This document shows positions 1-64,000 of a DNA stretch of 64,000 bases, piece after piece. The stretch is from NCBI GenBank assembly GCA_003168375.1, contig PMSI01000003.1:496001-560000 (forward strand), read 5' to 3'. This DNA comes from Vulcanimicrobiota bacterium. Lineage in GTDB: Bacteria > Vulcanimicrobiota > Vulcanimicrobiia > Vulcanimicrobiales > Vulcanimicrobiaceae. Numbering within the stretch: position 1 is the stretch's first letter; each line of letters begins with the position of its first letter. Position numbers and translations under genes: made by a program. The notes under the pieces were generated by a model, which saw only the letters and a list, made by a program, of their open reading frames with translations, searched no databases and was not told the DNA's origin.

Positions 1-1
1 C

Positions 2-430
2 GCGATCGTGGACTGTGACGTGATCGGAGCCGACGGCGGGACGCGGACCGCGTCGATCACCGGCGCGTGGGTGGCGCTGGCGCTTGCGCTGCGCAAGCAT
101 TTCGACCCGGAGAAGAAGCAGAAGTGGCCGCTGATCGGGCAGATCGCGGCCGTCTCGGTCGGGATCGTGGCCGGCGCGCAGGTTCTGGATCTGCCCTACG
201 CCGAGGACAGCACGGCCGAAGTCGACATGAACGTGGCGATGACCGACGCCGGCGGGTTCGTCGAGCTCCAGGGCACCGCCGAGCGAGAGCCGTTCACCCG
301 GGCGCAGCTCGACGGGCTGCTCGGCCTCGCCGAAGGCGGGATCCGCGAGCTGTTCGGCCACCAGCTCGACGCCCTTCGTCGTGCTGAGGATGCCCTTCGA
401 CAAGCTCAGGATGCCGTGGGGAGTGGCTGA
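2..430 (+). CDS. rph: Ribonuclease PH, C-terminal part (5' end outside window)
   Basis: Phosphorolytic 3'-5' exoribonuclease that trims tRNA 3' ends. The reading frame is open to the window edge, so the N-terminal half is missing. Visible family hallmarks are the DCDV.[13 protein letters not shown] block near the start of the fragment and the EDS-AEVDMN segment followed by GGFVE-QGTAE, all from the second half of the RNase PH fold. The last residues (ALRRAED then ALRQAQD) are not family sequence: they are encoded by two tandem 21-bp repeat units that extend the C terminus. The frame overlaps the next gene. Identification is firm from the conserved motifs. Confidence 0.93.
372..413 (+). repeat. 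Tandem pair of 21-bp units of a dispersed repeat
   Basis: Two consecutive 21-bp units lie here: CCCTTCGTCGTGCTGAGGAT+G (372-392) and CCCTTCGACAAGCTCAGGAT+G (393-413). The second is identical to the copies at 18038 and 54485. It sits at the rph/next-gene junction and is translated in the rph frame as a seven-residue repeat. Confidence 0.85.
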
Positions 431-758
431 GGCCGATCGGCTGACCGCGCTCGTCGCGGCGGTCGGCGCGTTCCACATCACCGACAAGGCGATGCGCGCC
501 GCGCAGGAGCGCGTCGAGCGTGCGCGCTCGGCGGGGGACGTCGATGATGCGACGACCGGCGCGTACCTCGCCGCGGTGCGCCGCTATTTCGAGCCCTACG
601 AGCGCGAAGCGCGGGGGCAACTGGGGCACGTCGACCGCGAGCTCGAGCGGCTCTACCTGGTGCAGTTCAACCTGACCGCGGAGCGCGGCGTCGTCGCCAA
701 ACGGGTGGAGGCGGTGCGAGGCGTCCTCGATGCGCTCGCTGAACTTCGCGCCGAATGA
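411..758 (+). CDS. Small helical (coiled-coil) protein of unknown function
   Basis: About 115 residues, rich in Ala, Arg and Glu, predicted almost wholly helical (for example [16 protein letters not shown] and [13 protein letters not shown]). I do not recognise a family. It starts inside the rph 3' end; ATG at 411 (the last base triplet of the repeat) and GTG at 423 are both possible, and upstream GTG 381 and ATG 390 would translate the repeat. Its stop overlaps the mlaE start by 4 bp, so it is probably co-translated with the lipid-transport genes. Whether it works with them is inference. Confidence 0.6.
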
Positions 759-1531
759 AGGTCTTCGACGAGGTCGGGCGAGGCACGACCAACGCCTTCG
801 CCTACGCCGGAGGCGTCGCCGAACTGCTCGGGGACTCGCTGCGTTTCATCGTCGCGTTCCGGATACGCTTGCGCGAGACGATGGACCAGGCGTATCTGCT
901 GGGCGTCCAGTCCTGGGCGATCGTGCTGCTGACCTCGCTCTTCACCGGAATGGTGATCTCGCTGGAGAGCGCCGCTCAAGCGGCGTCGTACGGCGTCAGC
1001 AACCTCGTCGGCGGCGCCGTCGCCTTCGCCAGCGCGCGCGAACTCGGACCGATGCTCTCGGCGGTCGTCGTCGCGGGCCGTACCGGCGCCGCGATCGCGG
1101 CCGAGCTGGGCTCGATGGTCGTCACCGAGCAGATCGAGGCGCTCCTCTCGCTCGGCCTCTCGCCGACCCGGATGCTGGTCGTTCCGCGGCTGGTGGCGCT
1201 CGTCGTGATGCTGCCGCTCTTGACGGTGCTCGCGGTCGTCGTCTCGATCCTCGGCGGGATGTGGGTAGCGAACATCTACGCGCACATCTCGACCGAGTCG
1301 TTCATCACCTCGGCGCGCCAGGCGCTGGGGTTCGACGACGTGCTGCGGGGGCTCTTCAAATCGATCGTCTTCGCGGTCATCATCGCGATCATCGGCGCAT
1401 ATCAGGGCCTGCAGACGCGCGGCGGGGCGGCCGGCGTCGGCAAGTCGACGACCGGCGCGGTCGTCACGTCGATCATCCTGATCTTCATCTTCAACTTCGC
1501 CCTTTCGTACATCTTGTTCGGGCACAGCTGA
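755..1531 (+). CDS. mlaE: MlaE-type ABC transporter permease
   Basis: Integral inner-membrane permease of an MCE (Mla-type) phospholipid transport system. The 258-residue length, five to six hydrophobic segments and the family block ARELGPMLSAVVVAGRTGAA followed by IAAELGSM-VTEQIEAL near residues 95-135 identify it. It overlaps the ATPase gene by one base (TGATG), the tight coupling usual for mla operons. It acts with the ATPase and the MCE protein encoded next to move lipid between the two membranes; the direction of transport cannot be read from sequence. Confidence 0.95.
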   Translation: MKVFDEVGRGTTNAFAYAGGVAELLGDSLRFIVAFRIRLRETMDQAYLLGVQSWAIVLLTSLFTGMVISLESAAQAASYGVSNLVGGAVAFASARELGPMLSAVVVAGRTGAAIAAELGSMVVTEQIEALLSLGLSPTRMLVVPRLVALVVMLPLLTVLAVVVSILGGMWVANIYAHISTESFITSARQALGFDDVLRGLFKSIVFAVIIAIIGAYQGLQTRGGAAGVGKSTTGAVVTSIILIFIFNFALSYILFGHS

Positions 1532-2283
1532 TGGGACTCTGGGCGCGCCTCGACGACGTCTCCGTCCGCTACGGTCCCAAGATCGTGATGCAGAACCTCT
1601 CGCTCGACGTGGTGGAGGGCGCGATCACCTGCATCATCGGGCTCTCGGGCGCCGGGAAGTCCACCATCCTGCGGCTGCTCAACGGGCTGAAGAAGCCCGA
1701 CAGCGGACACGTGTTCGTCCAGGGCCGGGAGATCACCGAGATGCCCGAGCGCGAGTTGATCGACTTGCGCCGCACGATCGGGTTTGCGTTCCAGTTCTCG
1801 GCGCTCTTCGACTCGCTCACGGTCGGTGAGAACGTCGCCCTGCCGCTGCGCGAGCACACCAAGATGCGGGACAAGGAGATCCTCAAGGTCGTCACCGAGA
1901 CGCTCGACTCGGTCGGGCTCGCGCACGTGCTCGACCGTTTCCCCGCGGAGCTCTCGGGCGGGATGGTGAAGCGCGCCGGTTTCGCGCGCGCCGTCGTGAC
2001 GAACCCCCAAGCCGTGCTCTACGACGAACCGACCACTGGACTCGACCCCATCATCACCCACGTGCTGACCGATACGATCGTGAAGCTGCGCGAGCGACTC
2101 AACGGGACCGCCGTCGTCGTCTCGCACGACCTCGAGAGCATTTACGTGATGGCAGACTACATCGCCATGCTGTTCGAGGGCGCGATCGTCGCGTACGGAA
2201 CCGTCGACGAGATTCGGCGCTCGCCGAATCCGATCGTGCAGCAATTTCTTCAAGGGAGCGAAGTCGGGCCGATCCCCATCTAG
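1531..2283 (+). CDS. mlaF: MlaF-type ABC transporter ATPase
   Basis: Cytoplasmic ATPase (250 residues) powering the MlaE permease. Walker A GLSGAGKST is at 37-45, the ABC signature LSGGMVKRAGFARA at 141-154, Walker B VLYDEPTTGLDP at 162-173, and the switch histidine lies in VVVSHDLES. The ATG overlaps the mlaE stop. A much longer reading frame is open upstream in this frame, but it lies antisense to nothing and simply shadows mlaE, so the start is placed at 1531 where homology begins. LSGGM in place of LSGGQ is typical of the MlaF subfamily. Confidence 0.96.
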   Translation: MGLWARLDDVSVRYGPKIVMQNLSLDVVEGAITCIIGLSGAGKSTILRLLNGLKKPDSGHVFVQGREITEMPERELIDLRRTIGFAFQFSALFDSLTVGENVALPLREHTKMRDKEILKVVTETLDSVGLAHVLDRFPAELSGGMVKRAGFARAVVTNPQAVLYDEPTTGLDPIITHVLTDTIVKLRERLNGTAVVVSHDLESIYVMADYIAMLFEGAIVAYGTVDEIRRSPNPIVQQFLQGSEVGPIPI

Positions 2284-2308
2284 GGGAGTCTCGAACGACA
2301 ACGATCGT

Positions 2309-3928
2309 ATGAACAGACAAGCTCTCGTCGGCATCTTCACCATCGTCGCCCTGCTGGGGCTCTTCGCCGTGTTCGTCGTGCTGGAGAACTACGGCACGCA
2401 GGGCCGCTACAAGATCGCGGTCCATTTCAAGTCGGCCGCCGGGCTGCACCGCGGCGCGCTCGTCTATGAGAGCGGCGTCGTGGTCGGAACCGTGGATTCG
2501 ACGATCCTGCTTCCGGAGGACTTCACCGTCGACGTCATCCTCGCGATCAACAACAACGTCGACGTCCCCCGCAGCGCGCGGTTCCTGATCCAGGCGCCGC
2601 TGACCGGAGACTCCACGCTCGAGATCGTCCCGCCGGTCCACGCCGCGCAGCCCTCAGGGATGGCGGCGCCGACCAACGCGCCGGCCGCAGTGGCCGTGCT
2701 CCCGCGCGAGGTCCTGCCGCTCGACCAACAGCCGCAGGGGACGAATCCGGCGACGATCCAGGATCTGCTCGACCAGGGCCAGGGCGAGGTGCGCCGGCTC
2801 GACAAGATGCTCGCCGACCTCGAACTCCGCGAGCCCAAGCTTCTCAACACGTTCCAGTCGGCACTCAACAACGCCAACGACATCAGTACGACGGCGAACC
2901 GGTCGTTCAGCCGGCTCTCCGCGCGGCTCGACTCGCTGACCAGCACGATGCAGGTCGCCCTCGAACGCGGCAGCACGAATCTCAACGACATCACCGCGCA
3001 ACTCGACGCGTCGCTGCGGCGCAATACCGGCCACTTCGACTCGATCGTCGCCGCACTCGATGCGTCGGCGCGCGACCTCAACCGGACAGCGGATCACGTG
3101 ACGTCGCTCGCATCAGATCCTCAGCTGCGCTCGAACATCCTTCAGACGACGCAAGGAATCGCGCAAACCGCGACGACCTTCGCCTCGATCGCGAGCGATC
3201 TGCGCAACGTCACCGGGAACCCGCAGACCCAGGCGCAGCTCCGCGACACCGTTGCGAACGTCGACGCCGCGGCGCAGAAGGCGAACTCGCTGCTGGCGCA
3301 GTTCGGCGGCCGCTCGAACGTCTATGGAGTCGACCGCGGCGCGACGCCGGCGCCGGCAGGGTCGCCGCGGCCGAACGGCACGTCCTCGCAGCGGTCCGGT
3401 CCGCCGGGACCGGGCGCGTCGGAACCGCCCGACACGATGCAGGCGAACGTGAAGAACAAGCTCGGCACGCTGGTGAAGGATCTCGTCTCGCTGCAGGTCC
3501 GCGTGTCGGCACTCGACGCCCAGCGGGCCGGTACCTCAGGCTCGGCGCTGCTCACCAGGGATCGCGGCCCCCAGACCGACATCAACGTGATCGCGCTTCC
3601 GAAGGGCTCGACGTACGTCTTCGCCGGCGCGAACGACATCGGCGCCAAGCCGTCGTTCAACTTTGCCGCGATGGCGCGCATGGGTCCCAACTTCCGGCTG
3701 GGCGGCGGCGTGCTGTACTCGCGGCTCGGCGCGCGCGCCGTGTACTCGCCGGAGCTCACCCGCGGGCTAGGCTTCGGGCTCGAAGCCCGCATCTACGACC
3801 TTCGCCACCCGACGACCGACATGTACGCCAACTTCGGCCTAGGCCAAGGCTTGACGCTCTTCGGCGGCGAGCGCGACATGCTGCACACCGGTCGCCGCAC
3901 GACCTTCGGCTTGCAGTACCAGTTCTGA
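2309..3928 (+). CDS. mlaD: MlaD-type MCE protein with long coiled coil and C-terminal beta-barrel-like domain
   Basis: Periplasm-facing lipid carrier of the Mla system, 539 residues, about three times the length of proteobacterial MlaD. Order: one transmembrane helix near 6-28; one MCE domain at about 33-110 (GLHRGALVYESGVVVGTV); a Pro/Ala linker; a long helical region at about 145-345 with heptad-like Leu/Ala spacing; a Pro/Gly-rich linker at about 345-375; a short helix; then an amphipathic beta-rich tract from about 425 to the end (GSTYVFAGAND, NFRLGGGVLYSRLGARAVY, LGFGLEARIYD) finishing in a terminal Phe like outer-membrane barrels. This architecture would let one protein span from inner to outer membrane. 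Confidence 0.9.
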   Translation: MNRQALVGIFTIVALLGLFAVFVVLENYGTQGRYKIAVHFKSAAGLHRGALVYESGVVVGTVDSTILLPEDFTVDVILAINNNVDVPRSARFLIQAPLTGDSTLEIVPPVHAAQPSGMAAPTNAPAAVAVLPREVLPLDQQPQGTNPATIQDLLDQGQGEVRRLDKMLADLELREPKLLNTFQSALNNANDISTTANRSFSRLSARLDSLTSTMQVALERGSTNLNDITAQLDASLRRNTGHFDSIVAALDASARDLNRTADHVTSLASDPQLRSNILQTTQGIAQTATTFASIASDLRNVTGNPQTQAQLRDTVANVDAAAQKANSLLAQFGGRSNVYGVDRGATPAPAGSPRPNGTSSQRSGPPGPGASEPPDTMQANVKNKLGTLVKDLVSLQVRVSALDAQRAGTSGSALLTRDRGPQTDINVIALPKGSTYVFAGANDIGAKPSFNFAAMARMGPNFRLGGGVLYSRLGARAVYSPELTRGLGFGLEARIYDLRHPTTDMYANFGLGQGLTLFGGERDMLHTGRRTTFGLQYQF

Positions 3929-3944
3929 GCGGAGCGGCCTCCGC

Positions 3945-4643
3945 GTGATCCCGATCGGCGACGACGAGCGCAGACCGCCGTTCTTTGCGCTCGTCGTCTA
4001 CGCGCTGATCGCACTGAACGGCTGGGTGTTCTACGCGGAGCTGAGCGCTCCCGACACCGACCGCTTCATCAACGCGTTCGCGATGATCCCCTACGACGTG
4101 ACGCACGGCGTCGCGCTCGCGCCGCCCTCACCGCCGTTTCCACCGCTGACGATCGTCACGTCCATGTTCCTGCACGGAAGCATCCTGCACATCGCGTTCA
4201 ACATGCTGTTCCTGTTCGTCTTCGGGCCGGCGGTGGAGTACCGCTGCGGGCACGTCCTCTTCCTCGCGTACTACCTGCTGTGCGGAATCGCGGGTGGGAT
4301 CGCGCAGATCGTCATCGGCCCGGGCAGCCACATCCCGGCGATCGGCGCCTCCGGGGCGATCGCCGGCGTCCTGGGCGGCTACCTGGTCACCGACCCGTTC
4401 GCCCGCATCAACACGATCGTCCCGATCGTCTTTTTCCCGGTCTTCCTGCGGCTGCCGGCGCTGCTGGTGATCGGGGTCTGGGCGGCCTCGCAATTCATCA
4501 CCGGATTCGGGACGATCAGCGACCGCGCGGCGGAGTCGCAAGGCGGGACCGCGTATTTCGCGCATATCGGCGGCTTCTGCGCGGGGGTTATCTTGATCGG
4601 TCTGTTCGCGATCCGCCCGGCACCGAGCCGGGCGCCCAGGTAG
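3945..4643 (+). CDS. Rhomboid-family intramembrane serine protease
   Basis: Polytopic inner-membrane protease of 232 residues that would cleave transmembrane segments. The catalytic serine lies in GASGAIAGVLGGY (about residue 131) and the catalytic histidine in YFAHIGGFCAG (about 208). The conserved HxxxN element is HIAFNMLFLF (about 84). Six hydrophobic segments fit the core fold, with a longer L1-type insert after the first helix. GTG start at 3945, 16 bp after mlaD, so possibly the same transcript. Substrate unknown. Confidence 0.9.
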   Translation: MIPIGDDERRPPFFALVVYALIALNGWVFYAELSAPDTDRFINAFAMIPYDVTHGVALAPPSPPFPPLTIVTSMFLHGSILHIAFNMLFLFVFGPAVEYRCGHVLFLAYYLLCGIAGGIAQIVIGPGSHIPAIGASGAIAGVLGGYLVTDPFARINTIVPIVFFPVFLRLPALLVIGVWAASQFITGFGTISDRAAESQGGTAYFAHIGGFCAGVILIGLFAIRPAPSRAPR

Positions 4644-4649
4644 CGCCGG

Positions 4650-5552
4650 GTGCGCGTAGGCATCGTGGGGGCGGGGGCGCTCGGCACGCTCTTCGGCCAG
4701 CGCCTCGCGGCCGGCAACGAGGTCGTGCTGCTGGAGCGCCGGCCGGAGGTCGTCGAGGCGGTCCGGCGCGACGGCTTGAGCGTCGACGGCGAAGGGCGCA
4801 GCGCGTATCCCACCACCGAGCCGCGCGAGCTCTTCGGCGTGCAGGTGCTGTTCGTGTTCGTGCGCGCGACCGACACGCTGCGCGCCCTGCGACCGTTCGC
4901 CTCCGAGCTGAGCCCGGCCACGGCGATCGTCTCGCTGCAGAACGGTCTGGGCAACGAAGAGGCGATCAAGACCTCGCTCGGCGGTACGATCTCGTTGGTG
5001 ATCGGCGCGACGACCGAATCAGCGCTCACCGTCGGACCCGGCGACGTACGCCGCATCGGTGACGGGACGACCGTCCTCGGGAGCGCCGGCGCGTCACCCG
5101 AGGTGGTGAACCGCGTCGCGCGGCTGCTGGTCGACGCCGGCTTCCGCGCGAGCGCCGCGTACGACATCCGCCCGCACCTGTGGGGGAAGCTGATCGCGAA
5201 CGCGGCGATCAACCCCGTCGCGGCGCTCCTGGACCGGCCCAACGGCGTCGTGCTCAGCGACCCGAACGCCGGGGACGTCGCGCGCTCGCTCGCGCAGGAA
5301 GCGGCGACCGTGGCGAACGCGATGCGGATCCCGCTCCCGTTCACGGATCCGTGGTCGTACGTACGGACGATCGCCGAGCAGACCGCGGAGCTCGACAACT
5401 CGATGCTGCACGATCTGCGCGCCGGCGCCTCGACCGAGGTCGACTTCATCAACGGCGCGGTCGTCGCGGCCGGCCGCCGTGCCGGAGTGCCGACGCCGTA
5501 CAACGAGACCCTCACCGCGCTCGTCAAAGCGCGCGAAGGGACTCGCGCTTAG
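4650..5552 (+). CDS. panE: 2-dehydropantoate 2-reductase (ketopantoate reductase)
   Basis: NADPH-dependent reduction of ketopantoate to pantoate for coenzyme A synthesis; cytoplasmic. The N terminus is a Rossmann GxGxxG (VGIVGAGALGTLFGQRL), the central part has the LQNGLGNEE motif, and the C-terminal helical domain contains WGKLIANAAINP with the catalytic lysine, then a KxxTEVDFINGAV-like segment (ASTEVDFINGAVV). 300 residues is normal. GTG start six bases after the rhomboid stop. The family also includes paralogues of other substrate range, so the exact substrate is likely rather than proven. It ends convergently with the next gene, overlapping by 4 bp. Confidence 0.88.
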   Translation: MRVGIVGAGALGTLFGQRLAAGNEVVLLERRPEVVEAVRRDGLSVDGEGRSAYPTTEPRELFGVQVLFVFVRATDTLRALRPFASELSPATAIVSLQNGLGNEEAIKTSLGGTISLVIGATTESALTVGPGDVRRIGDGTTVLGSAGASPEVVNRVARLLVDAGFRASAAYDIRPHLWGKLIANAAINPVAALLDRPNGVVLSDPNAGDVARSLAQEAATVANAMRIPLPFTDPWSYVRTIAEQTAELDNSMLHDLRAGASTEVDFINGAVVAAGRRAGVPTPYNETLTALVKAREGTRA

Positions 5553-6565
5553 ACCGCGATACGCGCTCCGGTGCGCGGCAGCGCGCGAACCAGCAGCGCG
5601 ACGGCACGCAGGACGTCGTTTGCGCGCACCGGGTCGTCGAGATCGGGCGGCGGCGCGTCGAAGCCCGACACGACGAACGGCGCCTCGGCCAGGGCGTCGA
5701 GCCAGCGCGAGGCGGTGAACGCCGCCCGCATGCGCGCACGGCTCTCGGCGTACGCGCCTTCGAGCCACAGCAGCGTCGCGCGCGTCGCCTCGTTCGCCGA
5801 CTGCATCGCGCGCCAGCGCTGGTGGAGTTCCGGGAGCTCGCGGCGGAACGCCTCGAGCGCGGCGCGCATACGCTCGTCGAAGCGCTGCTGCCGGGAGCGG
5901 ACGATCGCGGCTTCGCGGTCGTGCCCACGCCGCTGTTCGAAGTACGTCCCCGAGAACCGCGCGTAGCGCGCGGCGTCCAACTCGTCGTTTTCCTCCGTCG
6001 TGTGCGCGGTCTCGCGCTCGACCTCGAGGCGCAGCGCGTCGATCCGCTCGCGTACGACGTCATCGCACGACGGAACGTCGACGAATTTCGGCAGCGCGCG
6101 CCGGCGGGCCGCGAACCCATCGCGGCGGACCGCTTCGGCAGCCCTGATCGCGCCGAGCGCATGGCGCATGACACCGATCCAGCGCCGGTCGGCCGCCCCG
6201 CCCGGTGCGCGATCGAAGTGCACGTCGAGCGCGAGCGGGAACGCTTCGTCGACGATCAGCCGCCAGGTGGTGATCGCCCCTCCGCTCGCGGAGAGCCGCA
6301 CGGCGCTCCCGAGCCGCGGCAGCGGCCCGAACGAGCCGACTGCTCCGACGAGCCGGTCGCCCGTCTCGACGATCGCCAGCGCGCGCTTGCGGTCGAGGGA
6401 CGTCGCGTAGACCAGAATCCCGGCGTGGTCGCGGTCGAGATACGGCCGAGCACGGTCGACATCGACGTGGTTGCGCGTGTAGACCAGCCGCCACAGGTCG
6501 TCTGCGAGCGACGGGCGAGCGCCCGGCGCGACCTCCTCCATGAGTCCCGCGAGACCGTGTGTCAT
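5549..6565 (-). CDS. Uncharacterised soluble protein
   Basis: About 338 residues, no signal peptide or membrane helix, no motif I recognise. The middle part is strongly helical and charged (REAAIVRSRQQRFDERMRAAL), the N-terminal part has mixed alpha/beta character with several Arg/Asp pairs. I prefer ATG at 6565; an upstream TTG at 6586 would add seven residues. It stands alone on the minus strand between panE and a plus-strand small membrane gene, so context gives no clue to function. Codon use and GC match neighbours. Confidence 0.65.
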   Translation of the reverse strand: MTHGLAGLMEEVAPGARPSLADDLWRLVYTRNHVDVDRARPYLDRDHAGILVYATSLDRKRALAIVETGDRLVGAVGSFGPLPRLGSAVRLSASGGAITTWRLIVDEAFPLALDVHFDRAPGGAADRRWIGVMRHALGAIRAAEAVRRDGFAARRRALPKFVDVPSCDDVVRERIDALRLEVERETAHTTEENDELDAARYARFSGTYFEQRRGHDREAAIVRSRQQRFDERMRAALEAFRRELPELHQRWRAMQSANEATRATLLWLEGAYAESRARMRAAFTASRWLDALAEAPFVVSGFDAPPPDLDDPVRANDVLRAVALLVRALPRTGARIAV

Positions 6566-6683
6566 GGCGCCCCGTTTCCCGCTCAAAGGATGCGCCTCGC
6601 GCGACGCCGGTCACACTCGCAGAAGAAGGCCGCCGGAGCGGGGCGGATTAGGATACGCCCTGGCCGGGCAAGCGAGGCTCGAA

Positions 6684-6690
6684 AAGGAGG
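6684..6690 (+). promoter_or_regulatory. Strong Shine-Dalgarno of the small membrane gene
   Basis: AAGGAGG is a perfect Shine-Dalgarno, nine bases before the ATG at 6700, and is the main support for this very short gene being translated. Confidence 0.75.
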
Positions 6691-6699
6691 TTCCCTTAC

Positions 6700-6861
6700 A
6701 TGGCTGGACTCGTCTGGGGCATCATCGTCATCTTGTTCGTCGTCTGGCTCTTGGGCGGCTTCGTGATGCATTTCGGCGGCTCGCTGATCCATCTGCTTGT
6801 CGTCATCGCGGTCGTGCTGCTGATCTACAACATCGTGACCGGACGCGGCGCCCGCGTCTGA
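6700..6861 (+). CDS. Small lmo0937-type membrane protein
   Basis: A 53-residue, two-helix membrane protein (MAGLVWGIIVILFVVWLLGG, then HLLVVIAVVLLIYNIV). Length, two hydrophobic stretches separated by a short Gly/His segment, and the ending match the lmo0937/DUF5670 family of small membrane proteins, whose role is unknown. A perfect Shine-Dalgarno precedes it and a terminator-like hairpin follows at once, so it appears to be a monocistronic, well translated gene. Confidence 0.8.
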   Translation: MAGLVWGIIVILFVVWLLGGFVMHFGGSLIHLLVVIAVVLLIYNIVTGRGARV

Positions 6862-6871
6862 CGCGGCGGCG

Positions 6872-6906
6872 GAAGAAGAGCCGCGGCGATCCCGCGGCCC
6901 TTCTTC
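6872..6906. terminator. Bidirectional terminator-like hairpin
   Basis: A 15-bp stem with one G-T wobble: GAAGAAGAGCCGCGG, loop CGATC, then its complement. It lies between the convergent small membrane gene and the recombinase gene and would serve either. There is no long T tract, though the outer stem is A/T-richer than the core. Confidence 0.65.
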
Positions 6907-7879
6907 ACACGTCCTCGCGCGGGTGGAACTTGTCGAACTCGGTGCGCAGGCGCTCGCGGGCGAGTTTGGTGTAGATCTCGGTCGTCGCGGTCGACTCGTG
7001 GCCGAGGAACTCTTTGAGGAACAGCAGGTCGGCGCCGCGCTCGCGCATCAGCGTCGCGACGGTGTGCCGCCAGGTGTGCGGCGAGGCGTACTCGGTGATC
7101 CCGGCCATCGTCATGTAGGTGCGCACGATCTTGTACACGGCGGCCGCCGAGAGCCGCCGGTCGCCGCGCCCGACGAAGAACGCGGGAACGGTCACGCGCG
7201 GCCGCACGTCGAGGTAATCGCGCAGCGCCTGGGCGGCCTCGGGCGTCATCGGGACGTAGCGGTCCTTGTTGCCCTTGCCCTTGATGACGCGCAGCTGGCG
7301 CCCGTCCAGGTCGACGTCGTTGAGGTCGAGCCCGACCAGTTCCGCGCGGCGAACCCCGCACGACCACAGGGACTGCAGGATCGCCTGATCGCGCCGCCGC
7401 TGGAGCTCCGAGAGCCCGGCCAGCCTGACGGCGAACACCTTGGCGACCTCGTCGCCGCGCATCGCCTTGGGCAAGGGGCGGCCGATCTTCGGGAGGATCG
7501 CATCGGCGGCCGGGTTGTCGTCGCGCCGCCCGCTGTGGCGAAGGTACTTGTAGAACGTCCGGAGCGTCGCGATCTTGCGGCGCATCGAGCGCGGCGCGTA
7601 GCGCCGCGAGCGCGCCAGGTGCGTCTGATAGGCCAGGATGTCGGCGTATTGCGCGCCGGCGAGCGCCTCGTACGGCGGCGGCGCTTTCTCGTCGAGACTC
7701 GTGCCTTCGGCCCGCGCCTTCAGGAACGCGCCGAAATGCTCGAGGTCGCGCTGATACGCCTCGCGGGTTCGCGGGGTCGTCCCACGGATCGCGAGGTACT
7801 GCTCGGCGAAGCGGACGATCTCCGGATCGGCCGATAAGAATTCCGGAGTCTCGTAGATCGGGCCGCGCTTCTTCCCCAT
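6905..7879 (-). CDS. Tyrosine recombinase, XerC/XerD type
   Basis: Site-specific recombinase of 324 residues; the Xer family resolves chromosome dimers at dif, and related enzymes act for mobile elements. N-terminal SAM-like DNA-binding domain at about 20-120, catalytic domain after about 140. All six catalytic positions are visible: Arg177 (GVRRAEL), Lys202 (GKGNKDR), His268 and Arg271 (HTWRH), His294 (LGHES) and Tyr303 (EIYTKL). The ATG follows GGAGGAG with good spacing. No integron cassettes or prophage genes lie next to it, so a housekeeping Xer role is more likely than phage integration. XerC and XerD cannot be told apart here. Confidence 0.88.
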   Translation of the reverse strand: MGKKRGPIYETPEFLSADPEIVRFAEQYLAIRGTTPRTREAYQRDLEHFGAFLKARAEGTSLDEKAPPPYEALAGAQYADILAYQTHLARSRRYAPRSMRRKIATLRTFYKYLRHSGRRDDNPAADAILPKIGRPLPKAMRGDEVAKVFAVRLAGLSELQRRRDQAILQSLWSCGVRRAELVGLDLNDVDLDGRQLRVIKGKGNKDRYVPMTPEAAQALRDYLDVRPRVTVPAFFVGRGDRRLSAAAVYKIVRTYMTMAGITEYASPHTWRHTVATLMRERGADLLFLKEFLGHESTATTEIYTKLARERLRTEFDKFHPREDV

Positions 7880-7961
7880 CGCTCCTCCAGTCCCGATAAT
7901 CAGTATTTCAGTTACTGGGCAGAAGGCAAGGATTCCTTCCGCCCGCTCGCTGAGGCCCGGC

Positions 7962-8447
7962 TCAGGTCAGGAAGCGGATGGTCAGCGGATAGCGGTACCG
8001 CTCGCCGTTGCTGGTCTTCACCGCGGCGACGATCGTGAAGATCACATCGAGCAGCGCCACCACGAACATCATCACCGCGCCGATCAAGACGATGACCAGC
8101 AGCGCCGAGACGATGAGATAGATCGTCATCGAGATCTGGAAGTTCAGCGCCTCTTTGCCCTCGCGGTCGATCAGCGGCGATCCGTCCTTTTTCATCAGCC
8201 AGACGACGAGCGGGGCGATCACGTTCGCAAACGGGAAAAACATGCCCAGGAGGGCGGACAGATGCGCGGCCATCGCCCAGTTCCGCGCCTCCGGCGACTC
8301 GACCAGCGTCATGACCCGCGTCGTAGCCGGGGGGCCGGTGACCTGCGGCTGCGCGGAGGCGGCGACGCCCGCCTCGGGCGATACTGCGGTCCCGCAATTG
8401 GGACAGAATCGCGCGGTCGTTTCGGTACCACAGCCGGGGCAGCTCAT
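7962..8447 (-). CDS. Zinc-ribbon DUF4870 membrane protein
   Basis: 161 residues. An N-terminal zinc ribbon (CPGCGTET then CPNCGTAV, four cysteines within the first 20 residues) is followed by a low-complexity linker and a DUF4870-type domain with three hydrophobic helices. The family block WAMAAHLSALLG, then REGKEALNFQIS, is clear, and the C terminus ends in a short YRYPLTIRFL tail. DUF4870 proteins are common small membrane proteins of unknown function. Single gene, minus strand. Confidence 0.85.
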   Translation of the reverse strand: MSCPGCGTETTARFCPNCGTAVSPEAGVAASAQPQVTGPPATTRVMTLVESPEARNWAMAAHLSALLGMFFPFANVIAPLVVWLMKKDGSPLIDREGKEALNFQISMTIYLIVSALLVIVLIGAVMMFVVALLDVIFTIVAAVKTSNGERYRYPLTIRFLT

Positions 8448-8563
8448 GCGGTTGGACGTCCGCCTAAACCGAGGTGGTTACCTGCCGGTGGTCAGGGCTG
8501 GAGCCCCGTGCGTCGGCAGCGCCGAGGTGGCGCGCACCCGGAACCATCTCTTAGCGCTTCCGC

Positions 8564-9613
8564 TCAGCCGGCATACGCCGCGCGCAACAGCGTCGCGACC
8601 GTCGCTTCGTCCGGTGGGACCGGGTTGTTCTTGAGTAGCGGCTGCGCCATCACGCGCGGTAGCGCGCGCTCGGGCAGGTCACTCGGCGCCCCGAGCTCCG
8701 CGAAGGTGCGCGGCAGGTCGAACGCGGCCGAGATCGTCTGGGCCTCGGCGGCGAGTTCCGGTATCGCGAACGCATGCGCGACGCCGGCAACGGCATCCGG
8801 CGCGAGGTGACCGTTCGCGCGGATAGCGTGCGGCAGAACGATCGCGTTCACGATCCCGTGCGGGATGCGGGTGAGGCCGCCGATGACGTGACAGACCGCG
8901 TGGTGGAGGCCCATCGACCGCGCGTCGAGCGCGAAGCCCGCCAAATGCGCCGCTTCGAACAGCGCGCGGTGCAGCGAACGATCGCGCTGCTGCGCGGCCT
9001 GGAGCAGCAGCGGTGGCAAGAGGCGGCCGGCGGCGATCGCCGCCGCGCCGCCGAGCGCGTGCTGCGTGCGCGCGTAGGCCGCTTCGATCGTGTGGGCCCA
9101 GGCGTTGAGGCCGATCGAGCCGAGCTCGCGCGGCGGCAGCGTCGCCAGCAGATCGGGGTCGTACACGACGATCGGCGCCGGCGAATGCAGGCGTCCGCCG
9201 GCCTTGCGGTCGCCTTCGAGAACGCCGTACCCGCGCGACATCTCCGCCCCGCCAAGCGCGCTCGGCGCCAGCGCGAGGACGACGTCACGCCCGTCCCAGA
9301 CCGCCTTCCCGAGGTCGATCGCGCTCGAGCTGCCGATCGCGACGACGCTGCGGCAGCCGTGCCCGTCGACGAACGCACCGGCGGCATCGACCGCCTCGCG
9401 TGGATTGTGGAGCTGGACGCCGGGGAAGCGATGCACGACGACGCCGCCAAAGGCCGCATCGGAGATCGCGCCGAGGGAACGTGCCGACCCGAGCAGCCCG
9501 ATCGGCCCGCCCAAGCGCAACGCCGCAAACGCCTCTTCCACCCCGCCGAAGAGGATCCGTCGCTCGGCGAGGCGCTGATCGCTGAGGTCGCCGGCGGATT
9601 GCGGACTGGTCAT
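8564..9613 (-). CDS. Maleylacetate-reductase-like iron-containing alcohol dehydrogenase
   Basis: 349-residue NAD(P)H-dependent dehydrogenase of the iron-containing ADH superfamily. The segment GLHHAVCHVIGG followed by IPHGIVNAIVLPH matches the metal-binding region of maleylacetate reductases, and AIGSSSAIDLGKAV is the nucleotide-binding glycine motif. Maleylacetate reductases act late in hydroxyquinol or chlorocatechol degradation, but no other aromatic-degradation gene is nearby. The start is set at ATG 9613, which overlaps the upstream stop by 4 bp (ATGA); the longer upstream frame is only a shadow of that gene. Substrate assignment is by family resemblance. Confidence 0.82.
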   Translation of the reverse strand: MTSPQSAGDLSDQRLAERRILFGGVEEAFAALRLGGPIGLLGSARSLGAISDAAFGGVVVHRFPGVQLHNPREAVDAAGAFVDGHGCRSVVAIGSSSAIDLGKAVWDGRDVVLALAPSALGGAEMSRGYGVLEGDRKAGGRLHSPAPIVVYDPDLLATLPPRELGSIGLNAWAHTIEAAYARTQHALGGAAAIAAGRLLPPLLLQAAQQRDRSLHRALFEAAHLAGFALDARSMGLHHAVCHVIGGLTRIPHGIVNAIVLPHAIRANGHLAPDAVAGVAHAFAIPELAAEAQTISAAFDLPRTFAELGAPSDLPERALPRVMAQPLLKNNPVPPDEATVATLLRAAYAG

Positions 9614-11376
9614 CGTTGCGCGGCTTCGGAGCCGCTGCGGACGAGCCTGCGCAGGCGTTCCGCGGCGACCGCCGCGGCGCGGTCCCACGTCCACTCGCGC
9701 CGGGCGCGCTCGGCGCCCCGCGCCGCTTTCGCCCGCGCCTCGTCGCCATGGGCGACGACGTGACGCATCGTCGCGGCAAGCGCCTCGACGTCGGGTTCGA
9801 GCCACCAGCCCGCGCCCGCGAGCGCCTCGCCGCGTACCGCGCCGCTCAGGGGAACGCGTTTGGCAGGGATGCGGTACGCGACGTCGTCGTCGAGAAACGC
9901 GTCGGCCGCGCCGCCCGCGGTGGCGATCACCGGTAACCCGCAGGCGAGCGCCTCCAACATCGGGAGCCCGAAGCCTTCGCCACGGTACGGGAACGCGAGC
10001 GCACCGCAGGTGCGGTAGAGCCGCACCACGTCCTCGTCGGTCAGCTCGTCGTCGAGCACGACGAGCTCGGGTGCGCCGGGATCGGCGGCGAATGCGCGCA
10101 GCGACGCGCCCGCGTCTTCGAGCTGGTAGAACGACCGCGTTCCGAACAGCTTGAGCACCAGCGCGACGTCGTCGTCGCGTCCGAACGCGCGCCGGTACGC
10201 GGCGAGCAGCACGTCGACGCCCTTGCGCGGCAGCGCGCCGCCGATGTAGAGAAACGTGAACGACTTGCGCGTCGGCAGCGGGTAGGGTTCGATGGCGCGG
10301 TCGGGTGAGAAGCGTTCGGGGTCGATCCCGTTGGGCACGACCGCGACGCGTTCCGGCGCGATCCCCGCGTCGAGGAACATCGCGCGGCAGTACTCTGTCG
10401 GAGTCCACACTTCGCCGGTACCGTTCGCGCGTAACCCGTCGACCCACGCGCGCGGGAGCGTGCCGTACTCCCACGGCAAGATCTGCACGATCGCGCCGGC
10501 ACCGTCGACGCGCCGAAAGTCGGCGGCACCGTTCGATTGGCGGATCAGCACGTCGCACGAGGGGACACCGCGCCGCATCCGCTCGCGGAGCGTTGCGAAG
10601 CGCGGATCGGCGGCGACCGACGGTTCGGGTGCCGGTTCGTCCGGCACGATCGACGGTGCGACATCGGGGTACGCGAGCAGGGCCCGGGCCAGCTCGCGGT
10701 TCACCACCGCCATCGAGTTGTACGCGAAGAACTCACCCTGAAACGCGACCGCGACGCGCTCGCCGCTTGCGGCCGGCGCGGCCGGCGCGCGGCCGAGGAT
10801 GTAGACGTGCTGCCAGCCGTCGGGTTCGTTCCCGGCGCCGACGATGCGCAGCCCGAGATCGGTGAGCACGACGTGCAGCGACTCCAGCGGCCACGGCCGT
10901 TTCGCCCACGGTTCGTACCAGAACGCGCCGTCTCGCACCGCGGTGTTGCGCGGGTTCAGCGTCCGCACCACCAGCAATCCGTCCGGCTCGAGCAGCGCGG
11001 CACACGCGCGCAGCGCCGCGATCCCTTCCTCGCCGTCCATCGTTTCGATCGCGAACGAAAAGTGCACGCCGGCGAAGCGCTCGCCGAGCGCCGGCAGATC
11101 GGTGCGCGCATCGGCGACGCGGGCCTCGTGCCCGCGCGCGCGCGCCTCCTCGACCATCTCCGGATCGCGGTCGACACCCAGCACGCGGGCGACACCGCGC
11201 TCGCGGAGCATGTCGAGGAACACGCCGGTCCCGCAGCCGACGTCGAGGACCGAACCGAAGCCGGCGAACACCCCCGCGTAGGCGTGATGCCACGCGCGCC
11301 GGCCGGCCTCATCGTCGGCGGCCCGGTGGAAGACGGAGAAGCGCTGGTGACCGGCGGGACGCTCGCCGAACCGCAC
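9610..11376 (-). CDS. Methyltransferase-glycosyltransferase fusion
   Basis: 588 residues with two enzyme domains. Residues about 10-200 are a class I SAM-dependent methyltransferase (motif I LDVGCGTGVFLD, acidic GVDRD). Residues about 210-588 are a GT-B glycosyltransferase with a GT4-like C-terminal half: FTFLYIGGALPRKG, then PYRGEGFGLPMLEALACG, whose Glu residues contact the nucleotide-sugar. Such fusions usually modify cell-surface polysaccharide or lipid; no acceptor can be inferred. GTG start overlaps the stop of a tiny acidic reading frame (TAGTG), and the 3' end overlaps the dehydrogenase start, so the three form one transcription unit. Confidence 0.85.
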   Translation of the reverse strand: MRFGERPAGHQRFSVFHRAADDEAGRRAWHHAYAGVFAGFGSVLDVGCGTGVFLDMLRERGVARVLGVDRDPEMVEEARARGHEARVADARTDLPALGERFAGVHFSFAIETMDGEEGIAALRACAALLEPDGLLVVRTLNPRNTAVRDGAFWYEPWAKRPWPLESLHVVLTDLGLRIVGAGNEPDGWQHVYILGRAPAAPAASGERVAVAFQGEFFAYNSMAVVNRELARALLAYPDVAPSIVPDEPAPEPSVAADPRFATLRERMRRGVPSCDVLIRQSNGAADFRRVDGAGAIVQILPWEYGTLPRAWVDGLRANGTGEVWTPTEYCRAMFLDAGIAPERVAVVPNGIDPERFSPDRAIEPYPLPTRKSFTFLYIGGALPRKGVDVLLAAYRRAFGRDDDVALVLKLFGTRSFYQLEDAGASLRAFAADPGAPELVVLDDELTDEDVVRLYRTCGALAFPYRGEGFGLPMLEALACGLPVIATAGGAADAFLDDDVAYRIPAKRVPLSGAVRGEALAGAGWWLEPDVEALAATMRHVVAHGDEARAKAARGAERARREWTWDRAAAVAAERLRRLVRSGSEAAQR

Positions 11377-11537
11377 TACACGTCGTCGACCGCGGGGTTC
11401 TCACTCGGCGGCGTGCCGACGTCCTCCACGGACGAGAACTCCTGGTCGTCGGTGCCGGCGTCCTCGATGCCGCTGTTCAGAACCCGGCTGCGGTCCTGGT
11501 CGCGCCGGCCCTCGTCGTCGATCGCTTCGCGTTCCAT
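11376..11537 (-). CDS. Possible tiny acidic protein
   Basis: A 53-residue reading frame beginning MEREAIDDEG and ending ENPAVDDV, rich in Asp, Glu and Ser, likely disordered. Its TAG stop overlaps the GTG start of the methyltransferase-glycosyltransferase gene by one base, an arrangement typical of translational coupling; it fills a gap that would otherwise hold only the divergent promoters. No good Shine-Dalgarno is visible and I recognise no family, so it may not be real. Confidence 0.4.
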   Translation of the reverse strand: MEREAIDDEGRRDQDRSRVLNSGIEDAGTDDQEFSSVEDVGTPPSENPAVDDV

Positions 11538-11607
11538 ATCCGGTGAGTTACCCGTCCCGTCCGGCGCCCATGTAGGCACCGCCTTCGCGGCGGCGAACGC
11601 CGCGCGA

Positions 11608-12501
11608 ATGACCTGCCCGACCTGCCAGAACCCGATCCCCGACACCGCGCGCTTCTGCCCGGGCTGCGGGGCTCCCGCGCCGCAAGCGATCGGCGTCGGA
11701 ACGTACACCGAACCCGTCGCCGAGAGCGCGAACCCGAAGGAGCCGATCACGGTCGGCGACTCGACGATGCGCATCGAGGGGGAGCTGGTCCCGGTCGTCG
11801 ATGTCGAGCTCGGCTCGAGCACGTCGATCTACTTCGAGCACCACATCCTGCTCTGGAAGCAGCCGAACGTGCGGCTCGGTTTCATGGGTCTGAAGAACGC
11901 CGGGAAGCGATTCTTCGCCGGCTTGCAGATCTTCATCTCGACGGCGCAAGGACCGGGCAACATCGCGATGTCGCGCGAGGCGCCCGGTCAGATCGTCGCG
12001 CTCAAGATGCAGCCCGGCCAAGTCGTCGACGTGCGCGAGCACCAGTTCTTGCTCGCGACGCAGGCGGTGAACTACGACTTCTACTGGCAAACGGGTCTCG
12101 CCAACGTCTTCTTCTCGCGCAGCGGCCTGTTCATCGACCGCTTCACCGCGACGCAAGAAGAGGGTCTTCTCCTGCTGCACGGCTACGGCAACGTGTTCGA
12201 GAAGCAGCTCGGGCCCGGCGAGCAGCTCGACGTCGAACCCGGTGCGTGGCTCTGGAAAGACGCCTCGGTGCAGATGGACACCGTGACGGTGCTGCAGTCC
12301 GGCGGCGGCGGCGGCCTCATGGCGGCGCTCGGTGCGTTCGTCGGCGGCGCGTCGCTGCTGATGAACCGTTTCACCGGCCCGGGCCGACTCGGTCTGCAGT
12401 CGATGACGTATCACCCGCCTGCCGCCGAAGGCGCGCAACAGGCGGGCGGCACGAGCAACGTCGGCGGCGTGCTCGGCAGTCTGTTCAACCCGCGCCAGTA
12501 G
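11608..12501 (+). CDS. Zinc-ribbon AIM24-family protein
   Basis: 297 residues. An N-terminal zinc ribbon (CPTCQNPIPDTARFCPGCG) is followed by an AIM24/TerD-like beta-sandwich with repeated Gly-rich strands: MSREAPGQIVALKMQPGQ, VVDVREHQFLLAT, then GEQLDVEPGAWLW. AIM24 proteins are widespread and poorly understood; some are linked to stress or membrane function. The start is taken at ATG 11608 because the zinc ribbon begins there; the frame stays open far upstream across the antisense gene. The 3' end overlaps the convergent neighbour by 17 bp. Confidence 0.85.
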   Translation: MTCPTCQNPIPDTARFCPGCGAPAPQAIGVGTYTEPVAESANPKEPITVGDSTMRIEGELVPVVDVELGSSTSIYFEHHILLWKQPNVRLGFMGLKNAGKRFFAGLQIFISTAQGPGNIAMSREAPGQIVALKMQPGQVVDVREHQFLLATQAVNYDFYWQTGLANVFFSRSGLFIDRFTATQEEGLLLLHGYGNVFEKQLGPGEQLDVEPGAWLWKDASVQMDTVTVLQSGGGGGLMAALGAFVGGASLLMNRFTGPGRLGLQSMTYHPPAAEGAQQAGGTSNVGGVLGSLFNPRQ

Positions 12502-13633
12502 GCTTAGCGGACGGTTTTGCCTTCGGCTTCGCCGCGGGAGGCGGTTTGGAAGCCGGCCTTTCTCGCGGACTCGGCGTCGCACAATCCCGCGCCGGCGACG
12601 CGCTCCTTCCCAGACGCGCGAGACCGCGAACGTACGATTCCGGCGATGGCGCTATGGCGCCGTACTCACCGTCGGGTGTGTACGGAAAGCAATCTTCGAG
12701 ATAGCGCAGGAGTTCCGGACTGATCTGCGCGGCCTGCCACCAATCCGACGTCGCCCAATCGGATTGCGCGAACTTTGTGATCGCGGAGAGATCCGCCCGC
12801 GAAAACTCGACGCGGCTCGGGACGAAGCCGGTGAGATCGGCACCACTGAGGTGAACATCCGAGAAATCGCACTCGCCAACTTGCACCTGGCTCAAGTCCA
12901 CGGTCGCACCGTTCGGAGGCGGCTTGCGAAGCACGGTAGCGAGTTGGCCGCACAGGTACGCGACAGCGTCACGACGGCTGTCGTACTCTCGCCGCTCGGT
13001 TGTCGTCAGGGGATCCACGCCGTTGGGGCTACGGAGAATGCGGTCCGCCAATGGGTTCATGATCGCACTGAGAGAGCGGTCGAGTGCGACGATCTGAGGT
13101 ACGCTTTCCCACGACAGCGGTTGAAATGTCGATCCGAAAACGTCGCGAAACATCTCGACATCTTCGTGCTGCAACATAAGGTTGACGGCGACCGCACGCG
13201 CATCGTCGCGATAGCGATCCGATCTCAGGAACGCCTTCAACAAGATCGACGCCGTGAGCTTGTCGCAGGTAGCGGCGGCGTGGATCGCCGTCGACCACCG
13301 TGCGTCCTCCGCGGTTTCGCGTCGAGCCGCTTCGCCATTGAAGTATTGCACCACCGCCCCACCGAGCACGAGAATCGAAATCAGCGGGTAATCCACGACC
13401 GCGATCGTCTTCCAGAGTTCGGTCTGGCGATTGCTCGGCGCCGCAATCATCTCGGCTTGAAGTTTTTCGCGCTCTAGTTGGAGCTTCGAACTCTCGGCGG
13501 CATCCTTGTCGATCTCCGCAGCCGCCTTCAAGAGTTCCGCGGCCCGCGCCGAGGCGTCAGGGTCCTTCCCGTCGCCGATGAGCGAGAGCGCGACGGCTCT
13601 GAGTTCGTCTGCAGGTCCCATCGAATCGCGCAC
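12485..13633 (-). CDS. Membrane-anchored protein with short pentapeptide-repeat tract
   Basis: 382 residues (378 if the ATG at 13621 is used instead of GTG 13633). A charged helical N-terminal part (about 25-65) precedes one transmembrane helix near 78-95 (YPLISILVLGGAVVQYF). A helical domain follows. Near residues 245-285 a short run resembling pentapeptide repeats can be seen (VGECDFSDVHLSGADLTGF). The C terminus is a Pro/Lys/Ala-rich tail. I know no function. It lies convergent to the AIM24 gene and its GC is slightly lower than its neighbours. Confidence 0.65.
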   Translation of the reverse strand: MRDSMGPADELRAVALSLIGDGKDPDASARAAELLKAAAEIDKDAAESSKLQLEREKLQAEMIAAPSNRQTELWKTIAVVDYPLISILVLGGAVVQYFNGEAARRETAEDARWSTAIHAAATCDKLTASILLKAFLRSDRYRDDARAVAVNLMLQHEDVEMFRDVFGSTFQPLSWESVPQIVALDRSLSAIMNPLADRILRSPNGVDPLTTTERREYDSRRDAVAYLCGQLATVLRKPPPNGATVDLSQVQVGECDFSDVHLSGADLTGFVPSRVEFSRADLSAITKFAQSDWATSDWWQAAQISPELLRYLEDCFPYTPDGEYGAIAPSPESYVRGLARLGRSASPARDCATPSPRERPASKPPPAAKPKAKPSAKPTGAG

Positions 13634-13710
13634 CCCCGCAGGGCGGCATGGGGCCCCGCAACGGTGACTACCGCAAACGCTGCCCGATCTCTTTCAGGGG
13701 CGAAGCAAGC

Positions 13711-14130
13711 TCAGCTCACGTAGGAGACGTTGACGCTGAAGCCGCCGGCTTCGGCTTGGCGCAGGACGCCCAGGACCGATTCGATCTCGGTGTCGATCGC
13801 GATCATGTCGCCGGCGCTGATGCCGACCGGGCCCGCGTTCTTCCAGAGCAGACGGCGGGCGGTCTGAAACGCGGCGCGCAAGCGTTGCGGCGTCGCTTCG
13901 AGGACCGGCCAGTCCTCGTACGACATCGCCGGGACGATGCGCCAGCCGTCGCCGGAGCACTCTTCCTCGTCGGCGTAGGCGTGCGGGACGTTGGCAAGGA
14001 CGTCGAGCTGCGCACGATCGGACGCGCTGGCATGCAGCGGCGCTTCCGCGAGGCGCAAGACGTAGCGGTAGAACGCGGGGTTCGCGACCGTGAAGATGCC
14101 GGCGGGCGAACCGACGCTGACGCTAACCAT
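13711..14130 (-). CDS. Uncharacterised protein, last gene of the threonine operon
   Basis: 139 residues, soluble, no recognised domain. It contains a Trp/Cys-bearing acidic patch (ADEEECSGDGWRIVP) and a helical C-terminal half. Its ATG overlaps the thrB stop by 8 bp, so it is translated with thrB. A role tied to the threonine/branched-chain pathway is only suggested by position. Confidence 0.65.
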   Translation of the reverse strand: MVSVSVGSPAGIFTVANPAFYRYVLRLAEAPLHASASDRAQLDVLANVPHAYADEEECSGDGWRIVPAMSYEDWPVLEATPQRLRAAFQTARRLLWKNAGPVGISAGDMIAIDTEIESVLGVLRQAEAGGFSVNVSYVS

Positions 14131-15064
14131 TACCGCCCACGTTCCCTGGTTTGGGTGCTTGCCCTCCAGCTTGCTCGCTAAGGGTTACCGTGAGCCCGGT
14201 ACGAGCGAGCGCCGGGGTGAGGACGGTGCTGCGGACTCCGTGGCGCGCGAAGATCGCCCCGATCAGGCTCCCGACGCGCTCGGGCTGCTCGCGGACCAGC
14301 GCCAAAACCGAGGGCCCGGCCCCCGAGAGCGCGACGCCGACGAGGGCCTGGTCCTCGAGCGCGAGGATCTCCTCGAGGCCCGGGATCAGCGCCGCGCGGT
14401 ACGGTTGGTGGAGCCGATCCCGCATCGCCACCCGGAGCAGGTCGAGCCGGCCGGCGGCGAGCGCCGCGCCGAGGAGCGCCGCGCGCTGCAAGTTGTACAC
14501 GACGTCGGGGAGCGCATACGCCTCGGGCATCAGCGCGCGTGCCTGCACGGTCGGCAGGGCGAGCTCCGGGACGACGACGACCGCCGCGACGTCGGGCGGG
14601 GGAAAGCGGGCTGAGGTCAGACCGTCCGCGCCGTGCGCGGCGACGACCGCCCCGCCGTACCACGCTGCGAGCGCGTTGTCGGGATGTCCCTCGAGCTCCG
14701 CGACGGCGCACGCCAAGGTCTCGTCCTCGGGCGGATGCGCGAGCAGCCGCGCGCCGATCGCAACGCCGAGCACGTACGCCGCGGCACTGCTGCCGAGTCC
14801 GCTCCCGAGCGGGATCGCGTTCTCCAACTCGACGGCGAGCGGCGGCGCCGCCGGCGCGATACGCGCGATCCCCGCCTCGACGCAGCCGCGCAATCCGTCG
14901 TGCGTCGGCGCGTGCGGTCCGCGATACGTCCAGGCCGGCGCCGTGCCGGCCGTCAACACGCGCACGCGCGCGGTCATGCGGAGTTCGAGCGCGAGCGCGA
15001 CGGCGTCGAAGCCCGCACCCAGATTCGCACTCGACGCGGGCGCCGAGACGGTGAACGACGTCAC
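14123..15064 (-). CDS. thrB: Homoserine kinase
   Basis: GHMP-family kinase phosphorylating homoserine to O-phosphohomoserine, the substrate of the threonine synthase encoded just upstream. 313 residues. The N-terminal SAPASSANLGAGFDAV and the phosphate-binding loop PLGSGLGSSAAAYVLG are diagnostic, and the C-terminal GVALSGAGPSVLAL is the third GHMP motif. The GTG at 15064 overlaps the thrC TGA (GTGA), showing coupling; the frame open further upstream is a shadow of thrC. Confidence 0.93.
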   Translation of the reverse strand: MTSFTVSAPASSANLGAGFDAVALALELRMTARVRVLTAGTAPAWTYRGPHAPTHDGLRGCVEAGIARIAPAAPPLAVELENAIPLGSGLGSSAAAYVLGVAIGARLLAHPPEDETLACAVAELEGHPDNALAAWYGGAVVAAHGADGLTSARFPPPDVAAVVVVPELALPTVQARALMPEAYALPDVVYNLQRAALLGAALAAGRLDLLRVAMRDRLHQPYRAALIPGLEEILALEDQALVGVALSGAGPSVLALVREQPERVGSLIGAIFARHGVRSTVLTPALARTGLTVTLSEQAGGQAPKPGNVGGNG

Positions 15065-16314
15065 GCGCGGGCGAGCAGCAGCAGGTTCAAATAGTCGGCG
15101 AGCTCGACGCCGCGCACGATGGCGTTCGCTTGCGGCGCACCGGAGGCGTGATAGCGCGCGGCGTATGCGGTGTCTTTGAGCACGTGTCCGGTCAGCACGC
15201 AGACGACATCGGCGTCGCGCGCAATGCTGCCGTCGGCGACCAATCGCCGCAGCCCAGCCAGCGAGGCGGCCGAAGCCGGCTCGCAGCCCACGCCGTCGCG
15301 ACCGATCGTTGCGCGCGCTTCGGCGATCTCGTCGTCGCCGACGTCGAGCACCGTCCCGGCGGACGCGCGCACTTCCGCCCGAGCCTTCTTCCACGACGCC
15401 GGCGCACCGATCCGGATCGCGGTCGCGTCGGTCTCCGCTTTGACGGGGACCAGATCGCGATGCTCGCGCCAGGCCTGCGCGAACGGCGCCGCACCCGACG
15501 CCTGCACGACCGCTAGGCGCGGTATGCGCTGCGTCAAACCGATCGCGTGCGCCTCGCGAAATCCTTTGCCGAACGCGCTGGCGTTGCCGAGGTTTCCGCC
15601 CGGCATCACGACCCAGTCGGGCGCGCGCCAGCCGCGCTGCTCCAGCAGCACGAGCGCGGCGGTCTTTTGGCCTTCGATACGGTACGGGTTGACGCTGTTG
15701 ACGACGGCGACGGTGGCGGGATTGAGTGCGCGCACCGCGCGCAGCGCGTCGTCGAAGTCGCCCTCGACCGCCACGACGTGCGCACCGTAGTCGAGCGTCT
15801 GCGCGACCTTCGCCGCGCTGATCCCGTCGACCGGCGCGATGACGACCGCGCTGATCCCCGCCCGCGCGGCGTACGCCGCCATCGACGCGGCGGTGTTCCC
15901 GGTGCTGGCGCAGACGGCGACCCGCGCGCCGCGTTCGCGCGCGCGAGAGACGGCGACGGTCATTCCGGCGTCCTTGAACGACGCCGTCGGGTTCATCCCC
16001 AGGTGCAGGTACGCGAGGCGCTCGACGCCGGCGTGCGCCGCGCCGCGCGGTCCGTCGATCAGCGGCACGTCGCCTTCGCGCAGCGTCGTGATCGCGTTCT
16101 CGTCGATCGGCGGGAGCAGCTCGCGAAAACGCCACACGCCGCTCCGGTCGCGCGGATCGATCGAGGCGCGGCGGAGCCGCGCGTTTGCCTCGATCGCGTA
16201 TGCGTCGTAGCGAGCCGGGTCGAGCTCGAACGCGAGCAGCTCGCCGCACGCGGCGCACGCCAGGGCGTCGGGATCGGCGGGAACCGCGTCACACGCGCTG
16301 CAGCGCAGCCTCAT
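15061..16314 (-). CDS. thrC: Threonine synthase
   Basis: PLP enzyme converting O-phosphohomoserine to threonine; 417 residues. An N-terminal rubredoxin-like zinc motif has Cys5, Cys8, Cys20 and Cys23, as in many threonine synthases. The PLP lysine is Lys114 in [11 protein letters not shown], the phosphate-binding loop is [10 protein letters not shown], and the later [14 protein letters not shown] motif is conserved. It overlaps ilvD by 4 bp upstream and thrB by 4 bp downstream. Confidence 0.94.
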
Positions 16315-17999
16315 CCGACGCGCGTGACCGCGCCTTCCGACGCGGACGAGACCAGCGCGGCGTACTTGGCGAACACGCCGGTCGTGTAGTGCGGCGCCGG
16401 CGCGCGCCAGGTGCGCAGCCGTGCCGCGATCTCGTCGGCGGAGACCGCCAGCTCGAGCCGGCCGGCGTCGATGTCGATCGTGATCGTGTCGCCGTCGCGC
16501 ACCGCCGCGATCGGGCCGCCGACCGCCGCCTCCGGCGCGACGTGGCCGATCATCAGCCCGCGAGTAGCGCCGCTGAACCGCCCGTCGGTGACGAGCGAAA
16601 CGCTGTCGCCGAGCCCTTGCCCCACGATCGCGGCGGTCACGCCGAGCATCTCCCGCATCCCCGGTCCGCCCTTCGGACCTTCGTAGCGGATCACGACGAT
16701 GTCGCCGGCGACGATCTCACGCGCGTCGATCGCGTGCATCGCGTCCTCCTCGCGTTCGAACACGCGCGCACGGCCGGTGCGCGTCATGGGCTCGTGGCCC
16801 GCGACCTTCACCACCGCGCCGTCGGGTGCGAGGTTGCCGCGCAGGATGCGCAGCCCGCCCTTCTTCTTGAACGGGCGCTCCGCCGTCGCGACCACGAGCT
16901 GGCCGGGCGTCTCGGCGACGCTCGCGACTTCGTCGCGCAACGACCGTCCGCTCACCGTGAGGGTGTCGCCGTCGACCAGACCGCCGTCGACCATGCGCTT
17001 CGCGATCAGCTGGATCCCGCCGGCTTTGTCGACGTCGAGCGCCACGTACTTGCCGCCCGGACGAAGGTCGGCGACGATCGGCGTGCGTTCGGAGATCCGT
17101 TCGAAATCCTCGAGCGAGAGCGGCACGCCGGCTTCGCGCGCCATCGCCATCAAGTGGAGCACGCTGTTCGTCGAGCCGCCGGTTCCGGTTGCGGCGGCGA
17201 TCGCGTTTTCGAACGCGGCGCGGGTCGCGATCGTGCGCGGCGTCAGGCCGCTGCGCAACAGCTCCATCACCATCGTGCCCGCCCGGTATCCCTCGCGTTC
17301 CTTGCGCGGATCGGTCGCGCCGGGGCTCGCGCTGCCGACCGGCGAGAGGCCGAGAAACTCGAACACCGTCGCCATCGTGTTCGCGGTGAACTGACCGCCG
17401 CACGCGCCGGCGCCGGGACAGGCGGCGTACTCGATCGCCTTGAGCTCCGCATCGTCGATTTTCCCGGCGGCGTGTTCTCCGATCGCTTCGAACACGTCGC
17501 CGATGGTGAGATCCCGGCCCTTGTACCGTCCGGGCGCGATCGAACCGCCGTACAGGACGAGCCCCGGTATGTCGAGCCGCAGCAGCGCCATCCCGGCGGC
17601 GGGGATCGTCTTGTCGCAAGCGACGAGCGCGACGATCGCGTCGAACCCGTAGCCGCGCGCGACGAGCTCGATCGAGTCGGCGATCACCTCCCGCGAGACG
17701 AGCGAGGCCTTCATCCCCTCCGTGCCCATCGTGATCCCGTCGGAGATGGCGATCGTGTTGAACTCCATCGGCGTTCCGCCCGCCGCCCGAACGCCGGCCT
17801 TGACGTGATCCGCCAGCGCGCGCAGGCCGAAGTTGCACGGCATCGCGTCGGTCCACGTGTTCGCGATCAACACCAGCGGCTTCGAAAGGTCCTCGTCGTT
17901 GAAACCGACGGCATGATAGAACGAGCGTGCGGCGGCGCGGTCACGGCCGTCGACGACGACGGAACTGCGTGCGCGCGTGGGATCGGCCGGAGCGGGCAT
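16311..17999 (-). CDS. ilvD: Dihydroxy-acid dehydratase
   Basis: Iron-sulfur dehydratase of valine, leucine and isoleucine synthesis, 562 residues. The three cluster cysteines are visible: Cys55 ([10 protein letters not shown]), Cys128 (VACDKTIPA) and Cys200 ([16 protein letters not shown]). [12 protein letters not shown] and the C-terminal GRFSGATRG are further hallmarks. It heads a minus-strand operon ilvD-thrC-thrB-unknown, joined by 4-8 bp overlaps. Threonine is the precursor of isoleucine, so the pairing makes metabolic sense. The intergenic space to divergent glcF is only about 60 bp and contains a repeat. Confidence 0.95.
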
Positions 18000-18037
18000 G
18001 GCCTCCGCTTCGCGCTCGCGAACCCCGTGTCATCGTG

Positions 18038-18060
18038 CCCTTCGACAAGCTCAGGATGAC
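18038..18060 (+). repeat. Dispersed 23-bp repeat, copy 2
   Basis: CCCTTCGACAAGCTCAGGAT followed by GAC, ending directly at the glcF start codon. Identical core to copies at 393 and 54485. It occupies a third of the ilvD-glcF divergent intergenic region. Confidence 0.85.
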
Positions 18061-19386
18061 ATGACCTTTGTCGCTCCCGATGTCCCGCCGTCCGACGTCT
18101 TCGACCGCTGCGTCCGCTGCGGTTTGTGCCTGCCGACCTGTCCGACGTATGTCGAAACCCTGGTCGAGACGTCGGGTCCCCGCGGCCGGATCGCGCTGAT
18201 CAGGGCGGTCGCGGAGGAGCGGCTCGACGTCCTGAGCGCAGGCTTCGTCCACCAAATGTCCGAGTGCCTGGACTGCCGCGCCTGCGAGGCGGTCTGCCCG
18301 TCCGGCGTCGAGTACGGCAAGATCCTGGAGCCCGCGCGCACGCAGATCGTCCGCGCGCAGACGCCGGCCCGGTCGTGGCAAGGGCGCCTCGCCCGCGCCG
18401 TCTTGATCGGCCGCCTCTTCGGCAGCATGGGGATGATGCGTGCCGCCGCGCGACTGCTGAAGTTCTACCAGCGCAGCGGCCTGCGCGGGCTCCTCCGCCG
18501 CACCGGGATCCTGCGCGCGATCGGGATGCAGGAGATGGATGCGCTGGCGCCACGCATCTCGGACCGCTTCTTCACCCCGCGGAACCAGCGGTTCGCGCCC
18601 CCCGCGAAGCGCGCGACCGCGTTTCTGCACGCCGGCTGCATCATGCACGTCGCGTTCGCGAGCTGGCACGAGGCGACGGTGCGGGTGCTCAATGCCGCCG
18701 GCGTCGAGGTGATCGTGCCGCGCGATCAGGGCTGCTGCGGGGCGATCACGATCCACGCCGGCGAGATGGCGCTCGGGCGCGAGCTGGCGAAGCGCAACAT
18801 CGCATCGTTCGAACGCAGCGGCGCCGATCTCTACGTGATCAATGCCGCCGGCTGCGGTTCGGCGCTCAAAGAATACGGGCACCTGTTCCACGACGATCCC
18901 GAGTGGCAGAATCGTGCGATCGCATTCTCCGCCAAGGTTCGCGACGTGCTGGAGTACGTCGACGAGATCGGGTTACCGCCGCGTTCGCTCGGCGTGCTGC
19001 ACGAGATCGTCACGTACCAGGACGCGTGCCATCTGGCGCATGCGCAGCGCATCACCGCGGCACCGCGCCGGCTGCTCGCGCAAATCCCCGGGCTGGAGCT
19101 GCGCGAGATGGAGGAGTCCTCGCTGTGCTGCGGCTCGGCCGGAATCTACAACGTCACGCAGCCGGAGATGGCGCAGCGCCTGCAGCGACGCAAGGTGGAG
19201 CGCGTACTCGAGGTGGCGCCCGAGACCGTCGCGACCGCGAACCCGGGCTGCGCGCTCCAGATACGGAACGGTCTCGACCGCGCCGACGCCGGCGACGTCG
19301 CGATCAAGCACGTCATCCAACTGCTCGACGAAAGCCTCCGTGCGGCGGAAGCCGTTAAAGGTCGCCGACCCGCTGGCCCTCGCTGA
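18061..19386 (+). CDS. glcF: Glycolate oxidase iron-sulfur subunit (GlcF-like)
   Basis: 441-residue protein carrying two [4Fe-4S] ferredoxin motifs (Cys17, 20, 23, 27 and Cys69, 72, 75, 79) and two CCG domains (DQGCCGAITIHAGE and SSLCCGSAGIYN), the layout of GlcF, which passes electrons from glycolate or lactate oxidation to the membrane. No glcD/glcE flavoprotein genes are next to it, so the partner is elsewhere and the exact substrate is open. The start is placed at ATG 18061, before which lies the repeat; no clear ribosome site is present. The 3' end overlaps the convergent STAS gene by 32 bp. Confidence 0.87.
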   Translation: MTFVAPDVPPSDVFDRCVRCGLCLPTCPTYVETLVETSGPRGRIALIRAVAEERLDVLSAGFVHQMSECLDCRACEAVCPSGVEYGKILEPARTQIVRAQTPARSWQGRLARAVLIGRLFGSMGMMRAAARLLKFYQRSGLRGLLRRTGILRAIGMQEMDALAPRISDRFFTPRNQRFAPPAKRATAFLHAGCIMHVAFASWHEATVRVLNAAGVEVIVPRDQGCCGAITIHAGEMALGRELAKRNIASFERSGADLYVINAAGCGSALKEYGHLFHDDPEWQNRAIAFSAKVRDVLEYVDEIGLPPRSLGVLHEIVTYQDACHLAHAQRITAAPRRLLAQIPGLELREMEESSLCCGSAGIYNVTQPEMAQRLQRRKVERVLEVAPETVATANPGCALQIRNGLDRADAGDVAIKHVIQLLDESLRAAEAVKGRRPAGPR

Positions 19387-19765
19387 CGGCTTCGTCGAGC
19401 GTCGCGTAGACCGCGAAGACCTTGAGTAGCCCGGTGATGCGGAGCAAGCGCAGAATCTGACCTTCCTTCGCGACGAGGCGCACCTCGCCGCCGAACTCCT
19501 TCGCGCGGCGCTGGCCGCCGATCAGCGCGCCGAGCCCGGTCGAGTCGAGGAAGTCGACGAGGGTCAGGTCGACGATCAACCGATGGCTGTCGCGTTCGGA
19601 TGCCTCCGTCAGCGCAGCTCGCACCGTCGGCGAGGTGGCGATGTCGAGCGAGCCGGTGAGTTCGAAGACCTGCACGTCGTCGACGAGGTGCACGCGGATC
19701 GAGAGATCCTTGTCCTCGTGGATCTGCTGCTGGCCTTGCTGGTTCGTGCTGCCGTTGACGTTCAT
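19355..19765 (-). CDS. STAS-domain anti-sigma-factor antagonist
   Basis: 136 residues, SpoIIAA/RsbV-like single STAS domain. The phosphorylatable serine is Ser75 in DFLDSTGLGAL; VFELTGSLDIATSP is the first-strand motif. Such proteins, when unphosphorylated, bind anti-sigma kinases. No kinase or sigma gene is adjacent, so its partner switch is elsewhere. ATG overlaps the upstream stop by 4 bp; the longer upstream frame is a shadow. Confidence 0.87.
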   Translation of the reverse strand: MNVNGSTNQQGQQQIHEDKDLSIRVHLVDDVQVFELTGSLDIATSPTVRAALTEASERDSHRLIVDLTLVDFLDSTGLGALIGGQRRAKEFGGEVRLVAKEGQILRLLRITGLLKVFAVYATLDEAVSEGQRVGDL

Positions 19766-20106
19766 CCTTCGTACTCCCGCCACTCCGCAATCTGGCCGCG
19801 TTCGTCGAGACGGACGGTGGCGCACCCCGCGCGTTCGCGCCACGGTTCGCCGTCGCCTCCGGGGGTCGCGAAGCGGTAGACGACGCACGCACGGTCGCCG
19901 CTCGCGAGCACGTCGTCGACCTCGAATCGGAACGGGATACCGGCGGCGGCGAACCGGGCAAACTCCGCGGCGATCGCCACGCGCCCGCGGATCGGCGCTT
20001 TGCGCACTTCGCAATACGCACCGTTTTCGGCGAAGCGGTCCGCGACGCCGTCGACCGAGCCGCGCGCGAACGCGTCGAGCACCGCCGAGAGCGTGTCGCC
20101 GTTCAC
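19762..20106 (-). CDS. NTF2-like (SnoaL-type) protein
   Basis: 114 residues with the pattern of the SnoaL-like NTF2 fold: a helical N terminus (LDAFARGSVDGVADRFAENG), then strands including RFEVDDVLASGDRACVVYRF and a terminal IAEWREYE. Function (isomerase, cyclase or binding protein) cannot be told. Co-translated with the STAS gene through an ATGA overlap, and 2 bp from the TPR gene upstream. Confidence 0.75.
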   Translation of the reverse strand: MNGDTLSAVLDAFARGSVDGVADRFAENGAYCEVRKAPIRGRVAIAAEFARFAAAGIPFRFEVDDVLASGDRACVVYRFATPGGDGEPWRERAGCATVRLDERGQIAEWREYEG

Positions 20107-20107
20107 G

Positions 20108-21127
20108 CTACGGGGTCGGGGTCTTCCCGGCCGCGATCGACGTCACCATCGCGGCGACGCGATCGGCAGCGGTCGTATCGCCGTTCTTGCGGTATCCGCG
20201 CAGCGCGACGTCGAGATCGGCAAGCGCACCGTCTTTGTCACCGACACCGTAGTTCGCTACCGCGCGCTCTTTGTAGCCGTCCGGGTCGGTCGGCTGCCGC
20301 TGCACGTACGTGCGCAGGTCTTCGAGTGCGAGGCGGTAGCTGCTGATACGGTTGTACGCGAGACCGCGGAAGTAGTACGCGGTGTCGGACGCCTTCGGGT
20401 TCTGTGCGATGTACGCGTTGAAATCCGCGATCCCGTCGGTGTAGCGGGTCTCGACGAGGGCGAGCCGGCCACGTGCCCACAAGCCGCGGCGGCTCTTCGG
20501 GTCGAGCGCGAGCGCCTTCTCGCAGTCGGCCTTCGCGAGGTCGCGTTTCGCGACCAGCCGTTCGGTGTCGCAGCGCGCCGCGAAGACGTACGCGTTGGAG
20601 CGCCCGAGTTCGACGGCCCGGTCGTAGTCGCTCAGCGCGAGCGTGTACGCTTCACGCTGGAACTGAACGTCGCCGCGATCTTCGTACGCGAGCGCGTCGG
20701 TCGCGTCGAGCCGGATCGCGTTGTCGCAGTCGGTCAGCGCGCCGGTTACGTCGTCGAGCTGAAGCCGCGTCTCGCAGCGCGTGACGTACGCATACTGGTA
20801 CTCGGGTTCGATCTTGATCGCCGAGTTGTAGTCCTTGAGCGCGTCTGCGTTCTCGCCGAGGTCCGCCTTGGCGTCGCCGCGCAGCACGAGGGCGCGGGCG
20901 TCGCGCGGATGCGCCGCCACGAACGCGTCGAGCGCGGCGATCGCCTCACGGAACTTGCGCTCGTGGAAGAGCCCCTGCGCGCGCGTGTATCCGGTCGTGG
21001 CGTCGTCGGCCTGCGCCGCCGCCGGCGGATCGGCAGCCAAGCCCGGGCTCGGCGCGCCCACGAGCAGGACGGCGGCGAAGGCGAGCGCCCCGAGCCGGCG
21101 CAAGCGAGAGAACGGCGCGCTGAACAT
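20108..21127 (-). CDS. Exported tetratricopeptide-repeat protein
   Basis: About 339 residues with a signal peptide (LRRLGALAFAAVLLVGAPSPGLAA) followed by seven to eight TPR units, for example ALKDYNSAIKIEPEYQYAYV and ALSDYDRAVELGRSNAYVF. TPR arrays mediate protein contacts in the periplasm. I place the start at ATG 21127 because the signal peptide begins there; a GTG at 21169 would add 14 residues. Its 3' end is 1-2 bp from the NTF2-like gene, so the three minus-strand genes form an operon. Confidence 0.82.
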   Translation of the reverse strand: MFSAPFSRLRRLGALAFAAVLLVGAPSPGLAADPPAAAQADDATTGYTRAQGLFHERKFREAIAALDAFVAAHPRDARALVLRGDAKADLGENADALKDYNSAIKIEPEYQYAYVTRCETRLQLDDVTGALTDCDNAIRLDATDALAYEDRGDVQFQREAYTLALSDYDRAVELGRSNAYVFAARCDTERLVAKRDLAKADCEKALALDPKSRRGLWARGRLALVETRYTDGIADFNAYIAQNPKASDTAYYFRGLAYNRISSYRLALEDLRTYVQRQPTDPDGYKERAVANYGVGDKDGALADLDVALRGYRKNGDTTAADRVAAMVTSIAAGKTPTP

Positions 21128-21243
21128 GCCCCGAACTTGCGCGAGGACCTTACCGTTCCTGCGAGCCACTCAGGCCATGAGGCTGACCCGCGTCCGTTAC
21201 GCGGGTCATGCCGGCCTACAGCGAGCCGGCGAGATGTAGGCTT

Positions 21244-21315
21244 CTGGGGCGGCTGGATTCGAACCAACGAATGGCGGATTCAAAGCCCGCTGCCTTACCA
21301 CTTGGCGACGCCCCA
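21244..21315 (-). tRNA. tRNA-Gln (anticodon TTG)
   Basis: The minus strand folds as a tRNA: acceptor TGGGGCG/CGCCCCA, D arm GCCAAGTGGTAAGGC, anticodon stem GCGGG with loop CTTTGAA (anticodon TTG), T arm GTTGG-TTCGAAT-CCAGC. The CCA end is not encoded. Confidence 0.95.
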
Positions 21316-21373
21316 TCGTGCGGCGAATGGGGTTCTCGCCCCGTCGGGAGGGTTCCCTCGGATCGGGGCGCGG

Positions 21374-21778
21374 TCAGCGTGCGAGCCGGAACACGCGGTC
21401 GGCGATCGGCGTAACGTACGGGATCGCGAACAGCTCGGCGCGTAGCGCGCGTTCCCGGAAGCTGAGCGAGAGGCCGAGCAGCACGAACGCCGCGACGATG
21501 TCGGCGAGCAGGCCGACCGCGTAGAGGATCACGACCGCGGTCGTCGAGGCGGCGAGCGGCGGGATCGCGAGCAGCAGCAGCAGCGGAAGCGCGAGCAGTA
21601 CGACGTAAGCGACGGTCGCGACGATCCCGTAGACGAATGCCTGGCGCGTGTGCAGGCGCGACCACGCCGTCGCCTCGGCCGGCTCGCGGACGAGGTCCAA
21701 CACGGCGAGCGGCCACACGATGTACGCGTTGGCCGCTCGTTGCCGGAGATCGAGGTCATCGCCGCTGCCGTCGTTCAT
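21374..21778 (-). CDS. Small DUF4870-like membrane protein
   Basis: 134 residues with an N-terminal soluble part (WPLAVLDLVREPAEATAW-RLHTRQA) and two to three hydrophobic helices. The TRQAF segment before the first helix recalls DUF4870/TM2-type small membrane proteins, but I am not sure of the family. Minus strand, 20 bp after the NlpC/P60 gene, so it may share that riboswitch-controlled transcript. Confidence 0.7.
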   Translation of the reverse strand: MNDGSGDDLDLRQRAANAYIVWPLAVLDLVREPAEATAWSRLHTRQAFVYGIVATVAYVVLLALPLLLLLAIPPLAASTTAVVILYAVGLLADIVAAFVLLGLSLSFRERALRAELFAIPYVTPIADRVFRLAR

Positions 21779-21798
21779 ACCGGCAACGGGATTCGACG

Positions 21799-22461
21799 TT
21801 AGTTGACGACGCGCTTTGCGCCGACGTAGCGCCGGCCCCAGTACGAGTCGTGCAGATTGGAGATCATCACGCCGTGGCTCGACGAGGCGTGGACGAAGCG
21901 GTCGCCGCCGAGCGAGATTCCGACGTGCGAAACCCCGGGCGCGTAGGTGTGGAAGAACACCAGGTCGCCGGCTTTCGGCTGGCCGGCGAACTTCTTCCCG
22001 GCGTAGTACTGCTCGTCGGCCATGCGGGGCAAGCGCACGCCCATCATCGCGAAGACGTGCTGCGTGTAGCCGGAGCAGTCGAACCCGTACGTCGACGTGC
22101 CGCCGAACGAGTACCGGACGCCCAGAAACCGCATCGCGTTCTTGGTGAGGTGCGACGCCATCGCGGCGCCGCGGGCGGCGATCCCGCCGGCAAATTTTTG
22201 AAGCTTGAGCAAACGCGTCGCCCGGGCCGGCGGGACCGCGTTGGTCGTCGCGGCCGCCGATTCGTCGGCTTTCTCAGGGGAAGCGTTCCACATGACGAGG
22301 TCGGCGCCGTCGGTCGGGTCCGCCATCGCGGAGGCGCTCGTCACGGACGTCGTCGCGACCGCCGGAGCATTTGGTTCACCCGTCGGTTCGGCACTCGCTA
22401 CGGCGGTCAGACCAGCCGAGAGAATGCAAACGAACAACCCGGCGAGGATGGAACGATGCAA
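21799..22461 (-). CDS. Secreted NlpC/P60 peptidoglycan endopeptidase
   Basis: Cell-wall hydrolase, 220 residues from a TTG start. The signal peptide HRSILAGLFVCILSAGLTAV ends at an Ala-rich cleavage site, a linker follows, then an NlpC/P60 domain: catalytic Cys129 (GFDCSGYTQ), His179 (SHVGISLG) and His191 (FVHASS). I chose TTG 22461 because the signal peptide starts there and AGGGAG lies six bases before it; a GTG at 22482 would prepend seven charged residues and lie inside the riboswitch. A ydaO-type leader precedes it, so expression should fall or rise with cyclic di-AMP. Confidence 0.88.
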   Translation of the reverse strand: MHRSILAGLFVCILSAGLTAVASAEPTGEPNAPAVATTSVTSASAMADPTDGADLVMWNASPEKADESAAATTNAVPPARATRLLKLQKFAGGIAARGAAMASHLTKNAMRFLGVRYSFGGTSTYGFDCSGYTQHVFAMMGVRLPRMADEQYYAGKKFAGQPKAGDLVFFHTYAPGVSHVGISLGGDRFVHASSSHGVMISNLHDSYWGRRYVGAKRVVN

Positions 22462-22476
22462 GAACTGCTCCCTCTT

Positions 22477-22680
22477 CCACACGTACGGGGTTAGTTGACG
22501 GGTTCGGACGGAAGAAATCGCCCGCGCGCCGACCGGCGCGTTAACCCCTGCCCTGGGTAGTCCCCCGCTCCGGCGCGCTAGGCCGGACTCCGTGATCCAA
22601 CAGCAGGTATGATCGAATCCGCCGAACCGTTAGACGTTTCGCCGAACCGGTAGCCCCGAAAATCGGGGCCACAGGGATGG
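22477..22680 (-). ncRNA. ydaO/yuaA-type cyclic di-AMP riboswitch
   Basis: Leader of the NlpC/P60 gene on the minus strand. The conserved ydaO core is present in order: CCGGAGCGGGGGACTACCCA, then GCAGGGGTTAAC, a variable GC hairpin, then GTCCGAACCCGTCAACTAAC followed by CCCGTACG just before the ribosome site. Upstream are a GCCCC-GATTTTC-GGGGC hairpin and two GGTTCGGC boxes that fit the pseudo-symmetric fold. This class binds c-di-AMP and most often controls cell-wall hydrolases, as here. The 5' limit is approximate. Confidence 0.85.
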
Positions 22681-22767
22681 GGGTAGGCGCTCCGGATCGC
22701 CATCTCCTCCCCGCCCCGCCCGGCCCTGGGTAAAGAAAAACGGGTGCGGGGTCAGCCACGTGGCCGG

Positions 22768-24114
22768 TCAGCCCAGGGCGCGGATCGCGGCTGCGACCGA
22801 CTCCGCGACGGCCTGGGTGCGGGGGCCGTCGTTGCTTTCGACCATCACCCGTACCAGCGGCTCAGTCCCCGACGGACGCACCAGGATCCGGCCCTGGTCG
22901 GCGAGCTCGCGTTCGGCGGCGGCGATCGCGTCGCGCACCGTCGGATGATCGGCGACCGCCTTGTCGGCGACGCGCACGTTCAGCAGCACCTGCGGATAGA
23001 CGCTCAGTCCCGATGCGAGCGCGTGCAGCGTGCGCCGCGCGCGGACCGCGGTCGAGAGCAGCGTCACGGCGGTCATCGGTCCGTCGCCCGTCGTGCCGCG
23101 TTCGAGATCGATCACGTGCCCCGACTGCTCGCCGCCGAAGCGGTACCCGCCGCCGCGCAGCGCTTCGAGCACGTAGCGGTCGCCGACCGCCGCGCGTACC
23201 AGCCGAATCCCTTCGCGCTCGAGCGCTTTCTCGAAGCCCATGTTCGACATCACCGTGCCGACGACGGTGTTGCCCGGGAGCTCGCCGCGCTGCGCGAGAT
23301 CGCGCGCGAGCACGAGCATGACGTGATCGCCGCTCATCACCTCGCCCGTTTCGTCGACGAACAACGCCCGGTCGGCGTCCCCGTCGAACGCGACGCCGGC
23401 GACCGGACCGGTGGAGCGCGCGATCTCCTCGCGCACGCGGCTGCGCAGCACCGTGAGATTGGTCGCGCCGCAGTCGACGTTGATGCGGCTGCCGTCGTCT
23501 TCGCAGTGCAGCGCGACGACGCGCGCGCCGAGCCGCTCGAAGATCTTCGGTCCGACCAGATACGCCGCGCCGAACGCCGCATCGACCACGACGGTCCAGC
23601 CCGACAGATCGGCGCCGGCCGCGACCAGCTTGGCGAAGTAGTTGTCGATCAGGCCGCGCGTCTGCGTCACGATCCCGATGTCGAGCCCGGTCGGCCGGGG
23701 AAGGTCCCCGTGGCCGTCGATCAGCGATTCGATCTCGTTCTCCACCGCGTCCGAGAGCTTGAAGCCGTCGGCGGCGAAGAACTTGATCCCGTTGTCCTCG
23801 ATCGGGTTGTGTGAGGCCGAGATCATCACGCCGGCCGCGGCTTCGATGCTGCTGGTGATCGCTGCCACCGCAGGCGTCGGCACGATCCCGAGCTGCACCA
23901 CGTTGCGCCCGGTCGATGCGATCCCCGCAACGATCGCGCCCTCGAGCATCGGACCCGAGAGCCGCGTGTCCCGCCCGACCACGATCGGTTTGTCGAGCGG
24001 CTGGTCGTGCGCGATCACCGCCGCGCCGGCGCGCCCGATCGCGTACGCCAGCTCCGGCGTGAGATCCGCGTTCGCGACGCCGCGCACGCCATCGGTTCCA
24101 AAGTACTTCCCCAC
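22768..24114 (-). CDS. glmM: Phosphoglucosamine mutase
   Basis: Converts glucosamine-6-phosphate to glucosamine-1-phosphate for peptidoglycan and surface polymers. 448 residues from GTG 24114: MGKYFGTDGVRG start, catalytic phosphoserine Ser101 in GVMISASHNP, metal-binding DGDADRALFVD, and C-terminal phosphate loop VRPSGTEPLVRVM. A long frame continues upstream but is a shadow of cdaR. Third gene of cdaA-cdaR-glmM; in Firmicutes GlmM binds and modulates CdaA. Confidence 0.95.
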   Translation of the reverse strand: MGKYFGTDGVRGVANADLTPELAYAIGRAGAAVIAHDQPLDKPIVVGRDTRLSGPMLEGAIVAGIASTGRNVVQLGIVPTPAVAAITSSIEAAAGVMISASHNPIEDNGIKFFAADGFKLSDAVENEIESLIDGHGDLPRPTGLDIGIVTQTRGLIDNYFAKLVAAGADLSGWTVVVDAAFGAAYLVGPKIFERLGARVVALHCEDDGSRINVDCGATNLTVLRSRVREEIARSTGPVAGVAFDGDADRALFVDETGEVMSGDHVMLVLARDLAQRGELPGNTVVGTVMSNMGFEKALEREGIRLVRAAVGDRYVLEALRGGGYRFGGEQSGHVIDLERGTTGDGPMTAVTLLSTAVRARRTLHALASGLSVYPQVLLNVRVADKAVADHPTVRDAIAAAERELADQGRILVRPSGTEPLVRVMVESNDGPRTQAVAESVAAAIRALG

Positions 24115-24116
24115 GC

Positions 24117-24791
24117 CTATTTCGTCCGTGACGTCGTCGCCGGGATGAACTTGACGCGCGCGCGCACGAGGTTCGGCGAGACCTGGATCTCGTCGATCGC
24201 CGTACCGCGCGCATCGATCGGGATCGGCCCGACCATCTCGTCGAGCAGCTTCGGTTTCGCGGGGATTTCGATCTGCACGCGCACGCCGGCGACGCGCGAG
24301 AGCACGCTCGAAGGTCCGCGAATCGTCGTCGTCGTGGGATCGAGCTGCGCCGAGTCGATCACGATCCCGCGCCGGTCGCCGACGTAGTCGAGGCTCACGC
24401 GCACCGTCCGGTCCTCGATACGGTCGAGCGTTACGTACACCGACGCCGGTGCCAGCGACTTGACGACGATGTCGGGCGCGTTCAGCTTCACCGCGACGGC
24501 GTGCTTGCCGGGGTCGGCCAGGTCGCTGACGTCGAGCACCGCCTGCACCTGTTCGGGCTTCGGGCCGGGCCCGTTGCGGGGCGACTCGACGACGACCGTC
24601 GCGGTCTTGTCGTCGTAACGCGCTTGGTAGCCCGGCTTCAGACCGGTGACGACGATCGGAACGACGAGGGTCTGATCGAATCGCGCCAGCGTTCCGGGTG
24701 CGGCGGCGAGATGGAAGTAGCCCCACGCCGCCAGCGCGAGGCCGACGGCGAGGACCTTAAGTCCGAAGTTGTTCTTGAGGAGATTGAGCAC
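24117..24791 (-). CDS. cdaR: YbbR-domain regulator of diadenylate cyclase
   Basis: 224 residues: one N-terminal transmembrane helix (LKVLAVGLALAAWGYFHLA) and two YbbR-type beta domains outside the membrane (strands such as VPIVVTGLKPGYQARYDDK and TVRVSLDYVGDRRG). In Firmicutes CdaR (YbbR) binds CdaA and tunes its activity. It overlaps cdaA by 35 bp, and its stop is 2 bp before glmM. Family proteins often have three or four YbbR repeats, so this one is short. Confidence 0.88.
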   Translation of the reverse strand: MLNLLKNNFGLKVLAVGLALAAWGYFHLAAAPGTLARFDQTLVVPIVVTGLKPGYQARYDDKTATVVVESPRNGPGPKPEQVQAVLDVSDLADPGKHAVAVKLNAPDIVVKSLAPASVYVTLDRIEDRTVRVSLDYVGDRRGIVIDSAQLDPTTTTIRGPSSVLSRVAGVRVQIEIPAKPKLLDEMVGPIPIDARGTAIDEIQVSPNLVRARVKFIPATTSRTK

Positions 24792-25623
24792 GCGGGACCC
24801 GGGTCAGCAAACTAGCGAGCAGATTTCCGTCGGCGTGCGCACGGCGGCGCGTGGGGCGAATGCACGCAGCGAGCACGCGACGCAGCCGTTCTTCGTCGTC
24901 GATCGGAACCGACAGCCGGCCGGCACGCGCGACCGAGACCAGGCCGCTCTCCTCGCTGACGACGACGACGACCGCGTCCGTTTGCTCGGTGAGGCCGACC
25001 GCCGCGCGATGCCGGGTCCCGACGTGCCGGTCGACCGAGAGCGTATTGTCGCTGAGCGGCAGGAAGCAGCCGGCACCCTCGATCACGAGGTCGCGGACGA
25101 TCGCCGCACCGTCGTGGAGCGGCGAGGTCTTGTTGAAGATCGCGAGCAGCAGGTCGAGCGAGAGCCGTGCATCGAGCGCCGTCCCGCTTTCGACGTACTC
25201 GCGTAACCCCGTCTGCTGTTCGACGACGATCAGCGCCCCGAACCGCTGGCGCGCGAGGACGAACCCCGCGTGCGCGACGATGCGGATCTGCTCGGCGGCG
25301 ATCTCGTCCTCGGCGCGCCGGTCGCGCATGAACAGGCGGCCGCGCCCCAGCTGCTCGAGGCCGCGGCGCAGCTCCGGCTGGAACACGATCGGAAGTCCGA
25401 CGGCGGTCCCGAGGAGAAGGTACTGCATCACGGTGGCCAGCACGAGCAGATGCAGCAAATTCGAGACGGCGAGGATCACGACGAGGACGAACAGCCCGAG
25501 CATGATCTGCACGGCCCGCGTCCCGCGGATGAGGAGCAGCAGATAGTACGTCAAGACCGACGTCGCGAGGATGTCGATCGCGTCGACCACGGTGAAGTGG
25601 ATCGGGATCGCCGGCCAGGTCAT
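24757..25623 (-). CDS. cdaA: Diadenylate cyclase CdaA
   Basis: Membrane-bound enzyme making cyclic di-AMP from two ATP; 288 residues. Three N-terminal membrane helices (to about residue 75) precede the DAC domain with its signature residues: DGA at 171-173 (SPLHDGAAIV) and RHR at 204-206 (VGTRHRAAVG). The genome thus makes the ligand for the riboswitch lying just beyond glmM. The ATG overlaps the stop of the small upstream gene by 4 bp. Confidence 0.94.
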   Translation of the reverse strand: MTWPAIPIHFTVVDAIDILATSVLTYYLLLLIRGTRAVQIMLGLFVLVVILAVSNLLHLLVLATVMQYLLLGTAVGLPIVFQPELRRGLEQLGRGRLFMRDRRAEDEIAAEQIRIVAHAGFVLARQRFGALIVVEQQTGLREYVESGTALDARLSLDLLLAIFNKTSPLHDGAAIVRDLVIEGAGCFLPLSDNTLSVDRHVGTRHRAAVGLTEQTDAVVVVVSEESGLVSVARAGRLSVPIDDEERLRRVLAACIRPTRRRAHADGNLLASLLTRVPRAQSPQEQLRT

Positions 25624-25949
25624 CGCCGTGGCTCCGGCTCGCGCAGATACGCCTCGAGCACGCGCGTGGCGTCGAGCTCGGGGTCGCCCAAACCGGCCGC
25701 TGCGATCGCCGCGGCCCTGTCGAGGTCGAGCTCGCGCTCCGTGCGGTCCGGCACGAAGACCGACTCGATCGCGACGAGATCGTCGATCAGGTCTGCGGCG
25801 GTCACCGCGTCGTCGAAGCGCACGGTCACCGCGGGTCCGTCTTCGTCGACCGCCATGACGCCGACCGGCGCGCCGGGTCCGCGCAACGCCTCGACGACGT
25901 TCGCGCGGGCGAGCGGGTCGGCGAGGTTTACGGTGCGCGTCACGATCAC
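25620..25949 (-). CDS. Small uncharacterised protein preceding cdaA
   Basis: 109 residues from GTG 25949 (GTG 25943 is also possible). Acidic, mixed alpha/beta (ADPLARANVVEALRGPG; DLIDDLVAIESVFVPD), no recognised domain, no membrane segment. It overlaps cdaA by 4 bp and so belongs to the c-di-AMP operon; its 5' end faces rsgA across about 18 bp, a very short divergent promoter region. The upstream extension of this frame is antisense to rsgA and rejected. Confidence 0.6.
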   Translation of the reverse strand: MIVTRTVNLADPLARANVVEALRGPGAPVGVMAVDEDGPAVTVRFDDAVTAADLIDDLVAIESVFVPDRTERELDLDRAAAIAAAGLGDPELDATRVLEAYLREPEPRR

Positions 25950-25967
25950 GGTCGATCCGTTGTTCGC

Positions 25968-26855
25968 GTGAGCGAAGACGGACTCCGCCGGGCGCGGGTG
26001 ATCGCGGTCGGTCGCAACTCCGCTTGGATCGTCGCCGAGGACGAGGACGAACCGCGCCTGGCGTCGCTGCGCAGGAGCGCGACCTACGCCATGCCGGTCC
26101 CGGGCGACCTGGTGGACGCTCGCGTGATCGCCGACGACCGCGTCGTGGTCGACGGCGTTCACCCGCGCAGCTTCGCGCTCATCCGGCGGACCGGAGGCGG
26201 CCGAACCAAGACGATGGCGGCCAACGTCGATACGATCGCGATCGTGGCCGCGCTGGTCGAGCCTGCGCTGCACTTCACGATGATCGACCAGCTGGTGGCG
26301 TTCGCGGTCCAGCACGAAGTGTCGCCGCTCCTGCTCCTCACCAAGGCCGACCTCGCCGGCGAAGAGGCCGCCGAGCGCGTCGCCGCGATCTACCGCGCGG
26401 TCGACGTGCCGACCCTGATCCTCCAGCCCAAAGCGGGCCGCGGCATCGACGGGCTGCGCGAGCTGCTCGCGTCCCGGCGGGCGCTCCTGGTGGGCAACTC
26501 CGGCGTCGGAAAGTCGAGCATCTTCCGCGCGTTGGGCGGGATCGGCGTCGTCGGCGATCTTTCCCGCTTCGGCCGCGGACGTCAGACCACGACGTCGGCC
26601 CGCCTGGTGCGGCTGGGCGAGGGTTTCCTGATCGACAGCCCGGGGATCGGCGAGTTCGACCTCGACCCGATGCCGGCGACCGAGGCGGCCTGGCTGTTCG
26701 CCGAGATGCGCGAGCCGGCGACGCGCTGCCGCTTCGCAAACTGCCGCCACCTCAGCGAGCCGGACTGCGCCGTCCGCCGGGCCGTCTCCGAAGGACGGAT
26801 CGCCGCCACCCGCTACGCCTCGTACGTGGAGATCGCGGGCGCGAGGCCCGCGTAG
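25968..26855 (+). CDS. rsgA: Ribosome small-subunit-dependent GTPase A
   Basis: Circularly permuted GTPase assisting late 30S maturation. 295 residues: N-terminal OB-like domain, G4 TKAD near 125, then G1 GNSGVGKSS at 176-184, G3 DSPG near 224, and the zinc motif C-x5-C-x-H-x5-C (CRFANCRHLSEPDC) near 255. The permuted motif order and zinc knuckle are diagnostic. GTG start at 25968. Confidence 0.94.
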   Translation: MSEDGLRRARVIAVGRNSAWIVAEDEDEPRLASLRRSATYAMPVPGDLVDARVIADDRVVVDGVHPRSFALIRRTGGGRTKTMAANVDTIAIVAALVEPALHFTMIDQLVAFAVQHEVSPLLLLTKADLAGEEAAERVAAIYRAVDVPTLILQPKAGRGIDGLRELLASRRALLVGNSGVGKSSIFRALGGIGVVGDLSRFGRGRQTTTSARLVRLGEGFLIDSPGIGEFDLDPMPATEAAWLFAEMREPATRCRFANCRHLSEPDCAVRRAVSEGRIAATRYASYVEIAGARPA

Positions 26856-26901
26856 CCGCCCGCGGTTGAATCCGGGGCGCAAACGTGGTAGTCTACCCTT
26901 C

Positions 26902-27150
26902 GTGCCCAACATCAAAGCCGCCGTCAAATGGGTGCGCCAGAGCGAAAAGCGCACGCTGCGGAACCTCGACGCGAAGACCCGCCTGAAGACCTTGTTCAAG
27001 AAGGCGAAGTCCGCGAACGACCCGGCGGTGACGTCGTCGGTCGAGGCCCAGTTCGACAAGGCGGCCGGCAAGGGGATCATTCACCCAAACAAGGCGGCGC
27101 GCAAGAAAGCGCGACTCGCCAGGGCGCTCTCGAAGCAGAGCAAGACGTAA
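26902..27150 (+). CDS. rpsT: 30S ribosomal protein S20
   Basis: 82 residues, very basic, all-helical: PNIKAAVKWVRQSEKRTLRN at the start and KAARKKARLARAL at the end are typical of S20. The start is GTG 26902, where homology begins; the 12 upstream codons open in frame are not family sequence. Followed at once by a strong terminator. Confidence 0.93.
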   Translation: MPNIKAAVKWVRQSEKRTLRNLDAKTRLKTLFKKAKSANDPAVTSSVEAQFDKAAGKGIIHPNKAARKKARLARALSKQSKT

Positions 27151-27153
27151 CGA

Positions 27154-27181
27154 AAGAGGCCGTCCGCGAGGACGGCCTCTT
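27154..27181. terminator. Intrinsic terminator after rpsT
   Basis: Perfect 12-bp hairpin AAGAGGCCGTCC, loop GCGA, then GGACGGCCTCTT, four bases after the rpsT stop. It also lies at the 3' side of the convergent lipoprotein gene and may serve both. Confidence 0.85.
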
Positions 27182-27207
27182 CGTTCCGCGAGGGACGGAA
27201 TCGTCGC

Positions 27208-28083
27208 CTAGGGGCAGAGTCCGACGCCGATCGTGCCGGAGTTCGTCTTCCGGCCCCGAGAGCTGGTGCTCAGCGCGGCCGCGCTCGGACACGGCGTCGG
27301 CGACGGCGTCGCGGTCGGTGCCGGGCTCGGGGTGGCCGTCGGCGCCGCGGTCGGCGTGGCGGTCGGCGCCGGAGTCGGGGTCGGCGACGGCGTGGCCGTC
27401 GGGGCCGGGGTCGGCGTTGCCGTCGGCGCGGGGGTCGGGGTGGGCGTCGCCGTCGGCGCCGGCGACGGGGTGGCCGTCGGAACGGGCGTCGGCGTCGGGC
27501 TGGGCGTAGCGGCCGGGGTCGGCGTCGGAGACGGGCTTGCCGTCGGGCTCGGCGTGGGCGGCACGATCCGCGAGGGCGTCGGCGTCGCGGTCGGGGCCGG
27601 CGTGGGCGTCGCGCACGGCACCACGGTCACGGTCACGGTGTCGGAGTTGCCCTTCTTGTCCCGGACGAGCAGGGTCGTCGTGCCGACCGCCAGCGGCGTG
27701 ACCGTGAACCAGGCGTTCTTCAGCCCGCCCTCGGTCGGATAGACGTGATTGCGTTCGACGTCGGCCGACACCGTGAGGATGCGGCGGTCCTGCACCGTCA
27801 CCGTGATGTTGCCCTCGAAGTTCTCGACGGCATCAAACGTTCCGGTCGCCCCCTTGCAGAGCGAGATCGTGAGATTGTTCGGAAGGGCGTGGACGACCTG
27901 ACCCCAGACGCCGGTACTCGGCGGGATCAAGCACTGCACCGCCCGCACGGCGTCATCGGTCGAATTGGCCATCGACGCGGGAAGAGTTTGCGGAGGAACA
28001 ACTGCGCCGCCGGCGCCGCCCCCTCCCGAACAAGCACTGAGTGCGGCCACCGAAGCGACCGCGAGCCATCCATAGCCTCGCAC
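27208..28083 (-). CDS. Lipoprotein with proline-threonine repeat tail
   Basis: 291 residues. Signal peptide with lipobox ([12 protein letters not shown], Cys about 18), a Gly linker, then a domain of roughly 110 residues ending in an Ig-like strand pattern ([21 protein letters not shown]). From about residue 157 to 262 comes a long stretch of ATPTPAPT-like repeats, followed by a small C-terminal Ser/Gly segment with a final Cys-Pro. The repeat tract probably serves as an extended periplasmic or cell-wall spacer. Function unknown. Confidence 0.75.
27285..27620 (-). repeat. Degenerate tandem repeat encoding Pro-Thr-Ala tract
   Basis: Low-complexity GC-rich DNA with 6- and 12-base periodicity (GCCGTCGGC/GTCGGGGTCGGCG types) inside the lipoprotein gene. 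It gives open frames on both strands, including a spurious Gly-Val-rich frame on the plus strand. Confidence 0.8.
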
Positions 28084-28187
28084 CTACGTGATCCCTCCAG
28101 GATCGTGCTGTGTCCGCCCGCACACTATCTACCCCGAAGGTCCTAGGACCAGCGCCGCCTTATCGAAAAACTTACAGTAGGGTTCAC

Positions 28188-30581
28188 TCAGCCATCGATT
28201 GCGATCGAGAGCCGAACGCCGGGGCTCTCGGCGGCCGCGGGCATGATCTCGCTCCGGATCGCGTCACGCAGCGCGTCGATCGCTTTCGTCCGGACGGCCA
28301 GGCGATAGCGCCACTCATCGTTGACCCGCGCGATCGGGTACGGCGCCGGGCCGAGCACGTCGAACCGCCGGTCGGCGCGGAGCGCGTCGGCCCAGCGGGC
28401 GATCGCCTCCTCCACGGCGCGCCGCGAACGCCCGATCGCGCCGATCAACACGACCCGGCTGAAGGGTGGCCAGCGCAGGGCGCGCCGATCTTCCAGCTCT
28501 TCGCGCGCGAAGCCGTCGTAGTCGTGCTTCGCCGCGAACCGGATCGCGAAATGCTCCGGCGAGTACGTCTGCACGATCGCCTCGCCCGCGCGCGCGCGGC
28601 CGCTGCGGCCGCAGACCTGCGTGAGTAGCCCGAAAGTGCGCTCCGCCGCGCGGTAGTCGGCGACGTGCAGGTCGAGGTCGGCAGCGACGACGCCGACCAG
28701 CGTAACGGTCGGAAAGTCCAACCCTTTCGCCACCATCTGCGTGCCGACCAGGATATCCCCGTCGTCGCCGAACCGTTCGAGCAGTCGCGCGTGGTCGCCG
28801 ACGCGCGTCGTCGTGTCGGAGTCCATCCGAATCACGACCGCCTCGGGGAACAAGCGCTGCACCTCGTCGGCGACGCGCTGCGTCCCGGCTCCGAACTCGC
28901 GAACGGGTCCCGCGCCGCACTGCGCGCACAACTCCGGCAAGGCGCTCTGATGGTCGCACCAATGACAGCGCAGCAGCGCCTCGCTGCGGTGCACGGTCAG
29001 CGAGACCGAGCAGCGCGGGCATTCGGGGACGTGGCCGCACGCGCGGCACAGCACGAACCGCGCGCTGCCCCGGCGATTGATGAACAGCACCGTCTTTTCG
29101 CGGCGGGCGATGCGCTCGGCGATCGCTTCGGCGAGGGCGGTCGAGAAGACGCGCCGGTTTCCCGACGCGAACTCGGCCCCCATGTCGACGACGCGCACGC
29201 TCGGGAGCGGCTGCGCCGTCGCGCGATGGAGCATCCGTACCGCCGGGATCCGTCCGGCCTTCGCGCGCGCGTAGTCTTCGAGCGCCGGCGTCGCGCTGCC
29301 CAGGACGACGACGCCGTTCGCGCGGCGCATCCGCTCGCGTGCGACGGCGACCGCGTCGTAGCGCGGAACGGTGTCCTGGCGGTACGAGGTTTCGTGCGCT
29401 TCGTCGACGACGATGAGTTGCACGTTTTCGAGCGGTGCGAAGACCGCGCTGCGCGCGCCGACGACGACGTCGATCTCGCCGCGCGCCGCCGCTTGCCACG
29501 CGTCGAAGCGCTCACGCTCCGAGAGCGCGGAGTGCAGCACCGCGACGCGGTCGCCGAACGCGGCTTCGAAACGCGCGGCGGTCTGCGGGGTCAGCGCGAT
29601 CTCGGGGACCAGCACGATCGCGCGCCCGCCGCGGCCGAGCACGCGCGCGATCGCGTGCAGGTACACGAACGTCTTGCCGCTCCCGGTCACCCCGTGCAGC
29701 AGTAATTGTCCGTAGGCGCCGGCGTCGAGCAGCTCGGCCAGCGCCGCGATCGCCGTGCGCTGTTCGTCGGTCGGTACGTGCGGCGGGAGTGCGACGCGGG
29801 CGGTGCGCTCGCGCCGCACCTCGCGCAACTCCTCGACGAGCGCACCGGCTTGCACCGCGCGCCGGATCACCGCGTCGGAGAATCCGCTCAGCACCGCGTC
29901 GCTGCGGCGCAGTTCGCCGAGCGCCGTGACGTGCGCGACCAGCGCTTGCGCCTTCTTGCCGCCGATCGTTGCCGTGCCGCGGCGCAGCATGCGGATCGTC
30001 GCCGCACCGACGGGCGCCTTCGCAAGGATGCGGCGGCGCTCGAGCGCGCCGGCGCGGACGAGCGCGGCGATCGCGTGCAGGAGCGTCTTGCGGTCGCCCG
30101 CGCGGCGCGCTTCGGGATGGCGCAGCAGGACGTCGGCGCCGACGCCCTCGCGAAAGTCGGTCCAGAGCAGCCGGATCAGCCGTTCCGGCACGACCTTGAA
30201 GCGCGCCGGGTCGGGTGGATCGCCGGCCGGGACGAAGCGTTCGACGGCGCGCGGGATCGAGGCGGCCAAGACAACCGCGCCGAGCGCCTCCCGCAGCGCG
30301 CAGACGTACTGGTCCGCCATCCAGCGGGCCAGCTCGAGTCCGGTTGCATCGAACGCGCGCGGTCCGTCGATCCGCGCTGCGACGTCGCGCAGCTTCGGAT
30401 CGTCGTCGCCGCGATACGGTGCGCGCAGCACGTAGGCGAACACCTCGCGCGACCCCAGCGGAACGCGCACGACGTCGCCGACCGCAAGCCGGGCGTCGTC
30501 GCGCACCCGATACGAGAGCGGCCGATCGAACTGCGCCGTCCGCAGATGCGGCAGGACGTCGACGCGGAGCGCGCTCAGCAC
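28188..30581 (-). CDS. priA: Primosomal replication helicase PriA (N')
   Basis: 3'-5' DNA helicase that restarts collapsed replication forks. 797 residues: N-terminal 3'-binding domain, Walker A GVTGSGKT at 297-304, DEAH box at 393-396, GSATPALED motif III, then the paired zinc motifs CRACGHVPECPRC and CHWCDHQSALPELCAQCG, then GTQRVADEVQRLFP and the C-terminal helicase motifs (GTQMVAKGLDFP; QVCGRSGRA). All helicase motifs are intact. Stands alone on the minus strand. Confidence 0.95.
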   Translation of the reverse strand: MLSALRVDVLPHLRTAQFDRPLSYRVRDDARLAVGDVVRVPLGSREVFAYVLRAPYRGDDDPKLRDVAARIDGPRAFDATGLELARWMADQYVCALREALGAVVLAASIPRAVERFVPAGDPPDPARFKVVPERLIRLLWTDFREGVGADVLLRHPEARRAGDRKTLLHAIAALVRAGALERRRILAKAPVGAATIRMLRRGTATIGGKKAQALVAHVTALGELRRSDAVLSGFSDAVIRRAVQAGALVEELREVRRERTARVALPPHVPTDEQRTAIAALAELLDAGAYGQLLLHGVTGSGKTFVYLHAIARVLGRGGRAIVLVPEIALTPQTAARFEAAFGDRVAVLHSALSERERFDAWQAAARGEIDVVVGARSAVFAPLENVQLIVVDEAHETSYRQDTVPRYDAVAVARERMRRANGVVVLGSATPALEDYARAKAGRIPAVRMLHRATAQPLPSVRVVDMGAEFASGNRRVFSTALAEAIAERIARREKTVLFINRRGSARFVLCRACGHVPECPRCSVSLTVHRSEALLRCHWCDHQSALPELCAQCGAGPVREFGAGTQRVADEVQRLFPEAVVIRMDSDTTTRVGDHARLLERFGDDGDILVGTQMVAKGLDFPTVTLVGVVAADLDLHVADYRAAERTFGLLTQVCGRSGRARAGEAIVQTYSPEHFAIRFAAKHDYDGFAREELEDRRALRWPPFSRVVLIGAIGRSRRAVEEAIARWADALRADRRFDVLGPAPYPIARVNDEWRYRLAVRTKAIDALRDAIRSEIMPAAAESPGVRLSIAIDG

Positions 30582-30709
30582 GAGCCGCGGCGGAACGGGT
30601 GCATCAGGCGCGGTCTTCGATCCGGCGCGGGCCGAACCCGCCGCCGGGCTCAGGCTTTTATCAGCGTCGCTTGAGCGCGCCGTAAGGCGGAACGCTTACC
30701 GTGTCGTAC

Positions 30710-30976
30710 ATGGCAATCGTCCGGCGCGTCGTCCTTGCCGTCATCGCGGCGAGCCTCTTGTTGGGCTGCGGTGGTGCGTCGGTGATCGGCGAGGACCCCA
30801 GCAATCCGGACGATTGCACGGATCCAGGTGCATCGATCGGATTCAATCCCCCGCCGGGCTTCAGTGCGTCGATGAATTTCGCGTCGATCAACGATTGCTT
30901 CGCGCGATCGAAGTACTCGGCGAAGGCGCAGACGACCGTTATCAGTTCGTGCTCTACTCCAGCGATCAAGCCGTGA
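30710..30976 (+). CDS. Small putative lipoprotein, possibly frameshifted
   Basis: Signal peptide with lipobox (VVLAVIAASLLLGCGG) and 88 residues in all. The first 60 residues read well; the last 30 (KYSAKAQTTVISSCSTPAIK) look less like coding than the neighbouring +1 frame, which reads IEVLGEGADDRYQFVLYSSD before its stop at 31020. A one-base shift near 30910 is possible. The 3' end overlaps the convergent diguanylate cyclase gene. Unknown function. Confidence 0.45.
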   Translation: MAIVRRVVLAVIAASLLLGCGGASVIGEDPSNPDDCTDPGASIGFNPPPGFSASMNFASINDCFARSKYSAKAQTTVISSCSTPAIKP

Positions 30977-32138
30977 CGCCGTCGCTGAAGCGGACGAGAT
31001 CGCCGTTCGCGAGGAGATAGGAGAGGCCGTCGCGTCCGGTCGCCTTCGTGTGGTACATCGCGGCGTCGGCGCGCTCGAGCAGCTCGCTGGCCGTCCGTGC
31101 GTCGGCCGGAAAGGCGGCCACCCCGAGCGACGCCGTGACGCGGATCTCCGGCGGCGAACCGGGCGGCCGCAGCGCGGCGTAGTCGATCGACGCGATCCGC
31201 GCGCGCAAGCGCTCTGCCCGCTCGATCGCCGCCGCCTTGCCGCTCGCGGCGAAAACGAGACAGAACTCGTCGCCGCCGTTGCGCGCGACCAGATCGCCGC
31301 TCATCGCGACCGACGAGCGCAGCACCTCGGCCAGTTCGCGCAGCAGCGCGTCACCGGCGGCGTGGCCGTAGCTGTCGTTCCAGCGTTTGAAGTGATCGGT
31401 GTCGGCGAAGACGAGCGCCAGCTGCGCCGCCGGGACGAAGCGGGCACGCTCGACGAGCGCGCTCAGGCGCTGGCGGAACGCGCGCGGCGTCAACAAGCCA
31501 GTAAGGCCGTCGTACTCGGCCCGGCGCCGGTCGCGCTCGTGGTCGAGCGCGATCAGGTACGCGGGCGAAGCCTGGTCGGCGAGCGCGACGATGCGCTCGA
31601 CCGCATCGGCGTCGAGCTCGTGCTGCGACGCGACGGCGAGGATGCAGGCGTCGCCCGTATCGAGCGCCAGCGGCGCGGCAAGCGCCGCGACGTCGCCCGG
31701 ATGCAGCCGGCGAACCGTACCGTCGGCGAGCGTCACGCGGTGTCCGGCGACGAGCGCGCGCGCGACGAGCGACGAACCGTCACCCTTCGCGACGCGGCTG
31801 CCCGCGAAGTACGCGAAGCGATCTCCGGATGCAGCAGTGCAGTGCAGCGCGGCGCCTTCGTCTTCGTACAACAGGACGCCGTCGATCGCCGGCGCGGCGA
31901 CGCGTGCAGCCCGCGCAATCTCGTCGCGCACCGCCGCGGTCGATTCCCGTGCGGCGACCGCGAGCCGGCGTGCTGTATCGGCGAAGCCCGCTTCGCGCGC
32001 GCGTACCAAACGCAGCGCGAGCGCGTCCGCGCGCGCCGCCGCACGGGCCCGCAGCGCGGCCGCGACGCCGCCGATCGCGCATGCGAGCGAACCGCCCACC
32101 GTCGCGAGCTGCAGCGCGGCTCCGAGCACCGGCGACAT
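30966..32138 (-). CDS. Diguanylate cyclase (GGDEF protein)
   Basis: 390 residues. One N-terminal membrane-like helix (about 5-30), a helical linker, a GAF-like region at about 70-200, then a GGDEF domain (YDGLTGLLTPRAFRQRL; FADTDHFKRWNDSYGHAAGD; active site ARNGGDEFCLVF intact). Makes cyclic di-GMP, so the organism uses both di-GMP and di-AMP signals. No RxxD inhibitory site is obvious immediately before the active site. Pieces of its 5' region recur at 32564-32691. Confidence 0.88.
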   Translation of the reverse strand: MSPVLGAALQLATVGGSLACAIGGVAAALRARAAARADALALRLVRAREAGFADTARRLAVAARESTAAVRDEIARAARVAAPAIDGVLLYEDEGAALHCTAASGDRFAYFAGSRVAKGDGSSLVARALVAGHRVTLADGTVRRLHPGDVAALAAPLALDTGDACILAVASQHELDADAVERIVALADQASPAYLIALDHERDRRRAEYDGLTGLLTPRAFRQRLSALVERARFVPAAQLALVFADTDHFKRWNDSYGHAAGDALLRELAEVLRSSVAMSGDLVARNGGDEFCLVFAASGKAAAIERAERLRARIASIDYAALRPPGSPPEIRVTASLGVAAFPADARTASELLERADAAMYHTKATGRDGLSYLLANGDLVRFSDGVTA

Positions 32139-32286
32139 GCGGAGGCCGGTGCCCGCTCGCAGGCGGCGTCAGTCTTATGCCGTCCACGTCAGCGCGCTCC
32201 GGCCAATGCGCGGGCGGCGCGATGGTCCGGTTCCACGGGAGTAGCACTTCGGAGCGTTCTGGGGGCGAACGATTTTGGAAGAGCTC

Positions 32287-32445
32287 TTACGCCGAGGCGT
32301 TGACCTTTGAACCCGTCAGCGGCTCGTCGCCGTCTTGGATCCCCTGCTGGGCTTCGCGCGCGGCTTCCTGCTGGGAAGCGGCGAGGGTCTGAGGGCCGGC
32401 GACAGGGGCAGGCGCCGCCAGGGAGGCCGGAGGTTGGATGGTCAT
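32287..32445 (-). CDS. Possible small Ala/Gln-rich protein
   Basis: A 52-residue frame starting MTIQPPASLAAPAPV and ending GSKVNASA, rich in Ala, Gln and Pro and likely disordered. It fills part of the space between the cyclase gene and the Crp/Fnr gene. No convincing Shine-Dalgarno, no family known. Its composition is balanced enough to be coding but the call is weak. Confidence 0.35.
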   Translation of the reverse strand: MTIQPPASLAAPAPVAGPQTLAASQQEAAREAQQGIQDGDEPLTGSKVNASA

Positions 32446-32563
32446 GCTCTACGTGATCGGCACCTATCGACGAAAGCTGCAAGGCCATCCCGACACGGGG
32501 CGGTCGTAACCATTTGATTCACATGACCGCGGCGCGGCCGGCTGGTACCTTGCGAGGAATCAC

Positions 32564-32691
32564 CAGGACGCCGTCGATCGCCGGCGCGGCGACGCGTGCA
32601 GGCGGCGCGCGACGAGATCGGGCCCGCGACGCCGCCGATCGCGCATGCGAGCGAACCGCCGGCCGGTGCCCGCTCGCAGGCGGCGTCAGTC
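32564..32691 (-). pseudogene. Deleted relic of the diguanylate cyclase 5' region
   Basis: Three blocks identical to the start region of the cyclase gene lie here in the same order and orientation: 37 bp (32564-32600 = 31872-31908), 36 bp (32625-32660 = 32061-32096) and 31 bp (32661-32691 = 32144-32174). The sequence between blocks is lost or replaced, including the start codon, so this is a non-coding remnant. It ends exactly at the stop of the Crp/Fnr gene. Confidence 0.75.
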
Positions 32692-33372
32692 CTACGGAAT
32701 GAGCGAGCGCAGCTTGTCCGGCTCGGTCACGACGACATGTGCCGTGCGCATGTCGACCAGGCGGTCGTCCCAGAACCGGTTCAGCGTCCGGTTCACCGTC
32801 TCGCGCGTCGTGCCGATCATGTTCGCCATCTCTTGGTTGGTGAGACGCAGCGTGATTCTCGTGCCGTTGTCGACCGCTTCGCCGAACTGTTCGGCCAGGT
32901 TCAGGAGCAGCGAGGCGAGCCGCGCCCGAATGTCCTGCGAGGTGGTTGCGGCAATCAGCGCGTTCGCCGCGCGAAGCCGCTCCGAGAGCTCGATGACGAG
33001 CAGCTTCCCGATCTGCGGGTTGCGGTCGATCAGCGCGAGGAAATCGGATTGGCGGACCGCGCCGACCTCGACGTCGGTCAGCGTCTTGATCGACGCCGAT
33101 CGCAGCGACGAGTCGAACATCGACATCTCGCCGAAGAAATCGCCTTCTTTGAGGATCGAGAGGATCGTCTCGCGGCCGTCCGGTCCGACCCGGCAGACGG
33201 CGACCGAGCCGGCAGCGATCACGAAGAAGGTGTCGCCCGGTTCGCCCTCGCGCACGACGAACTGATGCTTCGCGAAACGCCGGTCGGAAACGGTCGCAAG
33301 AACCTGCGACAGCTGCTCGTCCGTAAAGTCCCGAAAGAGCGGGATCCGGCGAAGCGTCGAGAGATCGATCAT
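32692..33372 (-). CDS. Crp/Fnr-family transcription regulator
   Basis: 226 residues. Cyclic-nucleotide-binding beta-roll at about 10-130 (FVVREGEPGDTFFVIAAGSV; DFFGEMSMFDSSLRSAS), dimerisation helix, then a winged HTH at about 150-226 with the recognition segment LTNQEMANMIGTTRETVNRTLNRF. The beta-roll lacks the full cAMP-binding set (no RTAT after the FGE motif; SLRSAS instead), so the effector is unsure. The cysteines of Fnr are absent. I place the start at ATG 33372 behind GGAGGGG; the 18 upstream codons are not family sequence. Confidence 0.9.
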   Translation of the reverse strand: MIDLSTLRRIPLFRDFTDEQLSQVLATVSDRRFAKHQFVVREGEPGDTFFVIAAGSVAVCRVGPDGRETILSILKEGDFFGEMSMFDSSLRSASIKTLTDVEVGAVRQSDFLALIDRNPQIGKLLVIELSERLRAANALIAATTSQDIRARLASLLLNLAEQFGEAVDNGTRITLRLTNQEMANMIGTTRETVNRTLNRFWDDRLVDMRTAHVVVTEPDKLRSLIP

Positions 33373-33458
33373 CGTCCCCTCCCTCTTGGAGCCTGCCTGC
33401 TGAGCGCCCTCCGTGGGCCTGGTCATAGGTATATCGGCAACCGGGCACCACCGCCGTC

Positions 33459-35651
33459 ATGACGAGTCACGAGCCCGTGCTGCATGCATTGTCGGTCGAG
33501 CCACGCAGCGCACGCGCCGGCGAGACGGTGCGCGCGGTCTTCCGGACGCGCAATCTCGGCGCCCTTGCGAGCCCGCGGGGTGCGGTCTGGTTCAGCTTCG
33601 GCGAGGGACTCGAGCCGATCGGAGCACCTGAAGTCCTGGTCGATCCGGTCGACCCGGGCGGCGACGTCACGGCGATCGTTCACGCGCGCGTCTCGGCGCC
33701 CCGCGTCGAGCGCGCGGAGATCGCGGTGTGCGCCGAGTTGCGGCTCGCCGACCGCGTGCTCGGGACCAACATCTGCGTCGTCACCGTGCGCAGCCGTCCG
33801 GTGCTCGACGGGCCGGCGAGCGGTACCTTCGTCGACGCGGTCGACGGCGAGACGGTGCGCGTGCGCGCGATCGTGACGAACGAAGGCGACGGACCGGCCG
33901 GAGCGCTGCGCATCATCGTTCCGGTGCCGCTCGGGTGCGCGAGCGACGCTTGCAACGCGCCCGCCGTGCTCGATCGGCTACGGCTCGCTGCCGGCGAGTC
34001 CGCGGAGCTTGCATTCGAGGCGCGCATCGCCGAACCGGTCTTGGAGATCTGCGCCGACGAGGGCGCGGTGGTGGTGCTCGAGGACGGCCGCCGTGTTGCA
34101 CTCCCCGTTCGACGGACGCTCGCCGCCGTAGCCGCTCTGGCGACGCCCGAGATCGTCCTGGCCCGCTCGCGCCGTCGCGTCGAGATCGGGGTCGCCGTGC
34201 GCAACGACGGCTGGGTCGACGCGCGAGACGTGCGCGTGCGGATAGCGCTGCCGGACGGACTGCGACCGGTCGACGGCAGCGTCGCCGTCGACGGGATGCC
34301 GGTCGCGGCGCGCGCCGCACAGCGTGGCGGCACCGCGGAGCCGATCGCCCGCGCCGAGCGCGAGGGTGACGCGCGAACGGTCGTCGTCGCGGTCGTCCCG
34401 GCGCGCGCGACCGTCTGCGTCGCGCTGGCAGCAGCGTTCCGGCCCGACTGCGCCGACGGAACGATTCGCCTCGCCGTGAACGACGACGACGTCGCGGTTG
34501 GATTCGCGCCGCATCGCGCGCGCGAGCTGCGCGTGCGCATCGTCGGCGGTCCGCGCAGCGTCGCCCCGGGTGAGGCCGTTCGTATCGCGGCGCGCGTCGA
34601 AAACCTCGGCGACGTCGCCGAAGAGCTGACGTTCGCGATCGACGGCGCATCGGAGGCGGAGCGCGTTGCGGAGCCCGCGCGAACGCTCGCGGCGGGCACG
34701 GCCGCGGTCGTGAGCGTCCCGCTGACCGTTCCGCGCGGAGTGGTGGACGAGGCGGCCTATTCCGGAGCGTTCGTCGTGCTCGACGCGACCGGGGAACGAG
34801 CGCGGACCGCATTCATGGTGCCGGTGCGCGAGCGCGTTCGTCCGGCCGCCGCCGAGGCCGCGCTCGACGCAGACCCGATCGAACCGCCCGCCGCGAGCAT
34901 CGCGCCGCCCGGTAGCGAAGCCGGCGCGGCGTTCGCCGTGCGGCTCGTGCTGGAGGCCGTTCCGCCGCGCGCACCGGCGGCGATCGCTGCCCTCGCGACG
35001 CTGCCGCCCGAGCCCCTTCCGGCGGCGGATGCTCAAGCATCCTGCGACCCGATGGAGTTCTCGATCCGTCTCGACGACGCGCGCCTCGACGAGATCGGTC
35101 GCCTTCTCCACGGCCTTCGGTCTCCGGGGCTGGTTGGACACCTCTTCGCGCTGCGGCTGTTCTTTCCGGATGCGTGTGCGGCATACGACGCCGGCGTCTC
35201 CGCCGCGCTCGGCGTCGTGGGCGACCGGCTGCGCGACGTCTTCGACCGGCTGTTCGTGAAGCTGCGGATCCCGGGCTACGCGGTGTGCTGCGACGATCTC
35301 GAAGATGGGGCGCTGCGCGCCGCGATCGTGGCGCTGTTGGACCGGTTCGATGCCGGCGTGGACGACGGCGTGCCGGCTGCGTTCGCCGCGGCGCCGTTCG
35401 GGGCGCCGGCGGTCCTGCGCGCGATGACCGCGCTGCTGCCTGCCCGCTGCGACGACGATCCGCGACTCGCCGCGGCCCTCGCACGCCACGCCGCGCTGCT
35501 CGACGACGCGCTGAGCCGGTACGAGGGCGTTCCGCTGGAGCTGTTCGACGAGGCGCTCGCGCACCGCTCGGAGCCCGCGCTCGATGCCGCGCGCGCCGAC
35601 CTCGTCGACGCGCTGCGGCCTCACCTCATGGTGGCGGAGATCGCATGCTGA
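33459..35651 (+). CDS. Large CARDB/DUF11-like multidomain protein
   Basis: 730 residues without signal peptide. At least three beta-sandwich units of CARDB or DUF11 type can be seen (AGETVRAVFRTRNLGALASP; GETVRVRAIVTNEGDGPAG; VEIGVAVRNDGWVDARDVRV; GEAVRIAARVENLGDVAEEL), then a Pro/Ala-rich linker at about 465-525 and a helical C-terminal domain (DDARLDEIGRLLHGL; DVFDRLFVKLRIPGYAVCC). The lack of an export signal is odd for such adhesin-like domains. Overlaps the next gene by 7 bp. I know no characterised homologue. Confidence 0.7.
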   Translation: MTSHEPVLHALSVEPRSARAGETVRAVFRTRNLGALASPRGAVWFSFGEGLEPIGAPEVLVDPVDPGGDVTAIVHARVSAPRVERAEIAVCAELRLADRVLGTNICVVTVRSRPVLDGPASGTFVDAVDGETVRVRAIVTNEGDGPAGALRIIVPVPLGCASDACNAPAVLDRLRLAAGESAELAFEARIAEPVLEICADEGAVVVLEDGRRVALPVRRTLAAVAALATPEIVLARSRRRVEIGVAVRNDGWVDARDVRVRIALPDGLRPVDGSVAVDGMPVAARAAQRGGTAEPIARAEREGDARTVVVAVVPARATVCVALAAAFRPDCADGTIRLAVNDDDVAVGFAPHRARELRVRIVGGPRSVAPGEAVRIAARVENLGDVAEELTFAIDGASEAERVAEPARTLAAGTAAVVSVPLTVPRGVVDEAAYSGAFVVLDATGERARTAFMVPVRERVRPAAAEAALDADPIEPPAASIAPPGSEAGAAFAVRLVLEAVPPRAPAAIAALATLPPEPLPAADAQASCDPMEFSIRLDDARLDEIGRLLHGLRSPGLVGHLFALRLFFPDACAAYDAGVSAALGVVGDRLRDVFDRLFVKLRIPGYAVCCDDLEDGALRAAIVALLDRFDAGVDDGVPAAFAAAPFGAPAVLRAMTALLPARCDDDPRLAAALARHAALLDDALSRYEGVPLELFDEALAHRSEPALDAARADLVDALRPHLMVAEIAC

Positions 35652-36019
35652 CGCTGCACGTACCGACGCTGCTGGCGCTGCTCGGCACGGTGCTGATGGC
35701 GGTCGTTATCTTCGCGCCCGCGCCCGCACCGGCGGTCGCGCCGCGTGCCGTCGCGTCCGAGCTCTACTCGCCGCTGCCCTTCGAAGCGTTTGCCGCGGCC
35801 GCCGTCGCGCCGCTCGCGGAGCCGCCGCCGTCCGTACCGGCGTGGCCCGCGCTCGTCGATCCCAGCGCCGCGCTGTGCGACGCCGGCGTGCGGCTCGCGC
35901 TCGTCGAGGCGCTCGCGGCCGTTCGCACGCCGTGGGCCGATACGATCCTCCGACGTGCGCTCGACGAGGAGCCCGACGCTTGCGTGCGCGCGGCGATCGA
36001 AGCCGCGCGCTCGGCGTGA
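35645..36019 (+). CDS. Small membrane-anchored helical protein
   Basis: 124 residues with an N-terminal hydrophobic segment (PTLLALLGTVLMAVVIFAP), an Ala/Pro spacer and a C-terminal helical pair with two cysteines that resembles a single HEAT-like unit (GVRLALVEALAAVRTPWA; ILRRALDEEPDACVRAAI). Its ATG lies inside the last codons of the CARDB-like gene, so the two are translated together and may act together. Unknown function. Confidence 0.65.
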   Translation: MLTLHVPTLLALLGTVLMAVVIFAPAPAPAVAPRAVASELYSPLPFEAFAAAAVAPLAEPPPSVPAWPALVDPSAALCDAGVRLALVEALAAVRTPWADTILRRALDEEPDACVRAAIEAARSA

Positions 36020-36026
36020 GATCGTG

Positions 36027-36533
36027 CTAGGCCGCCGGGCGCCCGTAGACCGCGACGATCCCGCCGCTTGCGAGCACGTGCCCGCGGATCATGAACCGGA
36101 ATTTCGCGTAGGTCGTCGTCGAGTCCGGACCCAGTTTATCGACGTCGAGCGCGTACACCGCCAAATGGTAGTGATGCGGCGGGTCGCCCGGCGGCGGACA
36201 CGGACCGCCGTATCGGCTGAACCCGTAGTCCGTGAACCCCTGCGTCGCGCCGACGCCGGCGTCATCGTGCGAACCTGCGCCGGCCGCGAGCGACGTGACG
36301 TTGCGCGGGATGTCGAAGAGCACCCAGTGCACGAATCCCACCGTGGTCGGCGCGTCGGGATCGTAGATCGTCACCGCAAATGACTTGGTCCCGGCCGGTG
36401 CGCCGGACCACGCGACGTCCGGGCTCTCGTTGTTGCCGGTGCATCCGAAGTCGTCGAAAACGGCGCTCCTCGGAACGGTCTCTCCGTCATGAAAAACGGC
36501 GCTCGTGACGGTCAGCGTAGCATGCGTCTCCAT
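36027..36533 (-). CDS. YbhB/YbcL-type (PEBP, Raf-kinase-inhibitor-like) protein
   Basis: 168 residues of phosphatidylethanolamine-binding-protein fold: ESPDVAWSGAPAGTKSFAVT, YDPDAPTTVGFVHWVLFDIP and YGGPCPPPGDPPHHYHLAVYAL are the conserved ligand-pocket motifs. Bacterial members have no settled role. Start at ATG 36533; the upstream open frame is a shadow of the next gene. Confidence 0.9.
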   Translation of the reverse strand: METHATLTVTSAVFHDGETVPRSAVFDDFGCTGNNESPDVAWSGAPAGTKSFAVTIYDPDAPTTVGFVHWVLFDIPRNVTSLAAGAGSHDDAGVGATQGFTDYGFSRYGGPCPPPGDPPHHYHLAVYALDVDKLGPDSTTTYAKFRFMIRGHVLASGGIVAVYGRPAA

Positions 36534-36584
36534 GGAGGCGGTTCTACCCCGAAACCGCCGGACCGACCTTGAGTACGTGGAGCT

Positions 36585-36959
36585 ATGGCAAGCGTTCGGA
36601 TCGACGGCGACACCCTCCACCTCGAGCTCTCCGGCTGGGACAAGCTCTGGGCCGTGCACGGCTCCTTCGCGATCCCGCTCGCGAACGTCGCCGGCGCCAC
36701 GACCGAGAAGCCGCCGAGCTTCTGGGAGACCCTCAAGATCATCGGCACGGGGTCGATCTGGCCGTTCAAGATGGCCGGTACGTTCCTGTATCACGGGGAG
36801 GTCGTGTTCTTCGACTATCAGGGCGAGGAGAGTGTCCTGGTCATCGATCTGAAGCAGGGGACGTCGTCCTACAAGCACGTCTTCGTCCACGTCGACGAAC
36901 CCGATACCCCGGAGGCCGCGGCGCAGCGGATCAACGACGCGCTGCCGCAGGGACGGTAA
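36585..36959 (+). CDS. Small PH-like domain protein
   Basis: 124 residues, beta-rich, with a terminal helix (TPEAAAQRINDALPQ). The pattern (LHLELSGWDKLWAVHGSFAIPL; YHGEVVFFDYQGEESVLVIDLK) resembles bacterial PH-like proteins. No membrane segment. Function unknown. Followed by a hairpin terminator. Confidence 0.7.
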   Translation: MASVRIDGDTLHLELSGWDKLWAVHGSFAIPLANVAGATTEKPPSFWETLKIIGTGSIWPFKMAGTFLYHGEVVFFDYQGEESVLVIDLKQGTSSYKHVFVHVDEPDTPEAAAQRINDALPQGR

Positions 36960-36976
36960 AGCCGGCGTAAACTCAA

Positions 36977-36995
36977 GGCCGGCCCCCCGCCGGCC
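36977..36995 (+). terminator. Terminator-like hairpin
   Basis: GGCCGGC, loop CCCCC, GCCGGCC, 18 bp after the stop of the PH-like gene. No T tract. Confidence 0.5.
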
Positions 36996-37060
36996 GATCC
37001 TGTGATAGAGGTCAAACTCGCGTACCGGAGCGCCCCAGGGGTAGGTCGCTGGCCGCTCGC

Positions 37061-37735
37061 TTGCCGATCATCACTTCAACGATGCAGCTCTTCGACACGA
37101 TTTTCGGACGTCGCGAGCAGCGCTGGTTCGAAAACGGCGCGGCTGGCGGTCGCCATGGGAAGTTCAACGGTCACGCGATCAGCAACGGGCGCAAGATCCC
37201 GGTGCTCGGTACGACCGTGTGGCGCGAAGGCGTCGCCTTCGTCTCGCCTCATGCGCTGCCCGAAACCGAGATGCAGTTCTTCTTCTCCCTGCGCGGGCGC
37301 GCGATCCCGAGCCGAATCCACGTCGAGCAGAGCGAGGCGATGCAGGCCCCGGAACGGGTCGTGCACCGCTATTTTTGCGGCTTCACCGCGATCGCGGCCG
37401 ACGACTGGGACGCGGTCGTGCGCTACGTCGAGAACAAAGCCGAGCCGCAAAAGATCCAGCTGCCGCACAAGGCCGACGACGAGTTCCGCTCGCTTCCGAG
37501 TGCGATTCAGGGCGCGATCGTCGAACAGCTCGTGCGCGCCAAGCGGCTGGAAAAGCCCGCGCCCGGCACGGTTCCGCTGATCCGGATGGTCGCCGGAAGC
37601 GTACGCGACCACGGCCACGGTCAGACCACCCAGGACGTGCTGATCCACAGCCGCGTCAGCGTCGGCGACCAGATGTGCGCGTACGACACGCGCTTCCGCG
37701 TCTTCGCCAGCCAGCGCATCGAACTGATCGCGTAA
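37061..37735 (+). CDS. PilZ-like domain protein
   Basis: Up to 224 residues; the start may be TTG 37061 or ATG 37082, the latter giving MQLFDTIFGRREQRW. The central part has PilZ-type strand order (GVAFVSPHALPETEMQFFFSL; VHRYFCGFTAIAADDWDAVV), but the RxxxR and D/NxSxxG residues that bind cyclic di-GMP are not clear. With a diguanylate cyclase nearby a c-di-GMP role is possible, not shown. Confidence 0.6.
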   Translation: MPIITSTMQLFDTIFGRREQRWFENGAAGGRHGKFNGHAISNGRKIPVLGTTVWREGVAFVSPHALPETEMQFFFSLRGRAIPSRIHVEQSEAMQAPERVVHRYFCGFTAIAADDWDAVVRYVENKAEPQKIQLPHKADDEFRSLPSAIQGAIVEQLVRAKRLEKPAPGTVPLIRMVAGSVRDHGHGQTTQDVLIHSRVSVGDQMCAYDTRFRVFASQRIELIA

Positions 37736-37798
37736 GCCCGCGCCGGCGGTACGGGCATACCACTAGCGGGGTGCCGGTCTGCGTGCGATACTGGACGC

Positions 37799-38248
37799 AT
37801 GCGGTTCGTGCGGGCGGCGATCGTCGGGGTGCTTGCGCTGGGGCCGTTGGCGGCGTGCGGCGGCAGCAGCACGCAGGACACGACGCTGCTGTCCTTCGGG
37901 TGCCCGCTGGTCATCCCGGACGAGCAGATGCTCTATCCCGTGCCGGGCTCGACCGCGATCCCGGATGGCGTGAACTCGATCGTCATCGCCGGTCCGGTCG
38001 CGTTCCTCACGCTGCAGCCGACGACCGGAACGGCGATCGTGACCACGACGCCGACCGCCGTCCCGAACCCGATCCCGTCACCCCACTCCACGCCTCGCAC
38101 CAGCCCGACGGGCGCGTTCGCGGTACCGGCGCTAGCAGCCGGGACGACTTACACGGTCACCGCTCAGGCGCCCAGCGCGGGCCCGCAATCACCCGGCAAC
38201 TGTCCGCCGCCTCCGCCGCAGCTGCTCGGGTCGTTTACGACCCAGTAG
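37799..38248 (+). CDS. Small lipoprotein
   Basis: 149 residues with signal peptide and lipobox (GVLALGPLAACGG, Cys about 20). The mature part has an Ig-like strand pattern interrupted by a short Pro/Thr-rich stretch (PNPIPSPHSTPRTSP) and ends in a Pro-rich segment. No recognised family. A hairpin follows 15 bp after the stop. It is the last high-GC gene before the AT-richer island. Confidence 0.7.
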   Translation: MRFVRAAIVGVLALGPLAACGGSSTQDTTLLSFGCPLVIPDEQMLYPVPGSTAIPDGVNSIVIAGPVAFLTLQPTTGTAIVTTTPTAVPNPIPSPHSTPRTSPTGAFAVPALAAGTTYTVTAQAPSAGPQSPGNCPPPPPQLLGSFTTQ

Positions 38249-38263
38249 CTGCCCGTCGTTGAA

Positions 38264-38291
38264 GAGAGGCGCCGATTGCTCGACGCCTCTC
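38264..38291. terminator. Terminator-like hairpin
   Basis: GAGAGGCG and CGCCTCTC separated by 12 bases, just after the lipoprotein gene. Moderate stem, no T tract. Confidence 0.45.
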
Positions 38292-38338
38292 GCTCCGTAG
38301 CTCTTGGAGAAACGCGGGGGCGAAGGGTCGAGCGATTA

Positions 38339-38639
38339 TCAGCCGACCCGCCACACGTCAACATAACGTCGGATATCAGCGAGATCACCGGATGTCTCCC
38401 GTCAGCATGCGGCCGAGCGGGGGCGCGCCGCCGAAATCGGTATTCGGCCGACGAATCCAGTCGTCCGCGAGCGCAGAATTGGCTAGGATCGCGTGGAGCC
38501 GACCGTAGACGCCGAGGATGTAAGAAATGCGCTCCATCTGATCGCGGGTCAACTCCGCCCTTCCCGCGGCGCTCTTCCAGCGGGAGCTAGGTAGGCGACG
38601 GTACCCGGTACCAAGGGAGTCGCCCCGGAAGGAGCGCAT
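38339..38639 (-). pseudogene. Frameshifted MbcA/ParS/Xre-type antitoxin
   Basis: The minus strand encodes LTRDQMERISYILGVYGRLH, then DDWIRRPNTDFGGAPPLGRM, which is the C-terminal toxin-binding domain of this antitoxin family. The frame hits a stop at LTGDIR, but a shift of frame restores GDLADIRRYVDVWRVG before a stop at 38339, the expected family ending. The N-terminal helix-turn-helix part is not intact and no RES-type toxin gene is adjacent. Non-functional remnant of a toxin-antitoxin locus at the island border. Confidence 0.7.
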
Positions 38640-38750
38640 TGCGACTCGAGCAGCATGTGCAGCCTGCCGCGTAGGGCATCGCCGCGCCCTCTGTACGCTA
38701 GTGGCCGCAATCGACGCGCCGCGTCAAAATTGGCACCCGCTCTGGCTGAA

Positions 38751-41700
38751 CTACGGACTAACGACAATGAAGCCGTCTTTCGTCGTGAACACTAATCTAC
38801 GCTGAGGTACTACCGGTAACCCGTAACGGCTAGAGGCTTCAGCGTTCGTCATACTTGTCGTATATACGCAGCTGGAAAAAATTCCAAATGTGAGCGCGTC
38901 AGGAAAGGAGAGCAGGTACGCTCTTGAAGCACCCTTCTCGTGCAGCGTAATCGTGATTCCGCTCGTGAGCGTCGTAAGCGCCGGCGGAGCCTCACCGGAA
39001 CGAAAGACGCCCAGCACCTCATCGAGCAGAGGCTTCGTCGACGCAGGACAATCATCGCGGACCGCGAGAAGATCGGCGGGCCGCTTTAACGGCGATTCCG
39101 TCGAACGCTTGACCACCACGCCTTGATGAAAGACGACATAGAATCCAAAGCGCGGCATGAAGTCGTATTCAAGAGCATGAGGCGGAAGGCTGGTATCGAC
39201 GAAAGCGCCACGCTCCTGCGCAGTCGTGACCTCGCCGGCGGCAGCAATCGGTACGCACGAGATACCGAGCCCGAAGAGCGTTGGCAATTGTAGCTCCACG
39301 GCAAAAGACGATGCTGTCCGACGATAGAGAAGGCGAACTCCGTCTAATTTATATTTTGAAAGCTCAAATGTTTCTGGGTACGCGCCAGTCGATGTTCGAA
39401 CGGCCTCAATCTCCGACACTGCGTGACTGACCGCATCGACGATCGCCTGTGCGTCGCGGATGTTTTCAGGCTTACAGTTCGGATCCGCTCGGTCCAGCTC
39501 GAATGGCTTGGTCGGAGGCACTTGCGGCAGGGGGCCAAAACTGACGCTGACTTGCTGAGCCGCGGTGTCGATGTCTGCAGCGGATAAGGTCGAATTTTTG
39601 CGGCGCAGGCCGGTTCGCATGGTATACGTTATTCCTACAGAACGCCGCGCCAACGGCTGTGCCAGCGTAGGCAACGTTCCGCCTCCTGCGAGGACCAACG
39701 GAACCGCAAATCGAGGAGAGGCGAATCGGTCGCTGTAGACCCCGATTAGATTCGTGGAAGTCAGGGTCAGCGAGCCGAACTTGCCCGTGTATGTCGCCCC
39801 GAGCGCGACTGTAGCATACGGCGGCAGATTGTTGGGGTTGTTCGCTCCGACGTATTGGATAAGACCCAGCAGCTCGAGAGGCGACCGTGGCGCCTTCAAA
39901 TCGCCAACGATGCCGGCGCGGAATCGGGCCACATTGGGAAGCTGTCGCCCCGGAATCGTAACGGACGAAGGCGAATTGAATCGCTGATCCGTTGAAACGA
40001 CGCGCGCGTCGGCAAAGCGAACGTAGCCCCCGACGGAAAGGCTGGAGCCTAACTGCTGAGAAAATCCGAGACGAGCGGTCTCATAGACCTGGGTGATACC
40101 GCCGATCGTCGTCGTGAAATACACGTCACTTGGAGAGAGCGATGTCGGAGAGCCACACGCGGCCGGCGTTGCGAAGAACTGCGAAATGGAAGAGAGGTAC
40201 GATTGCGACAAGCCAAGATCGGCCCCGTTCAAAATCGTTGCAACGCTCGTCCCGCGCTGTATTTGCCGCCCGATATTAAACGACACGCTTCCTTGGCGTG
40301 AGCGTTGGGTCCAAGATGCGCTCATGTCCGACACGCTGCTTTGCGTCGCCGCAGAGCCGATCGTTTGTCCGAAGACTGCATGCGCCTGGCAATCGTACAC
40401 GAGTGACGCTGGATCCATCAGGAAGCCGCCATTGATGGGCGCGGCGCCGCCGTTCTGCAGCCGCGCTTTTAGAACGATCGTGTCCCTGGACGTCGGCGTG
40501 ATCAGGGCGGATAGCTCGAGTCCCAGCGGCTTGTCCACGAAGTTCCGCTCGTAAAGCAACGAGGCCGAGAGCCGTGCCAGATTTCGCAGCTGAATCTCGT
40601 GGGACAGCGCTCCATCTATGATTGAACGACTAGCCGTTACACCAGCCGAGAGACCCCCGAACAGGTTTTGGTGGAACCGTGTTTGCCTAGCTGAGAATCG
40701 GAAGCTGCTGGTCGAACTGAGACCGTTGAGGCGAAATGAGCCGGCGAGGGAGTCGCTGTCGCTAGTCCCGCTATTTTCTGCTGGGTCGGGCACACCATTC
40801 GCAAAGCGCTGTGAAAGATTGACATCAAAGCGCGAACGCGCCCTGGCCCCCGAGACCGACATGTTGAACACGTCGCCGGCGAGCTGGTACCTCAAAATTG
40901 CAGCGTCCGTAATAAGACTGTCATGGTTACCGGGACCGAACCCACAGGGCAACGGGCCACTGATGCGCTCACAGATCTCGTCGCCGGATGTAGAGCTTGA
41001 AAGAACCGTGGCGGTTAGGGACTGCCGAGACGAAAGAGGAGCTCGCAGTTTAAGAAGATCTCCATGCGCAACCGTGCCGCTGCGATGAGGGTAGTCGAAC
41101 CCACTGCCATCGAGAAAGGTCTGGCCATTCAGCGGTCCGTCCGCGCCGGCGCTCGCATGGCTTGCAACGATGCCGATCTGGCCTATCGAACCGCGTATCC
41201 ATGATCTCACGACGGATTGCCCGTGCGAACCATAGGAAAGCGTAGTCGATGTCTGCGGCGCGACAGTGGGTTCGAGCGTTGTGAGATCGAGCGTGCCGCC
41301 CAGAGCCGTTGCAGAAGACCCTGAGAGACTTGCACCGCCGAAGAGATCGACGTTGAGCCCTCTGAGATCTGTCGGCAATCCCACGGCGCCGATTTGCACG
41401 CCGTCGATCGCGACGCTCGTTTGCGTTGGATCGTGACCGTCGACGGAAAGCAGGCCGCCTTTGGCGCCGAACTCGCCGCCGCCCAACGCCCCAAGCAGGG
41501 AGCCTCCGTTTAACCGCTCGAGCACAGACCCGCTGCTGATACCGTCCGTTTGAAGGCTCGCGCGCGTACTCGCCTTTACACTGCCGATGGCTGTCAGCGC
41601 CGCCAACGGAGAGAGAACGACCTCGATGACCGTTTGGCGGTCGCTTGCAATATCGAGAACGTCGGAGGACTGCGGGTGATATCCGTTGCGGCGGGCGCGT

Positions 41701-41930
41701 ACGGTATACTTGCCTTCCGGAACGTTTGAGAAGAGGGCGTGTCCCTGCTGATCAGTATATCCGACAAGGGACTCGTCGCCGGAAAGCACGACCCGGGCCA
41801 GCGGCACTGGTTGTTTTGTTATCGCGTCGACGATATGAACATCAACCGAAACGGAAGCTCCCTCTGCGGGCAATGACCATGTGAGAAAGGCACCCCAGAA
41901 AGCACACAGTATTATGGCGACTCGTATCAT
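38751..41930 (-). CDS. Outer-membrane beta-barrel protein with carboxypeptidase-regulatory-like domain and extra C-terminal domain
   Basis: 1059 residues. Signal peptide 1-24, then a carboxypeptidase-regulatory-like domain at about 27-105 (VDAITKQPVPLARVVLSGDE; YTDQQGHALFSNVPEGKYTV), as in SusC/TonB-receptor-like proteins. A plug-like region at about 110-230 contains LLSVDGHDPTQTSVAIDGVQ. The tract from about 230 to 775 has alternating beta-strand character typical of a 22-strand barrel. Residues 775-1059 form an additional domain with five or so cysteines and no family I know. I see no clear TonB box. It is AT-richer than the flanking genome and is the last gene of the sigma-factor cluster. 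Confidence 0.8.
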   Translation of the reverse strand: MIRVAIILCAFWGAFLTWSLPAEGASVSVDVHIVDAITKQPVPLARVVLSGDESLVGYTDQQGHALFSNVPEGKYTVRARRNGYHPQSSDVLDIASDRQTVIEVVLSPLAALTAIGSVKASTRASLQTDGISSGSVLERLNGGSLLGALGGGEFGAKGGLLSVDGHDPTQTSVAIDGVQIGAVGLPTDLRGLNVDLFGGASLSGSSATALGGTLDLTTLEPTVAPQTSTTLSYGSHGQSVVRSWIRGSIGQIGIVASHASAGADGPLNGQTFLDGSGFDYPHRSGTVAHGDLLKLRAPLSSRQSLTATVLSSSTSGDEICERISGPLPCGFGPGNHDSLITDAAILRYQLAGDVFNMSVSGARARSRFDVNLSQRFANGVPDPAENSGTSDSDSLAGSFRLNGLSSTSSFRFSARQTRFHQNLFGGLSAGVTASRSIIDGALSHEIQLRNLARLSASLLYERNFVDKPLGLELSALITPTSRDTIVLKARLQNGGAAPINGGFLMDPASLVYDCQAHAVFGQTIGSAATQSSVSDMSASWTQRSRQGSVSFNIGRQIQRGTSVATILNGADLGLSQSYLSSISQFFATPAACGSPTSLSPSDVYFTTTIGGITQVYETARLGFSQQLGSSLSVGGYVRFADARVVSTDQRFNSPSSVTIPGRQLPNVARFRAGIVGDLKAPRSPLELLGLIQYVGANNPNNLPPYATVALGATYTGKFGSLTLTSTNLIGVYSDRFASPRFAVPLVLAGGGTLPTLAQPLARRSVGITYTMRTGLRRKNSTLSAADIDTAAQQVSVSFGPLPQVPPTKPFELDRADPNCKPENIRDAQAIVDAVSHAVSEIEAVRTSTGAYPETFELSKYKLDGVRLLYRRTASSFAVELQLPTLFGLGISCVPIAAAGEVTTAQERGAFVDTSLPPHALEYDFMPRFGFYVVFHQGVVVKRSTESPLKRPADLLAVRDDCPASTKPLLDEVLGVFRSGEAPPALTTLTSGITITLHEKGASRAYLLSFPDALTFGIFSSCVYTTSMTNAEASSRYGLPVVPQRRLVFTTKDGFIVVSP

Positions 41931-41957
41931 TCTCGGTTCTCATTTTTTCGAAACCTT

Positions 41958-42428
41958 TTAGGGCTTTTTCCCTAACAGGTGGACGGTCCGAGGATCCCCG
42001 TAAAAGCCGAGCGTTGGGGTGAAGAGAAATACACCCTCGGCCGTATCTGGGCCCGGTACCCAGAGGCCTGTATGACGCGCTTGGTCCGCGTTTCCGAAAT
42101 GTAAGTCAACGCACGATGCAAGCATCGGGAGGGACACCCCGGCTTGCTTCAGATTGAATGCGACGTATCGGTGACCGCCATAGTCGATTGATTTGAAAAC
42201 GGCATCGTCGGACTGTATGCGTAGGCGTTGTAGGAGGCCCAGAACCGCGGAGCGGTTCTCGCACGTATCGTGAATGCTTATCGCCGCCTCGGTTGTGGGC
42301 ACCGTGGCGGGAAACTCCACAAACCTCAACCCGTTGGCTGTGGCCACGCTAGCGACACTGCAGACCGCCAGCACGAACGCGACGAAGGCCGACATAATCT
42401 TTAACTTCATGACTGACTTCTTTCCCAT
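41958..42428 (-). CDS. Small exported protein of unknown function
   Basis: 156 residues from ATG 42428, preceded by GGGGAAG. Signal peptide (LKIMSAFVAFVLAVCSVASV, cleavage near ATA-NG). The mature part has two cysteines (HDTCENRS; LASCVDLHF) and a closing GLWVPGPDTAEGVFLF segment. No family recognised. It lies between the secreted peptide and the outer-membrane protein, 27 bp from the latter, so it is probably co-expressed with it. Confidence 0.7.
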   Translation of the reverse strand: MGKKSVMKLKIMSAFVAFVLAVCSVASVATANGLRFVEFPATVPTTEAAISIHDTCENRSAVLGLLQRLRIQSDDAVFKSIDYGGHRYVAFNLKQAGVSLPMLASCVDLHFGNADQARHTGLWVPGPDTAEGVFLFTPTLGFYGDPRTVHLLGKKP

Positions 42429-42479
42429 CTCATCTTCCCCGATTGAGTAGTGACAACCCAAATTTGCTCCCGAAAAGTG

Positions 42480-42513
42480 AGCGGCGGGGACTGCCGAGGC
42501 AGTTCCCGCCGCT
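42480..42513 (-). terminator. Strong hairpin terminator/attenuator after the secreted-peptide gene
   Basis: Minus strand AGCGGCGGGAACTGC, loop CTCG, GCAGTCCCCGCCGCT, followed by CACTTTTC: a 15-bp stem with one wobble and a short T run. It lies between the peptide gene and the rest of the cluster, so it would limit read-through and make the peptide mRNA more abundant than the downstream genes. Confidence 0.8.
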
Positions 42514-42527
42514 GTTTCAACGGTCGA

Positions 42528-42725
42528 CTAGCTGCAGACGCAGATCCAGATGATCTGTCCCGAGTCGCTGGTGAATTGAGCACAATTGAGAGTTGACCCC
42601 TCCGGGCAAACAGGGAAGGCAGCTTCAGCAACAGCCGTCTGGGAGAGGTTGAGACCGGGACCTGCGAGGAGGCTGAACGACAGGGCAGCAGCAGCGAGAG
42701 CAGTGCCGAAGATTTTCTTGTACAC
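42528..42725 (-). CDS. Secreted cysteine-rich small peptide
   Basis: 65 residues from GTG 42725. Signal peptide (KKIFGTALAAAALSFSLLAG to AVAEA) and a mature part of about 29 residues beginning FPVCPEGSTLNC and ending IIWICVCS, with cysteine spacing C-x7-C-x13-C-x-C. AAGGATGG lies about nine bases before the start. Position between an anti-sigma gene and a large outer-membrane protein, and the terminator directly after it, suggest an abundant exported factor: signal, bacteriocin-like peptide or structural component. No family recognised. Confidence 0.7.
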   Translation of the reverse strand: MYKKIFGTALAAAALSFSLLAGPGLNLSQTAVAEAAFPVCPEGSTLNCAQFTSDSGQIIWICVCS

Positions 42726-42882
42726 CCTAGACCATCCTTAAAGAAAGCCAATAGATTGGTTTGCTTCACCGCTAGGCGAGCGAGGCCCGTCATTGTCGTA
42801 AGCTCCTGCAGCGCCTTCTAATTATTTCTTGTCACCTTTCCTCATCGCGGGTATCGCCCGGTTGCTTTCCCTCGTGCCGGCC

Positions 42883-43539
42883 CTACTTCTTGGCGGGAAC
42901 GACACGAAAAGAAAACGGAATCGACGCAATCGTCACGCGCGTCGTACCGAATGAAAGTACGGAAACCGCTCCCTTGATGTGCTGATATGAGATCGTCGTC
43001 TTAGCGTGCTGCCCGCGAATATCCGGTGTTCCAAGCACGTCATCCAGACGTTCGTCACGTGGCGCAGATGCGGCGCTGGCCAGGCGCTGGGTGATCTTCG
43101 TCCAGCCACGATCAGTGCGATACAGCGATTCGACAACGGGATCGGCGTGCGAGTTGGAGACCAGGATGCGTTCGAGGTGCCACTGAGCATGATCGGGCCT
43201 ATATATGGGAAACGGCAATTGCCCTTGGGCTTCGTCGATGGTCTTTGCCGGCATCATCAGTACAAGACGACCCTTGCCGATTTCAAGACGAGGCGCTGAT
43301 TCAACCGGAGTCAGCATGGCCTGTATTGCCGCGAGCACGCCGCTGTGGGGCATGGCGACCGCGCCGATACCAATGACCACAGCCGAGAGCACGATACCAC
43401 TAATGCGGTGCGTCGCGCGCCTGGATTTCATCAAAAGCGCGCCGGCGCGGACTGCGCCTAACGGTGCGGCAGGAACAGGCATCTGGTTCAAGGCGTCTTC
43501 GAAGGCGCGTCGTTCGGGGTGTTGTGCGTGGTCATGCAC
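42883..43539 (-). CDS. Membrane anti-sigma factor
   Basis: 218 residues from GTG 43539, which overlaps the TAG of the sigma gene (TAGTG). A cytoplasmic N-terminal part of about 50 residues, one transmembrane helix (ISGIVLSAVVIGIGAVAM), then an extracytoplasmic domain resembling DUF4367 (RLVLMMPAKTIDEAQGQLPF; ISYQHIKGAVSVLSF). Position and topology fit an anti-sigma factor for the coupled ECF sigma. No HxxxCxxC zinc motif is present. Confidence 0.75.
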   Translation of the reverse strand: MHDHAQHPERRAFEDALNQMPVPAAPLGAVRAGALLMKSRRATHRISGIVLSAVVIGIGAVAMPHSGVLAAIQAMLTPVESAPRLEIGKGRLVLMMPAKTIDEAQGQLPFPIYRPDHAQWHLERILVSNSHADPVVESLYRTDRGWTKITQRLASAASAPRDERLDDVLGTPDIRGQHAKTTISYQHIKGAVSVLSFGTTRVTIASIPFSFRVVPAKK

Positions 43540-44054
43540 TATGTCCGGTCCTCCAATTGCGGGCGTAACATTGTTCGCGCGGCTGCGAGTCGGTAGCGCA
43601 CTGTCGCAGCCGGAATTTTGAGGCGCTTGCCAATTTCGGCGCTCGAAAACCCGGCGTAGTAGTGCAAGACGAGCGGCAATCTGGTGTCGTCGCTCAAGCG
43701 GGCTATTGCGTGGGCGAGGTCGAGGCAAGCAGATGGCTCCGGAGCGATGAGCGGAAGATCGTCGGGAAGATCGATCTCGCGATGCGCTCGCCGCGCCGCT
43801 TGTCGCTTATGAGTCAGCGCCAAGTTCGAGACCAAAACGCGGAACCAAGGAGCAATCGCATTTGGATTCCGCAATTGAGTCCGCTGCTGAAGCGCGCGCA
43901 TGCAACTGTCCTGCGCCACATCCTGCGCCGCGTCTTCGTCACGAAGAATGAGTCTCGCAATACGGTATGCGGTGGGCCAGAGCGTGAGTATGGCCTGGTC
44001 GACGTCCGCGGTCACAGTCGAAAAGCCGTTTTGGATCACGGAAGCGTCTGTCAT
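43539..44054 (-). CDS. ECF-type RNA polymerase sigma factor
   Basis: 171 residues. Region 2 (WPTAYRIARLILRDEDAAQD, then VAQDSCMRALQQ) and region 4 (LPLVLHYYAGFSSAEIGKRL, then KIPAATVRYRLAAARTML) are complete. Likely regulates the cluster after release from the coupled anti-sigma factor. A GAGGG ribosome site precedes ATG 44054. GC and codon use are lower-GC than the flanking genome. Confidence 0.92.
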   Translation of the reverse strand: MTDASVIQNGFSTVTADVDQAILTLWPTAYRIARLILRDEDAAQDVAQDSCMRALQQRTQLRNPNAIAPWFRVLVSNLALTHKRQAARRAHREIDLPDDLPLIAPEPSACLDLAHAIARLSDDTRLPLVLHYYAGFSSAEIGKRLKIPAATVRYRLAAARTMLRPQLEDRT

Positions 44055-44389
44055 TTATACCCTCGATAACCTAGACGCTTTAAGCCGTGCATCTGTTGGC
44101 AAAAAGGCGATTATTTTCTGCCACGCGTCGGAGCGCCTAGCGCCCGCTTCCTACCGTGCAAGGCCAAGTTGATCTCGGCCTTCGCCTTTGGCGTCCGACG
44201 CGGCGCGCAGCTTCGTCATGAAGAGGTGGTGGCAACGCCGTTCAGCCATTTGGCGTCCAGTAGGTCGCTAACACCGTTCATGCGGTAGCGAACGCCGTTC
44301 AGCTGGGGTGTCGTACTACTGTCGGGGCCTGTCGCCTCCTTAGATCTTCTTTTTCAACGGCCTGGGCGCGCGAGGCGTTTGCCGCGCCG
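44055..44389. other. Intergenic region upstream of the sigma gene with three short direct repeats
   Basis: No gene seen. It should hold the promoter of the sigma operon, but no convincing -35/-10 pair is visible. The motif AAC(G/A)CCGTTCA occurs three times, at 44235, 44271 and 44291, and may be a protein-binding array or decayed repeat DNA. Confidence 0.4.
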
Positions 44390-44662
44390 TTGTTTCAGGA
44401 CTCAAACGGAGAGCGCGTCATCCCGCTTCCGTATCTCGTTTTGATGAAGCTCGACTCCGCGCGTGTGATCGACCAGGCCGACCTCGCTCGGATTCTCGGT
44501 CGGCTCTCGGCCGAGCACGTGGAAGATGTGATCCGCACGGTTCAACACCACTATCACGACCCGAGCACCGCGGACGATCTGCGGCAGTATCACGAAATCG
44601 GCAAGTGGGAGTACGAAACCGAGGCAACGTCGCAGCCGGACTCAACGAAGGATCCACGCTAG
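44351..44662 (+). pseudogene. C-terminal remnant of a nucleotidyltransferase-like protein
   Basis: The frame reads AWAREAFAAPLFQDSNGERV, IPLPYLVLMKLDSARVIDQA and DLARILGRLS. This matches the C-terminal part of small nucleotidyltransferase-fold proteins often found in toxin-antitoxin-like pairs, in which PLEYLVLMKL is followed by an acidic helix. The N-terminal nucleotidyltransferase domain is absent: the frame stops making sense before about 44350. Formally TTG 44390 could start a 90-residue protein. I judge it a truncated gene. Confidence 0.45.
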
Positions 44663-44896
44663 AGCCGGCGGTTCTTGAGCGCAAGTTGCCTGCGCCATGC
44701 GTGCCGCCGTGCTGCCGCGCAACTAGATACCCGTAGTGCGAAGCGCAATGTGGACGCCTGCGGCAGCACGCTTCAACCGCAATGCCTCCTACAGGTAGGC
44801 TGTAGTCATGCGGCCGAAGCCTGCTTTGCCCGGGCGCCGATGCCGACCAGCGCGATCCTGGACGAGGCTCCCGCGGTATCGATGGGTACCGTCAGC

Positions 44897-45217
44897 ACGA
44901 TCGCTGGCCCGGGCGCGATCAAGTGGACGCGGCTCTCCTGTCGCTCGTTCAACGCGAACGCTGTTCGCCTTCAACTTCATGCGCTGGCCTACAATCTCGG
45001 GAACTTCCTCCGCACGTTCGCGACTCCCGATGTGATTGCGGATTGCTCGCTCACGAGTCTGCGCGAGAAGCTGATCAAGATCGGTGCCAAGGTCGTCAGC
45101 CACGGTCGCTACGTCACGTTCCAGATGGCGGAGCTCGCGCTCCCACGGCAGTTATTCGCGGCAATCATGCAGAGAATTGCCGCCTTGCGATCGCCCCCGA
45201 TGGCAACGGCAACATGA
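44897..45217 (+). mobile_element. IS1380-family transposase remnant (C-terminal end)
   Basis: The frame from about 44897 encodes WTRLSCRSFNANAVRLQLHA, LAYNLGNFLRTFA and SLTSLREKLIKIGAKVVSHG, ending in YVTFQMAELALPRQLF. These are the characteristic last hundred residues of IS1380-type DDE transposases. The rest of the transposase and both terminal inverted repeats are missing; the 70 residues upstream in the same frame are unrelated. A dead insertion sequence marking past rearrangement. Confidence 0.8.
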
Positions 45218-45336
45218 GCAGCCCGGCGACTGTGCGCGCCGGGAAAACGGCGGAAGAGGTCGCCTCACCTCGTGCCGAACCGACGGCCCGGCTTGCCGAG
45301 GCCGCCGAAAACTGCCGGAATCATCCGGCTTCGACT

Positions 45337-45350
45337 CGAAAAGGAGGGTC
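45337..45350 (+). promoter_or_regulatory. Strong Shine-Dalgarno deciding the OmpA-lipoprotein start
   Basis: AAAAGGAGGGTC directly before ATG 45351. It fixes the start although the frame is open another 267 bases upstream across the transposase remnant. Confidence 0.8.
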
Positions 45351-47840
45351 ATGTCGGGAATCCCGGCTCATGACAATTGGTTTGGGCCGGCCGATTTACT
45401 CTGCTTGGGACTCGCGCTTGTGCTGCTGTCGAGCGGTTGCAGCAAACAGGCTGCGACCGTTCAACCGGCGTCGACGCCGTCGGCCGAGTCCACCGCGACC
45501 AGTCCTCCGGAGTCGCCCTCGCCGGCAGCGGCGAACGTGAACGTGACGCCCGCACCGACGGCGACGCCGACGGCTGTGCCGCTCTCGTTGCAGACGCCGC
45601 TCCCGATGCCGACGCCGTTCCCCTCATCAAGCGGGGTTGTAAACTTGCTGAGTTGGAGCCAAGGTGCGGTCGTCCGCGCTTGGCCGCCGAATGCGGTCGA
45701 CCTCTATCCCGCGAGGCTCTTGACCGGCGATGGGTGGAAGCCGAAGAGCGGCGCGCCACCGCCCTACGAGTTCGTCTTCGAACTTCCGCGGCAAGCGATG
45801 CTCGAGCGGTTTGCCCTTCGGATCGCGGTCGTCGTAAGCGCGTCACCCGCCCCGCTCGGCAGCGCGTCACCCGCCCCGCTCGGCAGCGCACGCATCGCGG
45901 TCTCGGCCGGCGGCCCTGACGGCCCGTTCAACGACGTCGGTAGCGTCGCCGTCGGCAACGATGCGCAACGCGAACAAACGCTGGCGCCGGCTGCACCGGT
46001 TGGCGCGCGGTGGATCAGGCTGCATCTCGATGCGCCGTCGAACGCCGCTGTGACGATCGCAGAAGTAGCCGCCTACGGAAACCTCGCGCCGGCCGCGCTC
46101 CAGGCCCGTGACTTCGCCGGGGCATTCTATCGCGAGGGGTTTATCGACTCAGCGCATTCGCCCGCCATCGACGCCGTGCGTGGCCGCCTGAAGACGAGCG
46201 TCGACGTCAAACCGTCGATCGCGAAGGGCAGCGACTTCAATGCGTTCGGCAGCGCCGTGCACGAGCCGTACATTCAGGTCGCGAGCTGCGTCGGAAATCC
46301 GGGGGTGACGTTGCGAGGTATCGCCGGCGGCGGTCGCGTCGCTTACGTTCACGACGCCGCGCCGAACGGGTCGCTGGTGATGAACGCGGAGGGGACGAGG
46401 CTTACGGGTATCGACGGACCGTTCGCGCTTCCGTATCTTCTCTACAAGGTCGCCGGCGATCCGACGTGCCGGACGTTCGCCGACAATGGTACCGGTCGCA
46501 CGAAGGTTGCAGTGCTCACGCAGGCGGGGAACCAATTCATCGGGCCCGACGACTCCTCGCGCTATCCCGGTTACCGGTTCACGCGGGTATGGGCCCCATT
46601 GTTCGAGCCCAACGACCTCGCCGGCGTCGACTCGGTTGTCTTCGACAGCGCCTGCTGGATCGGACTCGAGCTAGCGCCGTGGCAGAGCGATGCCATCCTG
46701 ACGTTCGTCCAGGCGGGACACAAGCTGATCATTCATGACGCCGACCGTTGCAGCTCGGCGAATTACTCGTTCTTGCCCTATCCGCCGGTGCTTTCGGCCA
46801 ACGGCCGCGTCGGTCAAAAATCCGGCCGGCTGACGCTGGTCGAATCCGATACGCTCGGCGCCGATGAATCGGATCCACGCCACGTACTCGACACGGCGGC
46901 GTTCCTCGCCAACCAGCTCCAACAACTTGGCGATAGCGACATCATTACCAGCACCGACCCGCATTGGTGTGGGCACCTTCTCACGACCAATGGGAAAGGC
47001 GCGAGCGGTTACGTCCAGGCCTACGCGCACTACGGCGCCGGGCTCATCATCTATGACGGTCTGGATTACGACAACGCCCCCGTGCCGCAGTTCCGCCAAG
47101 TCCTACAGTACGAGCTCGCGCAGCCGGTCGCAGGCCGGCTTCCGTGCACCCACGACGTCGGCGGCTTCGCGCTCGGTCCCGGGCGAACGCAGAAGACGTA
47201 CGTCACCGGAAGAGCGCAGCGCGCGACGGCGAGCGTAGAGGCGTTCGCGGTCGGGAATTACCGCGGGACGCTGCAGCTCGAGTCGCAGGGACCGTGGGCG
47301 AGCCAACTCTCCAGGTCGACCATCGCACTCGACGCGAACGCGGCCGCGTTCACGTTCTTCACCGATGTTCCGGCGTCGGCACGCGGCAAGGGCCACGTTT
47401 TCACGGTGCGTGCAGTCGACACGAACGGTCGCCGTGCCGAGGCGCAGATCGAGTTCGTCCCCGGGAAGGTCCCCGCGATCGAGCAACAACTGGCGACGCT
47501 GGGCCGCGTCGAGCTGCACAACATCCTCTTCAATACGGCGAGCGCGCAGATTCGACCGGAATCCAACGCCGTGCTGGCCGAGATCGCCAACGTCCTGGGG
47601 CGCAACCCGGGCTGGAAGATCTCGATCGAGGGCCACACCGACAACGTCGGCGGCGCGGCGTACAACCTCGGCCTCTCACGGCGACGCGCGGCCTCGGTCA
47701 AGAGCGCTTTGGTTCGAGACTTCCACATCGACGCGCGCCGGCTCGCGACGGCCGGCTATGGCTTGACGCGGCCCATAGCCTCGAACGAAACCGCGCAGGG
47801 CCGTCAGCAGAACCGGCGCGTCGAATTGGTGCGGCACTGA
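45351..47840 (+). CDS. Large OmpA-domain lipoprotein
   Basis: 829 residues. Signal peptide with lipobox (ALVLLSSGCSKQ, Cys about 30), a Thr/Pro/Ser linker to about residue 90, a discoidin-like sandwich region (FELPRQAMLERFALRIAVVV; GARWIRLHLDAPSNAAVTIA), then a long central domain with a ThuA/Rossmann-like feel (KVAVLTQAGNQF; GHKLIIHDADRC) and a C-terminal OmpA peptidoglycan-binding domain: LHNILFNTASAQIRPESNAV, ISIEGHTDNVGG, NRRVELV. Links outer membrane to cell wall. A perfect 24-bp tandem duplication lies inside. Confidence 0.85.
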   Translation: MSGIPAHDNWFGPADLLCLGLALVLLSSGCSKQAATVQPASTPSAESTATSPPESPSPAAANVNVTPAPTATPTAVPLSLQTPLPMPTPFPSSSGVVNLLSWSQGAVVRAWPPNAVDLYPARLLTGDGWKPKSGAPPPYEFVFELPRQAMLERFALRIAVVVSASPAPLGSASPAPLGSARIAVSAGGPDGPFNDVGSVAVGNDAQREQTLAPAAPVGARWIRLHLDAPSNAAVTIAEVAAYGNLAPAALQARDFAGAFYREGFIDSAHSPAIDAVRGRLKTSVDVKPSIAKGSDFNAFGSAVHEPYIQVASCVGNPGVTLRGIAGGGRVAYVHDAAPNGSLVMNAEGTRLTGIDGPFALPYLLYKVAGDPTCRTFADNGTGRTKVAVLTQAGNQFIGPDDSSRYPGYRFTRVWAPLFEPNDLAGVDSVVFDSACWIGLELAPWQSDAILTFVQAGHKLIIHDADRCSSANYSFLPYPPVLSANGRVGQKSGRLTLVESDTLGADESDPRHVLDTAAFLANQLQQLGDSDIITSTDPHWCGHLLTTNGKGASGYVQAYAHYGAGLIIYDGLDYDNAPVPQFRQVLQYELAQPVAGRLPCTHDVGGFALGPGRTQKTYVTGRAQRATASVEAFAVGNYRGTLQLESQGPWASQLSRSTIALDANAAAFTFFTDVPASARGKGHVFTVRAVDTNGRRAEAQIEFVPGKVPAIEQQLATLGRVELHNILFNTASAQIRPESNAVLAEIANVLGRNPGWKISIEGHTDNVGGAAYNLGLSRRRAASVKSALVRDFHIDARRLATAGYGLTRPIASNETAQGRQQNRRVELVRH
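45837..45884 (+). repeat. Perfect 24-bp tandem duplication
   Basis: Two identical 24-bp units (AGCGCGTCACCCGCCCCGCT+CGGC) inside the OmpA-lipoprotein gene, encoding SASPAPLG twice in frame. Recent slippage; length variation between strains is expected. Confidence 0.85.
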
Positions 47841-47920
47841 TGGGGTCAGACCTCGAGTGATCGGCAACAAAACGCGACGTGGACCCCTGCTCGCCGGTCC
47901 GATATGGTAGGGTAGCGTAG

Positions 47921-50659
47921 ATGTCATGGATCGCCCGATTCGTAACGCTGGCGCTCGTCGCCGTCATGGCGGACGCGACGGTCGCCACCATGCGCGGTGC
48001 GCCGGCTGCTCTTGCGGCCGTTGCCAGTGGCACGGCGCTCGGGGTCGTCGCGTTCGGACTGTTCTGGCGACGCCCCTGGATCGCCGCTTCGTTCGGCGTC
48101 CTCCTGCTCGCAGCAGCCTTCGCATTCGGTGCGCGCGGCGCTGCCGGTACCGGTCCCGCGTTCACGGGCCTCAACCCCGCAGACTCGGCGGCGCTCGTGT
48201 TCGCGGGGCTGATTCTCGCCGGTGCCGTTGCGGCGTGCCTTGCGCTGCACAACGCGGGCCTGCGAATCCTCGTCGCACTCCTTGCGGCATACGCCCTCAT
48301 CCCGACGGCGGCAGCCGTACAGCATGGCGGCCTTGCAGCAGCATTTGGGCCGGGGCCGCTGGCCTGGACCCGCGGGCCCTACGTTGCGGCCGAAGTGTTG
48401 TTGCCGCTTGCGGCCGTCACTTCATTGCTGTTCGGCGTCATTCAACTCGCCCGTAAGCGCGGGGCGAGAGGTGTCGCTACACTGGTTCTCGCCGTCGCGC
48501 TGATCGCGGGCAGCTACTTGGGAGCGTTCGCCGCGGGCCTCGCCGGCTTGCCGACGCTTGTCGCGTTCGCGCACGGGCAATCGTCGGGCGCCGGCGCTGG
48601 CGGGCAAACGGCAGCGGCAGACGCAGGCGCTGCCGAAAGCGGCCCGCTCTTCGTTCCGAAAGGCAGCGGTGACGTTCCGGTCGAGGTCAGCGCGGCATTT
48701 GCGAACATCCCGAAGGATCCGCAGCACGCGCTCGGTGCCGTCGCTGCCCTTGGAGACGACCTCTATCCGGGCGCGCTCGGCGGATCTGCCGGAGCGCTGC
48801 GCAGCGGAAGTGCCAACAGCGTCGACAAGGCGCTACTGCTGCGCGACGTCTTGCGAGTCGTGGCCCCGAATATCGCGACGGTCTTTGCGCAGTGCAGCCT
48901 GCCGACAGCCGAATCCGACGCGCTGATCGCGCAAGCCCGCGCGGGCAAAGCGCATCCGAAGATCCTCATGCAACAGGCCGGCGCCGCTGCGAATAGCGTG
49001 AAGGACCCGGCTACGCGCGCGCGGCTGCAACACTGGGCAGAAGCGTGGAAAACGATCATCGGGCAGGCGCAGAGCGAAAGCCAAAAACTCGCCGCCTCGT
49101 TGCAGACGGCGGGGCTCGTGCTGCCTGCGGGGCTGCCGGCGCCGGACGCTTTGCGGGCGCTCGCGGCGCAGCACGTCTGGGTCCGAGCGCAAGTGGGCGG
49201 GAACTGGGTCGATCTCGATCCGACGATCGAGCCCGGCACGCCCGGAAAAACGCGCTGTGCGCCGGAAAGCCAAAGCGCAACGCTCGCCGACAACCTCTAC
49301 GACGTGCTCGGCGTGCGCGTCGCCGTCGAAGACACGCGTAGCGGCTCGCCGCGACGAACGATCGTCCTCGATCGCACGATGCGCACCGTCGACATTGGCG
49401 ATCGCGACGTTTCCTTCATGTTTGCCGAACCAACCGGAATGGACGCCGGCGCGGTGGCGGCAGCGTCTCTGCCGGCCGGCGCGCTAACGTTTACGCCGCT
49501 CTTGCGCGTCGGCGATGAGAGGATCACGGGCGCGCCGATCGTGCTTCCCTCGCCGGTGAGCAGCAGCATCGGCAAAGCCATCAGCGGGCGCGTCGGATCC
49601 GTATTGAGCGCGTTAGGTACCGCAGCTCCGACGCCGAGTCCGGTTGCCACGCCAACCCTGCCGACGGTAACGGGTCTTTGGATGGAGCTTAGCGTCGCCT
49701 CACCAGCCGGCTTGACGACGCACGTGGAGAGTCCGATTTTCGACCGCATCGGCTACGTCGCGCGCGCTGCGCATGCCGTTCCGACGGCTCTTCCGGTGCA
49801 GCCCGACGCGGGCGACTACCGCTCCATGCAAACGGTGTGGAACATCGCGGTCTCGGCGGGACGCGCGGTCAGTGGAGGCGGGCCCGCGAACGTACCTTCC
49901 GGCAGCACGGCGCCTGCGATCAGCAGCGCGCTTTCGCGATTGAACGGGGCGTATTATGCCTTGCGGCGCGCGATCATGGACGACGCGCGAGGCACGAGCG
50001 TGGACGTCGCCGCCGCAAAACCAGGCATCAGCGTGATCGCGATGGCAAACGACGGAAGTCTCATCAGCGACATCGCGAGCGACGACGCGATTCCGCTCAC
50101 AACCGACGAAGCGCGTCCGATGTGGGCCGCGTCCGCCGTTCTGGCCGAGCGCGAATTGCTCAACGGAGACGTCCCCGTGAGCGGCGTCGGCGCGGCGAAC
50201 GACGCGCTCGGTGCGTTCGACGTCGCGACGACGCTCCGGACGCCCATGGTTGCGCTTCGTCCGGGTGGCGCGGTTCAAGCATCGGCCGCGATTCCCGACG
50301 AAGCTCGAGCGCGGATGTCGGCCTACCTTGCACGGGGTGCCTCGCTGCTGGAACCGGTTCCCGAGGTTGCGCAAGCCGGCGGGCCGCCCTATGCGTTCTG
50401 GATCGTCGATCCGGCAAGCGGCACGCTCCGCGACGAAAACGCGTTCGGGCGCCATGCGGACGCGGTGGAGGATCCGGTACTCAACGAGGAAGTCGCGATA
50501 AAACCCGTTCCAAGATGGCGGATAATTGCGTGTAGAATTGCTGCAGGGGTGATGATCGCCGTAACCCAAGACAGCAGCGCTGCCGAAGGGAAGACGATTA
50601 CGGATGCAATTGAAGCGGTGAAAAAAGCTGAAGAGGAAGAGGGCGGATGCGGCGGTTGA
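47921..50659 (+). CDS. Polytopic membrane protein with degenerate transglutaminase-like domain
   Basis: 912 residues. Seven or so hydrophobic helices in the first 220 residues, then a soluble part. NSVDKALLLRDVLR followed some 110 residues later by HVWVRAQVGGNWVDLDPT matches the transglutaminase-like core, with the His and Asp present. At the place of the catalytic Cys there is Ser (GSANSVDKALLL), so peptidase or transglutaminase chemistry is doubtful. A long Ala/Gly/Ser-rich region, another short hydrophobic segment (IIACRIAAGVMIAVT) and a EEEEGGCGG tail follow. Unknown role, downstream of and probably linked to the OmpA lipoprotein. Confidence 0.7.
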   Translation: MSWIARFVTLALVAVMADATVATMRGAPAALAAVASGTALGVVAFGLFWRRPWIAASFGVLLLAAAFAFGARGAAGTGPAFTGLNPADSAALVFAGLILAGAVAACLALHNAGLRILVALLAAYALIPTAAAVQHGGLAAAFGPGPLAWTRGPYVAAEVLLPLAAVTSLLFGVIQLARKRGARGVATLVLAVALIAGSYLGAFAAGLAGLPTLVAFAHGQSSGAGAGGQTAAADAGAAESGPLFVPKGSGDVPVEVSAAFANIPKDPQHALGAVAALGDDLYPGALGGSAGALRSGSANSVDKALLLRDVLRVVAPNIATVFAQCSLPTAESDALIAQARAGKAHPKILMQQAGAAANSVKDPATRARLQHWAEAWKTIIGQAQSESQKLAASLQTAGLVLPAGLPAPDALRALAAQHVWVRAQVGGNWVDLDPTIEPGTPGKTRCAPESQSATLADNLYDVLGVRVAVEDTRSGSPRRTIVLDRTMRTVDIGDRDVSFMFAEPTGMDAGAVAAASLPAGALTFTPLLRVGDERITGAPIVLPSPVSSSIGKAISGRVGSVLSALGTAAPTPSPVATPTLPTVTGLWMELSVASPAGLTTHVESPIFDRIGYVARAAHAVPTALPVQPDAGDYRSMQTVWNIAVSAGRAVSGGGPANVPSGSTAPAISSALSRLNGAYYALRRAIMDDARGTSVDVAAAKPGISVIAMANDGSLISDIASDDAIPLTTDEARPMWAASAVLAERELLNGDVPVSGVGAANDALGAFDVATTLRTPMVALRPGGAVQASAAIPDEARARMSAYLARGASLLEPVPEVAQAGGPPYAFWIVDPASGTLRDENAFGRHADAVEDPVLNEEVAIKPVPRWRIIACRIAAGVMIAVTQDSSAAEGKTITDAIEAVKKAEEEEGGCGG

Positions 50660-50921
50660 CGTACGAGCCGACGCGCGACGCAGAGACTCACTCGGCTTTT
50701 ACGCGTTGAAGGCATCGCGATAGCGCCGAACAGTGGTGCCCATCTCGCGCGAGCGGTGATGACCTTACGGCGACGGCTCTTCAAGTAAGCCATAAGGTCC
50801 TCGAGCATGCTGTCTTGGCCGTTGCAGCCTCGCAGCTTGGCTCCCGGAGTTCGACTCTCGAACTACGACCCCGCGCTGATTACCGATCTCTGCACAGTTC
50901 GCGCATCGATCGGCGGCACTA

Positions 50922-52193
<1,272 letters not shown>

Positions 52194-52201
52194 TCAGTGA
52201 C

Positions 52202-52822
52202 CTACAGGGCGGTGTTCGGCACGATGGCGGTTCGGTTTTCCTTGCTGAACACACCGTCGACGATCCCGTATTCTTGCGCTTCCTGCGCCGTCATATAGAA
52301 ATCGCGTTCGATGTCCTTGAGGACCTGCTCGACCGGCTTCCCCGTGGTCGTCTCGTAGATCCCGGCCAGGGTACGCCGCGTCGCGATCAGATCGCGAGCG
52401 TGGATTTCGATATCGGTGGCCTGGCCACCCACCTGCTGGACCCAGGGCTGGTGGATCAGGATCTTCGCGAAGGGGAGGGCGTACCGCTTGCCCTTCGCTC
52501 CCCCCGTCAGCAGGACCGAGGCCATGGAGGCGGCCATCCCGGCACAGATCGTCGCGACGTCAGGCTTGATCAGCTGCATCGTGTCGTAGATCGCGAGCCC
52601 CGCGGTGACCGAGCCACCGGGGCTGTTGACGTACATATCGATATCTTTATCGGCATCTTCGCGCTCCAGGAAAAGGAGCTGCGCGATGACGAGGGAGGCC
52701 ATCCCGTCGTCGATCGGTCCGTGGACGAAGATGATGCGTTCTTTGAGCAGCCGCGAGTAGATGTCGTACGCACGCTCACCGCGCGCGCTCTGCTCGACGA
52801 CCATCGGTACCAAATGTCCCAT
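52202..52822 (-). CDS. clpP: ATP-dependent Clp protease proteolytic subunit ClpP
   Basis: Serine peptidase of 206 residues forming the barrel that ClpX loads. Catalytic triad Ser99 (GMAASMAS), His124 (ILIHQPW) and Asp174 (IERDFYM). [19 protein letters not shown] is the family signature. Second gene of tig-clpP-clpX, 16 bp after tig. Confidence 0.97.
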
Positions 52823-52838
52823 GTGCGCCTCCCCTGAC

Positions 52839-54170
52839 CTATCCGGCTGCGACTTCAGTTGCAGGTTTTTCCGCGGTCGCCGCAGCCGGCACGCGGTTGG
52901 CCTGCTCGATCAGGCGGTCCATGGTCTTGGTTCGAACGATCCCGTCGATCAGCGCCCCGACGTTGGACTGGAGCGCCTGGATGATCCGCTCCCGCGGTTG
53001 CCCGTACTGGGCGGCGAGCGCCGAGAGTTCCGACTCGACATCCTCTTGGGTCGCGACGATCCCTTCCTTCTTGGCGATCGCCTCGACGAGTAACGTCGTC
53101 TTTACGCGGCGCTCGGCCTCCGGCCGGAAGCCGTCGCGCAGCTCCGCCACGGTCTTGCCGCTCTGCTGGAGATACTCGTCCCAGCCGATCCCGGCCCGCG
53201 CGACGTACTGGCGCGACTCGTCCATCAGGTTGTCGATCTCGCGCTCGATCAGGACCGCAGGCAGCGGGAAGTCGTTCGCGCCGACGATCTTGTCGAGCAG
53301 CTCCGCCGACATCTGCCGGCGGGAGTTGCGCTTCACGGTATCGTCGAGGCGGCGCTTGATCTCGTCGCGCAGGTCGGCCAAGGTCTCGGAGCGCGAGACG
53401 CGCTTCGCCAGCTCGTCGTCGAGCTCGGGGAGCTCCGGCTCCTTGACGTCGTGTACGGTGATGGTGAAGACCGCGTCCTTGCCGGCCAAATCGGGATTGG
53501 CGTACGGGTCGGGGAACGTCGCCGCGGCGTCCTTGGTCTCGCCGGCTTTCATGCCGACGATCCCCGAGACGAAGCCGGGGATGAACCGATCCTCGGCGAG
53601 CTCGGTCTCCTGTCCCTGCGCGGCGCCGCCCTCGAACGGGACGCCGTCGACCTTGCCCTCGTAGTCCATCACGACGGTGTCGCCGAGCTGGGCGGGACGG
53701 TCGACCGGGACGAGCGTTGCCGCCTCCTTGCGCATCTGCTCGAGCGTCCGATCGACGTCCGCGTCGGTCGCCTGCTCCGAAACGTCGGTGACCTCGACGC
53801 CGGTGTAGTCCTTCGGCTCGAACTCTGGGAGCACCGAGACGATCGCCTTGAAGCGCGGCGGCTGGCCCTCGGTATCCGCGTCGATCCGCTCGACGGCCGG
53901 GCGGTCGAGCGCCTGGATCTTGTGCTCTTCGAGCGCGGCGCGGTACGCCTTGTTCAGGAGTTCGTCCTCGGCTTGGGCCGTGATCGTCTCCTTCCCGTAG
54001 GTGTTCTCGAAAATCTTGCGCGGGACTTTGCCGGGCCGGAAGCCCTTGATCTTCGCATTGCGGGAGAGCTTTCGGAACGCAGCATCTTGCGCCGCGTCGT
54101 ATTCTTCCGGCGTGATGCTGATCTCGAGCTCGACCTGCGTTGGGTCGAGCGGCTTCAGCGTCGAGGGCAC
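52839..54170 (-). CDS. tig: Trigger factor
   Basis: Ribosome-associated chaperone and peptidyl-prolyl isomerase, 443 residues. N-terminal ribosome-binding domain with the docking signature [22 protein letters not shown]-type domain around 150-240 ([19 protein letters not shown]); helical C-terminal arms. First gene of tig-clpP-clpX; a hairpin lies just upstream. Confidence 0.96.
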
Positions 54171-54196
54171 GAGTACGGCAGACCTCCGGAAGCGGG

Positions 54197-54221
54197 GACG
54201 GCGGGCAAGCAGCCCGCCGTC
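54197..54221 (-). terminator. Terminator after tRNA-Gly
   Basis: Perfect 10-bp stem GACGGCGGGC, loop, GCCCGCCGTC, between tRNA-Gly and tig, both minus strand. It probably ends the tRNA transcript. Confidence 0.65.
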
Positions 54222-54229
54222 GATTGCAT

Positions 54230-54304
54230 TGGAGCGGAAGACGAGATTTGAACTCGCGACCCTCGCCTTGGCAAGGCGATGCTCTACCGCTGAGCTACTT
54301 CCGC
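54230..54304 (-). tRNA. tRNA-Gly (anticodon GCC)
   Basis: Minus strand: acceptor GCGGAAG/CTTCCGC, D arm GCTCAGCGGTAGAGC, anticodon stem TCGCC with loop TTGCCAA (anticodon GCC), T arm GCGAG-TTCAAAT-CTCGT, with encoded TCCA end. Confidence 0.96.
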
Positions 54305-54347
54305 GACCGCCGGACCCGCTTTCGCGGCACCCGGGACGAACCCTCGG

Positions 54348-54376
54348 AGTCTACCGAAGCTGCACAATCGCGTCAA
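54348..54376 (-). promoter_or_regulatory. Sigma-70-type promoter of tRNA-Gly
   Basis: On the minus strand TTGACG, a 17-base spacer, then TAGACT: near-consensus -35 and -10 boxes ending 43 bases before the tRNA 5' end. Confidence 0.75.
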
Positions 54377-54393
54377 GCGCAAGAGAGGGAGTT

Positions 54394-54475
54394 TGGGCAC
54401 GCCGAGAGTCGAACTCGGATGGGTCGCCCCACTGGAACCTAAATCCAGCGCGTCTGCCGATTCCGCCACGTGCCC
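54394..54475 (-). tRNA. tRNA-Leu (anticodon TAG)
   Basis: Minus strand class II tRNA: acceptor GGGCACG/CGTGCCC, anticodon stem CTGGA with loop TTTAGGT (anticodon TAG), variable arm TGGGGCGACCCA, T arm CCGAG-TTCGACT-CTCGG. CCA not encoded. Confidence 0.95.
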
Positions 54476-54484
54476 GTTGGGCGA

Positions 54485-54507
54485 CCCTTCGACAAGCTCA
54501 GGATGAC
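54485..54507 (+). repeat. Dispersed 23-bp repeat, copy 3
   Basis: CCCTTCGACAAGCTCAGGAT followed by GAC, between tRNA-Leu and the terminator of the next gene. Same core as at 393 and 18038. Confidence 0.85.
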
Positions 54508-54539
54508 CGCCCCGGGCGGTCGCCGGACCGCCCGGGGCG
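54508..54539 (-). terminator. Terminator of the FAH-family gene
   Basis: Perfect 14-bp stem CGCCCCGGGCGGTC, loop GCCG, and its complement, six bases past the stop of the minus-strand FAH-fold gene. No T tract. Confidence 0.7.
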
Positions 54540-54545
54540 TTGGGG

Positions 54546-55538
54546 TCAGGTCAGCGTGAAGCGCAGCTCGCCGAGCTTCGAGATGACGGTGCGGATGCGG
54601 TCGCCCTGCTTCAGCCACACCTGCTTGTCTTTGGGCATGCCGAAGATCACGCCGCTGGGCGTGCCGGTGAAGATCACGTCGCCCGGGCTGAGCGTGATGA
54701 ACGACGACGTGTAGCTGATGATGTGCGCGCAGTTGAAGATCATCTGCGCGGTGTTCATATCCTGGCGCGGCGTCGTCTCGTCGTTGACGAACGTTTGCAC
54801 CTGAAGCGTCTGCGGGTCGGGGATCTGGTCGGCGGTGACCAGCCAGGGGCCGATCGGCGCGAACTGGTCGGGCGTCTTTCCGGTCATCCATTGCGAGACG
54901 CGGTTCTGCGCATCGCGCGCCGTGAAATCGTTCCCGGTCGTGTAGCCGAAGACATAGTTCAGCGCCTGCGCCTCGGGAACGTTGCGGGCCGTCTTGCCGA
55001 TGATCACGACGAGCTCCGACTCGTAGTCGAACTGGGTCGCCGGCAGCGAAGAGACTGCGACGGTTCCGTTGTGGCGGTTGAGCGTCGTGTTGTACTTGTT
55101 GAACAGGTTCGGGAACGGCGGCGGCTTCTCGCCGGTCTCCACGATGTGCGCCTGGTAATTCAAACCGACGCAGATGATCTTCGGCGGCGAGCCGACGACC
55201 GGGCCGTACTGTACCGAGGACTCGCCGCGGATCGCACCGGCCGGCGCGTCCTTGACGAGGTGCGGCAGCGCGGCCACGTTGCCGCGGCCGGCGACGACGT
55301 CGTCGACCGTCAGCGGCGGCAGGGCGACGCCGAGTGCCGTCGCGGAACGCGCGATGTCGACGATCCCTTTCGCCGTGCGGACGCCGACGTGGTCGACGCC
55401 GCCGTCGCGCAGGGTGGTGAACGTCATCCCCCGCGCGGCGGCGGCGACGTCGGCCGCGCTGGCGGCGGCGACGAGCGTGGGAGCGGCGATGGCCACGGCG
55501 GTCGTGCCGGCCAGAAATGCGCCACGGGACGGGGTCAT
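54546..55538 (-). CDS. Fumarylacetoacetate-hydrolase-family protein with export signal
   Basis: 330 residues. The N terminus (TPSRGAFLAGTTAVAIAAPT to ASAAD) looks like a Tat-type or Sec signal, unusual for this normally cytoplasmic family. The FAH fold is clear: IICVGLNYQAHIVETG, the metal site DYESELVVIIGK, YVFGYTTGNDFTARDAQ and DVIFTGTPSGVIFGM. Members hydrolyse or decarboxylate acylpyruvate-like compounds; the substrate is unknown. Stands alone with its own terminator. Confidence 0.85.
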   Translation of the reverse strand: MTPSRGAFLAGTTAVAIAAPTLVAAASAADVAAAARGMTFTTLRDGGVDHVGVRTAKGIVDIARSATALGVALPPLTVDDVVAGRGNVAALPHLVKDAPAGAIRGESSVQYGPVVGSPPKIICVGLNYQAHIVETGEKPPPFPNLFNKYNTTLNRHNGTVAVSSLPATQFDYESELVVIIGKTARNVPEAQALNYVFGYTTGNDFTARDAQNRVSQWMTGKTPDQFAPIGPWLVTADQIPDPQTLQVQTFVNDETTPRQDMNTAQMIFNCAHIISYTSSFITLSPGDVIFTGTPSGVIFGMPKDKQVWLKQGDRIRTVISKLGELRFTLT

Positions 55539-55609
55539 AGCGAAGCCTCCTTCGGTGGGGGAAGAGGGCTTCTCGACGCCACGCGTCTCCCCTGGGGTAC
55601 GTCCCCCTC

Positions 55610-56248
55610 GTGAGACGGAAGCAGCAGCCCCAGGCTCGGACGCCCGAGATCTATCTGTCGGTCGACATCGAGGCGGACGGGCCGGCGCCCGGGCGCTACT
55701 CCATGCTTTCCTTCGGAATCGCGGCGTTCTCGATCGACAAGGTCCTGCTCTCGACGTTCACCCGGAACCTCGAACTGCTCCCCGGCGCCGTGCAGCACCC
55801 GCGCGTCATGGCCTGGTGGCAGTCGACGGCGCAGCACCGCGCGGCCTACGAACGGACGCGCGAGAACGTCCAGCCGATCCGCGAGTCGATGCTGGCCTGC
55901 GACGCCTGGTCGAAGTCACTGCGCGGCTACGGAAAGCCGTGCGTGGTCGGTGCGCCCGCGGCGTACGACTTCGGCGCGTGGCTGTACTGGTATCTGGTCT
56001 ACGTGCTGGACGAGATCCCCGACCTCGGCTACGCGGCGCTCGACCTCAAGTCGTTCGCGATGGGGCGGTTGCCGGAGACGCGCTACCGCAGCCTCGGCAA
56101 GAGCACGTACGACCCCGAATGGTTCGACGCGAACACGCCGCACACGCACGTCGCGCTCGACGACGCGATCGAACAAGGCACGATCCTCGTCAACGCGATC
56201 CGCGACCGCGACGGCCTGCCGCGGATCGAGGGCTACACTCGACCGTGA
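55610..56248 (+). CDS. DEDDh-type exonuclease-like protein
   Basis: 212 residues, GTG start. The exonuclease motifs are visible: DIEADGP (Asp and Glu of motif I) near residue 19, and HVALDDAIEQG (His plus Asp of motif III) near 186. The middle (GAPAAYDFGAWLYWYLV) takes the place of motif II, with its Asp. Similar proteins are annotated as exonuclease or 3'-5' RNase-like. Substrate unknown. Convergent with the S9 operon. Confidence 0.75.
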   Translation: MRRKQQPQARTPEIYLSVDIEADGPAPGRYSMLSFGIAAFSIDKVLLSTFTRNLELLPGAVQHPRVMAWWQSTAQHRAAYERTRENVQPIRESMLACDAWSKSLRGYGKPCVVGAPAAYDFGAWLYWYLVYVLDEIPDLGYAALDLKSFAMGRLPETRYRSLGKSTYDPEWFDANTPHTHVALDDAIEQGTILVNAIRDRDGLPRIEGYTRP

Positions 56249-56260
56249 TCGATGACGGCG

Positions 56261-58210
56261 TCAGAAGTGCTTTGCGAACCAGTCGACCCAGCGGCGGTTG
56301 AGGTCCTCGACGTGCAGCGGATCGCTCGGGAAGTGGCCGTTGACGGGGTAGACCAGCAGCTCCACCGGCGTTCCGGTCGCGCGGACGGCGTGGTAGAACT
56401 CGTACGAGAGCGGGGTCGGGACGCGCTGGTCGCCGGCGTCGGTGACGATCAGCGTCGGCGTCTTCACCCGGTCGGCGTAGCTGAGCGGTGATTCGTCGAG
56501 CGCGCGCTGCATCGCGGCGGGATCGGCGTACGGATCGCCGCGCAGGAGCGCCGGCGCGTACTCGTCGACGTCGCTCATCGACGTGACCCCGAGGAGCGAG
56601 TTGACGGCGGCACCGGAGAGCGCGGCGCGCCAACGGGTGTCGTGCGTGATCAGCCACGACGTCATCATCCCGCCGGCCGACCAGCCGGAGACGCCGATGC
56701 GGCCGCTGTCGACGATCCCTTCGCGCTCGAGCACGCCGATGGCATCGATGATGTCGCGTCCGGCGACCGACATCGGATGGCCGAGCGAGGTCGCGATCGC
56801 CTTCGCACCGTGGTTGTCGCTGCCGCGGTAGTTCGGCTCGAGCACGAGCCAGCCGCGCGCCGCCATCAAGCCTGCGAGCGCGCTGAACGTCGCGCGCGTC
56901 GCGCCGGTCGGACCGCCGTGGATCACGAGTACCAGCGGGTACTTCTTGCCCTTCGTGAAGCCGGGCGGTTCGGTGACGACCGCGTCCAGCGGCGTTTCGT
57001 CGGGTCCGTGCCACGCGATCGTCCGCTTCGTGCCGATACCGCGCGACGCGAGCCAGCCGTTCGTCGAGGTCAGCCGTTCGGGCGCGGACACACCGGTGCG
57101 CAGCAGATAGATCTCGGACGGGTCGCGCGCGGTCGAACCGCTGAACGCGAGCGTTCCGTCGCGTGCGCCGGACGGCGCGCCGGCGCTCACCTCGCCGGTC
57201 GGCAGCGTGGCCGGCGATCCGTCGCGTCCGAGTTTGAAGAGCCGTGACAGGGTCCCGTCGACGGCGCTCGTGACGATCGAGCCATCGGGCAAGAAGTCGG
57301 CGCTGCCGGGATTGCGATCGAACCGCGCGCTCAAGTCGACCGGATGCGTTCCGTCGACGTTCGCCAGGATCACGTCGTTCTGCACGTTCGCCACCGCGTT
57401 CGGCCGCAGGTAGACCAGCGTCTTTCCGGCATGGTCGAACGTCGCGCCCGACGCGCCTGTGGCGCCGAACATCGTGACCTTTCCGGTCGCCACGTCGACG
57501 ATCGCGGGCGTCGTTCGAAAGAACGTGTCGAACGTGCCGTCGGGCGCGCGGGTGAACGCGATCGCCTTGCCATCGGCGCGGTACGAGAGGTCGCCACCGG
57601 CGACGCTCCACGTCCCGGAGGTGAGCCGGCGCGCCTTCCCGCCGCCGGCGGGGATCAGCCACACGTGCGAGGGGACGGCCGCCGCGCGCGAGGTCCAGGG
57701 TTGCTTCGTCACCTCGAACGCGTCGTCGTGCGCGTCGATCGCCTTCTTGTTGGGCGCCTCGTCCTCGGTCACGTACGCGATCTCGCGCCCATCCGGACGC
57801 CACGCGAACCCGCCGATGCCGCGCTCCGCGTCGGTGACGCGCCGCGCTTCGCCGCCGTCGACGGGGAGGATCCACACTTGCGGGCTCTTCTTCTCGCCGC
57901 CCGGGCTGAGGAACGCGATGCGGTCGCCGTTCGACGACCAGGCCGGGCTCTGCACGCTCTGGCGGTCCGGCGTCAGCACGCGCTTCGCGTGCGTCCGAAC
58001 GTCGATCAGCACCAGCTGAGAGACGTTCTTGTTCTCTTTGAAATCCGGATGGCGCTGGATCGCGAGGACGTGCCGCGCGTCCGGCGCGATCGACACCGTG
58101 CCGTAGCTCACGAGGCGGCGCAGATCGCTCAGCTCGAGCGGGCGCGGCGCCGCGCCGAGCAGCAGCACGGCGCTCGCGGCGCCGGCGCACGATAGGATCG
58201 CACGTCGCAT
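56261..58210 (-). CDS. S9 prolyl-oligopeptidase-family serine peptidase, type A copy 1
   Basis: 649 residues. Signal peptide (SCAGAASAVLLLGAAPRP), beta-propeller with WD40/TolB-like repeats to about residue 400 (SPAWSSNGDRIAFLSPGG), then alpha/beta-hydrolase domain. Catalytic triad Ser511 (GVSGWSAGGM), Asp594 (DAGDQRVP) and His626 (PVNGHFPSD). Exported peptidase cleaving short peptides. ATG overlaps the previous gene's stop (ATGA). Closely resembles the gene at 60272. Confidence 0.93.
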   Translation of the reverse strand: MRRAILSCAGAASAVLLLGAAPRPLELSDLRRLVSYGTVSIAPDARHVLAIQRHPDFKENKNVSQLVLIDVRTHAKRVLTPDRQSVQSPAWSSNGDRIAFLSPGGEKKSPQVWILPVDGGEARRVTDAERGIGGFAWRPDGREIAYVTEDEAPNKKAIDAHDDAFEVTKQPWTSRAAAVPSHVWLIPAGGGKARRLTSGTWSVAGGDLSYRADGKAIAFTRAPDGTFDTFFRTTPAIVDVATGKVTMFGATGASGATFDHAGKTLVYLRPNAVANVQNDVILANVDGTHPVDLSARFDRNPGSADFLPDGSIVTSAVDGTLSRLFKLGRDGSPATLPTGEVSAGAPSGARDGTLAFSGSTARDPSEIYLLRTGVSAPERLTSTNGWLASRGIGTKRTIAWHGPDETPLDAVVTEPPGFTKGKKYPLVLVIHGGPTGATRATFSALAGLMAARGWLVLEPNYRGSDNHGAKAIATSLGHPMSVAGRDIIDAIGVLEREGIVDSGRIGVSGWSAGGMMTSWLITHDTRWRAALSGAAVNSLLGVTSMSDVDEYAPALLRGDPYADPAAMQRALDESPLSYADRVKTPTLIVTDAGDQRVPTPLSYEFYHAVRATGTPVELLVYPVNGHFPSDPLHVEDLNRRWVDWFAKHF

Positions 58211-60270
58211 CACTTCATCCACTTGTCGAACCAATCGGTCCAGATCCGGAGGCGTGTTTCGCGACCGACCGGGTCGCTCGGGTTGTGACCGGTCCGCGGC
58301 AGCTCCATGAACGTGACCGGGACACCGTGCCCTTGCAGCGCCCGGTAGAACGCGAACGACTGTGAGATCGGAACGCGCTGGTCGCTGCTGTCGGTCAGGA
58401 TCAGCGTCGGCGTCTTGACGTTCGCGGCGTACGTGATCGGTGACTCGGCACGGTATTTCGCGCGGCCGTCCGCGGTCCACGGCGTCACGCCGCCCAGGAA
58501 CACCGCGGCGAACTCCTCGCTGATGTCGGCCAGCGTCGCCTGCTCGAACCAGTCGTTCACGGCGGCGCCGCTGAGCGCCGCGCGCCAGAACGTCGCGTGA
58601 CCGATCAGCCACGAGGTCTGCAAGCCGCCGCCCGACCAGCCCGAGACGCCGATCCGCGCCGGATCGACGATGCCGAGCTTCTTCACCGCTTCGACGCCGG
58701 CCAAGTTGTCGCGCCCCGGACCGCTCGTCACCGGCCCGACGATCGCCTGCAGAAACGCGTCGCCGCTGTTGTCGCTGCCGCGATAGTTCGGTTGCAGCAC
58801 GAGGTACCCGTGGGCGGCCAGCAGTTGCGCCAGCGAGCTGAAGTCGCGCGTCGAGGTCGCGACCGGGCCGCCGTGGATCACCAGGACCAGCGGGTACTGT
58901 TTTCCGGCCGTGTAGTTCGGCGGATAGGTGAGGACGCCGTTGACGTTCATCCCGTCCGACATCCAGTCGATGCGGTCCGAGCGTCCCATCGCATAGCCGC
59001 GCGTCCAGGCGTTTTCGTCGCTGAGCGCGACCGGCTTGCCGCCGCGCCGCAGCACGTAGACCTCGCCCGGGCGGTCGGCGTGCCGACCGACGAGCGCGAG
59101 CGTTCCGTCGCGCGCGACCGTCGCATCGTTGCCGAACCCGACTTCGCCCAGATCGAGCCGAGCCGGCGGGCTGCCGTCGAGCGCGAGCCGCCACGCGTAC
59201 GTCCGCACCCCGTCGGCACCGCCGATCAGGACCGTACGATCGTCGAGCCAGTCGTACCACTGCGCGTTCCGGTCGAGCGCGACGGCGCTCGCGACGTCAC
59301 CGCCGTCGCTCACGCGGCGCACCACGACGTCGTGATGCAGGTACGCCGAGCCGTGGCGCGAGACGCCGAGCGCGACGCGCGTACCGTCGGGCGACAGAAC
59401 CGCTCCGCTGTCGAGTCCGCTCGCGCGCAGCGGGCGCTCCGCGCCGCTCGGAACGTTGACGACGACACTGTGTTGTTGCGTCAGGTGCGCGAAGATCGCA
59501 TCGGGCTGTTCGGTCACCACGATCGCACTGCCGTCGGGAAACCAGTCGATGCGGCCGGACTGGCTGGCGGCGCCGCGCGTGATCTGGCGCGGGTTCGCAC
59601 CGTCGGCGTCGACCGTCCACAGATGCGCCGGGCGCGACGGCGCGCGGGTGAGGTAGTGTTCGTCGGTGACCGTGAACGCTTCGGCGTAGCCCTTCGGTGT
59701 CGGCGAGGGTGAGGGCGACGGTTTCGGCGTCGCGGCCGGCGCCGCGCCGGCGGCCGGCGACGGGGAAGGCGCCGGCGACGGTTTCGTACCGCCCGGCGGA
59801 TCGCGCATCAGATACGCGAACGCGCGGCCGTCGGGGCGCCAGGCGAGGCCTTCGATCCCCTTGGTGTGCGTGATGCGCTGCGCGTCGCCGCCGTCGAGCG
59901 AGAGCACGTAGATCTCGGGCGGTTCGTCCTTGGACGGAGCGGCGAGGAACGCGATGCGCGTCCCGTCCGGCGACCAGGCGGGGTTGGAGACGTCGTCGCG
60001 GTCCCGCGTGAGGACGCGCCGAGAGCCGGTCGCGACGTCGACGAGCACGAGCTCGGTGCGCTCGACGTCGGCCTTGAAGTCGCCGACGCCGCGCACGTAC
60101 ACGACTCGCTTTCCGTCCGGCGAGATGTGCGGCTGGCGGACGCTGACGGCGGCGCGCAGCGCGTCGAGCGTCAGCGTCTTCGGCGTGGCCGCCGCCGGCG
60201 GAACCGTCGTCGTGACCGCAGGTGCTGCGGACGCGGCCGCGACCGCCGCGGCGAGCAAGATCGGGATCAT
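58210..60270 (-). CDS. S9 prolyl-oligopeptidase-family serine peptidase, type B copy 1
   Basis: 686 residues. Signal peptide (IPILLAAAVAAASAAPAV), propeller to about residue 430, hydrolase domain with GVSGWSGGGLQTSWLIG (Ser), TDSSDQRVP (Asp) and RTGHNPSDP (His). A Pro/Ser/Ala-rich insert at about 162-195 (KPSPAPSPSPAAGAA) is absent from its nearest relative at 62251. Co-translated with its neighbours. Confidence 0.93.
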   Translation of the reverse strand: MIPILLAAAVAAASAAPAVTTTVPPAAATPKTLTLDALRAAVSVRQPHISPDGKRVVYVRGVGDFKADVERTELVLVDVATGSRRVLTRDRDDVSNPAWSPDGTRIAFLAAPSKDEPPEIYVLSLDGGDAQRITHTKGIEGLAWRPDGRAFAYLMRDPPGGTKPSPAPSPSPAAGAAPAATPKPSPSPSPTPKGYAEAFTVTDEHYLTRAPSRPAHLWTVDADGANPRQITRGAASQSGRIDWFPDGSAIVVTEQPDAIFAHLTQQHSVVVNVPSGAERPLRASGLDSGAVLSPDGTRVALGVSRHGSAYLHHDVVVRRVSDGGDVASAVALDRNAQWYDWLDDRTVLIGGADGVRTYAWRLALDGSPPARLDLGEVGFGNDATVARDGTLALVGRHADRPGEVYVLRRGGKPVALSDENAWTRGYAMGRSDRIDWMSDGMNVNGVLTYPPNYTAGKQYPLVLVIHGGPVATSTRDFSSLAQLLAAHGYLVLQPNYRGSDNSGDAFLQAIVGPVTSGPGRDNLAGVEAVKKLGIVDPARIGVSGWSGGGLQTSWLIGHATFWRAALSGAAVNDWFEQATLADISEEFAAVFLGGVTPWTADGRAKYRAESPITYAANVKTPTLILTDSSDQRVPISQSFAFYRALQGHGVPVTFMELPRTGHNPSDPVGRETRLRIWTDWFDKWMK

Positions 60271-60271
60271 C

Positions 60272-62251
60272 TCAGAAGTGCCTCGCGAACCAGTCGATCC
60301 AGCGGTGGTTGACCTCTTCCCGGTGGAGCGGATCGCTGGGGAAGTGTCCGTTCACCGGGAACACGACCATCTCCACCGGCGTGCCGGTCGCGCGCACGGC
60401 GTGATAGAACTCGTAGGAGAGCGGTGTCGGGACGCGCTGGTCGCCGGCGTCGGTCATGATGAGCGTCGGCGTCTTCACGTCTGCCGCGTACGTCAGTGGA
60501 GACTCGGCGTCGTACAGCGCGCGCTCCCGCGGCCCCGTCCACGGCGAACGGCCGATGAACGAGGGCGAAAAGTCCTTGGCATCGGTCATGTCGGCGTAGC
60601 CGGTCCAATCGTTCACCGCGGCGCCCGACATCGCGGCACGCCAGCGGTGGTCGTGGCCGATCAGCCACGAGGTGAGCAGCCCGCCTTCGCTCCAGCCCGA
60701 GACGCCGATGCGCGTCTTGTCGATCCCGCCGAGCTTCAGCACCGCGTCGACGCCGTCAAGCACGTCCTGCGCGGGCGCACTGGTGATGTGCGGAACGGTC
60801 GCCTGCGCCCAGCGGTGGCCGAGGTTGTCGCTGCCGCGGTAATTCGGCTGGAAGACGTACCAACCGCGCCCCGCCATCAGTTGCGCCTGCGAGCTGAAGC
60901 CCTCGCGCGAGGTCGCGGTCGGGCCGCCGTGGATCAGCACCATCAGAGGGTACTCCTTGCCGCGCGCCGCGTCGACGGGCTCGGTCAGGACGCCGTCGGC
61001 CAGGAACCCGCCGGGCGCGTGCCACCGGATCGTACGCGTGCGGCCGAGCGCATGCGCAGCGACCGCGTCGTTGTAGTGCGTGAGCCGTTGCGGCGCCGCC
61101 GAGTTCGGCCGCAGCACGTACAACTCGCTGGGGCGAGATGGTGTGACGCCGACGAACGCGAGCGTGCCGTCGTGCGCGGCGGTCGCGCCGCCGGCGAGAT
61201 CGACGTCGCCGAGCGGCAGCGCGTGGGGCGTCCCATCGGCGGCCAAGGTGAAGAGCCGATCGCGTGTGCCGTCGTTGGCACCGACGACGACCGCGCCGTT
61301 CGCGGTGAAGAACCCGAACTGGACGTTCCGGTCGAGCCGCGCGCTCCGGTCGCGCACGTCGCCGCCGATGAGGTCCGCGACGTAGAGCTCGGTCTGCGAG
61401 AACGCGTGCGGGTTCTCGCCGCCGTACAGGATGCGGTCGCCGGCCGGCGAGACGTCGACCGAGTCGCCGCGACCGTGCGTGATCTCGCGGATCACGCCGA
61501 ACGACGTATCGATCCGCACGACCGATCGCCGGCGGTAGTGGTTGGTCGACGCCTGCGGTGTGCGGACGGCGTAGACGCTGCCCCCGTCGGGCGCATACAC
61601 CGGGCCGTCGACCAGCGACCACGATCCCTGCGTCACGCGTTTCACGCGCTTCCCGTCGGCGCCGATCGTCCAGAGATGGACCGGTACCGGCGCCGCGCGC
61701 GACGTCCACGCGTTGTCGGTGATCTCGAACCAGTCGTCGTGGGCTTTGATGCGCTTCTCGTCGGGTGCGGCGTCGCGCGCGCGATACGCCAGCCGGCGGC
61801 CGTCCGGACGCCATGCGAACCCCTCGACGCCCTTCGGCGCGTCGGTGATCCGCGCCGGCTCGCCGCCGTCCATCCGCAGGATGTAGATCTGCGGCGAGGG
61901 CTCCTCTTTCGCATCAGGTTCTTTCGGCGGCGTCGCGATGAAGGCGAGCCGGTCGCCGCTCGGCGACCAGGTCGGATGCCCGGCGTCGTCGCGCTCGTGC
62001 ACCAGGGTGCGCGTCGCGCCGGTGCGCGCGTCGACGAGCACGAGCTCGTTCCGGTATTTGTTCTTCTGAAAATCGGCCCGGCGCACGATCAGCGCGACGT
62101 GCTTGCCGTCCGGTGCGATCGCCGGCGAGAGCAGCGTGACCAGCGAGCGCAGATCGCGCTCCTCGAGCGGGTGCAGCGGCGCGGCGAACGCGCCGCCGGC
62201 GCCCAGCGCGAAGAGCGCGGCGACGGCCGCGACGCGATACGAACGCTTCAT
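60272..62251 (-). CDS. S9 prolyl-oligopeptidase-family serine peptidase, type A copy 2
   Basis: 659 residues from ATG 62251. Signal peptide (YRVAAVAALFALGAGGAFAA), beta-propeller, hydrolase domain with GVSGWSEGGLLTSWLIG (Ser), TDAGDQRVPTPLSYEF (Asp) and VNGHFPSDP (His). The last 60 residues are nearly identical to type A copy 1. Stop is 1 bp from the start of type B copy 1; its own start overlaps the upstream gene's stop. Confidence 0.93.
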   Translation of the reverse strand: MKRSYRVAAVAALFALGAGGAFAAPLHPLEERDLRSLVTLLSPAIAPDGKHVALIVRRADFQKNKYRNELVLVDARTGATRTLVHERDDAGHPTWSPSGDRLAFIATPPKEPDAKEEPSPQIYILRMDGGEPARITDAPKGVEGFAWRPDGRRLAYRARDAAPDEKRIKAHDDWFEITDNAWTSRAAPVPVHLWTIGADGKRVKRVTQGSWSLVDGPVYAPDGGSVYAVRTPQASTNHYRRRSVVRIDTSFGVIREITHGRGDSVDVSPAGDRILYGGENPHAFSQTELYVADLIGGDVRDRSARLDRNVQFGFFTANGAVVVGANDGTRDRLFTLAADGTPHALPLGDVDLAGGATAAHDGTLAFVGVTPSRPSELYVLRPNSAAPQRLTHYNDAVAAHALGRTRTIRWHAPGGFLADGVLTEPVDAARGKEYPLMVLIHGGPTATSREGFSSQAQLMAGRGWYVFQPNYRGSDNLGHRWAQATVPHITSAPAQDVLDGVDAVLKLGGIDKTRIGVSGWSEGGLLTSWLIGHDHRWRAAMSGAAVNDWTGYADMTDAKDFSPSFIGRSPWTGPRERALYDAESPLTYAADVKTPTLIMTDAGDQRVPTPLSYEFYHAVRATGTPVEMVVFPVNGHFPSDPLHREEVNHRWIDWFARHF

Positions 62252-64000
62252 CACTTCATCCATTGTTCGAACCAGCCGGCCCATTGACGCAAGACCGTCT
62301 CCCGTCCGACGGGATCGGTCGGAAAGTGGCCCGCGCGCGGGAACGCGACGAACTTCACGGTCCGCCCGCGGTCGCGCAGCGCGTGGTAGAGCGCGTACGA
62401 CTGTGCGATCGGAACGCGCTGATCGCCGGTGTCGCTCAAGATCAGCAACGGCGTGCGAACGTTCGCGGCGAACGTGATCGGCGACTCGGCGGCGAACGCC
62501 GCGCGGCCTTCCTTCGTCCACGGCGAGGCGCCGCCCAGGAAGTCGATCGCGAACTGCTCGTTGATGTCGGCGAGGACGGCTTGTTCCCACCAGTCGTAGA
62601 CGCCGGCGCCGGCGACCGCCGCCCGCCAGTACGACGCGTGCCCGACCAACCAGCCGGTCTGCAAACCGCCGCCGGACCAGCCCGAGACGCCGATCCGCGA
62701 TTCATCGACGATCCCCAATTTCTTGATCGCTTCGACGCCGGCCAGGTTGTCGCGGCCGGGTCCGCTGGTGACGTGCGGGACGATCGCTTGCAAGAACGCG
62801 TCCCCCGCATTGTCGCTGCCGCGATAGTTCGGCTGCAGCACCAGGTATCCGCGCGCGGCGAGGATCTGACACAGCCCGCCTTCGATCGTGCCGAAATCCC
62901 ACGTCGAGGTCGAGACCGGGCCGCCGTGGATCACGAGCACCAGCGGATACTTCTTCGTCGCGTCGTAGCCGGTCGGGTAGGTCAGCACGCCGTTGACCTT
63001 CGTGCCGTCGTCGCTCGTCCAATCGACGCGGTCGCGTTTGGCGAGCGCGTAGCCTGCCAGGAACGCGTTCTCGCTGGTGAGCTTGCGCGGCGCGCCGCCG
63101 CTCGCCGCGAGCAGATAGATCTCGTTCGGATCGTCGCGCCGCTGCCCGACGAACGCGATCGCGCCGTCGCGCGCGACCGTCGCATCGGCGCCGAAGTCGA
63201 CCTCGCCGAGATCGACCTTCTTCGGGTTCAGGTCGGCGGGGATGTAATCGACGCCGAGCTGCGGCGTCAGCTTCCACAGAACGCTGCGCACGCCGTCGGC
63301 GGTTCCGACGAGAACGCTGCCGTCGGGGGCGAAGTCGAACCAGTGCACGTTGCGATCGAGCAGATCGCCGTGCCAGACGTCGTGCTCGGCGGTGTCCCAG
63401 ACGCGGATGTCGCGCTGCAGGTACGCGCTGCCGTGCCGCGGCGCCGCGAGCGCGATCTGCTTCCCGTCGCGCGAGAGCGCGAAGCCGCGATCGGTCCCTT
63501 CGCGGCGAACCGGCCGCGCCGCGCCGGTCTCCGCGTCGACGATCATCGTGCGGCTCTTGGTCAGGTGCGCGAACACCGCGTCGGGCTGCATCGTCATGAC
63601 GAGTGCGGTGCCATCCGGCAGCCAGCGGAGCTCGCCGCCGCCGGCGGGCGCGAGCTCGCCCTTGGTGATCTGCTTCGCGCCCTTGCCGTCGGCGCCGATC
63701 GTCCACGCGTGGGACGGGCGCGACGGTTCGCGCGTCAGGAAGTGTTCGTCGGTGACGGGGAACGCGGGGACGTACTCCTCGGGGGCCTTCGACTTGGGCG
63801 GATCGTCCTTCGCGAGGTACGCGAACGCGTTGCCGTCGGGCCGCCAGTCGAAGCTCTCGACCCCGCCCTTCACGCCGGTGATCTTCTCCGAGTCACCGCC
63901 GCTCATCGAGAGGACGTAGAGCTGGGCGGGCTTCGAGCGCGCCGGCGACGCGAGGTACGCAATCCGGTCGCCGCTCGGCGACCAGCGGGGGGCGTGGACG
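62251..64000 (-). CDS. S9 prolyl-oligopeptidase-family serine peptidase, type B copy 2 (5' end outside window)
   Basis: At least 582 residues; the frame is open to the window edge, reading VHAPRWSPSGDRIAYLASPA, so the N terminus and signal peptide are missing. Propeller repeats and a complete hydrolase domain follow: GVSGWSGGGLQTGWLVG (Ser), SDTGDQRVPIAQSY (Asp), RAGHFPTDP (His). Closest relative in the window is the type B gene at 58210. First of the four peptidase genes in transcription order within view. Confidence 0.92.
   Translation of the reverse strand, partial: VHAPRWSPSGDRIAYLASPARSKPAQLYVLSMSGGDSEKITGVKGGVESFDWRPDGNAFAYLAKDDPPKSKAPEEYVPAFPVTDEHFLTREPSRPSHAWTIGADGKGAKQITKGELAPAGGGELRWLPDGTALVMTMQPDAVFAHLTKSRTMIVDAETGAARPVRREGTDRGFALSRDGKQIALAAPRHGSAYLQRDIRVWDTAEHDVWHGDLLDRNVHWFDFAPDGSVLVGTADGVRSVLWKLTPQLGVDYIPADLNPKKVDLGEVDFGADATVARDGAIAFVGQRRDDPNEIYLLAASGGAPRKLTSENAFLAGYALAKRDRVDWTSDDGTKVNGVLTYPTGYDATKKYPLVLVIHGGPVSTSTWDFGTIEGGLCQILAARGYLVLQPNYRGSDNAGDAFLQAIVPHVTSGPGRDNLAGVEAIKKLGIVDESRIGVSGWSGGGLQTGWLVGHASYWRAAVAGAGVYDWWEQAVLADINEQFAIDFLGGASPWTKEGRAAFAAESPITFAANVRTPLLILSDTGDQRVPIAQSYALYHALRDRGRTVKFVAFPRAGHFPTDPVGRETVLRQWAGWFEQWMK

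Follow-up and report, generated by a model that had tools for sequence, protein, structure and literature searches.

In soil Eremiobacterota, genes for small cysteine-rich secreted peptides repeatedly lie beside a TonB-type barrel of their own, and at most of these loci a periplasmic domain of the barrel is also encoded as a free protein. This looks like a dedicated, undescribed peptide-handling system whose on-switches are interchangeable. Our best explanation, which we offer tentatively, is that its core is a three-gene peptide-transport module in which the peptide is the cargo of the barrel and is probably exported. We found no description of this peptide-barrel module in the literature.

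Such a system would matter for several reasons. Outward transport via TonB-dependent barrels rests on few cases, and a module of one barrel and one 30-residue peptide would make it directly testable. The host phylum has almost no genetics. Also, the clade-restricted periplasmic domain, which is present twice on the barrel and once as a free protein, has no Pfam family and no confident match to a solved fold.

The AT-rich island and its proteins

We analyzed a stretch of 64,000 nucleotides ("the window") from genome G000, a 4.43-Mb assembly that is 97% complete. A check of open reading frames at 38751-44054 gave five genes on the minus strand, in the order ECF sigma factor, putative anti-sigma factor, peptide, exported protein, and barrel (Table 1). 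This agrees with the preliminary description, including its TAGTG coupling: the GTG start of the anti-sigma candidate overlaps the TAG stop of the sigma gene. The name "anti-sigma" reflects its position and one apparent transmembrane segment, as this protein had no match in Pfam or NCBIfam. Nor did those databases yield anything meaningful for the peptide or the exported protein.

Table 1. Features of the island and its surroundings (window coordinates)
Feature	Position	Strand	Basis
ECF sigma factor, 171 aa	43539..44054	-	Sigma70_r4_2 1.4e-11, Sigma70_r2 1.4e-8; TIGR02937 above cut-off
Putative anti-sigma factor, 218 aa, one TM, TAGTG-coupled to sigma	42883..43539	-	Position and topology
Secreted 4-Cys peptide, 65 aa, GTG start	42528..42725	-	Sec-like signal; predicted mature end AFPVCPEGSTLNCAQFTSDSGQIIWICVCS
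Predicted RNA hairpin, 14 bp, one mismatch	42480..42513	-	MFE -34.6, z -5.2
Free-standing exported domain of the C-terminal type, 156 aa, two conserved Cys	41958..42428	-	hhalign to barrel CTDs; AF2
TonB-dependent transporter (predicted), 1059 aa	38751..41930	-	PF13620 1.1e-10; AF2; Foldseek
Barrel CTD1 and CTD2, tandem domains (predicted periplasmic), aa 795-1059, four invariant Cys	38754..39548	-	
Candidate ECF autoregulatory promoter, GCCAACA-n15-GCGTC, upstream of sigma gene	44074..44100	-	Consensus match
IS1380 transposase C-terminal remnant, island border	44675..45217	+	NF033539 3.2e-19, PF13701 2.4e-23
Xre/MbcA/ParS antitoxin C-terminal fragment, other island border	38385..38639	-	PF09722 4.5e-5, just below curated cut-off
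Segment missing from matching site in G099	37744..50922	.	blastn of L209 and L204 vs window

The lower GC content that had been noticed by eye is borne out. Among 5.3-kb windows, the island is the most AT-rich stretch (58.3% GC versus a window mean of 68.0%), and the GC3 of its five genes is 0.635-0.675, versus 0.866 ± 0.064 for 42 other genes in the window. AT-richness does not mark all such modules: those at L039, L095, L113, and L097 do not exceed their flanks in AT content.

The debris at the borders, an antitoxin fragment and an IS1380 remnant, is real as well. In G099, which is from the same genus and has ~95% DNA identity in this region, a 217-aa gene (window 37082-37735) abuts clpX (window 50922-52193). 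The blastn match to the window stops at 37743 and restarts at 50923, while window 45367-50705, with OmpA-like genes, is found on another contig of G099 among unrelated genes. So insertion or rearrangement apparently brought a composite of ~13.2 kb to the clpX site, and the IS1380 remnant borders its AT-rich part. Because the left flank joins clpX directly in this relative, the comparison supports the earlier proposal of horizontal arrival, or an IS-linked one. Loss in G099, the one relative compared, would be an alternative.

By its predicted structure, the barrel is Oar-like, a TonB-dependent transporter to which two further periplasmic domains are added at the C-terminus. Pfam identified a CarboxypepD_reg extension (PF13620; aa 29-106, E = 1.1e-10) and no STN signalling domain at E ≤ 1; its plug and TonB_dep_Rec models also gave no match. 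The AlphaFold 2 (AF2) model (pLDDT 72.5, from a shallow alignment of 14 sequences) has an N-terminal beta-sandwich extension, a plug at ~117-216, the barrel at 226-774, and two alpha/beta domains at the C-terminus (821-934 and 963-1058; CTD1 and CTD2). In Foldseek, this model matched 233 chains at E ≤ 0.001 and was placed with TonB-dependent transporters, among them the importers BauA (3.5e-21), PfeA, and OprC. TonB-dependent transporters have 22 strands, and we assigned this type from the fold match rather than by counting strands on the model coordinates. Because the strand number is even and the plug is on the same side, the CTDs should be periplasmic. A conserved hydrophobic IGSV (aa 115-118) between the extension and the plug is a candidate TonB box. 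Eight cysteines are invariant in the barrel, and the CTDs carry four invariant cysteines.

The exported protein is, by profile comparison, a free homolog of the barrel's own C-terminal domain. It aligned to CTD1 with E = 1.4e-14 and to CTD2 with E = 4.9e-10 (hhalign), versus E = 0.16 or worse for control segments of the same barrels, and to both CTDs with E = 1.7e-16 in a separate comparison. The two CTDs match each other at 1.6e-17. A two-sequence profile of the exported protein matches barrels throughout the class at their C-terminal ends (best E = 1.2e-7), and the free-domain profile had no significant match in the phylum outside the class. Its AF2 model has a pLDDT of 75 (shallow alignment), and the predicted order of secondary structure is that of both CTDs. 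A fold search of the PDB found nothing below E = 1.

Recurrence across the class

A genome-wide scan with a 5-row alignment of the barrel, at one genome per species, hit almost only records of Candidatus Eremiobacterota / WPS-2. C-terminally extended barrels are present in 96 of the 117 genomes of the class, though part of this count comes from weak, partial matches. Cysteine-rich secreted peptides adjoin eight such barrels (Table 2).

Table 2. Loci with a cysteine-rich peptide beside a C-terminally extended barrel
Locus	Genome	Content
Window	G000	Full five genes
L039	G000 (C4)	Second copy in host genome: peptide, free domain, frameshifted barrel
L096	G000 (C3)	Two tandem 6-Cys peptides, redoxin gene, barrel
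L093	G099	Peptide, free domain, barrel
L095	G097	Peptide divergent to barrel, opposite strand
L108	G027	Peptide, free domain, barrel
L113	G071	Peptide, free domain, barrel
L120	G055	Sigma, anti-sigma/TonB fusion, peptide, exported protein, weakly thioredoxin-like protein, barrel

The peptide from the window has a Sec-like signal, an AxA-type cleavage site, and four cysteines within its last 30 residues (signal peptides and mature ends were assigned by a simple rule rather than by a trained predictor). The peptides are so short and so divergent that pairwise comparisons reach no significance; for instance, the peptide matches its paralog from the same genome (C4) with E = 0.19. Across the order, BLAST gave only noise outside the host genome; the family was found only via the neighborhoods of barrel homologs. 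A profile built from the five most similar peptides found just those five in the 117 genomes, all of them adjoining a free domain and a barrel. Among its 12 weak matches (E = 0.01-0.1), the 8 that we checked were unrelated frames.

Wherever an intact free domain adjoins the barrel (five loci: the window, L039, L093, L108, and L113, from four genomes and 3 genera), the order is peptide, free domain, barrel, and the peptide gene is 5-117 bp upstream of the free-domain gene. The free domain is missing from the other three peptide loci (L096, L095, and L120), and the exported protein of L120 lies outside the family. Free-domain genes also occur at L103 and L104 (4-kb contig) with no barrel or peptide nearby in the available DNA, and L115, a sixth but degraded case, retains part of a free domain and no visible peptide. 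The preliminary description had cast the peptide and the exported protein as ligands, cargo, or partners of the barrel. As recurrent partners they hold up, at eight loci and five with the free domain; being a homolog of the CTDs, the exported protein does not qualify as independent cargo.

Could these small reading frames be chance neighbors of the barrels? GC-rich DNA has many short ORFs, and our filter (a Sec-like signal and at least 4 cysteines in the last 34 residues) also picked up 4 frames in the 670 kb that lie away from barrels, as well as 2 inside barrels on the antisense strand. Leaving out those 2, it picked up 9 in the 322 kb that lie no more than 2.5 kb from a barrel, which is a roughly 5-fold higher rate (Fisher 0.007, descriptive because the filter was set after the first cases were known). 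Given also the invariant order and close spacing at the five loci, and a hairpin after the peptide gene that most of the loci share (see below), we consider coincidence very improbable.

A FastTree phylogeny of 69 barrels places 7 peptide-linked barrels among the 21 that are accessory, long-branched, and fast-evolving, and none among the 48 of the core clade (Fisher 1e-4). Core-clade barrels usually adjoin a response regulator and a histidine kinase. The barrels from the window, L093, L108, and L113 cluster together with local support of 82, but this grouping is uncertain because of the long branches. Gene calls in the related loci are our own, and absences in relatives are soft because most are metagenome-assembled genomes on short contigs. 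We saw no processing, immunity, or maturation gene that is common to all peptide loci.

The sigma/anti-sigma pair accompanies the peptide at only two of the eight loci, the window and L120, which is from another genus. Of the five-gene order that was to be sought in relatives, then, the succession from sigma and anti-sigma through peptide to barrel does recur in L120, but the pair is not part of a conserved core. The L120 anti-sigma factor carries a fused TonB C-terminal domain (PF03544, 1.1e-12); the presence of this fusion in the same gene run was counted for the peptide-cargo account. Barrels of the family that lack a peptide are found beside sigma/anti-sigma genes (L097 and L112) or beside BlaI/BlaR-type regulators (L040, L111, and L131, named by reading the sequences). 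Because it is found at 2/8 peptide loci, the pair is apparently an exchangeable regulator; we rejected it as the definer of the system, as most peptide loci lack it.

The sigma factor from the window is 38% identical to that of L097 (from G075), and both genes have an upstream motif GC[CT]AACA-n15-GCGTC (GCTAACA-n15-GCGTC in L097), with 11/12 positions and the same spacing. It is plausible that the motif in the window is an autoregulated ECF promoter. Comparing this promoter to the region before the peptide gene revealed no common ECF-like motif, and only weak, chance-like 11/12 matches.

A predicted hairpin lies 15-48 nt 3' of the stop codon of the peptide gene in the window, followed by UCACUUUU. 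Hairpins also follow the peptide genes of L039 (z = -4.2), L093 (-4.5), L108 (-6.1), and L120 (-7.3) and the second peptide gene of L096 (-5.9), and are weak at L095, L113, and the first peptide gene of L096. Scores after the nine peptide genes are lower than after 27 controls with a same-strand neighbor (p = 4e-4). The strong hairpins (z of -4 to -7) after most of the peptide genes suggest that more peptide than transporter is produced, presumably by attenuation.

Possible roles of the module

In the peptide-cargo account, the peptide would be produced in excess, with the hairpin lying between its gene and the downstream genes. It would cross into the periplasm by Sec and then be oxidized; the redoxin gene of L096 fits with oxidative folding. 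The free domain and the barrel's own CTDs might hold or present the peptide, and the barrel might pass it to the cell surface or the medium with energy from TonB. The ECF sigma/anti-sigma pair would be one of several interchangeable switches. The account builds on the genes themselves, the recurrence of the module, the homology between free domain and CTDs, the predicted transporter fold, the confinement of peptide-linked barrels to the accessory group, and the predicted hairpins. The fullest form of this proposal, a dedicated TonB-powered secretion of hypervariable, co-encoded, disulfide-rich cysteine peptides via an Oar-like transporter, aided by the free domain copy, we consider somewhat doubtful.

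Export is possible because there is a precedent in Myxococcus xanthus, where PopC secretion requires Oar, a TonB-dependent transporter that likewise bears a PF13620 extension and whose TonB box is important (PMC6434023). It counts against this precedent that PopC is a protease rather than a small peptide with a Sec signal. It also counts against export that most characterized TonB-dependent transporters import and that the CarboxypepD_reg extension is found on importers too (SusC-type). Further points against the peptide-cargo account are that the TonB box is no more than a candidate, that the peptides show no significant pairwise similarity, that the peptide loci have no processing, immunity, or maturation gene in common, and that the AF2 models come from shallow alignments.

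The main rival is import or signalling, which we think unlikely: the peptide would leave the cell by another route and, as a metal carrier or self-signal ligand, be recognized or re-imported by the barrel, whose occupancy the sigma pair in the window would report. The predicted fold does resemble the importers BauA, PfeA, and OprC, two peptide loci do have sigma/anti-sigma genes, and cysteine-rich peptides containing C-x-C are able to bind soft metals. In cell-surface signalling systems, a periplasmic domain released from the receptor can bind and protect the anti-sigma factor (PMC11637429), so the free domain might regulate instead. However, the neighborhood of the peptide gene encodes no other route for the peptide across the outer membrane, the barrel lacks the STN domain by which cell-surface signalling systems are defined, most peptide loci lack the sigma pair, and the flanks that we read contain no metal-transport or siderophore genes.

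That the free domain copies the barrel's own domains, together with the tight gene order and the eight invariant cysteines of the barrel, would also suit fixed subunits of the barrel (a lid, plug, or folding aid), with neither protein being transported. This seems improbable, as the hairpins suggest an excess of peptide over barrel, L096 has tandem peptides beside one barrel, and no peptide was detected for the 48 core-clade barrels of the same architecture. We give still less credence to antagonism, with bacteriocin-like toxins released via the barrel and the free domain as an immunity protein or chaperone. The hypervariable, cysteine-rich mature peptides and the variable, long-branched barrels that are paired with them would be expected of such a system, but there is no recognized immunity or toxin family, three of the eight loci lack the free domain, and a PADLOC scan had no match.

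Comparison with known systems

The module resembles several known systems in part. Like class II-type microcins, it has a gene for a small, cysteine-containing secreted peptide near a transport gene, but the signal is of the Sec type instead of a double-glycine leader, and the island has no ABC/MFP exporter and no recognized immunity gene. The importers SusCD and BtuBG also have a barrel that is encoded with a dedicated small exported partner; here the partners are not lipoproteins, and one is a CTD homolog while the other is a cysteine-rich mini-peptide.

The likeness to cell-surface signalling that had been pointed out holds in part. The sensing of export or envelope state that had been suggested for the anti-sigma factor is conjectural. 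As in FecA/FecR/FecI and FoxA/FoxR (PMC11637429), an ECF sigma factor, a membrane-bound putative anti-sigma factor, and a TonB-dependent barrel are encoded in one run. In contrast to those systems, the barrel has no STN domain, a peptide is encoded as well, and loci differ in their regulator, which is exchangeable (two-component, BlaI/BlaR-type, or none).

The Oar/PopC system of M. xanthus (PMC6434023) shares with the module the fold of a TonB-dependent transporter, the PF13620 extension, and proposed outward transport of a polypeptide. No linked Ton system was seen in the island. Unlike in Oar/PopC, the partner here is a 30-aa cysteine-rich peptide with a Sec signal rather than a protease, and the barrel has two extra C-terminal domains, predicted to be periplasmic, of which a free copy is encoded alongside.

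Module copies and a free domain

The same-genus relative G099, at about 95% DNA identity, carries its module between murG- and murC-like genes, within a cell-wall gene cluster. In the second module copy of the source genome (L039), the barrel is split into two overlapping frames, which reflects either a frameshift or an assembly error. At a third locus (L096, same genome), two highly similar peptide genes lie in tandem, with a predicted hairpin after each. The free domain at L103 has neither a barrel nor a peptide nearby; a thymidine-kinase-like gene is close to it, and such a gene also adjoins the barrel at L094.

Coordinates of the features discussed
Location	Genome:contig	Feature
Window 45367-50705		Block of OmpA-like genes
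Window 56261-63906		Tandem array of several large paralogs
L039:6564-9754	G000:C4:228572-231732	Barrel in two overlapping frames
L093:4266-8372	G099:C194	Module
L096:12621-12773, 12943-13098	G000:C3	Six-Cys peptide genes, 50-51 aa
L103:5635-6210	G078:C1	Free CTD-type exported protein
L120:3224-4243	G055	Anti-sigma with TonB C-terminal domain (PF03544, 1.1e-12)

Other segments of the window

The OmpA-like block has a counterpart with 95-96% identity at another chromosomal site in G099; the copy in the window is a putative recent translocation beside clpX. The tandem paralogs, with 65-68% DNA identity in cross-matches, apparently encode exported hydrolases.

Regulators beside the barrels

Most other barrels of the family are preceded by paired genes for a histidine kinase and a response regulator, and BlaI/BlaR1-like gene pairs immediately precede the barrels at L040, L111, and L131. 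The L120 fusion protein, whose anti-sigma part has a weak zinc-finger match, possibly joins sigma control and TonB coupling in a single protein.
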